From: Candidatus Cloacimonadota bacterium
GTDB lineage: Bacteria; Cloacimonadota; Cloacimonadia; Cloacimonadales; Cloacimonadaceae
DNA: 50,248 nt
NCBI GenBank assembly: GCA_018433885.1
Contig: JAHDQK010000065.1
Span: forward strand, 1-50,248
Reading direction: 5' to 3'
Below, piece by piece: positions 1 through 50,248 of this stretch; position 1 is the first letter of the stretch; every line of letters starts with the position of its first letter. Both the position numbers and the translations under genes were made by a program. Under the pieces are notes generated by a model, which worked only from the letters and a program-made list of their open reading frames with translations, did no database searches and was not told the DNA's origin.

Positions 1-91
1 AGAACCAGATCAACTGCATACTAAGTTGATAATAATACCCTTACAGGAAAGATGCAGTTCCATTCTTCTACTCAAATAGATATGTTTTCCT

Positions 92-141
92 CATTTGAAG
101 TTTTCAGTGAGCCAATTTGAAGTTTTCACTGACTCTTTTCA
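92..141 (+). repeat. TTTGAAG direct-repeat pair, 22-bp period (IS-end-like or regulatory)
   Basis: Two copies of TTTGAAGTTTTCA-(G/C)TGA start at 94 and 116, exactly 22 bp apart. The block 92-141 aligns without gaps to 47284-47333, with 39 of 50 positions identical by my count. Both blocks lie upstream of a plus-strand TPR regulator. The same core forms the long array at 10994-11204. Read on the minus strand from 160, the segment begins TGTCAAATTG and then carries the repeats, which is how termini of IS21-family elements are built (TG start, multiple internal repeats). An IS end whose body lies left of the window is therefore one explanation, and a shared regulatory array is the other. Bases 1-91 show no gene I can support. 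Confidence 0.6.
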
Positions 142-155
142 GACACATTACAATT

Positions 156-172
156 TGACATTTCAGGTGTCA
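156..172. promoter_or_regulatory. Inverted repeat TGACA-N7-TGTCA
   Basis: TGACA at 156-160 and TGTCA at 168-172 form a perfect 5-bp inverted repeat 116 bp upstream of the likely start of the TPR/sigma54 regulator. A related inverted repeat with the same half-site lies at 226-240. The pair could be operator sites; the evidence is only symmetry and position. Confidence 0.3.
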
Positions 173-225
173 CTTCTTATCTTACGAGGAAAATGGCAGT
201 GAAGACGCTAAGAAAGTTTTTTTGC

Positions 226-240
226 TTGACAGTATGTCAA
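226..240. promoter_or_regulatory. Palindrome TTGACA-GTA-TGTCAA overlapping a candidate -35 box
   Basis: TTGACA (226-231) and TGTCAA (235-240) are perfect 6-bp arms around a 3-bp centre. TTGACA is also a consensus -35 hexamer 62 bp upstream of the probable start codon at 288. The -10 region is poor (TTTTAC around 245-250). A repressor or autoregulatory site overlapping a promoter is plausible but inferred. The TPR kinase at 47518 also has TTGACAGT upstream (47481-47488). Confidence 0.4.
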
Positions 241-287
241 TTCTTTTTACAGTTGCTCTGTAAACCTAAATGTCAGAAGAGGGGAAA

Positions 288-3200
288 ATGCCGGAAAAGC
301 TATATCAGAAGATGCATGAATTTGTATCCGACCGCTTCGATTTGACACGAGTATTGGAGCTCTTGAAAGACAAGTCCCGCAGCCATTTGTTGGAGATAAC
401 CGGCAAATCCGGCTCAGGGAAGTCTTATTTGATACAACCGATAATATCGGCTTTGGAAGCCAGCTATCCCGAGATCCGCTATTTTTCGCCACGTCCATTA
501 TATTTCAATCACTTACCGGAATTGGTGAAGCTCCTGACCGGATTGTCTGAAAACGATCAGATCGAGCTCTATGAGGAGCATTTCAGCCGCTATCGCACGG
601 GAAACAAGCACGATTTCTTCTACTATTTCACCGAGCAGTTATTGAAGCGGGAGCTGTTGGTTCCGATGGTCTTGATCATCGATGATTGTGATGTATTGGA
701 TGAATACAGCCGGGATTTCTTACAGTATTTGGTGCAATACGCTTCAGATGCTGCCATCCAGATTGTGGTATTATCCCAAAAGCGGATATTCCCATTTTCG
801 GTGGTGGAGACCCTTCCCGCCTTGGACGCAGAAGCGATTCAGAAGTTATTGGTGACAGTGTTTCCGGGAACTCATACGAGTTACATTTCCGAAGGGGAAA
901 TATTGCACAAGATTTCTGGCGGAAATCTGATGATCATGGAGCGGATATTCAAGGAAATGCGAAACACCAAGCCCAAAGGTGGATTTGATCTAAGCCCTTA
1001 TCTGGAAAAGACCTACGATCCCCACGAGATCTACTATCAAAATCTGCAGGAGCTTACTAGTGTCCAGAGCGAGCTTTTAACCGCGATGTACATCCTGGAT
1101 GGCCTTGCACAATATGAAATAGAAGAAGCATTGGGGGGCAAAAGCATCAGCGGGGAAATCAAGATTCTGGTGGAACGGGGGATTTTGGCGAAGGCTGAAG
1201 ACGGCTTTGTAGTTCAGAAGAAACAGGCGTTCGGGTTGTGGCTGTATGAAGATCCCCAAAGGCTTTCCCCGGCGTTGATCAAAAAACTTACCACATACCT
1301 GAAGAAGCAAGACTTTCATAAACAGGTGCTTCTGCAACTGAACATCCAAAGCCAGCAAAGCAACGCGCGCTTGTTTGACGAGATGTTGCATCTCTTTACT
1401 CTGCTATCGGATTCCGGGAGTTGCCTGAAGATCTATGAATACCTTCTTTCGATCAGCAAAAACCCCAAAGACAAGCTGCTCTATACCACCAAAATAGGTG
1501 AGTGTTACTCCGATATGGCGCAAAAAGAAAAGGCGGTGGATTACTACCGTCAGGGCCTGCACATTTGCACCGAAAGCAACCTTCCCGCGGAAGAGATCGT
1601 ATATCGGCTTTCGCACAACCTCTACGCGGTGAATTCCAGCAATTTCGCTCTGGAGATAATCAAGAAATATTCTCCGGCAACAATCGATGAATATTGGAAG
1701 GCGCGGATCCTTCTTCTAAAAGGGGATATTCTGGCGGAAAGCGAGAAGTTCAACGAAGCCTTTGAAACTTTGGATAACGTGCTCCACAACATGAGCGCGA
1801 TCGAGGATCCACACAAACGCTATCTTGTGCAAGCGGAAGCTAAGAAGATCCGCGGAAAAATCCACTACTACATCAATGAATGGGATCAATCCGAAGAAGC
1901 CTTTAAGGAATCCGAAACGATGTATGCCTTGGCAGACGACCACGCGGGACTGGCCGCGATCTACAACAACCTTGGCGTACTCTATATGTTTCAAGGCGAT
2001 TGGGAGAAGAGCGAGAGTTTCTTTTTAAAAAGCTTGGGCATCGAGAAGGAATACTATAACCTGAATGGCATCTCCGTGTGTTTCAACAATTTGGGTGGAC
2101 TCATGGACGACAAAGGCGATGCCTCACGCTCCCTTTACTATCTGGAAGAAGCGCTGAAGATCCAACAACTGCTCTCCGAACCCTATAACATCACAAATAT
2201 TTACAATAACATCGGTGTCACGATGATGGATCATGGGGATTATGAAAGGGCAGAAGAAGCTTTGAAGAAATCCCTGGAAACAGCAATAGAATTCAATTTC
2301 TTCCGTAATACGGTGGCATCTTTGAACAACCTCGGTGCGCTGAGCTTCAAAAAGGGCGATTGGAAGGGTTCCACCACTTACTACGAGAAGGCAATCAAGC
2401 TCTCCGAAGAGAACGGATTTGGTGAAGGCTTGCTCCGCTCGTATAACAACCTGGGCGAAGTGTATGAGAAAAGCAACGAACTGAATCTGGCTTACGACCT
2501 CTATTTTAAGGGACTCGAACTGCTCCCCGGCGTAAGCGATGAGTATATCAAGGCAGAACTCTATGGAAACCTTGGCTCTGTGCTTACCAAATTGCACAAA
2601 TTCAAGGAAGCCTACCGGTATCTGATGGAAAGCTTCGATTTCTTTAAAGCACTGGGAGCCAGAGATAAGATCATCGAAGGCTGCCAGAATCAGGCATATT
2701 ACTTCATCATGACCCACAACGCGGACAGCGCGGATTACTTCCTGAATGAAGCCTTCAAGCTTGCCACAGAACAACAAAACGAGTTTGAGATAGGTTGGAC
2801 TCACTATCTACGTGCGCTTCTGGAACGCAAGAACCTGGAAAGCGCCAAAGAACATCTGGACGAAGCAATCAAGTACTTTGTGGCAACTACAAATCATTAC
2901 GAACTGTCTTTGGCAAATTACGAATTGGCGGAAGTTCTTCTGGATATGGAAGATTGGGAACAAGCACTGCAGATCTTGAAAAACAATAAAAAGATCATCC
3001 AACAATATGGTTCAATCCGCCTTTTGGAACAAAACGACATCCTGATGCAAAGGATCTCGAGAGAATACTCCAACCAAATGCAGGAAATCAAGTTTGAAGA
3101 AAACCTGCTCAACCAATTCTACGAAATCACACAGAAACTAAACACCATTACAGATCTGGATCTGATAATAGATCAATCTCTTACCAGCCTGATCGAGATC

Positions 3201-4568
3201 TCCGAAGCAGATGGCGGTATCCTGTGCTTACATAACAGCTCAAACTTGCCGGACTCTTGGGAGTATAAGATATTCAAAAACTTCTCGGCGGAAGATAAAG
3301 ACTATTCCACGATGATGAATTTATGTAGCGAGATGCACCGGGAAAACAAGTTACAAAACTACAAACAACCGCATTTTGCCTCATCCTATAACAACATCCT
3401 GCTTTTGCCGCTTTCGATCCGTAAGAATAACCTGGGAGTAGTGCTCCTCTTCTGTAAAAGCGGCTCCCACTATTTCAGCGAACGGATTATTAACCTTCTA
3501 AACGCGCTCTCAAACCAGATCATCGTGATCATCGAAAACATCCGTAGCGCAAATCTGGAAAAGACCCACGCTACCATCCGCGAGCAGCTTCACGAAGGAA
3601 ACCTGTATGCCAATATCATTGGCAAAAGCCCAGAAATGATGAAAATCTTCGAGATCATCGAAAAAGTGAAGGATACCCCCACAACGGTGCTTTTGGAAGG
3701 CGATAGCGGGACGGGTAAGGAATTGATCGCCAGAGCCTTGCATTATAGCAGTAACCGCGCCAACAAGGCTTTTGTAGCCCAATATTGTGGTGCGCTACCG
3801 GAAACTCTTTTAGAAAGCGAACTCTTTGGGCATGTAAAAGGCAGCTTCACCGGGGCAGCTTACGATAAAAAAGGCCTGTTTGAGATCGCCGACGGAGGGA
3901 CCTTCTTCCTGGACGAGATCTCGGATATCAGCCAATCTACCCAAGCCAAACTTCTACGCTTCCTCCAAGAAGGCGAAGTGAAACGCGTGGGTTCCACAAA
4001 GACGGAAAAAGTAAACGTGAGAGTGGTTTGCGCAACCAATGTACCTCTTCTGGAAAAGGTGAATAAAGGCGATTTTAGGCTGGATCTATACTATCGCTTG
4101 AATGTGATCCGCATCCAGGTTCCGCCGCTTAAAAACAGACCCGGAGATGTGCCTCTCTTGGCTATCCACTTCTTAGATAAATTCAACAAAAGGATAGGCA
4201 AAAACGTGCTTGGCTTCACTGAAGACGCCATGAAGACCCTGGAAAACTATGAGTTTCCGGGCAATGTCCGCCAATTGGAAAACGAGATTGAACGCGCGGT
4301 AACTTTGGTAGAAGACAACACTTTCATCCAATCCAAAGACTTCTCTGAAGAAGTTCACAGACACCGCGAACACAGCCAGACCATCGACCTTCTGAGTAGC
4401 AAGAAGAACCTGAAAGAAGCGGTGGAAGAACTAGAACGACAGATGATTATGGCTTGTATGGATAAATATGATTGGAACCAAACCCAAGCTGCCCGCGAAC
4501 TGGGACTTTCACGTCAGGGGCTGATCAAGAAACTGCAACGCTACAACCTGATGCGAGAGGATGGATGA
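288..4568 (+). CDS. Giant TPR signalling protein: N-terminal NTPase, TPRs, GAF, sigma54 AAA+ activator, Fis HTH
   Basis: A sigma54-dependent transcriptional activator of unusual size (1426 aa). The N-terminus carries a second P-loop NTPase of STAND/AAA type (GKSGSGKS at residues 39-46, then a hydrophobic strand ending in LIIDDCD as Walker B). The middle is built of many tetratricopeptide repeats (NNLG and YNNLGxxY units, roughly 400-900). A GAF-like segment follows (about 940-1085). The RNA-polymerase-activating AAA+ domain has GDSGTGKE (1138-1145) and the sigma54 contact loop as GSFTGA (1185-1190) instead of GAFTGA. A Fis-type helix-turn-helix ends the protein (about 1397-1418). An in-frame ATG at 270 exists, but only 288 has a Shine-Dalgarno (AGAGGGG), so I chose 288. 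The stop overlaps the next start (ATGA). TPR and GAF suggest a protein- or ligand-sensed input; the signal is unknown. Confidence 0.93.
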   Translation: MPEKLYQKMHEFVSDRFDLTRVLELLKDKSRSHLLEITGKSGSGKSYLIQPIISALEASYPEIRYFSPRPLYFNHLPELVKLLTGLSENDQIELYEEHFSRYRTGNKHDFFYYFTEQLLKRELLVPMVLIIDDCDVLDEYSRDFLQYLVQYASDAAIQIVVLSQKRIFPFSVVETLPALDAEAIQKLLVTVFPGTHTSYISEGEILHKISGGNLMIMERIFKEMRNTKPKGGFDLSPYLEKTYDPHEIYYQNLQELTSVQSELLTAMYILDGLAQYEIEEALGGKSISGEIKILVERGILAKAEDGFVVQKKQAFGLWLYEDPQRLSPALIKKLTTYLKKQDFHKQVLLQLNIQSQQSNARLFDEMLHLFTLLSDSGSCLKIYEYLLSISKNPKDKLLYTTKIGECYSDMAQKEKAVDYYRQGLHICTESNLPAEEIVYRLSHNLYAVNSSNFALEIIKKYSPATIDEYWKARILLLKGDILAESEKFNEAFETLDNVLHNMSAIEDPHKRYLVQAEAKKIRGKIHYYINEWDQSEEAFKESETMYALADDHAGLAAIYNNLGVLYMFQGDWEKSESFFLKSLGIEKEYYNLNGISVCFNNLGGLMDDKGDASRSLYYLEEALKIQQLLSEPYNITNIYNNIGVTMMDHGDYERAEEALKKSLETAIEFNFFRNTVASLNNLGALSFKKGDWKGSTTYYEKAIKLSEENGFGEGLLRSYNNLGEVYEKSNELNLAYDLYFKGLELLPGVSDEYIKAELYGNLGSVLTKLHKFKEAYRYLMESFDFFKALGARDKIIEGCQNQAYYFIMTHNADSADYFLNEAFKLATEQQNEFEIGWTHYLRALLERKNLESAKEHLDEAIKYFVATTNHYELSLANYELAEVLLDMEDWEQALQILKNNKKIIQQYGSIRLLEQNDILMQRISREYSNQMQEIKFEENLLNQFYEITQKLNTITDLDLIIDQSLTSLIEISEADGGILCLHNSSNLPDSWEYKIFKNFSAEDKDYSTMMNLCSEMHRENKLQNYKQPHFASSYNNILLLPLSIRKNNLGVVLLFCKSGSHYFSERIINLLNALSNQIIVIIENIRSANLEKTHATIREQLHEGNLYANIIGKSPEMMKIFEIIEKVKDTPTTVLLEGDSGTGKELIARALHYSSNRANKAFVAQYCGALPETLLESELFGHVKGSFTGAAYDKKGLFEIADGGTFFLDEISDISQSTQAKLLRFLQEGEVKRVGSTKTEKVNVRVVCATNVPLLEKVNKGDFRLDLYYRLNVIRIQVPPLKNRPGDVPLLAIHFLDKFNKRIGKNVLGFTEDAMKTLENYEFPGNVRQLENEIERAVTLVEDNTFIQSKDFSEEVHRHREHSQTIDLLSSKKNLKEAVEELERQMIMACMDKYDWNQTQAARELGLSRQGLIKKLQRYNLMREDG

Positions 4569-7387
4569 AGCTCTCTGATACCCTGAACTTTGTGGCTCTG
4601 GATATCGAAACTACAGGGCTTTCTGAACGTAAAGACGAGATCATCGAGATAGCTGCCATCAGGTTTCGTGGAGGGCAGGTAGATGAGGTGTTTGATAGCT
4701 TTGTAAGGCCTACCCAGAAACTGCCGCTGTATATTACAACTTTGACCAGCATAACCCAGGAAGATGTAGCCCAGGCTCCGGAGATAGGACAGGTGCTAAA
4801 ACAATTGCGCCAGTTTGTGGGAAATGATCCGCTTGTGGGGCATAACATCCCTTTTGATCTGGGTTTTATAAATTATAACTATGGTTCAATCGGAGAATTT
4901 CCGCTTACCAACGAAGCGTGGGATACCGCTGAATTGAGCAGAGTGTATCAGCCCTTTACCGCAAATCACAAATTGGTGACGATGGTGAAGCACTTCGGTA
5001 TTTCGCTGGAAAATGCTCACAGAGCAGACGCGGATGCTATGGCTACGGGCAAGCTCCTCTTGGCATTGGGAGATTTTGCCTGCGAAAACTATAGCATGGT
5101 GGTGAACGCCAGGTTGCAATCTCTGGCAGTAATGGCTCAGATACCCAGCGCGAAATTCTTTGAGACTATCGTGCGATACCAGAAACAGACGGCAATCTCC
5201 GCTCCGCCTACGGGAAAGATCAAAAGCCCATATTACAACGTGATAGAGAATTCGCTGCCAGCCGCTGCCGACCCGAAGATAGAATCCGTATTTTCCGAAA
5301 GTGGTTTGTTTGCCCAGAAGTTCCCCAATTTTGAGTTTCGCAAGGGACAGCTACAGATGGCACAAGCTGTGTCCGAAGCGTTTTCGCGGGAAGAGCATTT
5401 GATGGTGGAAGCAGGAACGGGAGTAGGGAAGTCCTTTGCCTATCTGGTTCCCTCTCTGGAATTCGCCCATCGGAACAAAGACAGAGTGGTGGTTTCCACA
5501 AACACCAAGAATCTGCAGGAACAGCTATTTTACAAAGATCTTCCTCAACTCAGCAGGATCTTGCCTGTACCCTTCAAAGCTGTATTGGTAAAAGGCAGAG
5601 AAAACTACATCTGCGAACGCCGCTGGGAAGACCTAGTAAGCCAAAGCAGCAAGGAACTAAGCTCTTGGGATGCCCAAGGCTTGCTGTATCTATATATCTG
5701 GAAGCTGCAAACGATTACGGGGGATATCTCCGAAAACTCCTCATTTGATCGCAACCGATTTAGCTTGACCTGGCGTAAAGTATGCTCAGACAGATACATG
5801 TGTTCAAACAGAAAGTGTCATCACTACAGAAATTGCTATGTGATGAAGTTACGGCGGGAGATCGAAGAAGCCTCGGTAGTGGTAGCAAATCATGCCCTTC
5901 TTCTGGCTGATATGCGAATGGAAAACAGTACTTTAGGCGAATACAAGTATCTGGTAGTGGATGAAGCTCACAACCTGATGGCATCGGCTTCCAAACATCT
6001 GGGATCTGCGCTTTCCTACGCAGACATCATCATCTTGATGAACCAGATTGCCGGAACTTCCCGCCGTCATAGCGGAAGTTTTACCGGAAGCTTGGAAAAA
6101 GCTCTGCAAAAAAGCCCGATCTCTCCTGAAAAACGGGATCAATGCCTAGCAGTAGCTAAACGCCTGGAAGATCTCATCGACGATGCGCGCAAACCGATAT
6201 TGGATATCTTCAATCTGGCTTCGGCAATGTGTACCGCCGCGGATTCGTTCAACAAACTACGCATCAAAAGCACCAATGATGCGGCAGACCTTTTCACTCA
6301 GTTACAACGCTTCTGCCTGCTCTTCAAGGAAATCCTGAAAGCATCCCAAGCTTTGGGCAATGTAATCACTTCCTTCGATAGCAAGCAACTGGCGGCTTAC
6401 GACCAGCATGCTGAGGGCATCGCAGCCTTTCAGATGCGTCTTCAGGAAATGGAAGGGGTACTCTTATCTATTACCCATCCGGATCTGGATAACTATGCGC
6501 TCTGGGTGGAAAACAACTCGCGTCCGGATCGCAACATCCCGTCGGCAGTATTGAACTATGCTCCCATCGAAGTGAATATCTTTCTTAAAAACATGCTCTT
6601 CAGCCAAGTGGCATCCATCGTCTTTACTTCCGCGACTCTCGCATTGAGAGGTTCATTCCGTTACTTTCTGGGGCAATCTGGACTCAACCTTTTGGAAGAT
6701 AAGAGGGTGGTGGAACGGATCGTGGATTCTCCCTTCGATTACGATCTTCAGTCCCGCTTGCTAATCACCAGTTTTTTGCCAGAACCCAAGGACAAATATT
6801 TCGCATCCCAAGCCAAAGGATGCCTTAAACAGATCTTTGAGACTGTGGATGTTGGCACAATGGCGCTATTTACTGCGTATCGGGATCTGGATATGATCTA
6901 CGATGATGTGGCGGATGATATGTATAAGTTGCAACGTCCGCTCTACGCGCAGGGCAAAGGGGGTAGCCGTAGCAGCATTCTGGAGGAATTTAAAAAAGTA
7001 AATAATGCCGTGTTGTTGGGTACTTCTTCTTTTTGGGAAGGCGTGGATGTGCAAGGTGAATCGCTCTCGCTTTTGATACTTTATAAAATACCTTTCCAAG
7101 TGCCTTCGGAACCCTTGGTGGAAGCATATATCGACAAACTAGAACGAGAGCAGAAGGATAGCTTCATGCACTATATGTTGCCCAACGCCCTTTTGCGCAT
7201 CAGACAAGGTTTCGGCAGACTCATCCGCTCCAAGACGGATAGGGGCATTGTGTTGATTATGGATAGCCGGGTTAGCCGCAAACGCTATGGTAGCTATTTC
7301 AAAGAGATTCTACCGGGCAAACACCTGGAACTAAAGGATGAACTGCACATGATAAATGAACTTACGAGGTTTTTTAGCGTCCTATGA
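4565..7387 (+). CDS. dinG: DnaQ-type 3'-5' exonuclease / DinG-family helicase fusion
   Basis: A 940-aa DNA repair helicase of the long DinG form, in which a proofreading-type exonuclease is fused to an XPD-like superfamily 2 helicase. The exonuclease (about 1-175) has the acidic motifs DIETTG (from D13), GHNIPFD and HRADADA. The helicase has Walker A AGTGVGKS (about 282-290), a cluster of cysteines between about 350 and 421 (CERRW, then CSDRYMC and CHHYRNC) that would hold an iron-sulfur cluster, DEAH (about 466-469) and the motif VI stretch GFGRLIRS. The start at 4565 overlaps the previous stop as ATGA; the frame is open further upstream but that part lies inside the neighbour. The long architecture is best known from Firmicutes. 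It probably unwinds replication- or R-loop-associated structures. Confidence 0.93.
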   Translation: MKLSDTLNFVALDIETTGLSERKDEIIEIAAIRFRGGQVDEVFDSFVRPTQKLPLYITTLTSITQEDVAQAPEIGQVLKQLRQFVGNDPLVGHNIPFDLGFINYNYGSIGEFPLTNEAWDTAELSRVYQPFTANHKLVTMVKHFGISLENAHRADADAMATGKLLLALGDFACENYSMVVNARLQSLAVMAQIPSAKFFETIVRYQKQTAISAPPTGKIKSPYYNVIENSLPAAADPKIESVFSESGLFAQKFPNFEFRKGQLQMAQAVSEAFSREEHLMVEAGTGVGKSFAYLVPSLEFAHRNKDRVVVSTNTKNLQEQLFYKDLPQLSRILPVPFKAVLVKGRENYICERRWEDLVSQSSKELSSWDAQGLLYLYIWKLQTITGDISENSSFDRNRFSLTWRKVCSDRYMCSNRKCHHYRNCYVMKLRREIEEASVVVANHALLLADMRMENSTLGEYKYLVVDEAHNLMASASKHLGSALSYADIIILMNQIAGTSRRHSGSFTGSLEKALQKSPISPEKRDQCLAVAKRLEDLIDDARKPILDIFNLASAMCTAADSFNKLRIKSTNDAADLFTQLQRFCLLFKEILKASQALGNVITSFDSKQLAAYDQHAEGIAAFQMRLQEMEGVLLSITHPDLDNYALWVENNSRPDRNIPSAVLNYAPIEVNIFLKNMLFSQVASIVFTSATLALRGSFRYFLGQSGLNLLEDKRVVERIVDSPFDYDLQSRLLITSFLPEPKDKYFASQAKGCLKQIFETVDVGTMALFTAYRDLDMIYDDVADDMYKLQRPLYAQGKGGSRSSILEEFKKVNNAVLLGTSSFWEGVDVQGESLSLLILYKIPFQVPSEPLVEAYIDKLEREQKDSFMHYMLPNALLRIRQGFGRLIRSKTDRGIVLIMDSRVSRKRYGSYFKEILPGKHLELKDELHMINELTRFFSVL

Positions 7388-8310
7388 AAGATATCTTCAA
7401 GCATTTCGCGCATTTAGCTGAAACGGGTAAATTGCTCGCATCGGAACCGCTTGCCCCATATAGCAGCTTCAAAATCGGCGGTCCGGCGGATGTGTTTGCC
7501 ATACCGGATACCCAAAAAGACCTGATCGAACTTCTGATATACGCGCTCAAGCACAACATCCCCCGCTTCATTCTGGGCAAGGCTACGAATCTCTTGATCG
7601 GCGATAGGGGCATCCGCGGTTTGGTGATCAGCATGGAAGGATTTCGCAAAATTACGCGGGATGAGAATTTTGTTTCCGCATTTGCCGGAGTAAGCCTGAA
7701 GGAACTCTGCGATTTTGCCTGTGCAGAAGGCCTTTCGGGCTTGGAATTTGCCTGTGGAATACCCGGCTCTGTGGGAGGAGCGGTATTTATGAATGCCGGT
7801 GCCTATGAAGGCGAGATTCGGGACCTTCTATATTGCAGTAAGTGTATAATCCCGGATCTGGAACATCTGGAAAGCAGTAACCCGATCCTGCATCTCAAGA
7901 AAGAAGAGCATCTCTTTAGCTACAGACACAGCGCATTGCAGGATAGAGGATTGATCCAGCTTAGCTCCGTATTTCAGCTCATACCCAAAGCCCCGGCGTT
8001 GATACGGCAAAGAATGGTGGAACTTGATGCCATGCGCAACGATAAACAACCGATGGATATGCCCAGCGCGGGCTCTGTCTTCAAGCGTCCGGAAGGTCAC
8101 TTCACCGGAAAACTGGTGGACGACTGTGGACTACGTGGTTTTCAGATAGGAGACGCCGCAATCTCGGATAAACATTGTGGATTTATCGTGAACAAAGGCA
8201 ATGCCAGCGCAAAAGACGTTTTAGACCTGATCAAGTATGTACAAGATACAGTGTATAATCGCTTTGGTGTGAAACTAGAGACAGAGATCCGCATCGTAGG
8301 CGAGATGTGA
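7384..8310 (+). CDS. murB: UDP-N-acetylenolpyruvoylglucosamine reductase MurB
   Basis: A 308-aa FAD enzyme that reduces UDP-GlcNAc-enolpyruvate to UDP-MurNAc with NADPH in cytoplasmic peptidoglycan precursor synthesis. The N-terminal FAD-binding half shows PYSSFKIGGPAD, the flavin loop region GKATNLL (usually GxGSN) and GIPGSVGGAVFMNAGAYE. The C-terminal half shows YRHS, the catalytic-serine segment AGSVFKRP, KLVDDCGLRG, and a terminal glutamate in ETEIRI. Length is normal for the family. It starts with ATG overlapping the dinG stop (ATGA) and ends overlapping the permease start, so all are probably one transcript. The link with a repair helicase looks like operon crowding, not shared function. 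Confidence 0.96.
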   Translation: MKDIFKHFAHLAETGKLLASEPLAPYSSFKIGGPADVFAIPDTQKDLIELLIYALKHNIPRFILGKATNLLIGDRGIRGLVISMEGFRKITRDENFVSAFAGVSLKELCDFACAEGLSGLEFACGIPGSVGGAVFMNAGAYEGEIRDLLYCSKCIIPDLEHLESSNPILHLKKEEHLFSYRHSALQDRGLIQLSSVFQLIPKAPALIRQRMVELDAMRNDKQPMDMPSAGSVFKRPEGHFTGKLVDDCGLRGFQIGDAAISDKHCGFIVNKGNASAKDVLDLIKYVQDTVYNRFGVKLETEIRIVGEM

Positions 8311-9083
8311 GAAGCAAGCTTCTGCCTCTCAGCTTGTTAGTTCTGATAATTCTCCTCTGGCATTTCGCTAGCAGCCGAGCGATAATTGCTTTTTGGATAA
8401 TTCCATCCCCCCAGGCAGTATTAAAGGTGTTTAGGGAAAATAGCGATCTGATCTGGCACCATCTGAAGCCAACCCTCTTTGCGGCTCTGTTGGGCTTAAT
8501 GATCAGCATTGTGATTGGATCCCTTACCGCCATCTTGATGGATGTATCCAAATTGTTTCGCCAGATAATATATCCCTATCTGGTTGTATCACAGACTGTT
8601 CCTATCATCGCCGTAGCGCCGATTATCATTATCTGGTTCGGATATGGCATATCTGCCAAAGTGTTTACCGTGATCTTGGTATGTTTTTTCCCTATAGCAT
8701 TAGGCCTGTTTGAGGGTTTTCAACAGGTATCGATGGAACAGATTCGCTTGATGAAAGCGCTGGGGGCATCAGGATGGAAATGCTTTCGCTATTTGAAGTT
8801 GCCCGCCAGTCTACCGGGATTCTTCACGGGATTAAAACTTGCCGCCACTTATAGCGTGATGGGAGCGGTGATCGGAGAATGGTTGGGAGGTTCGGCAGGA
8901 TTGGGGATATATATGACCCGTGCTACAAAATCTTTTCACACAGCCCATGTATTTGCCGTAATCTTGGTGATAATCGCAGTATCCATGGGGCTTTTTGGCA
9001 TCGTTGCCGCGCTGGATAGAGTCTTTTTGGCATGGAGATACAAGCATCAGGATGAATACACGGAACCCAGAGTAGATCGTTGA
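8307..9083 (+). CDS. ABC transporter permease, SsuC/TauC/ThiX-like (BPD_transp_1)
   Basis: A 258-aa inner-membrane permease subunit with about six hydrophobic segments. The cytoplasmic coupling helix motif is clear: EQIRLMKALGASGWKCFRYL, then KLPASLPGFFTGLK, as in permeases for nitrate, sulfonate, taurine and thiamine-precursor importers. The start is GTG at 8307, overlapping the murB stop (GTGA). No ATPase or substrate-binding protein is adjacent: the next gene is convergent only 6 bp away. Its partners must be encoded elsewhere, so the substrate cannot be named from context. Confidence 0.9.
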   Translation: MRSKLLPLSLLVLIILLWHFASSRAIIAFWIIPSPQAVLKVFRENSDLIWHHLKPTLFAALLGLMISIVIGSLTAILMDVSKLFRQIIYPYLVVSQTVPIIAVAPIIIIWFGYGISAKVFTVILVCFFPIALGLFEGFQQVSMEQIRLMKALGASGWKCFRYLKLPASLPGFFTGLKLAATYSVMGAVIGEWLGGSAGLGIYMTRATKSFHTAHVFAVILVIIAVSMGLFGIVAALDRVFLAWRYKHQDEYTEPRVDR

Positions 9084-9089
9084 GGTCTT

Positions 9090-9782
9090 TCACACCTCGC
9101 TGTGGGGCAAGATTCTAAGTCTCCAACCGTTTTCCTTCAACCACAATTTGTGTTCTTTCCATTCCGGACAGTAACTCTCCAAAAGATCATAAAAGGCGGG
9201 GGAGTGGTCGGGATGCATCAAATGGCACAATTCGTGGAAAATGATGTATTCCTGAACTTGTAATGGTGCCATCAGCAAATATGCGCTAAGGCTCACGTTC
9301 TTTAGCGATGAACAGGATCCCCATTTGGATTTCGTCCAGCGAACATACACCTTATTGAGCGGGAATTTATAGCGAGTCGCAAGTTCCTGACACATATCTT
9401 TCAGTTTAAAGAACTGTTGTTCATAGAAATTCTTCAGCACAGCCTCGGACATCGTGCGATACTCATTTGCAATATATAGGGTGGATTCCTCAAAATTCAA
9501 ATCCCATAAATACTCCATGTCAATGTATCTTAGAGTTAGCTCCTTCCCCTGCAAAAGAACGGTTACGCCATCTTGGTAGTCGATCTTGATCTTCTTGTGG
9601 CTGGCTTTTTCCAGAAGACGCAAGATATGCTCTCTATTGGCTATGATGATCTTCACAACAGCTTCATCGCTAATGTGTTCCGGCACAAAGATTTCAAAAT
9701 GATTGGCATCCTGCGCGCGGACGCCAACTCGCTTGCGGCGGGTGGAACGGATAATCTTATATTTTGTGTCGCTTATATTCAT
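9090..9782 (-). CDS. YgjP-like zinc metallopeptidase (DUF45/M48-related)
   Basis: A 230-aa protein of the YgjP/DUF45 family. The zinc site HELCH (residues 183-187) is followed by HPDHS, giving the third ligand candidate, and is preceded by the family signature WGSCS (154-158). The N-terminal half (about 1-130) is the family's beta-rich region with IRSTRRKRV near the start. No signal peptide or membrane segment is visible, so it is probably cytosolic. The start overlaps the stop of the upstream arsC-like gene (ATGA), so the two are translated together. The physiological substrate of this family is not established. Confidence 0.9.
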   Translation of the reverse strand: MNISDTKYKIIRSTRRKRVGVRAQDANHFEIFVPEHISDEAVVKIIIANREHILRLLEKASHKKIKIDYQDGVTVLLQGKELTLRYIDMEYLWDLNFEESTLYIANEYRTMSEAVLKNFYEQQFFKLKDMCQELATRYKFPLNKVYVRWTKSKWGSCSSLKNVSLSAYLLMAPLQVQEYIIFHELCHLMHPDHSPAFYDLLESYCPEWKEHKLWLKENGWRLRILPHSEV

Positions 9783-10192
9783 CGAGTTTTCAGTATCGGT
9801 AAGATTACTTTAAGAATGTCTTCTCTTACTTCCCGAAATCCTGCCATGACATCATCATCTCCGGGGACGAAACGAACGGGATCATTCAGAGGTATGTGAA
9901 GGCGGGGGATGTTCATGTAAAAAGCTGGGCAATTAGCTTGAGCATGGTCACATACCGTTATTATCAGATCCAGATCTTCCATGTGCCAAAACTTCGAGAT
10001 GGATTTGCTTCTGAGACTGTCTGTAGTGATCCCCATTTCTTCCAGAGCCATTTTTGCGTAAGGGTGCACATAGGAAGGATGAGTCCCTGCGGAATATGCC
10101 TCCCATTCACCTTTCAAATAATGGTTTATTATGCCTTCAGCCATGATGCTGCGACACGAGTTTCCAGTGCAGATGACAAGAACTTTTTTCAT
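9779..10192 (-). CDS. arsC: Thioredoxin-coupled arsenate reductase (LMW phosphatase fold)
   Basis: A 137-aa protein of the low-molecular-weight phosphatase fold. The P-loop CTGNSCRS begins at C8. TVCDHAQANCP places two more cysteines at 81 and 88, matching the redox pair of the thioredoxin-dependent ArsC family and distinguishing it from simple tyrosine phosphatases. It would reduce arsenate to arsenite through a C8-C81-C88 disulfide relay. I start at the ATG at 10192 (MKKVLVIC); an in-frame TTG nine bases upstream (10201) is possible but less likely, and neither has a strong ribosome binding site. No arsR, arsB or acr3 is nearby, so efflux would rely on genes elsewhere. Confidence 0.88.
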   Translation of the reverse strand: MKKVLVICTGNSCRSIMAEGIINHYLKGEWEAYSAGTHPSYVHPYAKMALEEMGITTDSLRSKSISKFWHMEDLDLIITVCDHAQANCPAFYMNIPRLHIPLNDPVRFVPGDDDVMAGFREVREDILKVILPILKTR

Positions 10193-10411
10193 ACAGACCA
10201 ATCAGGTGATGCAATACTTCGCGTCAAGAAATTTCAGGTGACATCGGTTTTTTTTAGATAGAAGGGTGGTTTATCGATGGTTGATCATTGCCTTTAGGAT
10301 GTATCTAGAACCGGGATTCGAACATCTGATGTGCTATCTAGTATGTTGGAGATCTTTCAATGTTCTACAAACCCAATGTTTGCCACGCGGGCGACACCAA
10401 TCCTTAATCCA

Positions 10412-10762
10412 CTAACATATAGTCTGTATTCCGCATTCCCAGGCATCGTCAGCCCTTGTTTTGATCTCATCCTCGGTCATCTTCTCCGACTGCAGCCAGG
10501 GACCTCGGAACTGGTTCCACCAGCTCTTGTAGTGAGACTCGTTAGCGTATGGATCGTCATCGGCTGGTTCGCTATCTAATCCCGACTTATCCATCTCGAT
10601 TACCCTCATTGTTGTGCCTAAGTGAAGGACATCATCTTTCTTAGCGATCTCCTCGATTGGCTGCTCCGTCCCATCGTCATGCATCAGAATAAGTTGGCTG
10701 CCTGATTTTACCATCTCATCCAGCGTTGCCTGCTCCTTGCGATTCTTGTTTTGCTTGGTCAT
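10412..10762 (-). CDS. Small acidic protein of unknown function
   Basis: A 116-aa hydrophilic, acidic protein that I do not recognise. It has no signal peptide, membrane segment or clear motif; the C-terminal part is tryptophan-rich (WWNQFRGPW, then AWECG). The case for a real gene is the excellent Shine-Dalgarno AAGGAG about eight bases before the ATG at 10762. It sits alone in a gap between the arsC-like gene and the heat-shock operon, beside hairpins and a repeat array, a setting typical of horizontally acquired or phage-derived genes. Function cannot be inferred. Confidence 0.6.
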   Translation of the reverse strand: MTKQNKNRKEQATLDEMVKSGSQLILMHDDGTEQPIEEIAKKDDVLHLGTTMRVIEMDKSGLDSEPADDDPYANESHYKSWWNQFRGPWLQSEKMTEDEIKTRADDAWECGIQTIC

Positions 10763-10799
10763 CTTGATCTCCTTCTCGGTTACCCGACTGTTGATTAAT

Positions 10800-10817
10800 G
10801 GGTGCTACTACGCACCC
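10800..10817. other. Short hairpin GGGTGC-N6-GCACCC
   Basis: Perfect 6-bp arms (10800-10805 and 10812-10817) with a 6-nt loop, 38 bp upstream of the start of the small acidic protein. It has no T-run, so it is not a terminator. It may be part of the leader of that gene or of a plus-strand transcript ending at 10980. Confidence 0.3.
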
Positions 10818-10945
10818 CTCGCACAGGTGGACAAGTCCTTTCCGCTCAATATGATAAATAGATGGGAGATTCATTAATTGACAGATATCGGGCATAAGAA
10901 GAAATCGCAGGTAGCCTACAGACCCTACATAGAATGCCCTCCGAT

Positions 10946-10980
10946 ACGTGGGGACACCGCCCGGTGTCTCCCACGTTTTT
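10946..10980 (+). terminator. Strong intrinsic terminator without an obvious upstream gene
   Basis: Arm ACGTGGGGACACCG (10946-10959) pairs with CGGTGTCTCCCACGT (10962-10976) with one bulge, and five T residues lie at 10976-10980. This is a textbook rho-independent terminator for the plus strand only; the minus strand has no T-run after the stem. No plus-strand gene precedes it (nearest is the permease ending at 9083), so it either ends an unrecognised short RNA or is a remnant of a lost gene. Confidence 0.65.
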
Positions 10981-10993
10981 ATTTGAAACTCCA

Positions 10994-11204
10994 TTTGAAG
11001 TTTCTGTGATAAAAGTTTGAAGAAATGGTGATGGTGATTTGAAGAAAGTATGATAAAAGCTTGAAGTTTTCAGTGATCAAATTTGAAGAAACGATGATGG
11101 TATTTGAAGAAATGGTGATAAAAACTACCAACCCCGAATACCCCTATTTTGACCGGATTTCCACGATTTGAAGTTTTGGTGATTGGATTTGAAGTTTTCA
11201 GTGA
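10994..11204 (+). repeat. Array of TTTGAAG direct repeats with 21-22 bp period
   Basis: The core TTTGAAG (once CTTGAAG), usually followed after 6-7 bases by TGA(T), starts at 10994, 11016, 11038, 11060, 11082, 11103, 11167 and 11188. Spacings are 22, 22, 22, 22, 21, 64 (about three periods) and 21 bp, so two units in the gap have decayed. The array ends about 60 bp upstream of the first CIRCE-like site of the hrcA operon. A period of two helical turns puts every unit on the same DNA face. The same unit occurs at 92-141 and, degenerate, at 47284-47333. Confidence 0.75.
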
Positions 11205-11264
11205 GGGTTTGTATTCCGTTTTGGATAAACCTGTATCCAGTTTACAAGGGGTAACGAAGCAAAA

Positions 11265-11291
11265 TTAGCACTCTCACTTTTAGATTGACAA
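11265..11291. promoter_or_regulatory. CIRCE-like HrcA operator 1 (half conserved)
   Basis: The left arm TTAGCACTC (11265-11273) is a perfect match to the CIRCE half-site. After exactly nine bases comes GATTGACAA (11283-11291), matching 6 of 9 positions of GAGTGCTAA. A candidate -35 TTGACA (11285-11290) overlaps the right arm, so bound HrcA would cover the promoter. Confidence 0.6.
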
Positions 11292-11321
11292 TTTCTGGCA
11301 TTTGATTAAATTGTCATCTGC

Positions 11322-11348
11322 TTAGCAGTGAGATCATATGACTGCTAA
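11322..11348. promoter_or_regulatory. CIRCE-like HrcA operator 2
   Basis: TTAGCAGTG (11322-11330), nine bases, then GACTGCTAA (11340-11348). The arms match CIRCE at 7 of 9 and 8 of 9 positions with the canonical N9 spacer, and the TTAGCAGT/ACTGCTAA part is a perfect inverted repeat. It lies 21 bp upstream of the hrcA start codon, in the expected leader position for negative autoregulation. Confidence 0.7.
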
Positions 11349-11369
11349 AATCAACGAAGAGGCTTTGTC

Positions 11370-12428
11370 ATGAAGAAGAATCAAGCGAGACTTATCGATA
11401 CAATGATAGCTTTGGTGGATGAGTTCATCCAAAGCTGCGAGCCCGTTTCATCGCGGGTGTTGAATGAGAAGTATCTCTCGGAGGTATCTTCTGCCACATT
11501 GCGTCTGGATTTACTTAAGCTTGAAGAGCAAAATCTGATATCGCAGCCTCACACTTCGGCAGGCAGAATACCCACTATTGGGGGTTACCGGCGTTATTTG
11601 GAATACATTGAACGCGAACACGAAGCGGTGCGTTATGCCAGAATGGATACTCTGCGAGAGCTTTTGGTGCGTAATTACAAGGATACTCCGCGCGCGTTGC
11701 ACTATATAATGCAGATGCTGGCACATGAGACAGACCAGCTTTCATTTGTAGCAGAGCCGGAGGTCTCCAGCGGTTATCTGGCACGTTTGGAAGTATTTGC
11801 GATTGGCGCTCAGAAGCTGATATTTGTGATGAGCTTGGATAGTGGATTGGATAAAACAGTGATTATCAAGTGTGATTACGAGATCAACGAGGCTCAATTG
11901 CGTAAATTGGTACGTTATTTGAATGACGAACTGGTGGGCTTGAGGATCTATGACATTGCCAATAAAGTATTGGTAGATATGCGAGAACGCCGGATGGGCG
12001 AGAATGATCTGCTCAGTCAGTTTCTACGTGAACTACACAAGGCTTTTATTGAGATCAGTGATTTCTACATCCACTACGATGGCAGTATCAATTTTTTGGA
12101 ACAACCGGAGTTTGATTCCAAGGAAGCCATCCTCAGCTTCATGAATCTAATTCAACGGCAGGATTATCTGTTGAACGCGATGCGCAACAACGATGAAGGC
12201 ACCGTTAACATCCTTCTCGGAGAGGATTTTTCGGACCCACGGTTCAGCAACTTTGCGCTTATCTACGGCAAATACGAAGTTTATGGCATTCCAGGATATC
12301 TTGGAGTATTAACTCCAGTTCGCACGGAGTATCGCAAACTGATACCCCTGATTCGCGATGTAACGAGCACCATCACTCATACTACCAAACGCGGGATGGT
12401 AGTTCCCCAGAGGAGAAGAGATGTCTAA
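11370..12428 (+). CDS. hrcA: Heat-inducible transcription repressor HrcA
   Basis: A 352-aa repressor that binds CIRCE operators and releases them when GroEL becomes limiting. The N-terminal winged helix (about 1-75) ends with the family hallmark SQPHTSAGRIPT. The C-terminal GAF-like domain includes LEVFAIGAQKLIFVM and a late segment with YGIPGYLGVLTPVRTEY. The ATG at 11370 has GAGG upstream. It is the first gene of hrcA-grpE-dnaK-dnaJ-rsmE, and two CIRCE-like sites lie between 11265 and 11348, so autoregulation is very likely. The gene order resembles that of Firmicutes. Confidence 0.96.
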   Translation: MKKNQARLIDTMIALVDEFIQSCEPVSSRVLNEKYLSEVSSATLRLDLLKLEEQNLISQPHTSAGRIPTIGGYRRYLEYIEREHEAVRYARMDTLRELLVRNYKDTPRALHYIMQMLAHETDQLSFVAEPEVSSGYLARLEVFAIGAQKLIFVMSLDSGLDKTVIIKCDYEINEAQLRKLVRYLNDELVGLRIYDIANKVLVDMRERRMGENDLLSQFLRELHKAFIEISDFYIHYDGSINFLEQPEFDSKEAILSFMNLIQRQDYLLNAMRNNDEGTVNILLGEDFSDPRFSNFALIYGKYEVYGIPGYLGVLTPVRTEYRKLIPLIRDVTSTITHTTKRGMVVPQRRRDV

Positions 12429-13038
12429 GAAAAGAAGCGGACATACATCCGCAAATGAAAAGGATATGAACATGCAAGGCAGAAATGAAGAGCGAAAGGC
12501 ACAAGTCCAAGAAGATTTGGTGGATACAGCTGAAGCAGAAGAGATAAAACAAGAACAGGGACCGGTGGACGAGCTGGAACGCATGAAGCTTGAATTAGCG
12601 GAGTATAAGGATAAATATCTGCGTTCGATGGCGGAGTTTGAAAACTACAGGCGGCGCAGCATTTCAGAGAAGGCAGATTGGATACGCCATGCCACCAAAG
12701 AGCTCGCCCTGCACATATGTGATGTGGTGGATAATTTTGAGCGGGCACTAGCTCAGGCGAAATCAGAAGATCTGGAAAGTCCCTTTGGCAAAGGTATTGT
12801 ACTGATCGAGAAGCAATTGGTAAAAGCACTTCAGAAAGAAGGCGTACAAAAGATAGAAGCATTGGGAGCGGAATTTGATCCGGAGTATCATGATGCTCTG
12901 GCACATATTCCGAGTGAGTATGAAGAAAACATGGTCGCCGCCATCATCCAGAACGGCTATACCATGCACGATAAAGTGATCCGTCCGGCAAAAGTGGCGG
13001 TATCCAATGGCACAAAAATTAATACCCTGGAGGAATAA
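12421..13038 (+). CDS. grpE: Nucleotide exchange factor GrpE
   Basis: A 205-aa co-chaperone that exchanges ADP for ATP on DnaK. The first 60 residues are charged and low in complexity. A long coiled-coil helix follows (ELERMKLELAEYKDKYLRSM), then the signature region FENYRRRS and the C-terminal beta-wing with EFDPEYHDAL and VAAIIQNGYTMHDKVIRPAKVAVS. The start at 12421 overlaps the hrcA end by 8 bp and has GGAG upstream. The stop abuts the dnaK start without a gap. Sizes and domains are normal. Confidence 0.96.
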   Translation: MSKKRSGHTSANEKDMNMQGRNEERKAQVQEDLVDTAEAEEIKQEQGPVDELERMKLELAEYKDKYLRSMAEFENYRRRSISEKADWIRHATKELALHICDVVDNFERALAQAKSEDLESPFGKGIVLIEKQLVKALQKEGVQKIEALGAEFDPEYHDALAHIPSEYEENMVAAIIQNGYTMHDKVIRPAKVAVSNGTKINTLEE

Positions 13039-14994
13039 ATGGGAAAGATAATCGGAATAGACCTAGGAACAACAAACTCCTGCGTAGCTGTGGTTGAGGG
13101 CGGTAAGCCCGTAGTAATCACAAACGCCGAGGGAGGCCGCACCACCCCGTCGGTGGTGGCTTTCACTAAAGATGGACAGCGCTTGATAGGCCAATTGGCA
13201 AAACGTCAAGCTGTTACAAACCCAATAAACACAGTTTTTTCGATCAAGCGCTTCATGGGCCGCAGTTATAGCGAAGTGGGCGAAGAGATCAAACAAGTAC
13301 CCTTTAAAGTAAAATCCGGCATCAAAAATCAAGCCGCAGTGCATATTGATAGCGAAAACAAGGATTTCACTCCGCAGGAAATTTCCGCAATGGTGCTTAC
13401 CCGCATGAAAGAAACAGCGGAAGCGTATCTGGGAACTACTGTAACCGAGGCGGTGATCACCGTACCCGCATATTTCAACGACGACCAACGACAGGCAACC
13501 AAGGATGCCGGCAGAATCGCGGGTTTGGAAGTGAAGCGCATCATCAATGAACCAACCGCAGCTGCACTTGCATATGGCATGGAAAACAAGAAAGAACAGA
13601 AAGTAGCGGTGTATGATCTAGGCGGTGGTACATTCGATATCTCCATCCTGGATATATCTTCCGGTGTGGTGGAAGTGCTATCTACAAATGGTGATACCCA
13701 TCTGGGTGGCGATGATTTTGACAAGCGGGTAATAGATTGGATTTTGGAGCAATTTAAAAAACAGGAAGGAATCGACCTGGCAAAAGATCCGATGGCTTTG
13801 CAACGCTTGCGAGAAGCCGCCGAAAAAGCCAAGATCGAGCTTTCCGGAACTCAGACTACAAATATCAATCTGCCCTTCATTACTGCGGATGCGACAGGTC
13901 CCAAACACCTGAATCTGGATCTAAGCTTGGCGGAATTTAATCGTCTGACAGCTGATCTGGTGGAACGCACTCTGGGACCTTGTAAAAAAGCCTTGGCAGA
14001 TGCCAAACTAAATACTTCGGACATTCAGGAAGTACTGATGGTAGGCGGAAGCACACGCATTCCCGCCGTGGGTGAAGCGGTGGAAAAATTCTTTGGGAAG
14101 AAACCGAACCGCAGCCTGAACCCGGATGAAGTAGTGGCGATAGGAGCGGGCATCCAAGGCGCGATCCTTTCCGGCGACGACAATGTATCCGATGTTTTAC
14201 TGTTGGATGTAACCCCGCTTTCTTTAGGAATCGAGACCTTGGGGAACATGATGACTACATTGATCCCCAGAAACACCACCATCCCCACCAAAAAGAGTCA
14301 GGTATTTTCTACGGCGGCGGATAATCAGACCGCAGTTACAATCCATGTGCTTCAGGGTGAACGCCCGATGGCGCCAGATAACAAGAGCCTTGGCAGATTT
14401 GATCTGGTAGGTATTCCATCCGCACCTCGCGGAGTTCCGCAGATAGAGGTAACCTTCGATATCGATGCGAACGGCATTTTGCACGTTTCTGCCAAGGATA
14501 AAGGCACCGGCAAAGAACAATCCATCAAGATCGACCGAGCTGGAAGCATCGACAAGGAAGATATCGACCGTATGATCAAGGATGCTGAGCTTCACGCAGA
14601 AGAAGATAAACAGCGCCAAGAATTTGTAAGCGCGAAAAACGAACTGGACACTTTGATCTTCAGCACCGAGAAGAGCCTTTCAGAATATGGTGACAAGCTC
14701 TCGGAAACCGAGAAGAGCGAACTGGAAACAGAATTAAAGAACGCCAAGGAACAGCTTGACAAAGTAAGTAGCAAAGATCAAGTGGAACAAATCAAAGAGA
14801 GTCTATCCAAAAAAGCTCAGCGTCTCGGCGAAATCATCTATGCTAATATGCAACAGCAACAAGGTGGGGGAGCGGGGTTTGATCCTAATGCACAAGGCTT
14901 CAATCCCGAAGACTTTGCCGGTCAACCAAACAATACCGAGAAAAAGGAAGATGGTCCCATAGACGCGGATTTTGAGGTAGTGGACGATAAATAA
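13039..14994 (+). CDS. dnaK: Chaperone DnaK (Hsp70)
   Basis: A 651-aa Hsp70 chaperone. The ATPase domain starts with [14 protein letters not shown] and contains [28 protein letters not shown] and [13 protein letters not shown]. The linker [16 protein letters not shown] precedes the substrate-binding domain. The C-terminal lid is helical and ends in a glycine/glutamine-rich stretch and the acidic tail [10 protein letters not shown] typical of bacterial DnaK. The start has GGAGG seven bases upstream and follows the grpE stop directly. Nothing appears truncated. Confidence 0.98.
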
Positions 14995-15003
14995 TAAATA
15001 TCC

Positions 15004-15028
15004 GGGATAGCCCTTTGCGGGCTATCCC
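15004..15028 (+). other. Perfect 10-bp hairpin between dnaK and dnaJ
   Basis: GGGATAGCCC (15004-15013), loop TTTGC, GGGCTATCCC (15019-15028), ten bases after the dnaK stop. There is no T-run after the stem, so full intrinsic termination is unlikely. An RNA-processing, 3'-end-protecting or partial-terminator hairpin that keeps dnaK more abundant than dnaJ is the natural inference. Confidence 0.6.
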
Positions 15029-15094
15029 ATGCCTTGTATTAGCATATTCGCTTTCCGGGAAAATCGGAAAGAAACATATTTTTTAGGAGACAAG

Positions 15095-16246
15095 ATGGCA
15101 AAACGAGATTATTACGAGGTTCTCGGTGTGGATAAAAACGCCGATGAAGCTACCATAAAAAAATCCTATCGCAAACTGGCAATGCAATATCATCCGGATA
15201 AGAACCCGGATAACAAGGATGCAGAAGAAAAATTTAAAGAAGCTAGTGAAGCATACGAGGTTCTATCGGACAAAGAAAAACGGCAACTGTACGATCAATA
15301 CGGTCACGCCGGAGTCGAGAGCCAGTTTGGTGCAGGCGGATTCTCTTGGGAAAACTTCACTCATCGTAGTGATCTGAACGACATCTTCGGCGATGGATTT
15401 TCGTCGATCTTCGAGAGCCTTTTTGGCGGTGGCTTTGGAGGCCGTTCCTCCGGTAGAAGCTCAAACCGGGGTGAAGACTTGCAGATAGAGCTTTCTCTTA
15501 GTTTGAAGGAAATTGCGGAAGGCTGCGAGAAGAAAATCAAGATAAGCACCAAAGAAGCCTGCGACAAATGCGATGGCAGCGGCAGTGCGGATGGACAATC
15601 CGAAAGCTGCAGCCAATGCAGAGGAACAGGTCAAGTTCGCCAAGTACGACAATCTCTGTTTGGACAGATGCAGACGGTCTCCGAATGTCCTTCCTGCCGG
15701 GGTGAAGGTAAAATCATCAAAAACAAATGTGGGAAATGCTATGGCGAAGGGCGCATGGGCAAGGTGAAGGAAATCAGCGTAAAGATTCCCGCTGGTGTGG
15801 AGGAAAACCAGTATATCCGATTACGTGGTCAGGGAAACGTGGGCCCCCGCAGTGGCTCCAGAGGGGATATTCTAGTGCTGATTCATGAAAAACAGGATGA
15901 TATCTTTGAGCGGCATGGCAATGATATCCTGATGGAGTATCCGGTATCGGTGTCTCAAGCGGTGTTGGGAGACGAAATCTTGGTGCCCACTTTGGGGGGC
16001 AAAGTAAAGATGAAGATCCCCGCCGGAACTCAGAGCGGACGGCTGTTTCGCTTGAAAGGACAAGGTATTCAGGGTTTAAACACGTATAGCAAAGGTGATG
16101 AGATTGTAAGAATCATTGTGGTGATCCCCACCAAGCTGAGCAAAGAAGAACAAGAAGCATATACACGGCTGAAAGAGTTTGACGCTAAACGCGAACTTAA
16201 GCCGGGCAAGAGCTTTTTAAACAAACTCCGCGACATCTTCAGTTGA
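15095..16246 (+). CDS. dnaJ: Chaperone DnaJ (Hsp40, type A)
   Basis: A 383-aa co-chaperone that delivers substrates to DnaK and stimulates its ATPase. The J domain (1-70) has YHPDKNP with the HPD triad. A glycine/phenylalanine-rich region follows, then four zinc-binding CxxCxGxG units: [24 protein letters not shown] and CGKCYGEG. The C-terminal beta domains follow. The reading frame is open upstream to 15029, but AGGAGA at 15085-15090 and the conserved [12 protein letters not shown] start fix the ATG at 15095. It lies in the hrcA operon, 100 bp after dnaK. Confidence 0.97.
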
Positions 16247-16250
16247 GCTC

Positions 16251-16967
16251 ATGCCCTCATATTACCATCCTCAGCTGGATAAAGTTACCCAGGAAGTGAT
16301 CCTGGAAAACGAGGAGTTTCATCATCTTAGCCGTGTAAAACGCATCGCGCCCGGTGCCTGGATCAAGCTCAACGGTGGAAATGGTATCTTAGCAGAGGCG
16401 GAAGTTGTTGAGATATCCAAACACAAAGCAAGGCTTTTGATAAGTGAAACCATCGAGCATCCTGCCCCGTCACCGCGTTTTGCGATCGCGATATCTCTTC
16501 TTAAGAACCATCACGATGAGCTGGCTGTGGAGAAATGCACAGAACTGGGTACGGCAGAATTCTTTCCCATGATAACGGAATTTACGGTTAAGGATGCGGG
16601 AAAAAACACGGTAAGCCGTTTGGAGAAAATTGCCTTGGCGGCACTTAAACAATGCGATAATCCATTTTTACCAAAGATAAACCCTGTGCAAGATTTGGAT
16701 GAGACTCTCGCAAGAATCCGCGAACATGGTTATCAAGCTGTGCTTTGCTCCGAGGTTGAGAAACAGAACTGGCTTAATTGCATCAAAGAATCTCAACCAA
16801 TCTGCTTTGTAATCGGCCCTGAGGGTGGCTTTTCTGAAGCAGAACGAGCTACGATGAAGCATCTACCATCGATCATGATCAACCGCTTGATTATGAGGGC
16901 GGAAACAGCCGCGATATGCGCCGCAAGTCAGTTTCTGTTGTTGCGGGAAGGCTTGCTTGGTAGCTGA
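16251..16967 (+). CDS. rsmE: 16S rRNA m3U1498 methyltransferase RsmE
   Basis: A 238-aa SPOUT-fold enzyme that N3-methylates U1498 of 16S rRNA using S-adenosylmethionine. The N-terminal PUA-like part has the typical HHLSRVKR. The knotted C-terminal domain shows EKCTELGTAEFFP, FVIGPEGGFSEAE (the SAM-binding loop) and RAETAAICAASQ near the end. The start lies 4 bp after the dnaJ stop. RsmE directly after dnaJ (or after prmA) is also common in Firmicutes; prmA is absent here. Confidence 0.95.
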   Translation: MPSYYHPQLDKVTQEVILENEEFHHLSRVKRIAPGAWIKLNGGNGILAEAEVVEISKHKARLLISETIEHPAPSPRFAIAISLLKNHHDELAVEKCTELGTAEFFPMITEFTVKDAGKNTVSRLEKIALAALKQCDNPFLPKINPVQDLDETLARIREHGYQAVLCSEVEKQNWLNCIKESQPICFVIGPEGGFSEAERATMKHLPSIMINRLIMRAETAAICAASQFLLLREGLLGS

Positions 16968-17025
16968 TCCAGCTTGTTACTATGGCAGAAGCCCAACTTG
17001 TCAGACCGATGAGATAAAATTCTCT

Positions 17026-17053
17026 TTGACAAGATAGAGAATCGACATAGAAT
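17026..17053 (+). promoter_or_regulatory. Candidate sigma70-type promoter for the tatD cluster
   Basis: TTGACA (17026-17031), 16-bp spacer, TAGAAT (17048-17053), 38 bp before the tatD ATG. The hexamers match consensus at 6/6 and 5/6. It would drive tatD and probably the outer-membrane protein and recJ-like genes behind it. Confidence 0.6.
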
Positions 17054-17067
17054 GGCACAAATGCCAT
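17052..17067. promoter_or_regulatory. Inverted repeat ATGGCA-CAAA-TGCCAT at the transcription start
   Basis: Perfect 6-bp arms (17052-17057 and 17062-17067) immediately downstream of the predicted -10 box, i.e. over the expected transcription start. It could be an operator or a small 5' hairpin. Evidence is symmetry and position only. Confidence 0.35.
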
Positions 17068-17090
17068 AATAAGGGGAAAAACATAGAATA

Positions 17091-17882
17091 ATGAAGCTTT
17101 TTGAGACACACGCACATCTGGATCTGCCGGATTTTGATTCTGACCGGGAGAGCCTCATAAATAAATGCTTTGCAAGCGGGATCGAATACATCATCAACGT
17201 TTCATACAACAAAGAAACCGCATTATCCTCTCTGGAGTTGGCAAAGAAACACCTTCATATCTTTGCTACGGTTGGCTTTCATCCGCATGACGCGGTGGAT
17301 TTTGACGCAGAATTGGTAAAGAAACATGCCAGAGAGAAGAAGGTACTTGCCATCGGTGAGATTGGGCTGGATTTTTTCCGCAATCTCTCGCCTTATCCTG
17401 TTCAAAGAGAAGTTTTTGCCAATCAAGCTCATCTGGCAGTGGAATACGACCTTCCGGTAGTAGTTCACGACCGCCAGGCTCATCAGGAGTGTTACAACAT
17501 CCTGAGACAAGAAAACGTGAAAGAGGCAGTTTTCCACTGTTTCTCGGGCGATATCGTGTTTGCTCAGCAGGTGCTAGACGCAGGTTGGATGATCAGCTTC
17601 ACCGGAAGCATCACCTATGCTAACTCTCATTTGGACAATGTGGTAAGATTGGTACCGATGGATAGATTCATGATCGAGACAGACTGTCCGTATCTGCCAC
17701 CGCATCCTCATCGGGGCCAAAGAAATTCTCCTCTTCTGTTACATCTTGTGGCAGAAAAAATCGCCGAGATCAAGGGCATCACACCCAAGGAAGTGGCAGA
17801 GGCATCTTATAACAACGCAATGCAGTTTTTCCGAGTGCCTCCGGATCCGGTTAAACACCATAAAGCAGGACACAAGAAATGA
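17091..17882 (+). CDS. tatD: TatD-family metal-dependent DNase
   Basis: A 263-aa TIM-barrel hydrolase. Metal ligands are visible in order: HAHLD near the N-terminus, GEIGLDFF (glutamate), VVHDRQAH, FHCFSG and ETDCPYL (aspartate), with PHPHRGQRNSP following. Family members are metal-dependent 3'-5' exonucleases linked to DNA repair and degradation. It starts a new transcription unit with a good promoter upstream and ends overlapping the next start (ATGA), so the outer-membrane protein gene is co-translated. Confidence 0.94.
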   Translation: MKLFETHAHLDLPDFDSDRESLINKCFASGIEYIINVSYNKETALSSLELAKKHLHIFATVGFHPHDAVDFDAELVKKHAREKKVLAIGEIGLDFFRNLSPYPVQREVFANQAHLAVEYDLPVVVHDRQAHQECYNILRQENVKEAVFHCFSGDIVFAQQVLDAGWMISFTGSITYANSHLDNVVRLVPMDRFMIETDCPYLPPHPHRGQRNSPLLLHLVAEKIAEIKGITPKEVAEASYNNAMQFFRVPPDPVKHHKAGHKK

Positions 17883-19087
17883 AGAAATTACTGATATACT
17901 TAGTATTAATGATCGTAGTCTCTCTCTGGGGCGGAACATCGATCTTTTCCTACGATGGATACCCAATTCAATACTATGGCAAGGACGTCTATAGCATGGG
18001 TATGGGGGAGACTGGGTCCAGCGATGTGTTTAGATACAATTCTGGTTATGCCAATCCCGCTCAGAGTAACGAAAGCAACAAAGCTTTGTTTGGTACCGGA
18101 TTATTGTTTGGATATACAAACTATAAATCGCGCTACAACAATATCGAGCGAAGTTATCGGGACGATTCCTTGGATTTACCTTATTTCAGTATCTCGATAC
18201 CAATCAAGAAACATAGGTTTGGGTTTCAGTTAAACTCATTTGCCAATGGTGTGGTGAAGAACCAGATTCAGATAGACAGCCTTACGATCGAACGCCAGGA
18301 AGTGGATAGATATCTCTACCGGGCTGACCTGATCTACAGCTATCGCATCAAAGATCTGAGCTTGGGAGTATCCGGCAATTACTATCTGGGACATCACAAC
18401 CAGCTTTTTGAACAGACATCCTCGACAAACACCGTTCCCACCAGCGAATCCCGGAAAAAGAACTACAAAAACCCCAGTATGACTGCGGGCTTCATCCAGC
18501 GTTTTCAGAAACATGCAATTGGCGCATATGCCACACTCCCCGTTAAACTAACCGGAGAAGAGAAATGGACAAGCTTTGTGGGTAGCGGAGATGAAAGTAA
18601 AAGCGAGTATGAGCTGCCCTTGACCATCGGTTCTGGTTATACAGGATATGTATTTCCAGAGCTGAAAGTCTCTACGGATCTCGTGTATGAGACATATAGT
18701 GAAACAGATCCTGCCTTAAGAGACTCCTGGAAAGCAGGCGTGGGGATTGCCTATGAACCTGATGTCTCGCGCAAACGGCATTGGTATCAAAAGCTTCCAA
18801 TAAGAGTAGGGTATTCCTTGCGCGCACTGCCTTTCACCACAGAGAATGGCGAGTATGTAGATGAAACTGCCCTTAGCGCAGGAATCAGCTTTCCTCTGAA
18901 AGGTGAAACCAACAGGCTTGATCTTGGTATGCAGTACCTCACTAGGGGTGATCTGGATAGCAATAATCTGCAAGATAGCAGTATTATGTTCATGATTGGC
19001 TTTACTGGATTTGATATCTTCAGCAAGGCTCCCGACCGTACTGCACCCCGCGAAATACCCAAGGCGGAGGAATTACAACAATGGTAG
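17879..19087 (+). CDS. Outer-membrane beta-barrel protein, PorV/FadL-like
   Basis: A 402-aa secreted protein. An N-terminal signal sequence (about 1-25: MKK then a long hydrophobic run) precedes a mature region rich in alternating aromatic/polar strands (RVGYSLRALPF, DLGMQYLTRGD), as in transmembrane beta-barrels. The start of the mature part has SMGMGETGSS and then YANPAQSN, recalling the GMGGAG...NPA motif of PorV and FadL/OmpP1-type proteins. No cargo or ligand can be assigned. It overlaps tatD at the front and the RecJ-like gene at the end by 7 bp, so it belongs to that operon despite the unrelated function. Confidence 0.8.
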   Translation: MKKLLIYLVLMIVVSLWGGTSIFSYDGYPIQYYGKDVYSMGMGETGSSDVFRYNSGYANPAQSNESNKALFGTGLLFGYTNYKSRYNNIERSYRDDSLDLPYFSISIPIKKHRFGFQLNSFANGVVKNQIQIDSLTIERQEVDRYLYRADLIYSYRIKDLSLGVSGNYYLGHHNQLFEQTSSTNTVPTSESRKKNYKNPSMTAGFIQRFQKHAIGAYATLPVKLTGEEKWTSFVGSGDESKSEYELPLTIGSGYTGYVFPELKVSTDLVYETYSETDPALRDSWKAGVGIAYEPDVSRKRHWYQKLPIRVGYSLRALPFTTENGEYVDETALSAGISFPLKGETNRLDLGMQYLTRGDLDSNNLQDSSIMFMIGFTGFDIFSKAPDRTAPREIPKAEELQQW

Positions 19088-20607
19088 GGGATGATGCTTT
19101 GTATCATAAAATACTTAGATCCCGCAAGATCGATGAGAGCGAACTTCCAACCTCTCTGGACGATCTGCCTGATGAAAGTCTGTTTGCCAATATCGATGTA
19201 GTAGCGGAAAGAATCCGTGAAGCAATATACAACAATGAACCGATGATCATCTTTGGTCATGACGATCCTGATGGAGTAACCAGCACATACATCTTATATC
19301 ATTACCTGAATAGCTGTGGATATCAAAGACATAGTTACTATATCCCAAACCGGAATCTAGAGTCCCATGGGATTCAAGCTGGATTTATCGAGCATGTTCG
19401 AAAGGGCGGCTATAAGCTTGTGATCACCGTGGATAACGGAATATCTGCTTTGGATGGGGTAAGACAACTAAAGGAGTTGGGTTGTGATGTGATCATTACA
19501 GATCATCATCTGATTCAACCGGATATGATTCCTGATGCCTATGCCATCTTGAATCCCCAATTGCCAAATTGCCAATATCCCTTCAAAGCTTTGGCTGGTG
19601 TTGGTGTGGCATTGATGCTGATCCGCTATCTGGCAAAGAAATGGGATCATCCGGTGGACCCAGCCAGCTATTTCTGGGCAGCAGTAGGTTCCATCGCGGA
19701 TAAAGTCCCCATGATTGGCGCGAACAGAGTATTAGTGCGCCACGTACTCGAGAACTTCGAAAAGGTTCAAGATCAAACAGTACAGTTCCTCCTGCGGAAT
19801 TATAGCCGGGTGGTAAGCCCTACCGATGTATTCAATTTTATCACCTATACCTCCCGTTTGGTGGCCAACGGCAGGGAAGAAGCTGGTCAACATACCGCTT
19901 TACGCTTTATTCTGCAATTATCTGATGCAAAAGCCAGATTATTCGAAGGTTTGGAAGAACAGAAGAACAAGTGGGAAAGCGAGCTGAACCGCGTCTTTGG
20001 ATATTTGGATACACTAGCGCAGGATTTTGTGGGCAGTTTTTTTGTGTATTACGACGACGACGATGTGATCCCTTATTCACTATTGGGAACCGCATCAACT
20101 TATATTGTAAATCGGCTTGGCATCCCCACGATCATGCTTAAGCTGCTAAATGGAAAAATGGTGTGCGAAGGCCGTTGCGGAGAGGGGTTCAACATGGTGG
20201 ATGCCTTCACCCACTGTAAAGAACATCTCATCCAGTTTGGCGGACATGCCAAAGCTGCAGGATTCTCGATGGAGCCTGGTTCTTACGATGGATTCCTGGA
20301 GTGTTTTAACGAGTTCTTAGGTGACCACTATGAAGCGCTCAGCGCAGATGAAAATGAAGTGTTCGATGCCGAATGTACTTTGGGAGAATTGAACAATGCA
20401 AATTGGGAACGCTTAGAAATGCTGTTGCCATGGGGACAGAAGAATCCGGAACCAAGCCTTTTAGTAAAAGGGTTGACATCCAATGATCTAGCAGGGGTAT
20501 GGAATCTTGATAATGGTAGTGTTCACATCCCTAAAGATACCCAGGTGGATTGTTTGATTCTTTGGAGATCACCCAACCAGATCCGCATCATGAAAGTACT
20601 TAACTGA
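19081..20607 (+). CDS. recJ: RecJ-like DHH-family phosphoesterase / single-strand exonuclease
   Basis: A 508-aa DHH/DHHA1 protein. Motifs: GHDDPDG (residues 59-65), VDNGIS (from V116), DHH (141-143), the LAGVGVALML region typical of RecJ, and the C-terminal DHHA1 motif GGHAKAAGFSME. RecJ degrades single-stranded DNA 5' to 3' in recombination and mismatch repair. It is somewhat shorter than the usual 550-580 aa RecJ, so a RecJ paralogue acting on other nucleic acids is possible. The start overlaps the outer-membrane protein gene. I am confident of the family and less so of the exact substrate. Confidence 0.85.
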   Translation: MVGDDALYHKILRSRKIDESELPTSLDDLPDESLFANIDVVAERIREAIYNNEPMIIFGHDDPDGVTSTYILYHYLNSCGYQRHSYYIPNRNLESHGIQAGFIEHVRKGGYKLVITVDNGISALDGVRQLKELGCDVIITDHHLIQPDMIPDAYAILNPQLPNCQYPFKALAGVGVALMLIRYLAKKWDHPVDPASYFWAAVGSIADKVPMIGANRVLVRHVLENFEKVQDQTVQFLLRNYSRVVSPTDVFNFITYTSRLVANGREEAGQHTALRFILQLSDAKARLFEGLEEQKNKWESELNRVFGYLDTLAQDFVGSFFVYYDDDDVIPYSLLGTASTYIVNRLGIPTIMLKLLNGKMVCEGRCGEGFNMVDAFTHCKEHLIQFGGHAKAAGFSMEPGSYDGFLECFNEFLGDHYEALSADENEVFDAECTLGELNNANWERLEMLLPWGQKNPEPSLLVKGLTSNDLAGVWNLDNGSVHIPKDTQVDCLILWRSPNQIRIMKVLN

Positions 20608-20612
20608 TAGAT

Positions 20613-21200
20613 ATGGGAAGGCTTAGCGAAACCCTTAGAAAATCCATTCATCTCAGTTCACTGGTTATTCCCTTGGGATACCGATATATATTGAACTACA
20701 ACAGGCGCATCACTTTTACCATCGTCTTGATAGCGCTGGTGGTGAGTCTGGTAGTGGAGTTTCACAGGTTTTGGCAGCGTAGTTTCCGCAAGACTTTCTA
20801 TCGTTTGTTTGGCATGATTCTGCGTAAGCATGAACTGAAGGATTTTACGGGAGCAACCTATCTATTGGTATCCAGTTTGTTGTGCATAGCCTTCTTTGAT
20901 GAACCGATAGCCGCGGCTGCGATTGCCTTTTTGAGCATCGGCGATACCTTCGCTGCATTGATTGGGATGAACTTTGGCAAGCGCAAATTCATTCGGAACA
21001 ATAAAAGCTTGGAAGGTAGCTTGGCATGCTTTGTTTCTTGTAGCGTGTTTGGGCTCTGGTGGCTGGGAAACCCTTGGATGGCTATTCTGGGAGCATTGGC
21101 TGCCACCTCCGCCGAGCTGGGAGAGATAGCCGTGGATGATAACATCAAGATTCCGCTCGCTTCAGCTCTTGTGATGAGCCTTGTGAGCGTTTTTATATAG
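20613..21200 (+). CDS. Polyprenol/dolichol (phytol) kinase-like membrane enzyme
   Basis: A 195-aa multi-pass membrane protein of the SEC59/DGK1/VTE5 type, which phosphorylates lipid alcohols with CTP. Diagnostic pieces are RKSIHLSS near the N-terminus, KDFTGATYLL, SIGDTFAALIG and KSLEGSLACF, followed by AELGEIAVDDNIKIPL. Five or six hydrophobic segments are visible. The next gene, a polyprenyl-phosphate type GT2, makes a polyprenyl phosphate product attractive: the kinase could supply or salvage the lipid carrier. It begins 5 bp after the RecJ-like stop. Confidence 0.82.
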   Translation: MGRLSETLRKSIHLSSLVIPLGYRYILNYNRRITFTIVLIALVVSLVVEFHRFWQRSFRKTFYRLFGMILRKHELKDFTGATYLLVSSLLCIAFFDEPIAAAAIAFLSIGDTFAALIGMNFGKRKFIRNNKSLEGSLACFVSCSVFGLWWLGNPWMAILGALAATSAELGEIAVDDNIKIPLASALVMSLVSVFI

Positions 21201-21209
21201 GATAATGAT

Positions 21210-22160
21210 ATGCTGTCTTTTGTAATTCCGGTACTTAACGAAGCTGACACCCTAGTAACTCTATACAAAGAGATACTGGCAAACCTAGCCGGGAGAAGCT
21301 ATGAGATCATCTTTGTGGATGACGGTTCTACCGATGCTAGCTTTCGGACGATGCAAGAACTTGCATCGCAAGATTCTTGTGTAAAAGTGATCAAGTTTCG
21401 CCGCAATTTCGGTAAAGCAGCAGCTCTTCAGAAGGGCTTTGAACTTGCTTCCGGTGTAGTAATTTTTACCATGGATGCGGATCTGCAGGACAATCCAGTG
21501 GAGATTCCAGCATTTTTGGCCAAGCTTGATGAGGGATACGATCTCGTATCCGGATGGAAGAAAAAACGGCATGATCCCCTCCACAAAAGACTGCCTTCCA
21601 AAATATTCAACAGTGTAACCGCCACCACCTTCAAGCTCAAACTTAAAGACTATAATTGTGGATTCAAAGCTTATCGCAAACCAGTGGTGAAAGAGCTTTC
21701 CCTATACGGGGAGATGCATCGCTATATCCCGGCATTAGCGCATTCGCTGGGTTTTAAGGTGGGAGAGATCCCGGTGCAACACCGAGCCCGGGAGTTTGGC
21801 TACAGTAAATATGGTTTTGAGCGTTACTTAAGAGGGTTTTTTGACCTTATGACGGTAAAGATGGTAACGCAATACGTGAAGAGTCCATTATATCTCTTTG
21901 GCAGGATAGGTCTGTTGTCCAGCCTTCTGGGCACGATTATCACTTTGTATCTGATAGCTCTGAAAGTGTTTATGGGAATGCCGTTATCGAACAGACCGCT
22001 TCTATTGATTGGAATTCTGATGATTCTTGGTGGTTTACAGTTTATCTCTTTGGGCTTGATCTCTGAATTGATAATCAACCGGATAAGCCCCTCCAACCGC
22101 TTGCCACTTTCGATAGAGACTACTATCAATACCGGGTCTAAGGACGATGGAAAGACTTGA
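21210..22160 (+). CDS. Family 2 glycosyltransferase, polyprenyl-phosphate type (GtrB/DPM1-like)
   Basis: A 316-aa membrane-anchored glycosyltransferase. The GT-A domain (1-230) begins FVIPVLNEADTL and contains FVDDGSTD, RNFGKAAALQKGF and the DxD motif in MDADLQD. Two C-terminal membrane segments (about 233-258 and 268-288) follow, as in GtrB-like enzymes that transfer a sugar from a nucleotide donor onto undecaprenyl phosphate. Which sugar is unknown. It overlaps the next gene by 14 bp. With the preceding lipid kinase it suggests glycolipid or lipid-linked sugar synthesis. Confidence 0.88.
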   Translation: MLSFVIPVLNEADTLVTLYKEILANLAGRSYEIIFVDDGSTDASFRTMQELASQDSCVKVIKFRRNFGKAAALQKGFELASGVVIFTMDADLQDNPVEIPAFLAKLDEGYDLVSGWKKKRHDPLHKRLPSKIFNSVTATTFKLKLKDYNCGFKAYRKPVVKELSLYGEMHRYIPALAHSLGFKVGEIPVQHRAREFGYSKYGFERYLRGFFDLMTVKMVTQYVKSPLYLFGRIGLLSSLLGTIITLYLIALKVFMGMPLSNRPLLLIGILMILGGLQFISLGLISELIINRISPSNRLPLSIETTINTGSKDDGKT

Positions 22161-23361
22161 GCGATTCTTCCTGAAAAGATACATAGAAGCCCCGAAGCGA
22201 AACCTGTTTCGCTTTAGTTTTGTTTTTATGGTATTGGGAATAATGCTCAGCGTGGGAATCCTTTCCGCTGGCTTGCATTTGTTTCAGGGATATGAATCCA
22301 CCCTCAGGAAGCTGCTTCTGGATAGCTTCTCTCACATCGGTATAAGTTCCGCTTACGGAGAGATGATTAGCGAAGCTCAATATGAAGAAATCATTTCATA
22401 TACAGATGCTTTCCCCGAAATAGAATCCACAATCCCCATGCTGGGGTTTCCCTTGATGGCGCAGAAGAACGACAAGATCCGAGCTGCTTCATTAAAGGCA
22501 TATCCGGATATGGCAGATCCTCCATTTGCCAAATACATCAGCTTGGGTAAGAAGAACATCTCCGAGGGAGAGGTGATCGTAGGACATTATCTAATGCAAG
22601 AGCTGAATCTGGCAATAGGGGACACCCTGAATCTCAATTATCCCAGATTGGATCAAATCACCCCATTGGGAATACCCAGTACTAGGTCGGACTTCCGAAT
22701 TGCCGGGGTGTATCGATCCGGTTATTACGAGAACGATCGCTCAATGGTTGTGGTTACCATGGCTAACGCCAGAGAACTCATGATGCAACCCGATGGTTAT
22801 TCAAAAATTGAACTGCAATTGGAGGATCCCGGGAGGGCAGCTCAATTGAACCACAGAATCAGTGCGATACTGGGACCGGATTTTATATCAATACCCTGGA
22901 ACTACCATGCGGAGAGTCTCTTACGTCTTGTCGCGATGGAGAAATGGTTGATCTTCATAGTGTTTAGTTTCCTTGTCCTGATTGCCGGTATCAATGTGAT
23001 CTCCACAGTAAGCACTATCATCATCGATCAAAAAGCAGAGATTGCCGTTCTGAAAACTTTGGGAGCCTCCCGCCGTACCATCCATAGGATGTTGGTTTAC
23101 CGAGTAGGTATGGTTGGAGTGCTATCGGTATTTGCGGGGCAAGTTTTGGGTGCATTATTATCCTGGTTTGTGGAGCATCAGAGTTTTTATCGTTTGAAAG
23201 GGGATGTGTATTTTATCGACACTCTGGGGGCAAAGATCACCCTGCCAAATCTTGCGATTATCTTCGCAGTTGCAACAGCCTTGATCTTCATCTGCATCAT
23301 GATCCCCCTCCGGCAGATAGACAGGATGCAGATTATTGAAGTAATCCGGAACAAACATTAG
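22147..23361 (+). CDS. LolC/LolE-like lipoprotein-release ABC permease
   Basis: A 404-aa inner-membrane protein of the FtsX/MacB permease fold: one N-terminal membrane helix (about 22-46), a large periplasmic domain (about 50-255), then three helices (about 262-290, 315-345 and 365-390). The stretch IIIDQKAEIAVLKTLGASRRTI matches the LolC/E coupling region. LolCDE extracts mature lipoproteins from the inner membrane. A single permease gene, not separate lolC and lolE, is present, so a homodimer is likely unless a partner lies elsewhere. The ATPase follows 8 bp downstream. Confidence 0.88.
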   Translation: MERLERFFLKRYIEAPKRNLFRFSFVFMVLGIMLSVGILSAGLHLFQGYESTLRKLLLDSFSHIGISSAYGEMISEAQYEEIISYTDAFPEIESTIPMLGFPLMAQKNDKIRAASLKAYPDMADPPFAKYISLGKKNISEGEVIVGHYLMQELNLAIGDTLNLNYPRLDQITPLGIPSTRSDFRIAGVYRSGYYENDRSMVVVTMANARELMMQPDGYSKIELQLEDPGRAAQLNHRISAILGPDFISIPWNYHAESLLRLVAMEKWLIFIVFSFLVLIAGINVISTVSTIIIDQKAEIAVLKTLGASRRTIHRMLVYRVGMVGVLSVFAGQVLGALLSWFVEHQSFYRLKGDVYFIDTLGAKITLPNLAIIFAVATALIFICIMIPLRQIDRMQIIEVIRNKH

Positions 23362-23369
23362 GAAATGTA

Positions 23370-24044
23370 ATGATACTTAGTGCAAGACATCTCACCAAGA
23401 CCTATATAGATAGCGATCAAACCATTGAAGTTCTGAAGGATGCTTCTCTGGATGTTCAAACCGGAAACATGATATCGATTACGGGGAAATCTGGTTGCGG
23501 GAAAAGCACCATGCTTCATATCATGGGACTTTTGGATGCGCCTGATAGCGGAGAATTGTATATCTGTGGAGAAAGAGTACACTCCGAGAGTAAGTCCGCG
23601 CCGATGATCCGCAATAGGGATCTGGGTTTTGTATTTCAATTCCATTATCTGATAGAAGACCTCACCGCAGTGGAAAACGTAATTCTTCCCATGTTGATCG
23701 CCGGAAACCAAGAATCGCATGCTCGCTTAAAAGCCAAAGAAATACTTGCGCTTCTGGGCTTGGCAGAACGCTTTAACCGCTATCCTAATCAACTCTCAGG
23801 AGGTGAACAACAACGCGTAAGCCTAGCAAGAGCCTTGATTAATCAACCTAAGATAGTGTTTGCGGATGAACCCACAGGAAATCTGGACCCCGTCCATAGT
23901 AATGAAGTATGGGAAATGATCATGAACTTGAACAGGGAATTGAACCAAGCATTTGTAGTGGTTACTCATGATGTGGAAGCCGCCAATAGGGCACATAAAA
24001 GTTATGAACTGATCGATGGAAGGTTGAACCTGAAAAAGGGATAA
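23370..24044 (+). CDS. lolD: LolD-like ABC ATPase
   Basis: A 224-aa ABC ATPase. Walker A GKSGCGKST (residues 39-47), signature LSGGEQQR (about 142-149), Walker B FADEPTGNLD, and the switch histidine in VVTHD. The LolD/MacB subgroup is supported by LGFVFQFHYLIEDLTAVENV and by the adjacent permease. It energises lipoprotein release toward the outer membrane. The gap to tamB is only 3 bp. Confidence 0.92.
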   Translation: MILSARHLTKTYIDSDQTIEVLKDASLDVQTGNMISITGKSGCGKSTMLHIMGLLDAPDSGELYICGERVHSESKSAPMIRNRDLGFVFQFHYLIEDLTAVENVILPMLIAGNQESHARLKAKEILALLGLAERFNRYPNQLSGGEQQRVSLARALINQPKIVFADEPTGNLDPVHSNEVWEMIMNLNRELNQAFVVVTHDVEAANRAHKSYELIDGRLNLKKG

Positions 24045-24047
24045 ATC

Positions 24048-27000
24048 ATGCGTCGTCCCCGCAAGTTTCTGATTTTGATCATTTTTCTTTTAGTGGTCAA
24101 CGCACTTTTTTTCAGTGTCTGGTATCCTCTAGGGGGCAGAGACTTTGCGCGGAACTATCTGGCGGGGGTTTTAGGTTCATTGACGAACTCCAAGATCGAG
24201 ATCGGAGATCTTCATCTCAGCGACAAACAGATATTGATTCAGGATTTTAGTTTCGCTTCCAGCGATAGCTTGATCGATCTGAAGGTCAGTAGCTTAAGGC
24301 TACGCTACAATCTATATAAACTGATTCTTTCCGGGTTCAAGCCACGCAACGTGGTATCCTCCATCGAAATAATCGAACCAGTGGCAACCATTCGATATCA
24401 TGCTAAAAGCGATCCTGAAAAAAAGAAGAAATCCCGAGGGGAACCATTCAAAATTCCCGATCTTGCTGGGTATTTTAAGAGCATCAGTATCGAACAAGGG
24501 TCAGTATCTGCAGATCTGGCGTTTGAGATTAAGATAATCAATCAGGCACCTTTGGTAATCGAAGAAAGCCTCTCAGAGATCGAGTTAAGGGTGTTAAACG
24601 GCAATGAAACATCGCTTAGCCTCTCGGCAGTATCCGCGTTGGGAGGAGTAATAAACGTAGAAGGAACTTTGGATAAAGGAAGGATAGCTTCTGCCAAAGC
24701 GGAGATTGAGGATCTGAAACCACTCTACATTTCACATCCGGACATCCGCGATTTTCGCACAGAGATCAATATTAACGCTAGCTACAGCGAACCAGCCGAT
24801 GGCTCAGAGCCACTAATTGATGGGCAGGCATTTATCTGGAACACTACGGCTTATGCCATAGAACGTTACAGGGTCAGAATTCCTTTGATAGATTTGAAAA
24901 CCGACGGCAATGACGCCAGACTAAGTATCTCCCGATCGCGCATCGGAGAGAGCAGCCTGCTGGCAGAGCTTATCGTAAAAGATATATTTGGTGATTTCGT
25001 TTTTGATGGCTCTTCTGCTTCCTTTAGTTTGAATGCTTCGGATATCATTCCCGAGTTAAACGGATTGGTGGATGCATCCATAGTGGCATCTGGCACTATC
25101 AAAGAGCCCAATGCAAAACTGAATGCTCGAGGTTATCGCTTTGCCTATCAGGATTGGGCTTTGGAAGATTTTGATATCCAAGCAAGCTATCAAGATGGCG
25201 AAGCTAAGCTGCAAATACCACAGTCTCGCTGGAAAAACCAAGCTTTGGAACTAAGTGGCAATTTTGTTCCCAAAACCATGAGTTTTTTAGCAGAACTAAA
25301 AACCAACCCGATAAACACCAAGAATCAAGACCTTGTGGCAAAGGGCTCTCTGACCGTGGCAGGGGTCATTCTCAAAACATATCCCTTGATATCCATCATT
25401 CTTGATGATGTAGATGTAAGCTACAGGGATTTATCCCTGAAGGGTATTAATGGTAGCGGAAGCCTGGTGCCCACAGAAGACGCTCTGCTTGCTAGTGTTG
25501 ATCTTGAATCCTCCGAAGGATACAGAGTAAATGCCGTAGGAGATGTGCTTAGCCGACATATCTCCGCCGATGTGGAATTCAGTGATTTTCTTCCCGCAGG
25601 ATTGTACGATCAAAATGTTCTATCAAAACTTGCTCCCATGGTATCCGGAAAGATTAGCGGAATCATGACGGGCAACGATATCTGGTATAGGGGAGATCTT
25701 CAAACCAGACTCTTGGGAGATTTTAATTATCGGGGAGAACTGGATCTTTTGGGTAATGTGAATATCATGAATCCCTCGGTGATAGCTACTCTCAATGCCA
25801 AAAACTCCTTTTTCAACGATCTTCCTGCTGATTTCAACTTAAATATGGATTACCAGAAAGAAAGGATCAAGATAAGCTCTTTTAAACTGGAAGATATGCT
25901 AAATCTTTCTGGTGAGCTGACGCTGAATGATCTTTGGGATTCCAAATTGGATCTTGCTTTGCGCAATATCGATTCTGCCAGAATCACCAAATACTATCCT
26001 GATATTGCCCATTTCATCCCGGAATTCGATACCATGAATTTGTTTGCCCGCTACAATCAAAATCGAGATCAGAAGATAAACGCCTGGTTACATCTTAAGA
26101 ATATCGATCTGTTGAGTGTGATCCCCCTAAACCTGAACCTGTTTTTAAAGGGTGATATGCAAGAGCTTGCTGTTTCCGGAAACATCAAGAACGGCAACCA
26201 AACTCTACTCCTGTTAAATGGCAAGAGCTCTTTGCGTCCCCGGATCAACCTTGCTCTGGAAGCAAGAATGAATGATCTTAGAATGCAGGAAGTGCTTACA
26301 TATCCCCCTGGTAAAGCAAGTATCAGCGGAACTGCGGGGTTAAGCATCTCAGATGCCCTGGCGAAGAATCCCGATATGGAGATCTCTGCCGATCTCAACG
26401 TAAAAGATATGCAGTTCGGTGATTTCCAGATAGACCATGCCAGAGTGAAAGCTGCTCAGTTAAGCCGGGCTTTGGTGGTGGATTCTCTGTATGTAAGTGC
26501 CAAGGATTTGTTCACTGCCACAGCGAAAGGCTCGCTGGATTACAACGCTGTGCAAAATGCCTTCTATGAAGGTAGCCGAAGCTTGGAGATAAGCGCGCAA
26601 GGTGAGCTTTTCCCCTGGTTGAAAACGCTCACAAGTTACATCCAGGAATCCCGCGGGAGTTCCAAGGTTCAGCTAACCTTAAGTACATCTGATGATCAGT
26701 TTATGATAAAATCTGGAGCTATTGATCTGGATCAAGGCTATGTTCATCTCAAGGATCAGGTGGAACCCATGCGGGACATCAGGATTCAAGGTGTATTCGA
26801 AAACAATAGGTTCATGATCCAGCGCGGAACCTTCAACATGGGCAACGGTAGTTTCTACTTGAGCAATCTCTTTGATCCAGAGCAAACGGATCATTTTATG
26901 ATCAGTTTTGTGGATCTTGGTTACTTCCGAGTGCTGATAGAAGAACCAGGAATTCAAGCCACCATCCCCGTAATCGCCCCGCCCCTGACTCTCACAAATG

Positions 27001-28124
27001 TGGCTATTCGAGGTTTGGATGGACGCTACGCTACGATCCGCGGACCCTTTGACGATATGAACATCGAAGCGCTAGTTACCACTTCGAATCTGGATATCTT
27101 GTTTCCTCCGGGAGCAGATAACCTACTAAATCTCATCATGTCTGTACGTGGAACCGGCAAGAAGCCAGATACCGACCCAGTGCCTTTGCCATTCAAGCTG
27201 GATCTCCGGGTGATCATCGGTGAGAACGTCCGTTATGTAACGTATCCCACAAATCTATATCTTGCACCTGGCGGTTTCCTGCATATCAGATACGATGGAA
27301 GCAGATTCATCGTAGAAGAAGCCAATATCGTGTCCGACCGGGGATCTATTGATTTCTTTGGCACCGTGTTCCAAGTGGATAACATCGCCATTACCATGAT
27401 TGATCAACAGAACATCCTCAGCGTAAACGGCCAGTTCTATAAGCGCACTCCAGATGGAAGTACTATCCTACTAACTGTAAACTCCAGTCCTGAGTACGAC
27501 AAGGGATTTTTCGATCGTCTCCAGATCAACCTTTCCAGCGATAACCCCCAGGATCAGAGCATCGCTCAAGTACTTTCCCGCCTGCGTTACAACCAGAGCA
27601 TGGATGAACTCCCCAACGATCAGAAGCAAAATCTGTTACAGGACGAAGCTCTGGGTTTGATCGGAGGAAATCTCAATTCCACTGTTCTTACTCCGTTCTT
27701 CTATCCATTTGAGAACTGGGTACGTAGAACCTTGAAGCTTGATGGTTTCTCGATCAACGCGGGCTTTATCCAGAACATATTTACCGAGTACTCGGCAAAT
27801 CCATCGCAACTGGCGGATATGACAGATCTTTCCAATTTGTCGTCGGACATTACCCAGTTTTCATCCTCCATACTGCTGAACAACCTCTCAGTATCGATGA
27901 GCAAATATTTGGGATACAGACTATTTGCGGATTACTCTCTACAGTTGCAGGAAGCTACTGATCTCCAACAGAAAACCAAGCTTCTTGTTTCTCACGACAC
28001 AAGTCTACGTTTGGTGTTGCCGCGTCAATTCAGAGTGGGCTACACCCTGAACTATTCACCCAAAGACACCGGGCTCACGCACGAGATTATGCTACAAAAA
28101 TCTTGGCGATTCTGGGGTTTTTAA
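24048..28124 (+). CDS. tamB: TamB-family translocation/assembly module protein
   Basis: A 1358-aa inner-membrane-anchored periplasmic protein. One membrane helix (about 6-25) is followed by an AsmA/TamB-type repetitive beta-rich body and the conserved C-terminal DUF490 domain, recognisable in DNPQDQSIAQVLSRLRYN, LQDEALGLIGGNLNS and a final beta-hairpin region ending in SWRFWGF. TamB-like proteins bridge the periplasm and support outer-membrane protein or phospholipid transport. No TamA/BamA partner is in the window. Directly following the LolC/E and LolD genes, it makes this an envelope-biogenesis operon. The neighbouring gene is convergent, 10 bp away, and no clear terminator separates them. 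Confidence 0.92.
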   Translation: MRRPRKFLILIIFLLVVNALFFSVWYPLGGRDFARNYLAGVLGSLTNSKIEIGDLHLSDKQILIQDFSFASSDSLIDLKVSSLRLRYNLYKLILSGFKPRNVVSSIEIIEPVATIRYHAKSDPEKKKKSRGEPFKIPDLAGYFKSISIEQGSVSADLAFEIKIINQAPLVIEESLSEIELRVLNGNETSLSLSAVSALGGVINVEGTLDKGRIASAKAEIEDLKPLYISHPDIRDFRTEININASYSEPADGSEPLIDGQAFIWNTTAYAIERYRVRIPLIDLKTDGNDARLSISRSRIGESSLLAELIVKDIFGDFVFDGSSASFSLNASDIIPELNGLVDASIVASGTIKEPNAKLNARGYRFAYQDWALEDFDIQASYQDGEAKLQIPQSRWKNQALELSGNFVPKTMSFLAELKTNPINTKNQDLVAKGSLTVAGVILKTYPLISIILDDVDVSYRDLSLKGINGSGSLVPTEDALLASVDLESSEGYRVNAVGDVLSRHISADVEFSDFLPAGLYDQNVLSKLAPMVSGKISGIMTGNDIWYRGDLQTRLLGDFNYRGELDLLGNVNIMNPSVIATLNAKNSFFNDLPADFNLNMDYQKERIKISSFKLEDMLNLSGELTLNDLWDSKLDLALRNIDSARITKYYPDIAHFIPEFDTMNLFARYNQNRDQKINAWLHLKNIDLLSVIPLNLNLFLKGDMQELAVSGNIKNGNQTLLLLNGKSSLRPRINLALEARMNDLRMQEVLTYPPGKASISGTAGLSISDALAKNPDMEISADLNVKDMQFGDFQIDHARVKAAQLSRALVVDSLYVSAKDLFTATAKGSLDYNAVQNAFYEGSRSLEISAQGELFPWLKTLTSYIQESRGSSKVQLTLSTSDDQFMIKSGAIDLDQGYVHLKDQVEPMRDIRIQGVFENNRFMIQRGTFNMGNGSFYLSNLFDPEQTDHFMISFVDLGYFRVLIEEPGIQATIPVIAPPLTLTNVAIRGLDGRYATIRGPFDDMNIEALVTTSNLDILFPPGADNLLNLIMSVRGTGKKPDTDPVPLPFKLDLRVIIGENVRYVTYPTNLYLAPGGFLHIRYDGSRFIVEEANIVSDRGSIDFFGTVFQVDNIAITMIDQQNILSVNGQFYKRTPDGSTILLTVNSSPEYDKGFFDRLQINLSSDNPQDQSIAQVLSRLRYNQSMDELPNDQKQNLLQDEALGLIGGNLNSTVLTPFFYPFENWVRRTLKLDGFSINAGFIQNIFTEYSANPSQLADMTDLSNLSSDITQFSSSILLNNLSVSMSKYLGYRLFADYSLQLQEATDLQQKTKLLVSHDTSLRLVLPRQFRVGYTLNYSPKDTGLTHEIMLQKSWRFWGF

Positions 28125-28134
28125 GATAGCATAA

Positions 28135-29472
28135 TCAGAAAAGAACCTTTACTCCAACGGCTACAGAGCGCTTGGTATCCTTCCACCAGTTAATTCCGCC
28201 TTCTTTGTCCTTGTATTTCTCGGAATATTTACCGATCACAAACCATCGGCGTTTGGAGCCCAGACCCACAGTAGCGCTGGCAGACATATTGGCACGTGGT
28301 ACAGCTACCTTCCCTAAGTTGAGTTCGCCCACGTTTGTCTTGCTATAAGCGAAAGCTACGTTCTCCAAGCGTTTGTAGCGAGTATCCACATTCAAGGTAA
28401 ACCACATCGATTTACCATTTTTAAGGTCATCTCCATACATGTTTTGCCAAGCAAACATCGCTTTTATCCGTTCCGCGATTACTCCTTGAACTTTCCCATA
28501 GAATCCATAGCTCGATTTTCTTTGTTGCAAGGCTTCTTCTTTGGTGATCAGATACGGAGTGCCATCTGGCAAAGTATCCTGAACGGCCCGTTCTTCTTCG
28601 TAGTGATAATCGAAATATCCGGGCTCGAAGCGATCTCCGTTTGTGCGATACTCAAGATTCACTTTAAGGTAACCAAAATCTGCATAAACACCGGGAAGTA
28701 TGCTTCCGGTTCCGTTGTCGATCATATGAGCAAGCTCGGAATATATGCCATACTCCGCTTTCTCTGTGCGTTTTAGCGGTTGATTATAGTCAACCGAAAC
28801 AATAGTAACTGCGTCCTTTTTCTTGGGGATCAGATAATCCAGCTCATCCGGCAAAGTGTGCCGCATGTTCGAATATTGGTTTCGGTCGGCAAAGACAGAA
28901 AAGCCGATATGAGCTTGATCCAAGATCTTCAGCGTGGAATCCGGTAAAGGCTTGAACCTTGTCTGCAAACTCAGGATGTCGTTTTTTAGGATATCCGAAC
29001 TAAATATCTCTATCTCCGGTTCAAACATCACAGGTATCTTGCCCCCAATGAGAAGTCCATTGTGACGTAGATCCGGATAGTAATACATGTTTGAGTAATT
29101 CAGCATTATCAGCCCATTGCCGACAGAGTATCTGGGAAATCCTCCGATATGAAAGTGTAAGGGATCTTCGGTCTCTGCGTAACGGAAGTAATAGATCTTC
29201 TCCAGAACGTTTTCCAGATGATCCCAATCGCTTTCCCTGAGATGATAATTCTTATTAAACAAGAAATCCAGATCGAGCCCCACTCCCCATTTCTTATAAT
29301 TAAATTCCTGGATCAACCTGATTTGGGTATATCGAACCGAATCGACCTCTACTTTTCCAAACATGGTTGACGAGCTATATCTTGTGCTGGATTTCACCGA
29401 AAAAGGCATATCTTGTGCCAAAACATAGATCGGTACAAACATCAAAAACAAAGGGATCAATTTCCTGAGCAT
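28135..29472 (-). CDS. Signal-peptide beta-barrel-like protein of unknown function
   Basis: A 445-aa secreted protein with a signal peptide (about 1-19, ending VLAQ). The mature part is rich in alternating aromatic and polar residues (FHIGGFPRYSVGNGLIMLNY, KSMWFTLNVDTRYKRL) and ends with a hydrophobic strand finishing in VGVKVLF; a terminal phenylalanine is typical of outer-membrane barrels. I do not recognise a named family. It has its own promoter (29501-29529) and a GAGGTG ribosome binding site six bases before the ATG, and is a single-gene unit. Confidence 0.75.
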   Translation of the reverse strand: MLRKLIPLFLMFVPIYVLAQDMPFSVKSSTRYSSSTMFGKVEVDSVRYTQIRLIQEFNYKKWGVGLDLDFLFNKNYHLRESDWDHLENVLEKIYYFRYAETEDPLHFHIGGFPRYSVGNGLIMLNYSNMYYYPDLRHNGLLIGGKIPVMFEPEIEIFSSDILKNDILSLQTRFKPLPDSTLKILDQAHIGFSVFADRNQYSNMRHTLPDELDYLIPKKKDAVTIVSVDYNQPLKRTEKAEYGIYSELAHMIDNGTGSILPGVYADFGYLKVNLEYRTNGDRFEPGYFDYHYEEERAVQDTLPDGTPYLITKEEALQQRKSSYGFYGKVQGVIAERIKAMFAWQNMYGDDLKNGKSMWFTLNVDTRYKRLENVAFAYSKTNVGELNLGKVAVPRANMSASATVGLGSKRRWFVIGKYSEKYKDKEGGINWWKDTKRSVAVGVKVLF

Positions 29473-29500
29473 GGCAACACCTCGTTTATTATCTTTGTAC

Positions 29501-29529
29501 TATTAACAGTCATTACGCTTTATTGTCAA
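29501..29529 (-). promoter_or_regulatory. Candidate promoter of the beta-barrel gene
   Basis: On the minus strand TTGACA (29529-29524), 17-bp spacer, TTAATA (29506-29501), 29 bp before the ATG at 29472. The -35 box is perfect; the -10 is weaker. Confidence 0.55.
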
Positions 29530-29668
29530 GCAAAAAGCTGATCAGATCGTGATTTGCCTGAGCTGTGGACAAGATCAGTTAAGTATCCAGGTATTGTAAT
29601 TTGTGGTCAGAAGGATGATGTTCAACGAGAATCATTCTGCCGGAACTGAAATGCATACAGACGGGGTG

Positions 29669-29694
29669 ATTGTCTGACATCGAATGTCAGCAAT
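29669..29694. other. Inverted repeat CTGACAT-CGA-ATGTCAG with outer ATTG/CAAT
   Basis: Perfect 7-bp arms around 3 bp (29674-29690), extended by ATTG/CAAT with one bulge. It lies in the 395-bp gap 29473-29867, in which I find no gene. It could be an operator, or a stem of an unannotated RNA together with the repeat at 29754-29799. Confidence 0.35.
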
Positions 29695-29753
29695 ACAACA
29701 TCACATTGACGCGACCACATAAACCCCCAATGGATAGACACCGTTCATAGCGA

Positions 29754-29799
29754 GGGTGCGCAGCGTAAAGAAACATCTCCATACGTGACACGCGCACCC
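29754..29799. other. Long-loop hairpin GGGTGCGC/GCGCACCC
   Basis: Eight-base arms (29754-29761 and 29792-29799) enclose 30 bases, downstream of ettA on its own strand. No T-run follows on either strand within the first bases, so it is not a typical terminator. The region has no open reading frame I trust. Confidence 0.3.
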
Positions 29800-29867
29800 C
29801 CAAAGCCATTCATGGGCGTCAAAAAAATACAGGAATCACTTATTCAAACAAGGTCTTTTGTATCTAT

Positions 29868-31544
29868 TTATCTGGTCAGTTTACGATAGGTTATTCGTTT
29901 GGGGATCAAGGCTTTTTCACCCAATCTCATCAGTTTGTTCTCTTCATAATCACTAAAATTACCTTCAAACCATTTCACCTGACTATCTCCCTCAAAGGCA
30001 AGGATATGGGTGCATACCCGATCCAGGAAATAACGGTCGTGGCTGATAACTACCGCGCATCCGGCAAAGGAGAGCAGAGCTTCTTCCAGGGCGTGGATGG
30101 TGTACACATCCAGATCGTTGGTCGGTTCGTCCAAAAGCAGCACATTACCACCTGCCTGAAGCGTCAAAGCCAGATACGCTCTGTTCTTTTCTCCACCGCT
30201 AAGGATGTTTACCGGCTTGATGTGTTCTTTACTGCCGAAGTTAAACTTGCCGATGTATTCGCGAACTTTTATCTCCTTATCACCAATACTTAGTACATCT
30301 CTGCCTTGCCCGATCAGATCTAGCAAGGTCTGATCTGTCTGCATTAGACGGGTTTGATCCACATAAGAGAATTTCACTGTCTCGCCAATCTCGAAATGTC
30401 CTGCATCCGGCAGAATATTGCCCATGATCATTTCAAACAGCGTGGTTTTACCAGCGCCGTTGGGGCCGATAATCCCTACAATGCCACCGGCTGGGAGGTT
30501 GAATTCAAGGTTTTCGTAGAGCAGTTTTTCATCGTACGCTTTGGATATGTTTTTGGCTATGATGACCTTATTGCCCAGCTTGGGACCCGGGAAGATTGGT
30601 AGCTCTTCTGTGCTGCGTTCTTTATCATACTTGATTTCGGAGAGTTTTTCGAAATTCTGGATGCGGGCTTTACTTTTGGCTTGTCTGGCTTTGGGGCTGC
30701 TGCGTATCCATTCAAGCTCGTCCGCCAAGGCTTTTTGCCGGCGACTATCTGCTTTTTGTTCCTGTGCCATACGTATCTGCTTTTGCTCCAACCAGGAGCT
30801 ATAATTCCCCTGGTAAGGGATGCCTTCACCGCGATCTAGCTCCAATATCCAGTTTGCCACATTATCCAGGAAATATCTATCGTGAGTGATGGCGATCACC
30901 GTTCCCGGATAGCGTTTCAGGTGATGTTCCAGCCAAAGGATCGTTTCGGCATCCAGATGGTTGGTTGGTTCATCCAAGAGCAGGATATCTGGAGCTTGAA
31001 GCAATAAGCGACAGAGCGCGACACGGCGTTTTTCACCACCGCTGATGACGCTGATGGGAAGATCTGGAGGAGGGCAGCGCAAGGCGTCCATCGCCAATTC
31101 CAGCCTGCTATCAAGGTCCCAAGCGTTGGCAGCATCCAGTTTGTCCTGAACTTCTCCTTGTTCTGCCAGCAGTGAGTTCATCTGATCCTCATCAAGATCT
31201 TCCATAAAGCGGTTGTTTATCTCTTCAAATCTGGTAAGAAGAGCGATGGTTTCGTGTACGGCTTCCTGTACTATTTCCAGCACAGTTTTGGAGGGGTCCA
31301 ATTTAGGATCTTGTTCCAGATACCCGATGGTATAGCCCTTGCTCATCGCCACTTCTCCAATATAATCCTGATCCAAACCAGCCATGATTTTCAAAAGCGT
31401 ACTTTTACCGGAGCCGTTCAAGCCTACTACTCCGATCTTGGCTCCATAGTAGTATCCCAGATAAATGTCCTTCAAAATATAACGTTTTCCATCTACTACT
31501 TTGCCCACGCCGGACATCTGATATATTACTTTGTTTTCTTCCAC
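29868..31544 (-). CDS. ettA: Energy-dependent translational throttle protein EttA (ABC-F)
   Basis: A 558-aa soluble ABC-F protein with two ATPase domains and no membrane segment. First domain: GLNGSGKST, SGGEKRRVALCRLL, LLDEPTNHLD. Second domain: GPNGAGKTT, LSGGEKNRAYLAL, LLDEPTNDLD. The linker between them is charged and helical (RRQKALADELEWIRSSPKARQ) as in EttA, and overall length equals the E. coli protein. It binds the ribosomal E site and gates translation according to ATP/ADP. The start codon is GTG at 31544 with AAGGAT upstream. The membrane protein gene ends 16 bp before it, so they may share a transcript. Confidence 0.95.
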   Translation of the reverse strand: MEENKVIYQMSGVGKVVDGKRYILKDIYLGYYYGAKIGVVGLNGSGKSTLLKIMAGLDQDYIGEVAMSKGYTIGYLEQDPKLDPSKTVLEIVQEAVHETIALLTRFEEINNRFMEDLDEDQMNSLLAEQGEVQDKLDAANAWDLDSRLELAMDALRCPPPDLPISVISGGEKRRVALCRLLLQAPDILLLDEPTNHLDAETILWLEHHLKRYPGTVIAITHDRYFLDNVANWILELDRGEGIPYQGNYSSWLEQKQIRMAQEQKADSRRQKALADELEWIRSSPKARQAKSKARIQNFEKLSEIKYDKERSTEELPIFPGPKLGNKVIIAKNISKAYDEKLLYENLEFNLPAGGIVGIIGPNGAGKTTLFEMIMGNILPDAGHFEIGETVKFSYVDQTRLMQTDQTLLDLIGQGRDVLSIGDKEIKVREYIGKFNFGSKEHIKPVNILSGGEKNRAYLALTLQAGGNVLLLDEPTNDLDVYTIHALEEALLSFAGCAVVISHDRYFLDRVCTHILAFEGDSQVKWFEGNFSDYEENKLMRLGEKALIPKRITYRKLTR

Positions 31545-31560
31545 ATCTCTATCCTTGTAT

Positions 31561-32133
31561 TCATTTTTGCGTATATTTTAGGTTCTGATAAAACACTGTG
31601 AGTGAGCAATGAAAGTATGGGGCTACATAGATTGCGGCGATTCCCATGCTGATGATGCACAATATCCACCAACCAATGAAGCTGATGATAAGAGAGAAGA
31701 GTTCGGTTTTGTGTCCCACCATCATCCGTTTGCTCGCTTCGATAGCTTGTTCCGCGCTAAGTTGCGGATTTTCACTCATGATAAAAAAGGTCATGGAATA
31801 GCTAAGAGCGGCTACTATTCCGGGGATGAACAGGAGGAGGCTCCACAAGAAGATGTACAGAGACGTCAAAACTCCTGCCAAAAGTGCCTTGCCAAAATCG
31901 CGGAATCCAGATAACACTTCTTCAAAAGCGAAGCTTTCTCCTTTGTCCGCTTTCAAAAGGATGTTCGCGGCACCCAAGCTAAGGGGTCCATAGATAAATA
32001 TCCAAGCCATGCCAAAAGTAAGGGTGCTGATGCCAGAGCTTACCAAGCCATAGATGATGAATGCCATGATCAGATTTCCCATCTGCTGATTCATTATCTC
32101 TTTGGCTCTTTCTTTTATCTGAATTTCGTTCAT
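31561..32133 (-). CDS. DUF975-like integral membrane protein
   Basis: A 190-aa protein with about five membrane segments and the family pattern of DUF975: an N-terminal charged helix (IKERAKEIMN), a glycine-rich hydrophobic segment, and SAEQAIEASKRMMVGHK, which resembles the ASxxMMxG(H/N)K signature. An in-frame ATG at 32148 exists, but the sequence after it, AAGGAG, is a ribosome binding site for the ATG at 32133, so I chose the latter. Function of the family is unknown. The upstream gap 32134-32309 holds no gene. Confidence 0.8.
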   Translation of the reverse strand: MNEIQIKERAKEIMNQQMGNLIMAFIIYGLVSSGISTLTFGMAWIFIYGPLSLGAANILLKADKGESFAFEEVLSGFRDFGKALLAGVLTSLYIFLWSLLLFIPGIVAALSYSMTFFIMSENPQLSAEQAIEASKRMMVGHKTELFSLIISFIGWWILCIISMGIAAIYVAPYFHCSLTVFYQNLKYTQK

Positions 32134-32309
32134 GTAGAACTCCTTCATATGCTTGTAGTGAAGTTTCTTATCCGGTGTTCCTCAATGCTGAAACCAGTGG
32201 CAAAAGAGTGTCCATCCTGTCTCGCAGCCGTGTGACTGCATGGACACGGCTTGGATACCGAAGCGCGGCTCTTGGGAAAAGCGGGGGAGAAGCAGCCGGG
32301 AAATCTCAT

Positions 32310-32984
32310 TTAGAAAGCGATGTCTCTATTGAGAAAGTACACTTTTGCAGCCTTTGTGATTATTTCCAGGTAATCAAGGGCTTCATCAAGATCGTTTGCA
32401 AAGGCAAGAAGTCCGTGTCCCGACCAGATCAGCGCTTTCTGATTCGTGAGAGCCAGCGAGCTTAATTCGCATAATTCGAGGGATCCCGGAGCGGCTCTGG
32501 GAGCAAGGGCAATACCTTCTGGAAGATACAGGGGTAATTCCGGCAACAGCTCTGCCAGAACCTTGTTCAACTGAATGGGATCCTGCGCAAGGGGCAGGTT
32601 TGAAAGAGCGATGATTTCTGCCGGATGAGTATGCAAAACGATCTTGAACCGCTCGTTGGACATCTGCAAACAGCGATGGCTAAGCCACTCCATGGTAGGT
32701 TTGGCATCTTCTGGAAAGTAGTTGTCCTCGGTCTCGGAACACGCAATCAAAACCATGTTGTCCCTCGGTTCAAGGGCAGTTTGCCGGTATCTGCTTCCGG
32801 TTCTGGATACCAGAAACCATTTGTGATCGCTAAACATATACTGTTTGATCGTCTCTGTGATATCGATGCTGAGGTTTCCAGCATTTGCTTCTGCCCAGCC
32901 ATAGCTGTGGATCAAGCGCGATATCTCCGCAACCTTCTTGAGAGTGTTCTGATGGATTGGATGTTTCAGGTCGGTGATCTGCAT
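32310..32984 (-). CDS. Class II aldolase, RhaD/FucA-like
   Basis: A 224-aa zinc-dependent aldolase-fold protein. Visible family elements are NAGNLSID near residue 37, the zinc ligands in LHTHPAEI and SGHGLLAF, and a glutamate in LPEGIALAPR. This layout resembles rhamnulose-1-phosphate aldolase more than adducin. No kinase or isomerase of a deoxysugar pathway is adjacent, so the substrate is open. The frame is open far upstream (to 33218), but that part overlaps the ligase gene; the ATG at 32984 overlaps the ligase stop as TGATG. Its presence at the end of the large membrane operon is odd. Confidence 0.78.
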   Translation of the reverse strand: MQITDLKHPIHQNTLKKVAEISRLIHSYGWAEANAGNLSIDITETIKQYMFSDHKWFLVSRTGSRYRQTALEPRDNMVLIACSETEDNYFPEDAKPTMEWLSHRCLQMSNERFKIVLHTHPAEIIALSNLPLAQDPIQLNKVLAELLPELPLYLPEGIALAPRAAPGSLELCELSSLALTNQKALIWSGHGLLAFANDLDEALDYLEIITKAAKVYFLNRDIAF

Positions 32985-34516
32985 CAGTCTTTGTTCTTGG
33001 TATTCTTTTCGCGGCAGATTTTTTCCACTTCCCGGAAATTGACCTTGCCACTTGCCATCATCGGGATATCTTCGATAACATAAAATTGCTTGGGTACCGC
33101 AATGGCGGGAAGTTCTTTCTTTAGCTGTTTCAGCACTTTGTTTATATCGAAATCGCCATTGGCGACCGCTGCCACCACATCCGCTCCTTTGGTGGGATTT
33201 GGCACATCTACCACGCAACAGATCACGTTTTCCGGCAGGAGCTCGCTGAGGTGTTCTTCCACTTTCACCAAAGAGACCATTTCCCCGCCCACTTTTACGA
33301 AGCGTTTCAAGCGTCCTTTGTGATAGAGGAAGCCATCGTCGTCGATCAAACCGATATCCCCGGTATCATACCAGCCGTTACGAATCCGCAGCGAGGTTTG
33401 TTCCAAATCGTGCAGATAGCCTTCCATTACGAGATCTCCCTTTACGAAGATCTTTCCTTCTTGATTTGGCCCCAAGATTTTATCTGTATGAATATCCAAT
33501 ATCCGAACCTGGGTATTGGGAATGGGTCTGCCAACACTGCCCGGTTTATGATTTCCCGGATAGCAGGTGGATATCACAGGACTTGTCTCGGTAGTACCGT
33601 ATCCCTCATACATGGTAAGCTTATGTTTCTTCAAGAAACCTTCATAGACTTTATCGGGAAGCTTGTCTGCTCCGGCTATGGCGATTTTTACGGATTTAAA
33701 ATCCCCGGGGTTGGATTTTTGCAGATAACCATAGAAGAAGGCAGGGGTGGCGGCTATAAAAGTAACCTTGTAATCCCGGATATATTCGCACACAGTGCGG
33801 TATTCCAAGGGATTAGGGTAAGTAACCATGCTGGCTCCGATGAGAGCCGGAAGCCAAAAATCCACAGTGAGACCAAATACGTGAAACATCGGAAGGATGG
33901 AGGCAAATACGTCGTTTTCGTCCAGATGGATCATGGTGGGGAAAGCGTTCACATTATGCAGAATGTTCTTGTGAGATAGCTGAACGGCTTTAGGTTCCTT
34001 TTCGCTGCCTGAGGTAAAGAGGATTACGGAGATCTCGCTAAGATCGCCATGGTGAACCATATTTTGGAGGATGCTAAAAGGAAGCTTGGAAGTAAGTGCG
34101 GCTTTGATCTTTGCCGCAAAGGTCACGCTGGAAAGGATGTCTTCCACAAAAATCATGTGGTCGATGGGCTGCAAACCCAGTTTATCAAGGAGCTTCTTGC
34201 TGGTGATAATCGTCTTGAACTGGCATTTTTCGCGGGCGTAGAGACAGTTCTCGATGGCACCCGTGGCGTAGTTGATCATCACGGGGACTTTACCCTTCAT
34301 CAGCGAACCGAGGATCGTGAGCATCGCTCCCACTCCGGTGGGCAATAAAATGCCCACGTATTTGCCGCGTATCTTTGCTATGTGTTCTTTCAGGATCAGA
34401 CTTGCGATCAGCATCCTGGAATATGTGTAGTCTTGCATGGTTGCTTTGTCGTGAACGGCAATCCGCTTGGGAAAGCGTTTGGCAGATTGAATGAAGCGTT
34501 GATGTAGTTGTAACAT
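32984..34516 (-). CDS. AMP-forming acyl-CoA/acyl-ACP synthetase-like ligase
   Basis: A 510-aa ANL-superfamily enzyme that would activate a carboxylic acid as an acyl-adenylate. Motifs: ILFTSGSEKEPKAV (phosphate loop), YGTTETSPV, GWYDTGDIG, GRLKRFVKVGGEMVS (hinge) and the catalytic lysine in MASGKVNF. The loop with SGSEKEPK and the order of motifs recall the acyl-ACP synthetase domain of Aas-type enzymes, so a fatty-acid or lysolipid substrate is the best guess. I use the ATG at 34516 (MLQLHQRF, AAGGA upstream); the in-frame ATG at 34552 lies inside the previous gene. It starts 14 bp after the membrane-protein quartet. Confidence 0.85.
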   Translation of the reverse strand: MLQLHQRFIQSAKRFPKRIAVHDKATMQDYTYSRMLIASLILKEHIAKIRGKYVGILLPTGVGAMLTILGSLMKGKVPVMINYATGAIENCLYAREKCQFKTIITSKKLLDKLGLQPIDHMIFVEDILSSVTFAAKIKAALTSKLPFSILQNMVHHGDLSEISVILFTSGSEKEPKAVQLSHKNILHNVNAFPTMIHLDENDVFASILPMFHVFGLTVDFWLPALIGASMVTYPNPLEYRTVCEYIRDYKVTFIAATPAFFYGYLQKSNPGDFKSVKIAIAGADKLPDKVYEGFLKKHKLTMYEGYGTTETSPVISTCYPGNHKPGSVGRPIPNTQVRILDIHTDKILGPNQEGKIFVKGDLVMEGYLHDLEQTSLRIRNGWYDTGDIGLIDDDGFLYHKGRLKRFVKVGGEMVSLVKVEEHLSELLPENVICCVVDVPNPTKGADVVAAVANGDFDINKVLKQLKKELPAIAVPKQFYVIEDIPMMASGKVNFREVEKICREKNTKNKD

Positions 34517-34530
34517 ATATCCATATTTCC

Positions 34531-35169
34531 TTATGTAATAATGTGCAGCCAATCTCTGAGCAGAAATTCCAATCTTCCGATCAATAGAGATACCCTAGCC
34601 ATCACCGTATATCCGAAGGTCGCGCCGAAGCTGACCATTAGAAACCAAATGCCAATCTTGGAAGGAATCTGGAATATCCCCTCTTGTTTTTTACTGAAAT
34701 AAAAGAAGTAAACTCCCGTAACCGTCCCGATGATCAGTAGCAGATTACCCACTACACCCGCAGCATCCGGAGCAGAGAAGGGATTGATCATGGTGGCGGT
34801 CACTTGCTCCAAGATGTCGCTCTTCATGTATCTGAGCATCGAGATTCCAGCCGTTGTACCGATCATGATCGAGATCGGATATCGGCTAAGCCATTGCGTT
34901 TTGGGGTGCAGACGCATCAACATCATCAAGCCAAGACCGGCTGGGATGAGGAGGATGGCATTCCCGGAAAAATCCTCGATCAGTTTTGTAAAGAGGTTTG
35001 GCATCATAATGGAATAGATGATGTAAACCAGCCAGTAGGCAGCGGAAAGACCCACAAAGATCTGTTCCGAAAGCTTATAGAACGGGTTGTCCTTATATAA
35101 AAAACTGAAGATGCTAATGGTGAAAAAGGCAGCGATCCAAATTCCGAAGACATTCATAAAGCTAATCAT
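34531..35169 (-). CDS. Conserved-looking integral membrane protein, subunit 4 of a coupled quartet
   Basis: A 212-aa protein with about five or six hydrophobic segments and short loops; the N-terminus is a hydrophobic helix (MISFMNVFGIWIAAFFTISI). I do not recognise a family. Its start overlaps the previous stop by four bases (ATGA), as do the next two junctions upstream, so the four proteins are translationally coupled and probably assemble into one membrane complex. Confidence 0.75.
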   Translation of the reverse strand: MISFMNVFGIWIAAFFTISIFSFLYKDNPFYKLSEQIFVGLSAAYWLVYIIYSIMMPNLFTKLIEDFSGNAILLIPAGLGLMMLMRLHPKTQWLSRYPISIMIGTTAGISMLRYMKSDILEQVTATMINPFSAPDAAGVVGNLLLIIGTVTGVYFFYFSKKQEGIFQIPSKIGIWFLMVSFGATFGYTVMARVSLLIGRLEFLLRDWLHIIT

Positions 35170-35990
35170 GAGTTCTGCCTCCTTTTGTTGCGGAAAGCTC
35201 TGTAGTTACCCAATCCGATAAAGACGAGGATCAGTAGATGAGCGATAGACTGCGCATCCATTTTGGTGGTTGCCGAACCCAGTCTGCCGATCAAGCTCTC
35301 ATACTCGCTGGCACCCTTGAGGCCTCCCAAAAGGCCGTAGAGCTGACGTTGCTCGTTCACATAGGGAAAGAATCCCGGTGCGCTGATCGCCGTGCATCCG
35401 CCGGTTACCGGCACCTGATAATTGTCTCGCGCCACCATCATCCATTCTTTGATTCCGGGAACTCCGCTGGAAAGTGAGCTGATCCACGCTACATCCTTGA
35501 GTCTGCGCACATTCTTGAGCATGGGGATATCTTGATAAGCTGTATTCTGATTATCTGTGGGATACACTTCCATCAAGTTTCGTCCCATGGCTTGCACCGT
35601 AACCATGCCCCCAACTTTGTAACCGAGGTTCACGAAGTCCTCTCCGCGTTTTTTCTCCGGATAGTCCAGAAGTACCTTGGTAAAAGCTTGTTCTGCCATT
35701 TGCACACCCATAGGCCACAACGCGGTGGCGATCACTTTCTGATTTCGTTTCCAAGCGTGTTCTATCATGGCTTCTGCCATTGGTTGCAGCTCGGTCATAG
35801 TAGAAGGGTCGTAATCAAAGGATACTATCACCACTTTGTCTTCCGGGGTGGTCTCCACTAGCTCATAGACAATCCGGGTGTAGTCCGAAACCTCCGTAGT
35901 CCAACCGATGGGGAAGATCAAAGGCAGAGCAACGGCAAGCAGCAATACGGAGTATATGATTCTTCTTTCAACGATAGCCGTGAGCTTCAT
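35166..35990 (-). CDS. Membrane-anchored protein with large extracytoplasmic-type domain, subunit 3
   Basis: A 274-aa protein. One hydrophobic helix near the N-terminus (about 11-29) and one near the C-terminus (about 245-262) bracket a soluble domain of roughly 210 residues with a Rossmann-like beginning (DKVVIVSFDYDP) and ATALWPMGVQMAE. The topology suggests a domain on one side of the membrane held at both ends. A conserved-looking stretch VTGGCTAISAPGFFPYVN occurs near residue 200. I cannot name it. ATGA overlaps link it to both neighbours. Confidence 0.75.
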   Translation of the reverse strand: MKLTAIVERRIIYSVLLLAVALPLIFPIGWTTEVSDYTRIVYELVETTPEDKVVIVSFDYDPSTMTELQPMAEAMIEHAWKRNQKVIATALWPMGVQMAEQAFTKVLLDYPEKKRGEDFVNLGYKVGGMVTVQAMGRNLMEVYPTDNQNTAYQDIPMLKNVRRLKDVAWISSLSSGVPGIKEWMMVARDNYQVPVTGGCTAISAPGFFPYVNEQRQLYGLLGGLKGASEYESLIGRLGSATTKMDAQSIAHLLILVFIGLGNYRAFRNKRRQNS

Positions 35991-36685
35991 TTTTCACCTC
36001 CCAGATAACTGCGTTCGATTCCCAGGATGATGCGTAGTGAACTGCCTACAATGCCCAATCCGGCAGAGATCAGAATGGCTCTTTGGGCGGCAGAATTGGG
36101 GTATTCCATGATGAAATCTGCAAGAATGGGGAAGTGCCAGAACTGCATGGATTCCGGCAACCACCCGGTAAGCATTGTCCCGATGCTGGTTCTGCCGATT
36201 ATCACGATCACAGCGGTGATCATCAGCAGATTGGACTCCAACCCGCGAATGATAAACGCACGGTATGCAGCGGATGCGATGAAGAATGCCAGCAGTGAGA
36301 ACAAGGTAGCAGAAAGCGGCATATAGGCGTTTGTAAAAAGATAGTCGAAGGGTTTTGCTCCCAACCAAGAGGAGATTCCTTCTCCGCTGCCTAACAGGCC
36401 GGGAGTTTCCTGCATTCCCCAGAGGATTCCGAAGATCAACATCAGGGCAAAGCTGATCAAACCTGCAAGATAATATTGCCAATCGGGAAGCTTGTTCACG
36501 ATCTTGTGGGTATTCATGCGAATCAAGCTGATTTGACCCAAAAGGATGGCAAAGCCGCTGATGATCATGAACCACTGTTCCAAGGTCGAAACAATTTGGT
36601 TGAAGGGACGGTGGGGGATGAATTCCGAGAGAATCACCACGAAACCTACCAAGAAGGCAAGGATCAAAGGTAATGAGCGTTTCAT
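35987..36685 (-). CDS. Integral membrane protein, subunit 2 of the quartet
   Basis: A 232-aa polytopic protein with about six membrane segments, starting with a basic N-terminus and a long hydrophobic helix (LPLILAFLVGFVVILSE). Polar loops include the segment MQETPGLLGSGEGISSW. No family recognised. The start overlaps the preceding gene's stop (ATGA) and its stop overlaps the next start, so it is the second gene of the strictly coupled quartet. Confidence 0.75.
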   Translation of the reverse strand: MKRSLPLILAFLVGFVVILSEFIPHRPFNQIVSTLEQWFMIISGFAILLGQISLIRMNTHKIVNKLPDWQYYLAGLISFALMLIFGILWGMQETPGLLGSGEGISSWLGAKPFDYLFTNAYMPLSATLFSLLAFFIASAAYRAFIIRGLESNLLMITAVIVIIGRTSIGTMLTGWLPESMQFWHFPILADFIMEYPNSAAQRAILISAGLGIVGSSLRIILGIERSYLGGEK

Positions 36686-37776
36686 GAGCTTGCCCCCGCG
36701 ATAAAGTCTTTTAAAACCGAGATGCCGAAGATCTCTAAAATAACACCCACAATGATCAGAATGATAACCATCAGTTTGCCAAAATCGTGACCTTTCAGGC
36801 TACCCAGTTGTTGGGGATCTTTGGAAAGATACGCAGAGGCGGCAAATAGCTCTTCTCCGATCAGAGTATAATCGCAACTAACTACAAAGAAAGGCAATTG
36901 ATGCGCTTGGGCGGTTCCTGCAGTTTGGATTGCGCCAGTAGCAAAGCCAGTTTCAGCCAAGATCAGTGACTCTGCATAGAAAGAACCCATAAAGAAGTTT
37001 GCCGCGGGTTTTTCACGTAGCATAATTCCATCGATACCTGCAACGTATCCAAATTGATCATCAGTGAGGTAAAAAATATTTTCCGCTTTGTAGGCATCTG
37101 GTCTGCCTGCTTTGATATAAGCCTCTTTCACCACTTCTTTGGCTGCAGATAGCACCATAGAAAAGCGGCAGGGAACTATCAGTTCAGTATTATATTCAGC
37201 ACTGCGTTCTGCAAGATGACTAAGAATCGTGAGACTGGCAATAGTTTGGATATCATCAAGATCGCTGATTCCCGGTACATAGAGGATAGGGCGCCCTTTC
37301 TCCGTGGCTCTGCCGATGGCTTCTTCCATGCTATCCAATCCAGCAATCCGGCGAATATAGAATTCCTTACCCCGCCGCGCAGACTGGATGTAGTATATGA
37401 TAGCGATACATACAATTACCAGCAGAATCAGAAAACCCAATTTGCGCATATAGAACCATTGTTCCCGGGTGGTAGCGGTGGTCTCCAGGCTCAGAGTATC
37501 TTCGTCGAACTGAGCGATCAACCGATAATGATGTTCGTGATTTACTTCCAAAGCGCTATCTACAAACTCTCCTTCCGGTAGAGTTGTATTTAGTACTGTG
37601 ACGATGTTCTCAGAATCGGTGATTCTCTGGATTTGGACATTGCGCGTCATGGGGCTTAGTTTCCAGTTCAGGATTATCGCCTTTCCGTCGTCCCAAGGGC
37701 TGTCCATGGCGGTGAAGCTGTTTGCATATAGCCCCCAGCTTATGAAGATCAAAAAGATAAGCAAACCAGCTTTCAT
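36682..37776 (-). CDS. DUF6754-like membrane protein, subunit 1 of the quartet
   Basis: A 364-aa protein: signal-like helix (1-19), a fibronectin-III-like extracytoplasmic region (about 22-105, including AIILNWKLSPM), a membrane helix (113-130), a soluble domain on the other side (about 140-330, with RPILYVPGISDLDDIQTIASL, TELIVPCR and GSFYAESLILAETG) and a C-terminal helix (335-356). This arrangement resembles proteins annotated DUF6754; I name it from memory and cannot search. It begins 119 bp after the lipoprotein gene and is coupled to three membrane proteins. Function unknown. Confidence 0.75.
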   Translation of the reverse strand: MKAGLLIFLIFISWGLYANSFTAMDSPWDDGKAIILNWKLSPMTRNVQIQRITDSENIVTVLNTTLPEGEFVDSALEVNHEHHYRLIAQFDEDTLSLETTATTREQWFYMRKLGFLILLVIVCIAIIYYIQSARRGKEFYIRRIAGLDSMEEAIGRATEKGRPILYVPGISDLDDIQTIASLTILSHLAERSAEYNTELIVPCRFSMVLSAAKEVVKEAYIKAGRPDAYKAENIFYLTDDQFGYVAGIDGIMLREKPAANFFMGSFYAESLILAETGFATGAIQTAGTAQAHQLPFFVVSCDYTLIGEELFAASAYLSKDPQQLGSLKGHDFGKLMVIILIIVGVILEIFGISVLKDFIAGASS

Positions 37777-37833
37777 AGGCTGTCTCCTTTAGTCAACATT
37801 CGTGTAAGCGGAGTATTAAGCAGGAAGCACGAA

Positions 37834-37878
37834 CGCGGAATCCCAAACTTGCCAGTCTGCATGCCTGGGATTTCCGCG
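37834..37878 (-). other. Long inverted repeat in the lipoprotein/quartet gap
   Basis: CGCGGAATCCCA (37834-37845) pairs with TGGGATTTCCGCG (37866-37878) with one bulge and a 20-base loop. It lies between the lipoprotein stop and the quartet. No T-run follows on the minus strand, so it may be a processing, stability or weak-termination signal that separates the ABC/lipoprotein part from the quartet. Confidence 0.5.
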
Positions 37879-37895
37879 CTTGTAATGATCATGGA

Positions 37896-38693
37896 TTATT
37901 CTTGAAAAGTGGCTTTAATGGCTTCGGTTTTTGCGATAATCTGTTCAATTTGTTCTTTGGTATAGGTTCCGTCTTTATCGTTATCGAGTATCGCTTTAAG
38001 TTCTTCAGTTTGGGTTACAGCTTTAACAAACGCTGCCTGTTCTGTGATGTGTGGGGTTTTAATCTGTTTCAGGTTGTTCAACAGGTGATTGAAGGTGCCT
38101 TTTTGAGCGAGCACTGAAGTTCTGGTCGTTTCGTAGTTCTGGTTTATCAGCCATGCTATGCGATTTGCAGCTTCGATCCATCCTCCCATCAGCATGAGGG
38201 TATAGTTGTCGAAGTTCTCGCTTTCCCAAAGCTTACTCTCCACATCGTCTTTATGGAAATCAAGCGCTTTATCGAGTTCTTCCCATTGTTCCTTCTCGAT
38301 CATGCTCTTCATGTTGTCACCCAGACGGTTTACTTCGCTCTCCAAACCCAGAAGGCTAGTAAGAGTCATCATTTGAGCAGAGATATCACTAAGTTTGCCT
38401 TTATTTCTACCCTTGGCTGCCAAAACTGCGTCGGCTGTAAGCAATCCTAGGGAAAAGGCATTGCGCACCTCTTCCTGCTTTGTTTTGTAGGTGGTGGTGG
38501 GAACCGCGGCAGAGATGTCCTTCACTTGTACCTGATCCAAAGTGCTATAGACCTCTTTGAATGAGGGAAGCGGGGCAAATGTGGTTACCTGTTGTGCAAT
38601 ATCCTGATCCGGAAGCTGCTCTGCCTTTCTCTTACAGGCAAATGAGAATAACATCAGGACCAGTACCAAGGCGATGATCAAGCGAGTCTTCAT
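37896..38693 (-). CDS. Lipoprotein of unknown function
   Basis: A 265-aa secreted lipoprotein. A basic start and hydrophobic helix end in LFSFAC, giving a lipobox with cysteine 20, followed by KRK. The rest is predicted helical, hydrophilic and without recognisable motifs (for example EKEQWEELDKALDFHKDDVE). It is 11 bp downstream of the giant ABC transporter and thus probably its periplasmic partner. A lysine-rich +2 region gives no Lol-avoidance aspartate, so outer-membrane sorting is possible. Confidence 0.75.
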   Translation of the reverse strand: MKTRLIIALVLVLMLFSFACKRKAEQLPDQDIAQQVTTFAPLPSFKEVYSTLDQVQVKDISAAVPTTTYKTKQEEVRNAFSLGLLTADAVLAAKGRNKGKLSDISAQMMTLTSLLGLESEVNRLGDNMKSMIEKEQWEELDKALDFHKDDVESKLWESENFDNYTLMLMGGWIEAANRIAWLINQNYETTRTSVLAQKGTFNHLLNNLKQIKTPHITEQAAFVKAVTQTEELKAILDNDKDGTYTKEQIEQIIAKTEAIKATFQE

Positions 38694-38704
38694 GTTTATA
38701 CTCC

Positions 38705-41700
38705 TTATTCTTTGAAATAAAATTTAAGTTTCAGCCAAGTGATCATGTTCAAGCACAAAGCATAGAGCAAGATAATCACGGCATTAAAGTTCCAAGTTCG
38801 GTGTTCCTTTTCGCTTAGTAATTTGTAGCTAGAAAGAAACTCGTTTCTCTTGTTGTTTAAAACTCTCCCGTCCATCATGCTCACGGAAGAGTTCAAATAG
38901 CTATTCAGTATGAGGTTGGGATCCCACCTCTCAGCAAGGGCGGTCTTGGCATAATACACCTCTGAACGCCTCGTCTGAAACTCTTCATAACTAATGGTAG
39001 CATTCCTGTAATTTGCTAAATATGTCAATTCCTTTTTTTGGATGTGAGCTAAAGACCTATGGAACCTGGTGTTTTTGGCATAAGCCGTGGTGAGTCCCTC
39101 AAACAGCCAGCGCGAGGGTATTACTTGCACAATCTCCGGTACTGGGTGATTTTCATACAGCTTGAGGTTTCGGTTCATGCGTTCAAACTCTATCACAGCC
39201 CCCCCAAAGATGATCTGGGGAATCAGGATCAAGGGCAGAAGGTTGATAATGGCTCTGTTCTCTTTGATAAATGCGGAACTAAGCAAGCCTAGAGAGTTGC
39301 CAATCAAGGTGGCAAGAAAGAAATATAATATACTGTAGTAGTCCAGACCTCGGATCTTGAGCACCTGCGCGGCAATCACATGATACAAAATAGCTTGGAT
39401 CAAGCCAAATAGAGAAAGAGTAAGTATTTTCGAGAAATGATAACTGCTCATCTTCAGGTTCATCAGTTTTTCGCGCAGGATGATCTTGCGTTCAGAAAGT
39501 ATCTCCTCTATGGAGTTGGACATTCCCAAAAAGATAAAGGCTATGATCGAGACGAAGATGTAGATGAACACATTGTTGTTTTCGTGATAACTGTATATTC
39601 CGGTGGGGGTAGCACGCAGGATGAAGGAGATGATCAAGCCCAATAGGGGAGCCTCGATGAAAGTGATCAGATTATTGGTATGGTTGCGGATCTTCATCTT
39701 GAAGCTGCGCGAGATAAACACGGAAAGGCTTACCAAGTAAGAGCGCAGACCCAGCGGTTTTTTCACTCGCCTGAGCCCGCTTCCGCGAGGTGTAGGCTCC
39801 AAAACATCGCTGCGGATCAGGTCAAACAGCATTCTACGCTTGAATTTATCCCGCCAGTAATCCGGTGGAAACTTGCGTTTTGTCTTCACTTGTTTGTTAA
39901 TCTGTTCGTAAACCGGTTCCCCCCGAGGTGTGAATTCTGGATAGGTAATGATGTCGTAAAAGTAGTCTGTGGTAAGTAAATGGCGTTTCTTCTCAATTTC
40001 GCTGCGGCGAATGGTGAGCATGCCAAGTTCCTCATCGAAATATGAGAAGCTATCTGCAGGAGTTCCGTAATATGCCAGCTTCCCTCCCATATCCATCATC
40101 ATCACGCGGTCAAACTTCCGGTAAATGCTGCTATTGGGTTGGTGGATCGTGATCATTACGATCTTCCCCTGCTGGCAAAGATAACTTAGGATGTCGATGA
40201 TCTTTTCTGCATCGTTGAAGGAAAGGCCGCTTGTGGGTTCGTCACAGATGATGATCGTGGGTTCAAAGAGCAGCTCCAACGCGATATTAAGTCTCTTGCG
40301 CTCTCCGCCACTCAGGTTTTTAGTCTTTTGATCTCCCACGATGGTATCCCGATGATGGCTGAGGTTTACCTGGTTCAAAATGTTATTTACCTTTTGCTTA
40401 AGCATCACGGGTTGGATGTGGGGCATGCGGAGGCGGATTCTGTACCACAGGTTCTCATAGACGCTGAGGTTGGGATATAGCAGATCATCTTGAGGAACAT
40501 AACCCATATGTTCCAGAAAGTAGTTGATGTTTTCCGAAAGATCCTTGTTATCAATCAGAATTTGGCCGTAAGTAGGGGCAATTTCGCCGGAAAGAACTTT
40601 GGTAAGGGTAGATTTTCCACAGCCGCTTTGACCCATGATCGCGATCAATTGCCCTCTTTGCGCTTCGAAAGATACCGAATCCAGCGCTAGTTTTCCATCC
40701 GGGAAGTAGTGTTTGATGTCTGTTACAGAGATAGTCTCGATCTCAAACGGAGTTTCGACCAGATCATAGAGGTTGTTGATCCTGAAGTTACGTTTTCCGA
40801 TAGTCAAGATGTCCGTATTCAGATTTATGGGAGTTGCTTCGGTTACCACCACCCGGTTCACAAAAAGGTGGAATCCCTTGCGAGGCGGTAAAACATAGTA
40901 GCTGCCTGCTCGTCTCTCTATCACGGCAATGCTGAGTTCGCTCTCTTCCCGGCTTGTGCTGAAATAACCTTTTTCGTAACAGATGTGAAGCTTCTGGGGG
41001 ATGTAGTCGTCCACTCCGATGAATGCCCGGCTCTCGATCACCATTCCCAGGTGGAAAGGCGCGTATCCACGGATCTGTAGAGTATCGTCGTAATACAGTT
41101 CAACCCGCTTTCCATGGCTGATCTCTTTCCCGTTTAGGGCTACTGATCCGCCAGATACAATGATACTGAAACTATTACGCTGTTTATGAACAAGAAAGTC
41201 GTAACTGCTCTTACGGAAAGAAATTTCATCTTCAGCGTCGCGCAGTAAATACATCTTCTCTAGGCAGTTGAATGAATACTCCCTATCTCCTAATTTGATA
41301 TGACTATCTTTGGTGAGCAGGGTAATCGAGTTGCTGGGAACTTCCTTCCCGTTTAAAAGCACATTGCTACTGGCAGCGATGCTTAAGAACAGATGCTTCT
41401 CGATGGCAAAAATCGCACATTCATAAGGACTTAGTTTATCATCTCGAAAGGCGATATCCGCTTGACTACCACTACCAAAGACAACGTAGTCCGAAAACAC
41501 GGAATGACGTAAGTGACTAAGGTGGTGGCGGCAGGGGATGCTTACAGTTTTATTCAGATTGTGCTCGAAATGATCAATCAAGGGCAGGAATTGCTCGGAG
41601 CTAATATTCAAGCTCTTGCCTAGTTCCATGATCTCTGTCAGTTCCGAGATGGCAAATTCTCCTTCCGTCTTTGCCATTATCACCAAGGATTGCATCAAGC

Positions 41701-41971
41701 GTATTTTATCGTACAAGGAAAGATGCCTGTCTAGGTAAACAAGGACTGCCGCAAAGTCGTAATCCGTTTCAACGATTTGTTTTACATAGGCTTCCCAGGA
41801 TACATCCACTTGGGAAAAGAGATTGGTAAGCAAGGAGTAGAGGATGTTGATTTCCGAGCTAGATATCTGATTATCACTCTTGAGGATATGCACATAAAGG
41901 CGGGTAACCATATCAATGGTCTTTTTGAGGCGCTCTTGTGCGTCCCTCCCGAAGGTAGGCCCCTTTAGCAT
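38705..41971 (-). CDS. TerB-like / FHA / ABCG-type ABC transporter fusion
   Basis: A 1088-aa transporter with regulatory domains. Residues 1-140 are helical and resemble a TerB-like domain. Three FHA-like beta segments follow (about 160-235 with VFGSGSQADIAF and NVLLNGKEV; about 250-305; about 340-400), the second and third degenerate. The ABC ATPase has GQSGCGKST (447-455), NLSGGERKR (552-560) and IIICDEPTSGL (573-583). The C-terminal 320 residues form an ABC2-type membrane domain of about six helices. ABCG-type half-transporters with N-terminal FHA domains exist; the added TerB-like domain is less usual. FHA domains bind phosphothreonine, suggesting control by a Ser/Thr kinase. It is the first gene of the apparent eight-gene operon. 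Confidence 0.88.
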   Translation of the reverse strand: MLKGPTFGRDAQERLKKTIDMVTRLYVHILKSDNQISSSEINILYSLLTNLFSQVDVSWEAYVKQIVETDYDFAAVLVYLDRHLSLYDKIRLMQSLVIMAKTEGEFAISELTEIMELGKSLNISSEQFLPLIDHFEHNLNKTVSIPCRHHLSHLRHSVFSDYVVFGSGSQADIAFRDDKLSPYECAIFAIEKHLFLSIAASSNVLLNGKEVPSNSITLLTKDSHIKLGDREYSFNCLEKMYLLRDAEDEISFRKSSYDFLVHKQRNSFSIIVSGGSVALNGKEISHGKRVELYYDDTLQIRGYAPFHLGMVIESRAFIGVDDYIPQKLHICYEKGYFSTSREESELSIAVIERRAGSYYVLPPRKGFHLFVNRVVVTEATPINLNTDILTIGKRNFRINNLYDLVETPFEIETISVTDIKHYFPDGKLALDSVSFEAQRGQLIAIMGQSGCGKSTLTKVLSGEIAPTYGQILIDNKDLSENINYFLEHMGYVPQDDLLYPNLSVYENLWYRIRLRMPHIQPVMLKQKVNNILNQVNLSHHRDTIVGDQKTKNLSGGERKRLNIALELLFEPTIIICDEPTSGLSFNDAEKIIDILSYLCQQGKIVMITIHQPNSSIYRKFDRVMMMDMGGKLAYYGTPADSFSYFDEELGMLTIRRSEIEKKRHLLTTDYFYDIITYPEFTPRGEPVYEQINKQVKTKRKFPPDYWRDKFKRRMLFDLIRSDVLEPTPRGSGLRRVKKPLGLRSYLVSLSVFISRSFKMKIRNHTNNLITFIEAPLLGLIISFILRATPTGIYSYHENNNVFIYIFVSIIAFIFLGMSNSIEEILSERKIILREKLMNLKMSSYHFSKILTLSLFGLIQAILYHVIAAQVLKIRGLDYYSILYFFLATLIGNSLGLLSSAFIKENRAIINLLPLILIPQIIFGGAVIEFERMNRNLKLYENHPVPEIVQVIPSRWLFEGLTTAYAKNTRFHRSLAHIQKKELTYLANYRNATISYEEFQTRRSEVYYAKTALAERWDPNLILNSYLNSSVSMMDGRVLNNKRNEFLSSYKLLSEKEHRTWNFNAVIILLYALCLNMITWLKLKFYFKE

Positions 41972-42179
41972 ATTCCAGCCTCTATAACATATAATCTACG
42001 ATAATCTAATCTCAAATCTTGCTCCCGGACAGGCGATTGCTAACGCCTCGAATACAATCGCGCTGGAAACGCACCAAATGTCAAGAAATTAATGGATGAA
42101 GTCTGGGTAGATTTATCAGTTCACATATATTGGCTTCAACTCTTTGTGCGTTATCGTTACCGTAAATAAATGCTTTCCT

Positions 42180-43715
42180 TTATTCCCATTCTATAGTAGC
42201 GGGAGGTTTGGAGCTGATATCATATACTACTCTTGATATTCCTTTTACTTCGTTGCAGATCCGGTTGGACACATGTTTCAGAAAGGCAAAAGGAAATTCA
42301 GTTACTTCGGCAGTCATGCCATCCACACTGTTCACAGCCCGCAAGGCACAGACCTGCTCGTAAGTACGTTCATCGCCCATCACACCTACGCTTTGAATTG
42401 GCAGCAAGACGGCAAAAGCTTGCCAAGTATCGTTATAGATACCCCATTTATGTAGCTCTTCGATAAATATCTCATCCGCCAATTGTAGTAGTTTTACCTG
42501 TTCTGCTTTGATCTCACCTAAAATGCGCACAGCCAGTCCAGGTCCCGGAAAGGGGTGTCTCATTACAAGTTCATCCGGCAAATCCAGCTCTTTACCCGCT
42601 GCTCGAACTTCGTCCTTAAACAATTCTCGTAAAGGTTCCAACAGCTTAAGCTTCATTTTTTCCGGTAATCCGCCCACATTGTGGTGGCTTTTGATTGTAA
42701 CAGAAGGTCCCGCGAAGGATACGCTTTCGATTACATCCGGATACAAGGTACCCTGAGCCAGCCAGGTAGCATCTGGAAATCTTGCAGCTTCTTGCTCAAA
42801 GACCTCTACGAAAGTAGCTCCGATAATCTTGCGCTTCTGTTCGGGATCGCTAATGCTTTTTAATCTACTAAGAAAGATCTCTGAAGCATCCACGAATTCT
42901 ATCTTGAGAGACGGGTATGCTTTGAACATCATCTTCACGCGTTCTGCTTCTTGGAAACGCATCAAGCCGGTATCTACAAAGATCGGGATCAGACGATCGC
43001 CAATTGCTCGATGAATCAAGGCCGCTGCTACTGAAGAATCTACTCCACCGCTGAGACCGAGGATCACTCTATCGGTTCCTACTTGTTCTCGGATATTGAC
43101 GATAGTTTCCTGAACAAAGCATCCCGGGCTCCAGTCTGGATTGATGTTGGCAATTTTGAATAGGAAGTTGTTTAGTATTTGTTTCCCGCATAAGCTATGA
43201 TGAACTTCGGGATGAAACTGGAGTGCATAAATTGGCAATGATTCGTGCCGGAACGCAGCGTGTTCAGAATTCGCGGTTTTTGCCAATATCACTAGGGGAT
43301 GCTGTATGCTATCGATCTTATCGCCATGACTCATCCATACTTGGGTCTCATACTCCACACCAAAAAAGAGGGGATCTTCTTTTGCTACTTCAATATGCGC
43401 TTTGCCATATTCTCGCTTGGAAGCAGGAGCCACGACTGCCGCGAATTGCTGCCCTACCAATTGCATACCATAGCATATCCCTAAGATTGGGATATCCAGA
43501 TTCCATATTTCTGGAGCTGGATGTGGGGCGTCAACGTTGCTGATGGAAAAGGGGCTACCAGAGAGAACTAGAGCTTTAGGTTGAAGTGCCCTAATCTTTT
43601 TGATCGAAATATTATAGGGATGTATCTCGGAATATACACCCGCTTCACGGATCTTGCGGGCGATCAACTGAGTATATTGAGAGCCAAAATCTAGAATCAA
43701 CACTAAGTTATGCAT
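42180..43715 (-). CDS. guaA: GMP synthase (glutamine-hydrolysing)
   Basis: A 511-aa enzyme converting XMP to GMP with glutamine and ATP. The N-terminal amidotransferase has the nucleophile in GICYGMQL and the histidine-glutamate pair in QFHPEVHHS. The ATP-pyrophosphatase domain has LSGGVDSSVAA. The C-terminal dimerisation domain carries RHPFPGPGLAVRI and ends VVYDISSKPPATIEWE as expected. It follows an MBL hydrolase gene by 5 bp. The 208-bp gap beyond its stop (41972-42179) holds no gene. Confidence 0.98.
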   Translation of the reverse strand: MHNLVLILDFGSQYTQLIARKIREAGVYSEIHPYNISIKKIRALQPKALVLSGSPFSISNVDAPHPAPEIWNLDIPILGICYGMQLVGQQFAAVVAPASKREYGKAHIEVAKEDPLFFGVEYETQVWMSHGDKIDSIQHPLVILAKTANSEHAAFRHESLPIYALQFHPEVHHSLCGKQILNNFLFKIANINPDWSPGCFVQETIVNIREQVGTDRVILGLSGGVDSSVAAALIHRAIGDRLIPIFVDTGLMRFQEAERVKMMFKAYPSLKIEFVDASEIFLSRLKSISDPEQKRKIIGATFVEVFEQEAARFPDATWLAQGTLYPDVIESVSFAGPSVTIKSHHNVGGLPEKMKLKLLEPLRELFKDEVRAAGKELDLPDELVMRHPFPGPGLAVRILGEIKAEQVKLLQLADEIFIEELHKWGIYNDTWQAFAVLLPIQSVGVMGDERTYEQVCALRAVNSVDGMTAEVTEFPFAFLKHVSNRICNEVKGISRVVYDISSKPPATIEWE

Positions 43716-43720
43716 TTATA

Positions 43721-44347
43721 TCACCTTACAAATGGATTATTCATAATTTCCATCCCGATGGAAGTCTTAGCTCCGTGTCCCGGAAAGACTATCGTATCTT
43801 TGGGAAGAGAAAAAAGCTTGGTTTTGATACTATGGATGATTTGTTCATGGCTGCCTTTAGGGAAGTCTGTGCGACCAATACTTTGTTCAAACAACGTATC
43901 TCCGGAGATTAGGAACTTGTCCGCCAGCAGGCAGATTCCGCCGGGTGTGTGGCCGGGCGTGTGGATAACACGGATCTGATGGCTTCCCATCTCGATGATA
44001 TCTTCATCATTCAGAAGAATATCCGCGGGAGCTGGATCTAGTGGGCTTCCCATATATTCACTAAGGTTCTTTTTATTGTCGATCAGCATATCCGCATCCA
44101 AATAGTGGATAGAGACCGGACACTTTAGTTGATGTTTGAAATACGGTATCCCCCCAATATGGTCACCATGACCGTGAGTTATAACGATGCGGGTGACTTT
44201 TAACTTATGCTCTTTAATGTGATCAATCAGTTCCATGGATGGGGCAGAGGGATCCACCAGAATCGCATCCAGTGTGGTATCGTCCCAAAGCAACCACGTA
44301 TTGGTCTGATAAACGGGGAGGAGGATGTATGAACGGATCTTGAGCAT
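43721..44347 (-). CDS. MBL-fold hydrolase, glyoxalase II-like
   Basis: A 208-aa metallo-beta-lactamase-fold protein. Metal-binding motifs: THGHGDHIGG, HTPGHTPGG, SGDTLF and FPGHG, giving the full dinuclear set. The segment LFEQSIGRTDFPKG matches YcbL/glyoxalase-like MBL proteins. No signal peptide, so cytosolic. Physiological substrate unknown. It sits between a PP-loop ATPase (2 bp upstream) and guaA, a likely operon. Confidence 0.92.
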   Translation of the reverse strand: MLKIRSYILLPVYQTNTWLLWDDTTLDAILVDPSAPSMELIDHIKEHKLKVTRIVITHGHGDHIGGIPYFKHQLKCPVSIHYLDADMLIDNKKNLSEYMGSPLDPAPADILLNDEDIIEMGSHQIRVIHTPGHTPGGICLLADKFLISGDTLFEQSIGRTDFPKGSHEQIIHSIKTKLFSLPKDTIVFPGHGAKTSIGMEIMNNPFVR

Positions 44348-44349
44348 TG

Positions 44350-45369
44350 TTACTCCTGTTTATAAAGGGCGATCATATATTGTAGAACAGTCTCCCGATT
44401 TGCTTTACGGCATACGATGTCTGTGATGTCGTCACCTTGAAGGATCTGGGCTATTCCGGGGTTGGAAGCTTTAGAGTGATAGTGCCAAAAGATACTTTTT
44501 GCCAGTTCAAGAATTGCCGGATCTCGCGGGAATGGATTTAGTACACCTAGGGGACCGTTGCAGTCCTTTGCGATCAAGTAGTTATCCAACTTAAGTTCTT
44601 CCAGTTTTGTATTCTCGGCTTCATCCCTGCCAATTATCAGCTTGATCTCTTCATTTAAACGGAAATGTCTGCCATATTTCAGAAGCTCCAAGCTCATTGG
44701 ATCCATCTGTCCATATTGCATGAGATCTTTCAACCTCATTGAGTAATTTCGGTCTGTGAGCAGACAGCCACCTGCGGGAGAGGGAAAGCTTGTGATCCCT
44801 AGCTCTTCAGCCATTTCCAACTGGCGATATCTACCTCTTCCAGATATCTGCAACATATCTGCTCTATCCACCCAACCTTCGCGGATGGGTAACGTATCTG
44901 GCAACAGGAGTTGAGACAGTGGGCGTACTAATAGATCTTTGAATCCGCTAAGGTTTCCCACTCTATTCATAGCATCACGACGTTGGCTCATTGGGCGTTG
45001 TCCCACCACTTCCCCTGAGATCAGGTATTGGGCATCCAGCTCGTTCAACATTTCGCCAGCTACTTTGAACATTAAAGCATGACAATCCACACAAGGATTC
45101 ATGTGTTTGCCAAAAGTAACGGTGGGACCTTGCATCATTTCCAGATGGCGCTCAGAGATATCCCGGATGATGAGGTCGATCCCATTGTTCTGGGCAGATT
45201 GAAGTGCTCTCGCTGGAGGCATATAGGGAGTAAGAAAGTACACAGGATACACTTTGTATCCGCGTTTTTGCATCCACTTTACTGCCAGGAGGCTATCAAG
45301 ACCACCAGAGAATAACGCTATTGCGCTTTGGGGAGATTTGTATGCATTAGTCATATCTAGACTAAGCAT
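44350..45369 (-). CDS. PP-loop ATP-pyrophosphatase, MnmA/ThiI-related, with NFACT-like C-terminus
   Basis: A 339-aa protein. An adenylating PP-loop, FSGGLDSLLAV, opens the protein; MNPCVDCHALM and PSPAGGCLLTD add conserved cysteines that could serve sulfur transfer, as in tRNA thiolation enzymes. The C-terminal third (from about 225, with FRLNEEIKLIIGRDEAEN and NCGPLG-like NGPLGVL) resembles the NFACT-R type domain found in TrmU-related proteins. It is therefore a tRNA-modification candidate distinct from true MnmA. It is the first gene of the guaA operon; an in-frame ATG five codons in is an alternative start. Confidence 0.78.
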   Translation of the reverse strand: MLSLDMTNAYKSPQSAIALFSGGLDSLLAVKWMQKRGYKVYPVYFLTPYMPPARALQSAQNNGIDLIIRDISERHLEMMQGPTVTFGKHMNPCVDCHALMFKVAGEMLNELDAQYLISGEVVGQRPMSQRRDAMNRVGNLSGFKDLLVRPLSQLLLPDTLPIREGWVDRADMLQISGRGRYRQLEMAEELGITSFPSPAGGCLLTDRNYSMRLKDLMQYGQMDPMSLELLKYGRHFRLNEEIKLIIGRDEAENTKLEELKLDNYLIAKDCNGPLGVLNPFPRDPAILELAKSIFWHYHSKASNPGIAQILQGDDITDIVCRKANRETVLQYMIALYKQE

Positions 45370-45761
45370 TTTTCGGGCATCTATCTGTCAAGACTTTTGC
45401 AATAGAACTCACATCCCCCCCCCATTTATTAGACATGGGATAATGAGCTGTTGATAATCAGTCCATTTACCGCCATATTCGAGGATGCTATACCTCGTAA
45501 CATGAGCAAAGCAGTGGGAGAGAGGTTTGGCAATTCGGTAGCAGACAAAATCGTATACTTGCTTCCATAGGCGGTTTGAATACTGCATAATATTTGGAAA
45601 GCTGAGCATCAGTGTAGGCGCATAAGACTTAAGTGAATACAAATAACACAATTTCAACCGGAAAGTCCATTTTTCTTGGGCTGGATACCAGAAAAGAAAT
45701 CTTGACGTCAATTGCTTGGACGGTTTTTTGGCTGAAAAGACTACAAAGAAGAGGAATGCTC

Positions 45762-47165
45762 ATGGAGAACATACGCATTGGAATCGTGGGAAACATTGGC
45801 GTAGGCAAATCCACCTTTATAGAAGCAGCCAGCTCTGCTCCACTGAATAAGGTTCTATGCTCGGTATATCCCAAACCCAACGGCACGGAAGGGGTTTTTG
45901 CCTTCCCTGAAAAGTTTAATCCCATCGTGCTTGATTCATTTTACAAAGACCCAGTCGCCAATGCTTTCATGGCTCAGATAGAATTTTTCAATGGCCGGTT
46001 GGATCGCCAGAAACTGGTCCATTCCTGCCGAGGAATAGTGCTGGAAGATAGGACTCTGGCGGAAGATTATCACATCTTTGGCAAAGCCCAGAGAATACTG
46101 CAAAACATGTCCGAGCCCGAGTTTATTGCCTACCAGCGCACTTATAGGTTGATGACCGAACAGATAAAGGAACCTGACCTTCTGGTCTATTTCAAGGCAG
46201 ATGTCCCCATTCTCTTGGAGAGAATCCGCCAGCGTGGCAGGGAAAGCGAACTGGCCATTTCTCCGGATTATCTCCAGCTCCTAAATAACCTCTATGAAGA
46301 TTTCGTGACGCATCACGTAAGCTGTCCGGTTCTGGTGATAGATGCCGATAAAGCCGTGGATAAAGCCGAGTGGCAGCGCCGCACTGTTAATCTGGTAGCA
46401 GAACAGGTGAAAGCTCTGGGTCTGCGCGTCTCCAGCCCGGGAATCAGTGAGTGGGTCACCCTTCCTCAAACTGAAGCTACCTTGAAAGCTATCGATGCCG
46501 AACGCGAGCTGGAACAGTATTTGTCCGAACATCCCAAGCTCATAACAGTAGCCGGAAACGTTGGCTTGGGAAAATCCACCCTAACAGCCATTATGGGGCG
46601 TAGCCTGAAGATCAATACCCTTTACGAAAAGCCGGAGGAGAATCCCTTGCTGGAAAAGTTTCTGGGCGATAAAAAGACCTGGTGTTATGATCTCCAGATG
46701 CACTTTCTGCAGATGCGGGCACAGCAGCGGCGCCAAGGGAAAAGCGGGGATGGCAGCTACGTGAAGGACCGCTCCCTCCCGGAAGATTTGCTGGTTTTTT
46801 GCAATCAGTTCCACGCCGATGGTCTCTTGACTGAGGACGAATTGGACAATCTGATCACGCAGTTCCAGACGGTGAACCGCCAGCTACCCTCCTCTGATCT
46901 GATCATTCTCCTACAGGGAAACCCCTCTCTGGCTTGGGAAAGGATTCAACAACGCGGCCGTGAGATGGAGATTGAGGGAGGATGGCAATTCACCGAGATT
47001 AATAACCTGAACCACTGGTACAAAAATTATGGAACAAATGTGGTCAAGCTGGGGTTTCACAGCGGACCCGTGTTGGAGATCGATGTCGAGAAGCTCGATC
47101 TTACCAACCGGATCCACGTGGGCTATATCTTTGAAAGAGTGCTGGAAGTATTGAAGAACACATAA
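45762..47165 (+). CDS. Tandem deoxynucleoside kinase fusion (two dNK domains)
   Basis: A 467-aa protein made of two complete dNK-type kinase domains. Domain 1 (about 4-220): P-loop GNIGVGKST (10-18), EDRT (95-98), lid ERIRQRGRESE (153-163). Domain 2 (about 258-467): GNVGLGKST (265-273), EKPEENPLLEKF (289-300, the substrate-binding region), KDRS (335-338), lid ERIQQRGREME (393-403). Such kinases phosphorylate deoxynucleosides for salvage and normally work as dimers of separate chains. The reading frame is open from 45633, but AAGAGGA before the ATG at 45762 and the conserved ENIRIGIVGNIG beginning favour 45762. The preceding gap 45370-45761 has no gene I can support. Confidence 0.9.
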   Translation: MENIRIGIVGNIGVGKSTFIEAASSAPLNKVLCSVYPKPNGTEGVFAFPEKFNPIVLDSFYKDPVANAFMAQIEFFNGRLDRQKLVHSCRGIVLEDRTLAEDYHIFGKAQRILQNMSEPEFIAYQRTYRLMTEQIKEPDLLVYFKADVPILLERIRQRGRESELAISPDYLQLLNNLYEDFVTHHVSCPVLVIDADKAVDKAEWQRRTVNLVAEQVKALGLRVSSPGISEWVTLPQTEATLKAIDAERELEQYLSEHPKLITVAGNVGLGKSTLTAIMGRSLKINTLYEKPEENPLLEKFLGDKKTWCYDLQMHFLQMRAQQRRQGKSGDGSYVKDRSLPEDLLVFCNQFHADGLLTEDELDNLITQFQTVNRQLPSSDLIILLQGNPSLAWERIQQRGREMEIEGGWQFTEINNLNHWYKNYGTNVVKLGFHSGPVLEIDVEKLDLTNRIHVGYIFERVLEVLKNT

Positions 47166-47200
47166 GCAGATGTCCCCGAACATACAAAGGAGTGTTTAGA

Positions 47201-47251
47201 ATGATGTTTGTTTATACAACATTGTTTACCATTGCAATGGCTGTTATATAG
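47201..47251 (+). other. 16-codon hydrophobic mini-ORF with strong ribosome binding site
   Basis: AAAGGAG followed by an ATG at 47201 and the peptide MMFVYTTLFTIAMAVI, then TAG. It is hydrophobic throughout, has a clear Shine-Dalgarno (about eight bases from the ATG), and stops 32 bp before the IS-end-like repeat at 47284. It is either a short membrane peptide or the surviving start of a gene cut off by the insertion. Too short to decide. Confidence 0.35.
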
Positions 47252-47283
47252 CATTTTGAGTCTATGATTCAGATCTATTTAGG

Positions 47284-47333
47284 CATGTGAAGATTTGGGT
47301 GACCCAATTTTCAGATATCAGTGACTCTTTTCA
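47284..47333 (+). repeat. Second copy of the IS-end-like TTTGAAG block
   Basis: Aligns gap-free to 92-141 at 39 of 50 positions, same orientation. Best conserved is the right part, TGACTCTTTTCA (47322-47333). It lies 185 bp upstream of the TPR histidine kinase; the other copy lies 147 bp upstream of the TPR/sigma54 regulator. It is degenerate relative to the first copy, with GTGAAG and TTTTCAG in place of TTTGAAG. Confidence 0.65.
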
Positions 47334-47517
47334 CATTTCATGAAAAAAAAACTGTAACAAAACCACAGAAATGACCTCATTTTATGTTACCAAGTTGGGG
47401 AAAAAAAGGATTCCAAGCGTTAACCAGATTATTGCGGTTTATTTGCACAGGAATGGACTGGTATATCATGATGATTAGTGTTGACAGTTTTATGAAAGAT
47501 CTAGAGTTGAGCTTACC

Positions 47518-49467
47518 ATGAAAAAAACTAGAGAAAAGATACAAGTATCGGAAGTTGCTGAGCTGGAACAATTGTTGCGAACTCTGGTGGATTTACCTAG
47601 AAATGGGGTAGAAAAAGGCATCAGGCGCATCCGCTGGCTTCTTAGATCCCGGGATTTCAGAGACCATGAGGGTCTATATAACAGAAGTCTCTTAAAACTT
47701 GGGGAAATCCACGACCGCAACCTGGAAGTGGAAGAATCGGCAAAATATTTTGAACAAGTAAGAGACATCGCCATTAAGAGCAACAATCCCGGTTTGTTGA
47801 AAAAAGCCATGGCAAACTTGGGAATAACATTGGCACAGCGAGATCTTTATCGTGAAGCCTTGGATGTATGGCACGAGTTGTTGCGAGAAGAGGATGATCT
47901 CGACCGCAAGCTAAGCCTGTTGAACAATATATGCGTGGCAAATGGCATCATCGGTGAGTATCACAGTGCCATACAAGCTGCATACGCAGTAATATCTTTG
48001 GCGGAAGAGCACAATGAGACGGTTCATCATCTGGATGCCCTGCAAAACCTGGGAGCCATATACGATAAGATGGATGACCCCCAGAAAGCGTTGCAATTCT
48101 GGGAAAGAACCTTGGAACTGAACCGCAGCACCGGCAATGTTCGTCGTGAGTTTGAAGTATTAGGAAATCTGGCTTTGGCTTATGTACGCATAGGCGATCA
48201 CCAGAAGGCCCTGGAATCTGCTCTTGCCAGCGTGAAGCTAAAGATAAAGCATCTACCTGAAGAAAGCCTGGGAATTGGTTACAACAATATTGGCTATATC
48301 TATGAAAGTGCTGGAGATTACGTAAAAGCACTGGAGTATTATAAAAAGGGTGAAAGCTTTTATCAGAAACTGCGAAGAGACTCTGCTCTGGCACACTGCT
48401 ACATGAATGAAGCATCGCTATATCTAAAAATGGAGAAACTCGACGATTGTTTACGCTTGTTGGATGAAGCAGGGAAAATTGAAAACGCTTGCAACGCGCT
48501 TCAGAACCACGTCCAACTCACTCATCTCTACGCCGAGCTTTATAAGGCTAAGAAGGACTATCCCAAGGCTCTGGAATATGTTGCGGAGCAAAACCGAATC
48601 CTGCAAGATCAGCTGGATAAAAAACGATCCTCTACCATCAGCATCGAGGAAGCCGAATATTACCGCAAGAAGATCGAAAAACAAGCCCGTGATTATCTGG
48701 AACAGAACAAAGACCTCAAAAGAAAGAATCGCATAATAAGCAAAACTACAAAAGAACTAAAGGAAAGAAACGCAAACCTGGCAGATACCGTGGAGGTATT
48801 GAAATGGCTGATCTCGGTGATTAGTCACGACGTCCGGGCTCCGATAGCTAATTTTAGCCGAATGCTGGAAATGATGCTGGATGGAGTGTTTCCGATAGAC
48901 GATCACAATGAGATACTTGCCAGCATGAAGAAGAGTAGCGACAGTATATTTAAACTGATTAACGACATGTTGGATGGAATTCGTCTGAAGCGTCATGCAA
49001 TGGATTTTAACATCAAGATTGACTCACAAAATATCGTGCCCATCCTCAACAGCGTGATGGAAATCTATCAGCCCATGGCGTCCCAGAAAAAGATCTCGCT
49101 CAGTTTTAGTGCTCAAGATCCCAAGATATATGCAATTGTGGACGGTGATCTGCTTAAAATACTGGTACGCAATCTCTTGAACAACGCTATGAAATTTACA
49201 GATAGCGATGGCAGCGTGAGCATCACAGCGTCCACTGCGGAGAATAAAGTGCGAATTGAGATCTCCGATAACGGAATCGGCATGAATGCCACTGCTCTTG
49301 ATAATCTGCGCAAGGGGAAGGGAATCAAGAGAAATTCCGGGGACGGAAGTATTGGTCTCGGTTTAGTGCTGTGTCAGGATGCCCTGAAAAGAATGAAAGG
49401 CACCTTACGGGTGGATAGTACACAGGGTGAAGGCACCAGAATAGTGATCCTACTCCCCGCAGGTTAA
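47518..49467 (+). CDS. Soluble TPR-domain sensor histidine kinase
   Basis: A 649-aa histidine kinase without membrane segments. Residues about 1-360 are TPRs (ALQNLGAIYDKM, NLALAYVRIGDHQKALE, YNNIGYIYESAGDY). A coiled coil (about 370-425) leads to HisKA with the phospho-acceptor H437 in SHDVRAPIA, then HATPase_c with the N box LVRNLLNNAMKFT, DNGIG and GSIGLGLVL. It senses an intracellular cue through its TPRs and would phosphorylate a response regulator not present in this window. The TPR type recalls the giant regulator at 288-4568. A TTGACA box lies at 47481. A small zinc-ribbon gene follows 7 bp downstream. Confidence 0.93.
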   Translation: MKKTREKIQVSEVAELEQLLRTLVDLPRNGVEKGIRRIRWLLRSRDFRDHEGLYNRSLLKLGEIHDRNLEVEESAKYFEQVRDIAIKSNNPGLLKKAMANLGITLAQRDLYREALDVWHELLREEDDLDRKLSLLNNICVANGIIGEYHSAIQAAYAVISLAEEHNETVHHLDALQNLGAIYDKMDDPQKALQFWERTLELNRSTGNVRREFEVLGNLALAYVRIGDHQKALESALASVKLKIKHLPEESLGIGYNNIGYIYESAGDYVKALEYYKKGESFYQKLRRDSALAHCYMNEASLYLKMEKLDDCLRLLDEAGKIENACNALQNHVQLTHLYAELYKAKKDYPKALEYVAEQNRILQDQLDKKRSSTISIEEAEYYRKKIEKQARDYLEQNKDLKRKNRIISKTTKELKERNANLADTVEVLKWLISVISHDVRAPIANFSRMLEMMLDGVFPIDDHNEILASMKKSSDSIFKLINDMLDGIRLKRHAMDFNIKIDSQNIVPILNSVMEIYQPMASQKKISLSFSAQDPKIYAIVDGDLLKILVRNLLNNAMKFTDSDGSVSITASTAENKVRIEISDNGIGMNATALDNLRKGKGIKRNSGDGSIGLGLVLCQDALKRMKGTLRVDSTQGEGTRIVILLPAG

Positions 49468-49474
49468 GATCAGT

Positions 49475-49732
49475 ATGCGAACCGGCAAAGTAATCGATCT
49501 TCACTGTAAATGCGGATATCTTCTATTCCGCTATTTTAAAGCGGGAAAAGGGAGACTGATCAAGCTACTGATTTCCAGGTTAAGTGACGACAGGGTTGGG
49601 CTGCAAAACGCTCCCACCTTCAGCCGTCCACAATGTCCTGAGTGCTCCAGAGAACTTGGAATTATCATGATGATTCATGGCGAACCTGCGTTGAAATTAA
49701 ACCAGGGCAGTATAGAACCAATCAGGGTGTGA
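49475..49732 (+). CDS. Small zinc-ribbon-like protein
   Basis: An 85-aa basic protein with two cysteine pairs, HCKCG near residue 10 and CPEC near residue 54, separated by about 40 residues, a layout typical of a small zinc ribbon. It is not a family I recognise. The start is 7 bp after the TPR kinase stop, so the two probably form one transcript; a role with the kinase is only suggested by position. Confidence 0.6.
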   Translation: MRTGKVIDLHCKCGYLLFRYFKAGKGRLIKLLISRLSDDRVGLQNAPTFSRPQCPECSRELGIIMMIHGEPALKLNQGSIEPIRV

Positions 49733-50107
49733 GATGAGTAGGTGCGTAAAACTACCTATATCAAGCTAGACTTTTTTTCCCCCTTCACTGCTACGTGCCT
49801 ATCTTTATTGATTCAGATAATATTCACCCCCATTGCTCAAAGCATTTGCCAAGCTTGCTTGAAGCTATGCGCACGGGTTCAAAACAGCTTCGCCACTGCT
49901 TCGCGCAATGGGTGTAGATACTATATATATCGCGCATTCTATTGCAGGAATGCGATTGTGAACTTTTTAGCATGTCTTGAATGATGATGCCCCTTGATCC
50001 TAGAACTTCTTTGCGAAAATGGGTTTAACGTCTTTGATGCATTTTAGGAAGTCCCCGATAACAACTAATTGTGATATGCATCATTCTGAAAAGAAACTGG
50101 CTTTGTA

Positions 50108-50248
50108 TGGTAGTGTCTCAAAGGTTGGTGTAAAATAGGTAACGCCAGATGAAGAAAAAGGTTGAGCCGGATCCCGCACTTTGTTTTGATGGTTTAAACC
50201 CAAAAACTACCAGACAAGGAGAAGATCATGACTCAACCAAAGAGAAGC
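50108..50248 (+). mobile_element. Left end of a probable IS256-type insertion sequence (continues beyond window)
   Basis: From about 50108 the sequence GTAGTGTCTCAAAGGTTGG-TGTAAAAT has the look of the terminal inverted repeat of IS256/Mutator-type elements, and an ORF with a strong ribosome binding site follows at 50228. The other end is outside the window. The preceding 49733-50107 has no gene I can support and may be flanking or degraded sequence. Confidence 0.45.
50228..50248 (+). CDS. Start of a probable transposase, cut by the window end
   Basis: ATG at 50228 preceded by AAGGAG; seven codons (MTQPKRS) reach the window end. The call as an IS256-family transposase rests on the terminal-repeat-like sequence upstream at about 50108, not on protein sequence. 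The product is otherwise unknown. Confidence 0.35.

Follow-up and report, generated by a model that had tools for sequence, protein, structure and literature searches.

Eight closely spaced genes on the minus strand of a contig from a Candidatus Cloacimonadota bacterium (source genome of 2.42 Mb in 91 contigs) raise the question of whether they form one system and what the four membrane proteins encoded in their middle do. An earlier note on the window, that is, the whole stretch of 50,248 nucleotides analysed here, had read the eight genes as an apparent operon for an envelope or lipid-related system that had not been described, built around one complex of the four membrane proteins (here called A, B, C, and D, or the quartet). 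All eight ORFs were recovered where that note had placed them, and the lengths that it gave for the quartet are those listed in Table 1.

Table 1. Genes and hairpin of the eight-gene region, in window coordinates.
Feature	Coordinates	Strand	Basis
TerB-like/FHA/ABC half-transporter, 1088 aa	38705..41971	-	Pfam FHA, ABC_tran, ABC2_membrane
Lipoprotein gene, 265 aa	37896..38693	-	Lipobox-like FSFAC in sequence
Hairpin, gap between lipoprotein gene and A	37829..37883	-	Fold z = -2.76
Subunit A (DUF6754), 364 aa	36682..37776	-	PF20539 5.5e-125; AlphaFold2 pLDDT 92.5
Subunit B, 232 aa, about six TM helices	35987..36685	-	Hydropathy and K/R profile, 45 homologues
Subunit C, 274 aa, TM-Rossmann-like-TM	35166..35990	-	AlphaFold2 pLDDT 95.9, pTM 0.90
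Subunit D, 212 aa, about six TM helices, Gly-rich last helix	34531..35169	-	Alignment, hydropathy
Acyl-ACP/acyl-CoA ligase, 510 aa	32984..34516	-	Pfam AMP-binding
Class II aldolase-family protein, 224 aa	32310..32984	-	Pfam Aldolase_II 1.6e-25

The gene junctions are also as the earlier note had described them. The three ATGA overlaps within the quartet lie at 36682-36685 (A/B), 35987-35990 (B/C), and 35166-35169 (C/D), the ATG of the ligase gene (34516) follows the stop codon of D by 14 bases, and the ligase stop shares bases with the ATG of the aldolase gene (TGATG at 32984). Upstream of A is a gap of 119 bases, which contains the strong hairpin listed in Table 1. The 131-base stretch bearing this hairpin has a minimum free energy of -38.6 kcal/mol, which was equalled in 2 of 200 shuffles; no consensus terminator was called at the hairpin, which lacks a T-run and is thus not a classical terminator.

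The quartet as a conserved unit

Profiles of the eight proteins were built, and more than 100 related loci were read. The conserved core is the quartet of A (the DUF6754 protein), B, C, and D, and not the set of eight genes. The scan of genome contigs extended to Cloacimonadota and a single Zipacnadia contig, and outside Cloacimonadota the relatives read here belong to one phylum, that of locus L053, which comes from Candidatus Zipacnadia and is put in Armatimonadota by NCBI; we use the latter name below. Armatimonadota lie far from Cloacimonadota in the bacterial tree. DUF6754 is present in 122 of 125 Cloacimonadota genomes (~98%) and in 220 of 251 genomes of the Armatimonadota phylum (88%), and no relatives of A were found in plasmid and viral collections.

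All four genes were present in 59 loci of the first survey, comprising 31 Cloacimonadota loci with a short A, nine Cloacimonadota loci with a long A, and 19 Armatimonadota loci, and the order A-B-C-D was kept in every locus that was fully covered. The earlier note had proposed asking whether the same order recurs across phyla; it does so in these two, which places the arrangement well beyond chance. Searches of 36 whole genomes with C and D gave matches at exactly the A loci in 34 of them, and both proteins were absent from the two genomes that lack A. Finding the genes separate or unordered in relatives had been named in advance as an outcome that would speak against a single complex. In the 36-genome scan, unpaired pieces of the quartet, including C or D away from A, occur only at or near contig ends. 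The order A..C..D was seen in 58 of 60 loci, the exceptions being one contig break and the sole true reorder found, A-B-D-C in G049. Two Armatimonadota loci (L096 and L110) carry an extra ORF between subunits.

The genome from which the window derives carries a second quartet on another contig (C66), in the same order and followed by a second A gene: A (975 aa)-B (208)-C (393)-D (200)-A' (917). The next gene encodes a Rex-like protein, a name read from its sequence. The window and C66 copies share 44% (A), 36% (B), 32% (C), and 40% (D) identity. The A-A' pair suggests that A may work as a dimer. Neither this second quartet nor the partner genes treated further below had been noticed in the earlier note.

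Trees were made for each of the four proteins, that of A being built on the DUF6754 core. In every one of them, the short-A and long-A types form separate clades with support of 99-100, and the pairwise correlations among the four distance matrices are high (r = 0.90-0.96). The identical split in four trees indicates that the quartet was duplicated as a unit; the simplest reading would be one whole-quartet duplication early in the phylum, followed by co-divergence. Shared descent also contributes to co-divergence, so the duplication pattern carries more weight. The four genes are inherited, lost, and duplicated together and diverge together, and the earlier view of the quartet as one unit is borne out by co-occurrence, gene order, and gene trees alike. 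Judging from this pattern, the four proteins very probably form one obligate inner-membrane complex.

Predicted architecture of the four subunits

Subunit A, which had been called DUF6754-like, is a full-length, high-scoring member of that family, with 416 bits against PF20539 (cut-off 27) over profile positions 2-256 of 257. DUF6754 is a Pfam domain to which no function is assigned, and the three constant partners of A fall in no family: none of the window copies of B, C, and D reached a Pfam cut-off or had a convincing NCBIfam match, and searches of PDB sequences with profiles of all four proteins returned nothing. Homologues of B gave just weak, scattered Pfam matches. Weak hits linking B with acyltransferase 3/TraX, and D with Nramp, seem to be fortuitous matches between hydrophobic proteins, and neither subunit showed similarity to a transporter. 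In a literature search that mostly covered work outside subscription journals, no paper naming DUF6754, PF20539, or PF13941 (the family of the MutL-type partner discussed below) was found, which agrees with the earlier claim that the system had not been described. We file the quartet under no known system, as we detected no relation to one; structural comparison may yet reveal a known function.

The AlphaFold2 models of A and C were made with alignments of homologues and are confident. That of A shows a signal peptide, a fibronectin type III (FN3) domain, a TM helix, the DUF6754 alpha/beta domain, and a last TM helix. Within the DUF6754 domain of the model, helices alternate with six strands. 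The FN3 domain was matched in the PDB by fold (TM 0.78 on target) and dominated the fold search made with the whole protein, so that the DUF6754 fold itself is unmatched and may still have a known relative. The best fold matches for C were eIF2B-type subunits and other Rossmann domains; at a TM of about 0.3, these indicate a fold class and not a relative. According to the models, the alpha/beta domain of A and the Rossmann-like domain of C each lie between two TM helices. A and C thus share the plan TM-alpha/beta-TM; profile comparison revealed no homology between A and C and none between B and D.

Membrane sides were assigned by the positive-inside rule. The run ARRGKEFYIRR just past the first TM helix of A would place the DUF6754 domain inside, and ERR before the first TM helix of C, together with its KRR tail, would place the Rossmann-like domain outside. 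By these charge rules, the domain of A is predicted to be cytosolic, and that of C extracytoplasmic. Subunit B has both termini inside, and B and D together would make up a core of about twelve helices.

Conservation points to several candidate functional sites. Conservation in D peaks in the last helix, with the almost invariant motif GxxFGxTVMARxSLLIGR, which includes Arg192 and Arg199. Conserved charged residues at or near helices are E35, R192, and R199 in D, and R147, E150, E224, and R225 in B. In A, D239, Q241, G264, E269, and D302 are invariant or nearly so and follow the C-terminal ends of beta strands or lie close to them, in the region where Rossmann-like domains usually bind their ligand, suggesting that A has such a site. 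The FN3 part of A is missing altogether from some proteins (~265 aa, in L101, L104, and L111) and reaches ~700 residues in others. Since its length is so variable, the conserved work should take place in the membrane and the cytosol, and the FN3 part is a lineage-specific envelope adaptor, not the working part.

A candidate cytosolic module and how the complex may work

In one Armatimonadota group, the quartet is directly preceded by four genes that encode c12 (a membrane protein of ~160 aa), c13 (a small helical protein of ~110 aa), a MutL-family protein (PF13941, 4e-126), and a barrel-sandwich (biotinyl-like) protein of ~372 aa. In another group, c12 and c13 precede the quartet, and the MutL and barrel genes lie elsewhere. 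More than 35 Armatimonadota loci have the barrel gene next to A on its upstream side, and those of them that reach far enough carry MutL and c13 before it. In Cloacimonadota, c13, MutL, and the barrel protein are encoded in a cluster of their own (contig C88 of the genome that holds the window; L143, 3931-7347), usually far from the quartet. Cloacimonadota also have a second MutL, in one polypeptide with the barrel protein (L144, 966 aa), and such a fused gene lies just upstream of a long-A quartet in L118. Matches of c13 (1e-29 to 1e-42) occur beside the quartet in Armatimonadota and beside MutL and the barrel protein in Cloacimonadota.

MutL was found in 59 of 59 Cloacimonadota genomes. Among the 251 genomes of the Armatimonadota phylum, DUF6754 and the barrel protein occur together in 218, 20 have neither, 11 have the barrel protein only, and two have DUF6754 only (genomes without a match being counted as the complement of the full genome list). 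The corresponding Fisher value (p = 1e-19) overstates independence, kinship within the sample not being given, and the joint absences may come from one clade, from few events, or from incomplete genomes. Based on neighbourhood and co-occurrence, we consider it probable, with some reserve, that the quartet is functionally tied to the c13-MutL-barrel module.

If so, the complex ABCD would work with a cytosolic module consisting of c13, a MutL-type ATPase of the ASKHA (Hsp70/actin) fold, and the barrel-sandwich protein. The MutL-type protein would bind and hydrolyse ATP, and the resulting change would be relayed via the barrel protein and c13 to the inner domain of A, which would then move the B/D core. 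A ligand held by A on the inside and by C on the outside could in this way be carried across the inner membrane; alternatively, an envelope component could be assembled. This last step, transport or assembly, is the weakest in the scheme and is suggested by topology alone. We put forward the chain as a whole, from the ASKHA protein through barrel and c13 to A, the B/D core, and C, as a tentative proposal whose chances we place somewhat short of even. That it represents a new kind of inner-membrane machine, in which an ASKHA ATPase acts through a barrel-sandwich adaptor on a four-subunit core with alpha/beta domains on both sides, is doubtful though well within reach.

In having several membrane subunits, a cytosolic domain, and a proposed ATPase in the cytosol, the complex is reminiscent of ABC and other primary transport machines. 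The likeness ends there: the conserved unit includes no ABC, P-type, or rotary ATPase, and B and D match no transporter family. In the type IV pilus platform, PilM-PilN-PilO-PilP, a cytosolic protein of the ASKHA fold works with small inner-membrane proteins. We take this system as a lead only, as no sequence relation was seen and the topology is different.

The quartet may instead be a self-contained membrane enzyme or secondary transporter, with an ion gradient driving B and D, the cytosolic domain of A binding or converting a small ligand, and C binding the ligand outside; the MutL module would then be a frequent neighbour with a task of its own. The conserved charged residues at or near the helices of B and D and the conserved strand-end residues in the alpha/beta domains of A and C fit such a unit. 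So do the genomes in which the link to MutL is looser. G020, which is complete in a single contig, has two quartets and one MutL, and G041 and G045 have MutL and no quartet; these are the strongest facts against the ATPase-driven chain, which is also weakened by the 11 of 251 Armatimonadota genomes with a barrel protein and no DUF6754. Against a self-contained quartet stand the tight synteny of c13, MutL, the barrel protein, and the quartet in one Armatimonadota group and the strong co-occurrence of DUF6754 with the barrel protein across that phylum. We regard a self-contained quartet of this kind as less likely than not, though not far behind the ATPase-driven chain.

A transmembrane sensing or signalling complex, in which C would sense an outer ligand, B and D would transmit the signal, and A would answer through the ASKHA/barrel module, is improbable. 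The pair of soluble domains, one on either side of the membrane, the variable FN3 arm outside, and the absence of any match to a catalytic family would suit a sensor, but no output domain of a known kind was seen, and near-universality in two phyla with different lives would be odd for one.

Returning to the ATPase-driven chain, few conserved multi-subunit membrane complexes are left that are wholly unassigned, and the presence of the quartet in ~98% of the Cloacimonadota and 88% of the Armatimonadota genomes sampled makes a basic role in the envelope or in transport probable. If real, the ASKHA link would be a new way to power a membrane machine and would provide a task for orphan MutL/GlmL-like proteins. 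The prediction comprises seven genes, four of which encode membrane subunits, with named partners and residues.

The outer genes and other known systems

The reading of all eight genes as one operon for lipid or envelope export, with the FHA-ABC transporter at its centre, draws on their order and short gaps in the window and on the ligase, whose nearest match in a family search was the ligase half of acyl-ACP-phospholipid acyltransferases. The transporter had been described as a TerB/FHA/ABC protein; the FHA, ABC_tran, and ABC2_membrane domains were found by Pfam, and TerB fell narrowly below its cut-off (23.6 vs 24.4 bits). For the aldolase, the top NCBIfam match was rhamnulose-1-phosphate aldolase, with a score under the cut-off.

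Comparison of gene order disfavours this reading, as the outer genes accompany the quartet in no family but the window's own (f1), where the usual order is lipoprotein-A-B-C-D-ligase-aldolase. Almost every f1 locus has the lipoprotein gene before A, which is not so in other families, the FHA-ABC gene lies upstream of the quartet in only part of f1, and some loci lack the ligase or have another gene in its place. L042, for example, has no ligase, and its aldolase is joined to a half that, as read from the sequence, resembles pyruvate kinase. Elsewhere, in Armatimonadota and in the remaining families of Cloacimonadota, none of the outer genes accompanies the quartet, and no ABC ATPase is constantly linked to the membrane subunits, as would be expected for an ABC exporter. 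The earlier suggestions of phospho-regulated export and of a lipid-related system had been drawn from these outer neighbours only, which are not conserved with the quartet. We consider an eight-gene export system very unlikely.

The MutL-type protein deserves a closer comparison with the MutL/GlmL family (PF13941; TIGR01319, NF040745), which is named for a glutamate mutase accessory protein. It is a clear member by Pfam (1e-95 to 1e-127), and both ASKHA phosphate motifs, phosphate-1 (D[CI]GSTTTK) and phosphate-2 (DIGGATTD), are intact in four copies. It differs from the family in falling below all NCBIfam GlmL cut-offs (222.7 vs 475 bits for GlmL and 164.6 vs 204.05 bits for the GlmL family), in having a barrel-sandwich protein as a separate or a fused partner, and in its link to a membrane quartet instead of a mutase. 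A complex for handling cobamide (B12), which the Pfam matches might suggest, is hardly credible given these scores well under the cut-offs, the absence of a cobalamin riboswitch from 12 sources that include quartet and MutL loci, and the lack of mutase genes among the neighbours in L143, L144, and L152. No riboswitches were found near the quartet.

Membership of the quartet in a poly-gamma-glutamate system was rejected, as hhalign gave probabilities of 0.5% (C) and 0.3% (A) against the system protein TIGR04332, which is encoded at a separate locus. The TIGR04332 protein is itself small and membrane-anchored, is encoded with membrane partners in the organisms that carry the quartet, and was universal in the 20 relatives tested.

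Quartet order and a second copy

The four membrane-protein genes A (DUF6754), B, C and D were seen truly reordered in one genome only, where the order is A-B-D-C. Two Armatimonadota loci carry an additional ORF within the quartet, of 374 aa between B and C in L110 and of 534 aa between C and D in L096. The genome that holds the window has a second quartet, divergent from that of the window and followed by an extra A-type subunit (A′), which is present in several Cloacimonadota genomes, and then by a Rex-like protein.

Coordinates of the features discussed
Feature	Location	Strand
Quartet in A-B-D-C order	L180:6693-11020 (genome G049)	
Second quartet, A′ and Rex-like protein	L054:8317-16560 (contig C66, own genome)	
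Class II aldolase domain fused to putative pyruvate-kinase-like half (sequence reading)	L042:13235-14908	
Cluster of c13 (small helical protein), MutL and barrel-sandwich protein	L143:3931-7347 (own genome)	
Second MutL, fused to barrel-sandwich protein	L144:8904-11804 (own genome)	
Poly-gamma-glutamate synthesis locus with TIGR04332 system protein	L177:6434-9204 (contig C55, own genome)	
1432 aa regulator	window 270-4568	+
1358 aa protein	window 24048-28124	+
445 aa protein	window 28135-29472	-

Aldolase fusion downstream of D

At L042, a single aldolase fusion gene downstream of D replaces the two genes that otherwise encode the ligase and the aldolase separately. The partner of its class II aldolase domain reads as a pyruvate-kinase-like half, as judged from the L042 translation alone; the aldolase ORFs of 555–557 aa in L046, L128, and L129 are putative further cases.

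Other loci of the genome and window

Both MutL copies (PF13941-family ATPases) keep the ASKHA motifs, and neither reaches the GlmL cut-offs. The poly-gamma-glutamate locus, found in 20 of the 20 relatives tested, has no relation to the quartet. Pfam gave no match at E 0.001 for the 1358 aa and 445 aa proteins, whose genes are convergent and lie a short way downstream of the eight-gene stretch that includes the quartet. The regulator combines an N-terminal AAA domain, a long TPR array, a sigma-54 activator domain, and a Fis-type HTH.
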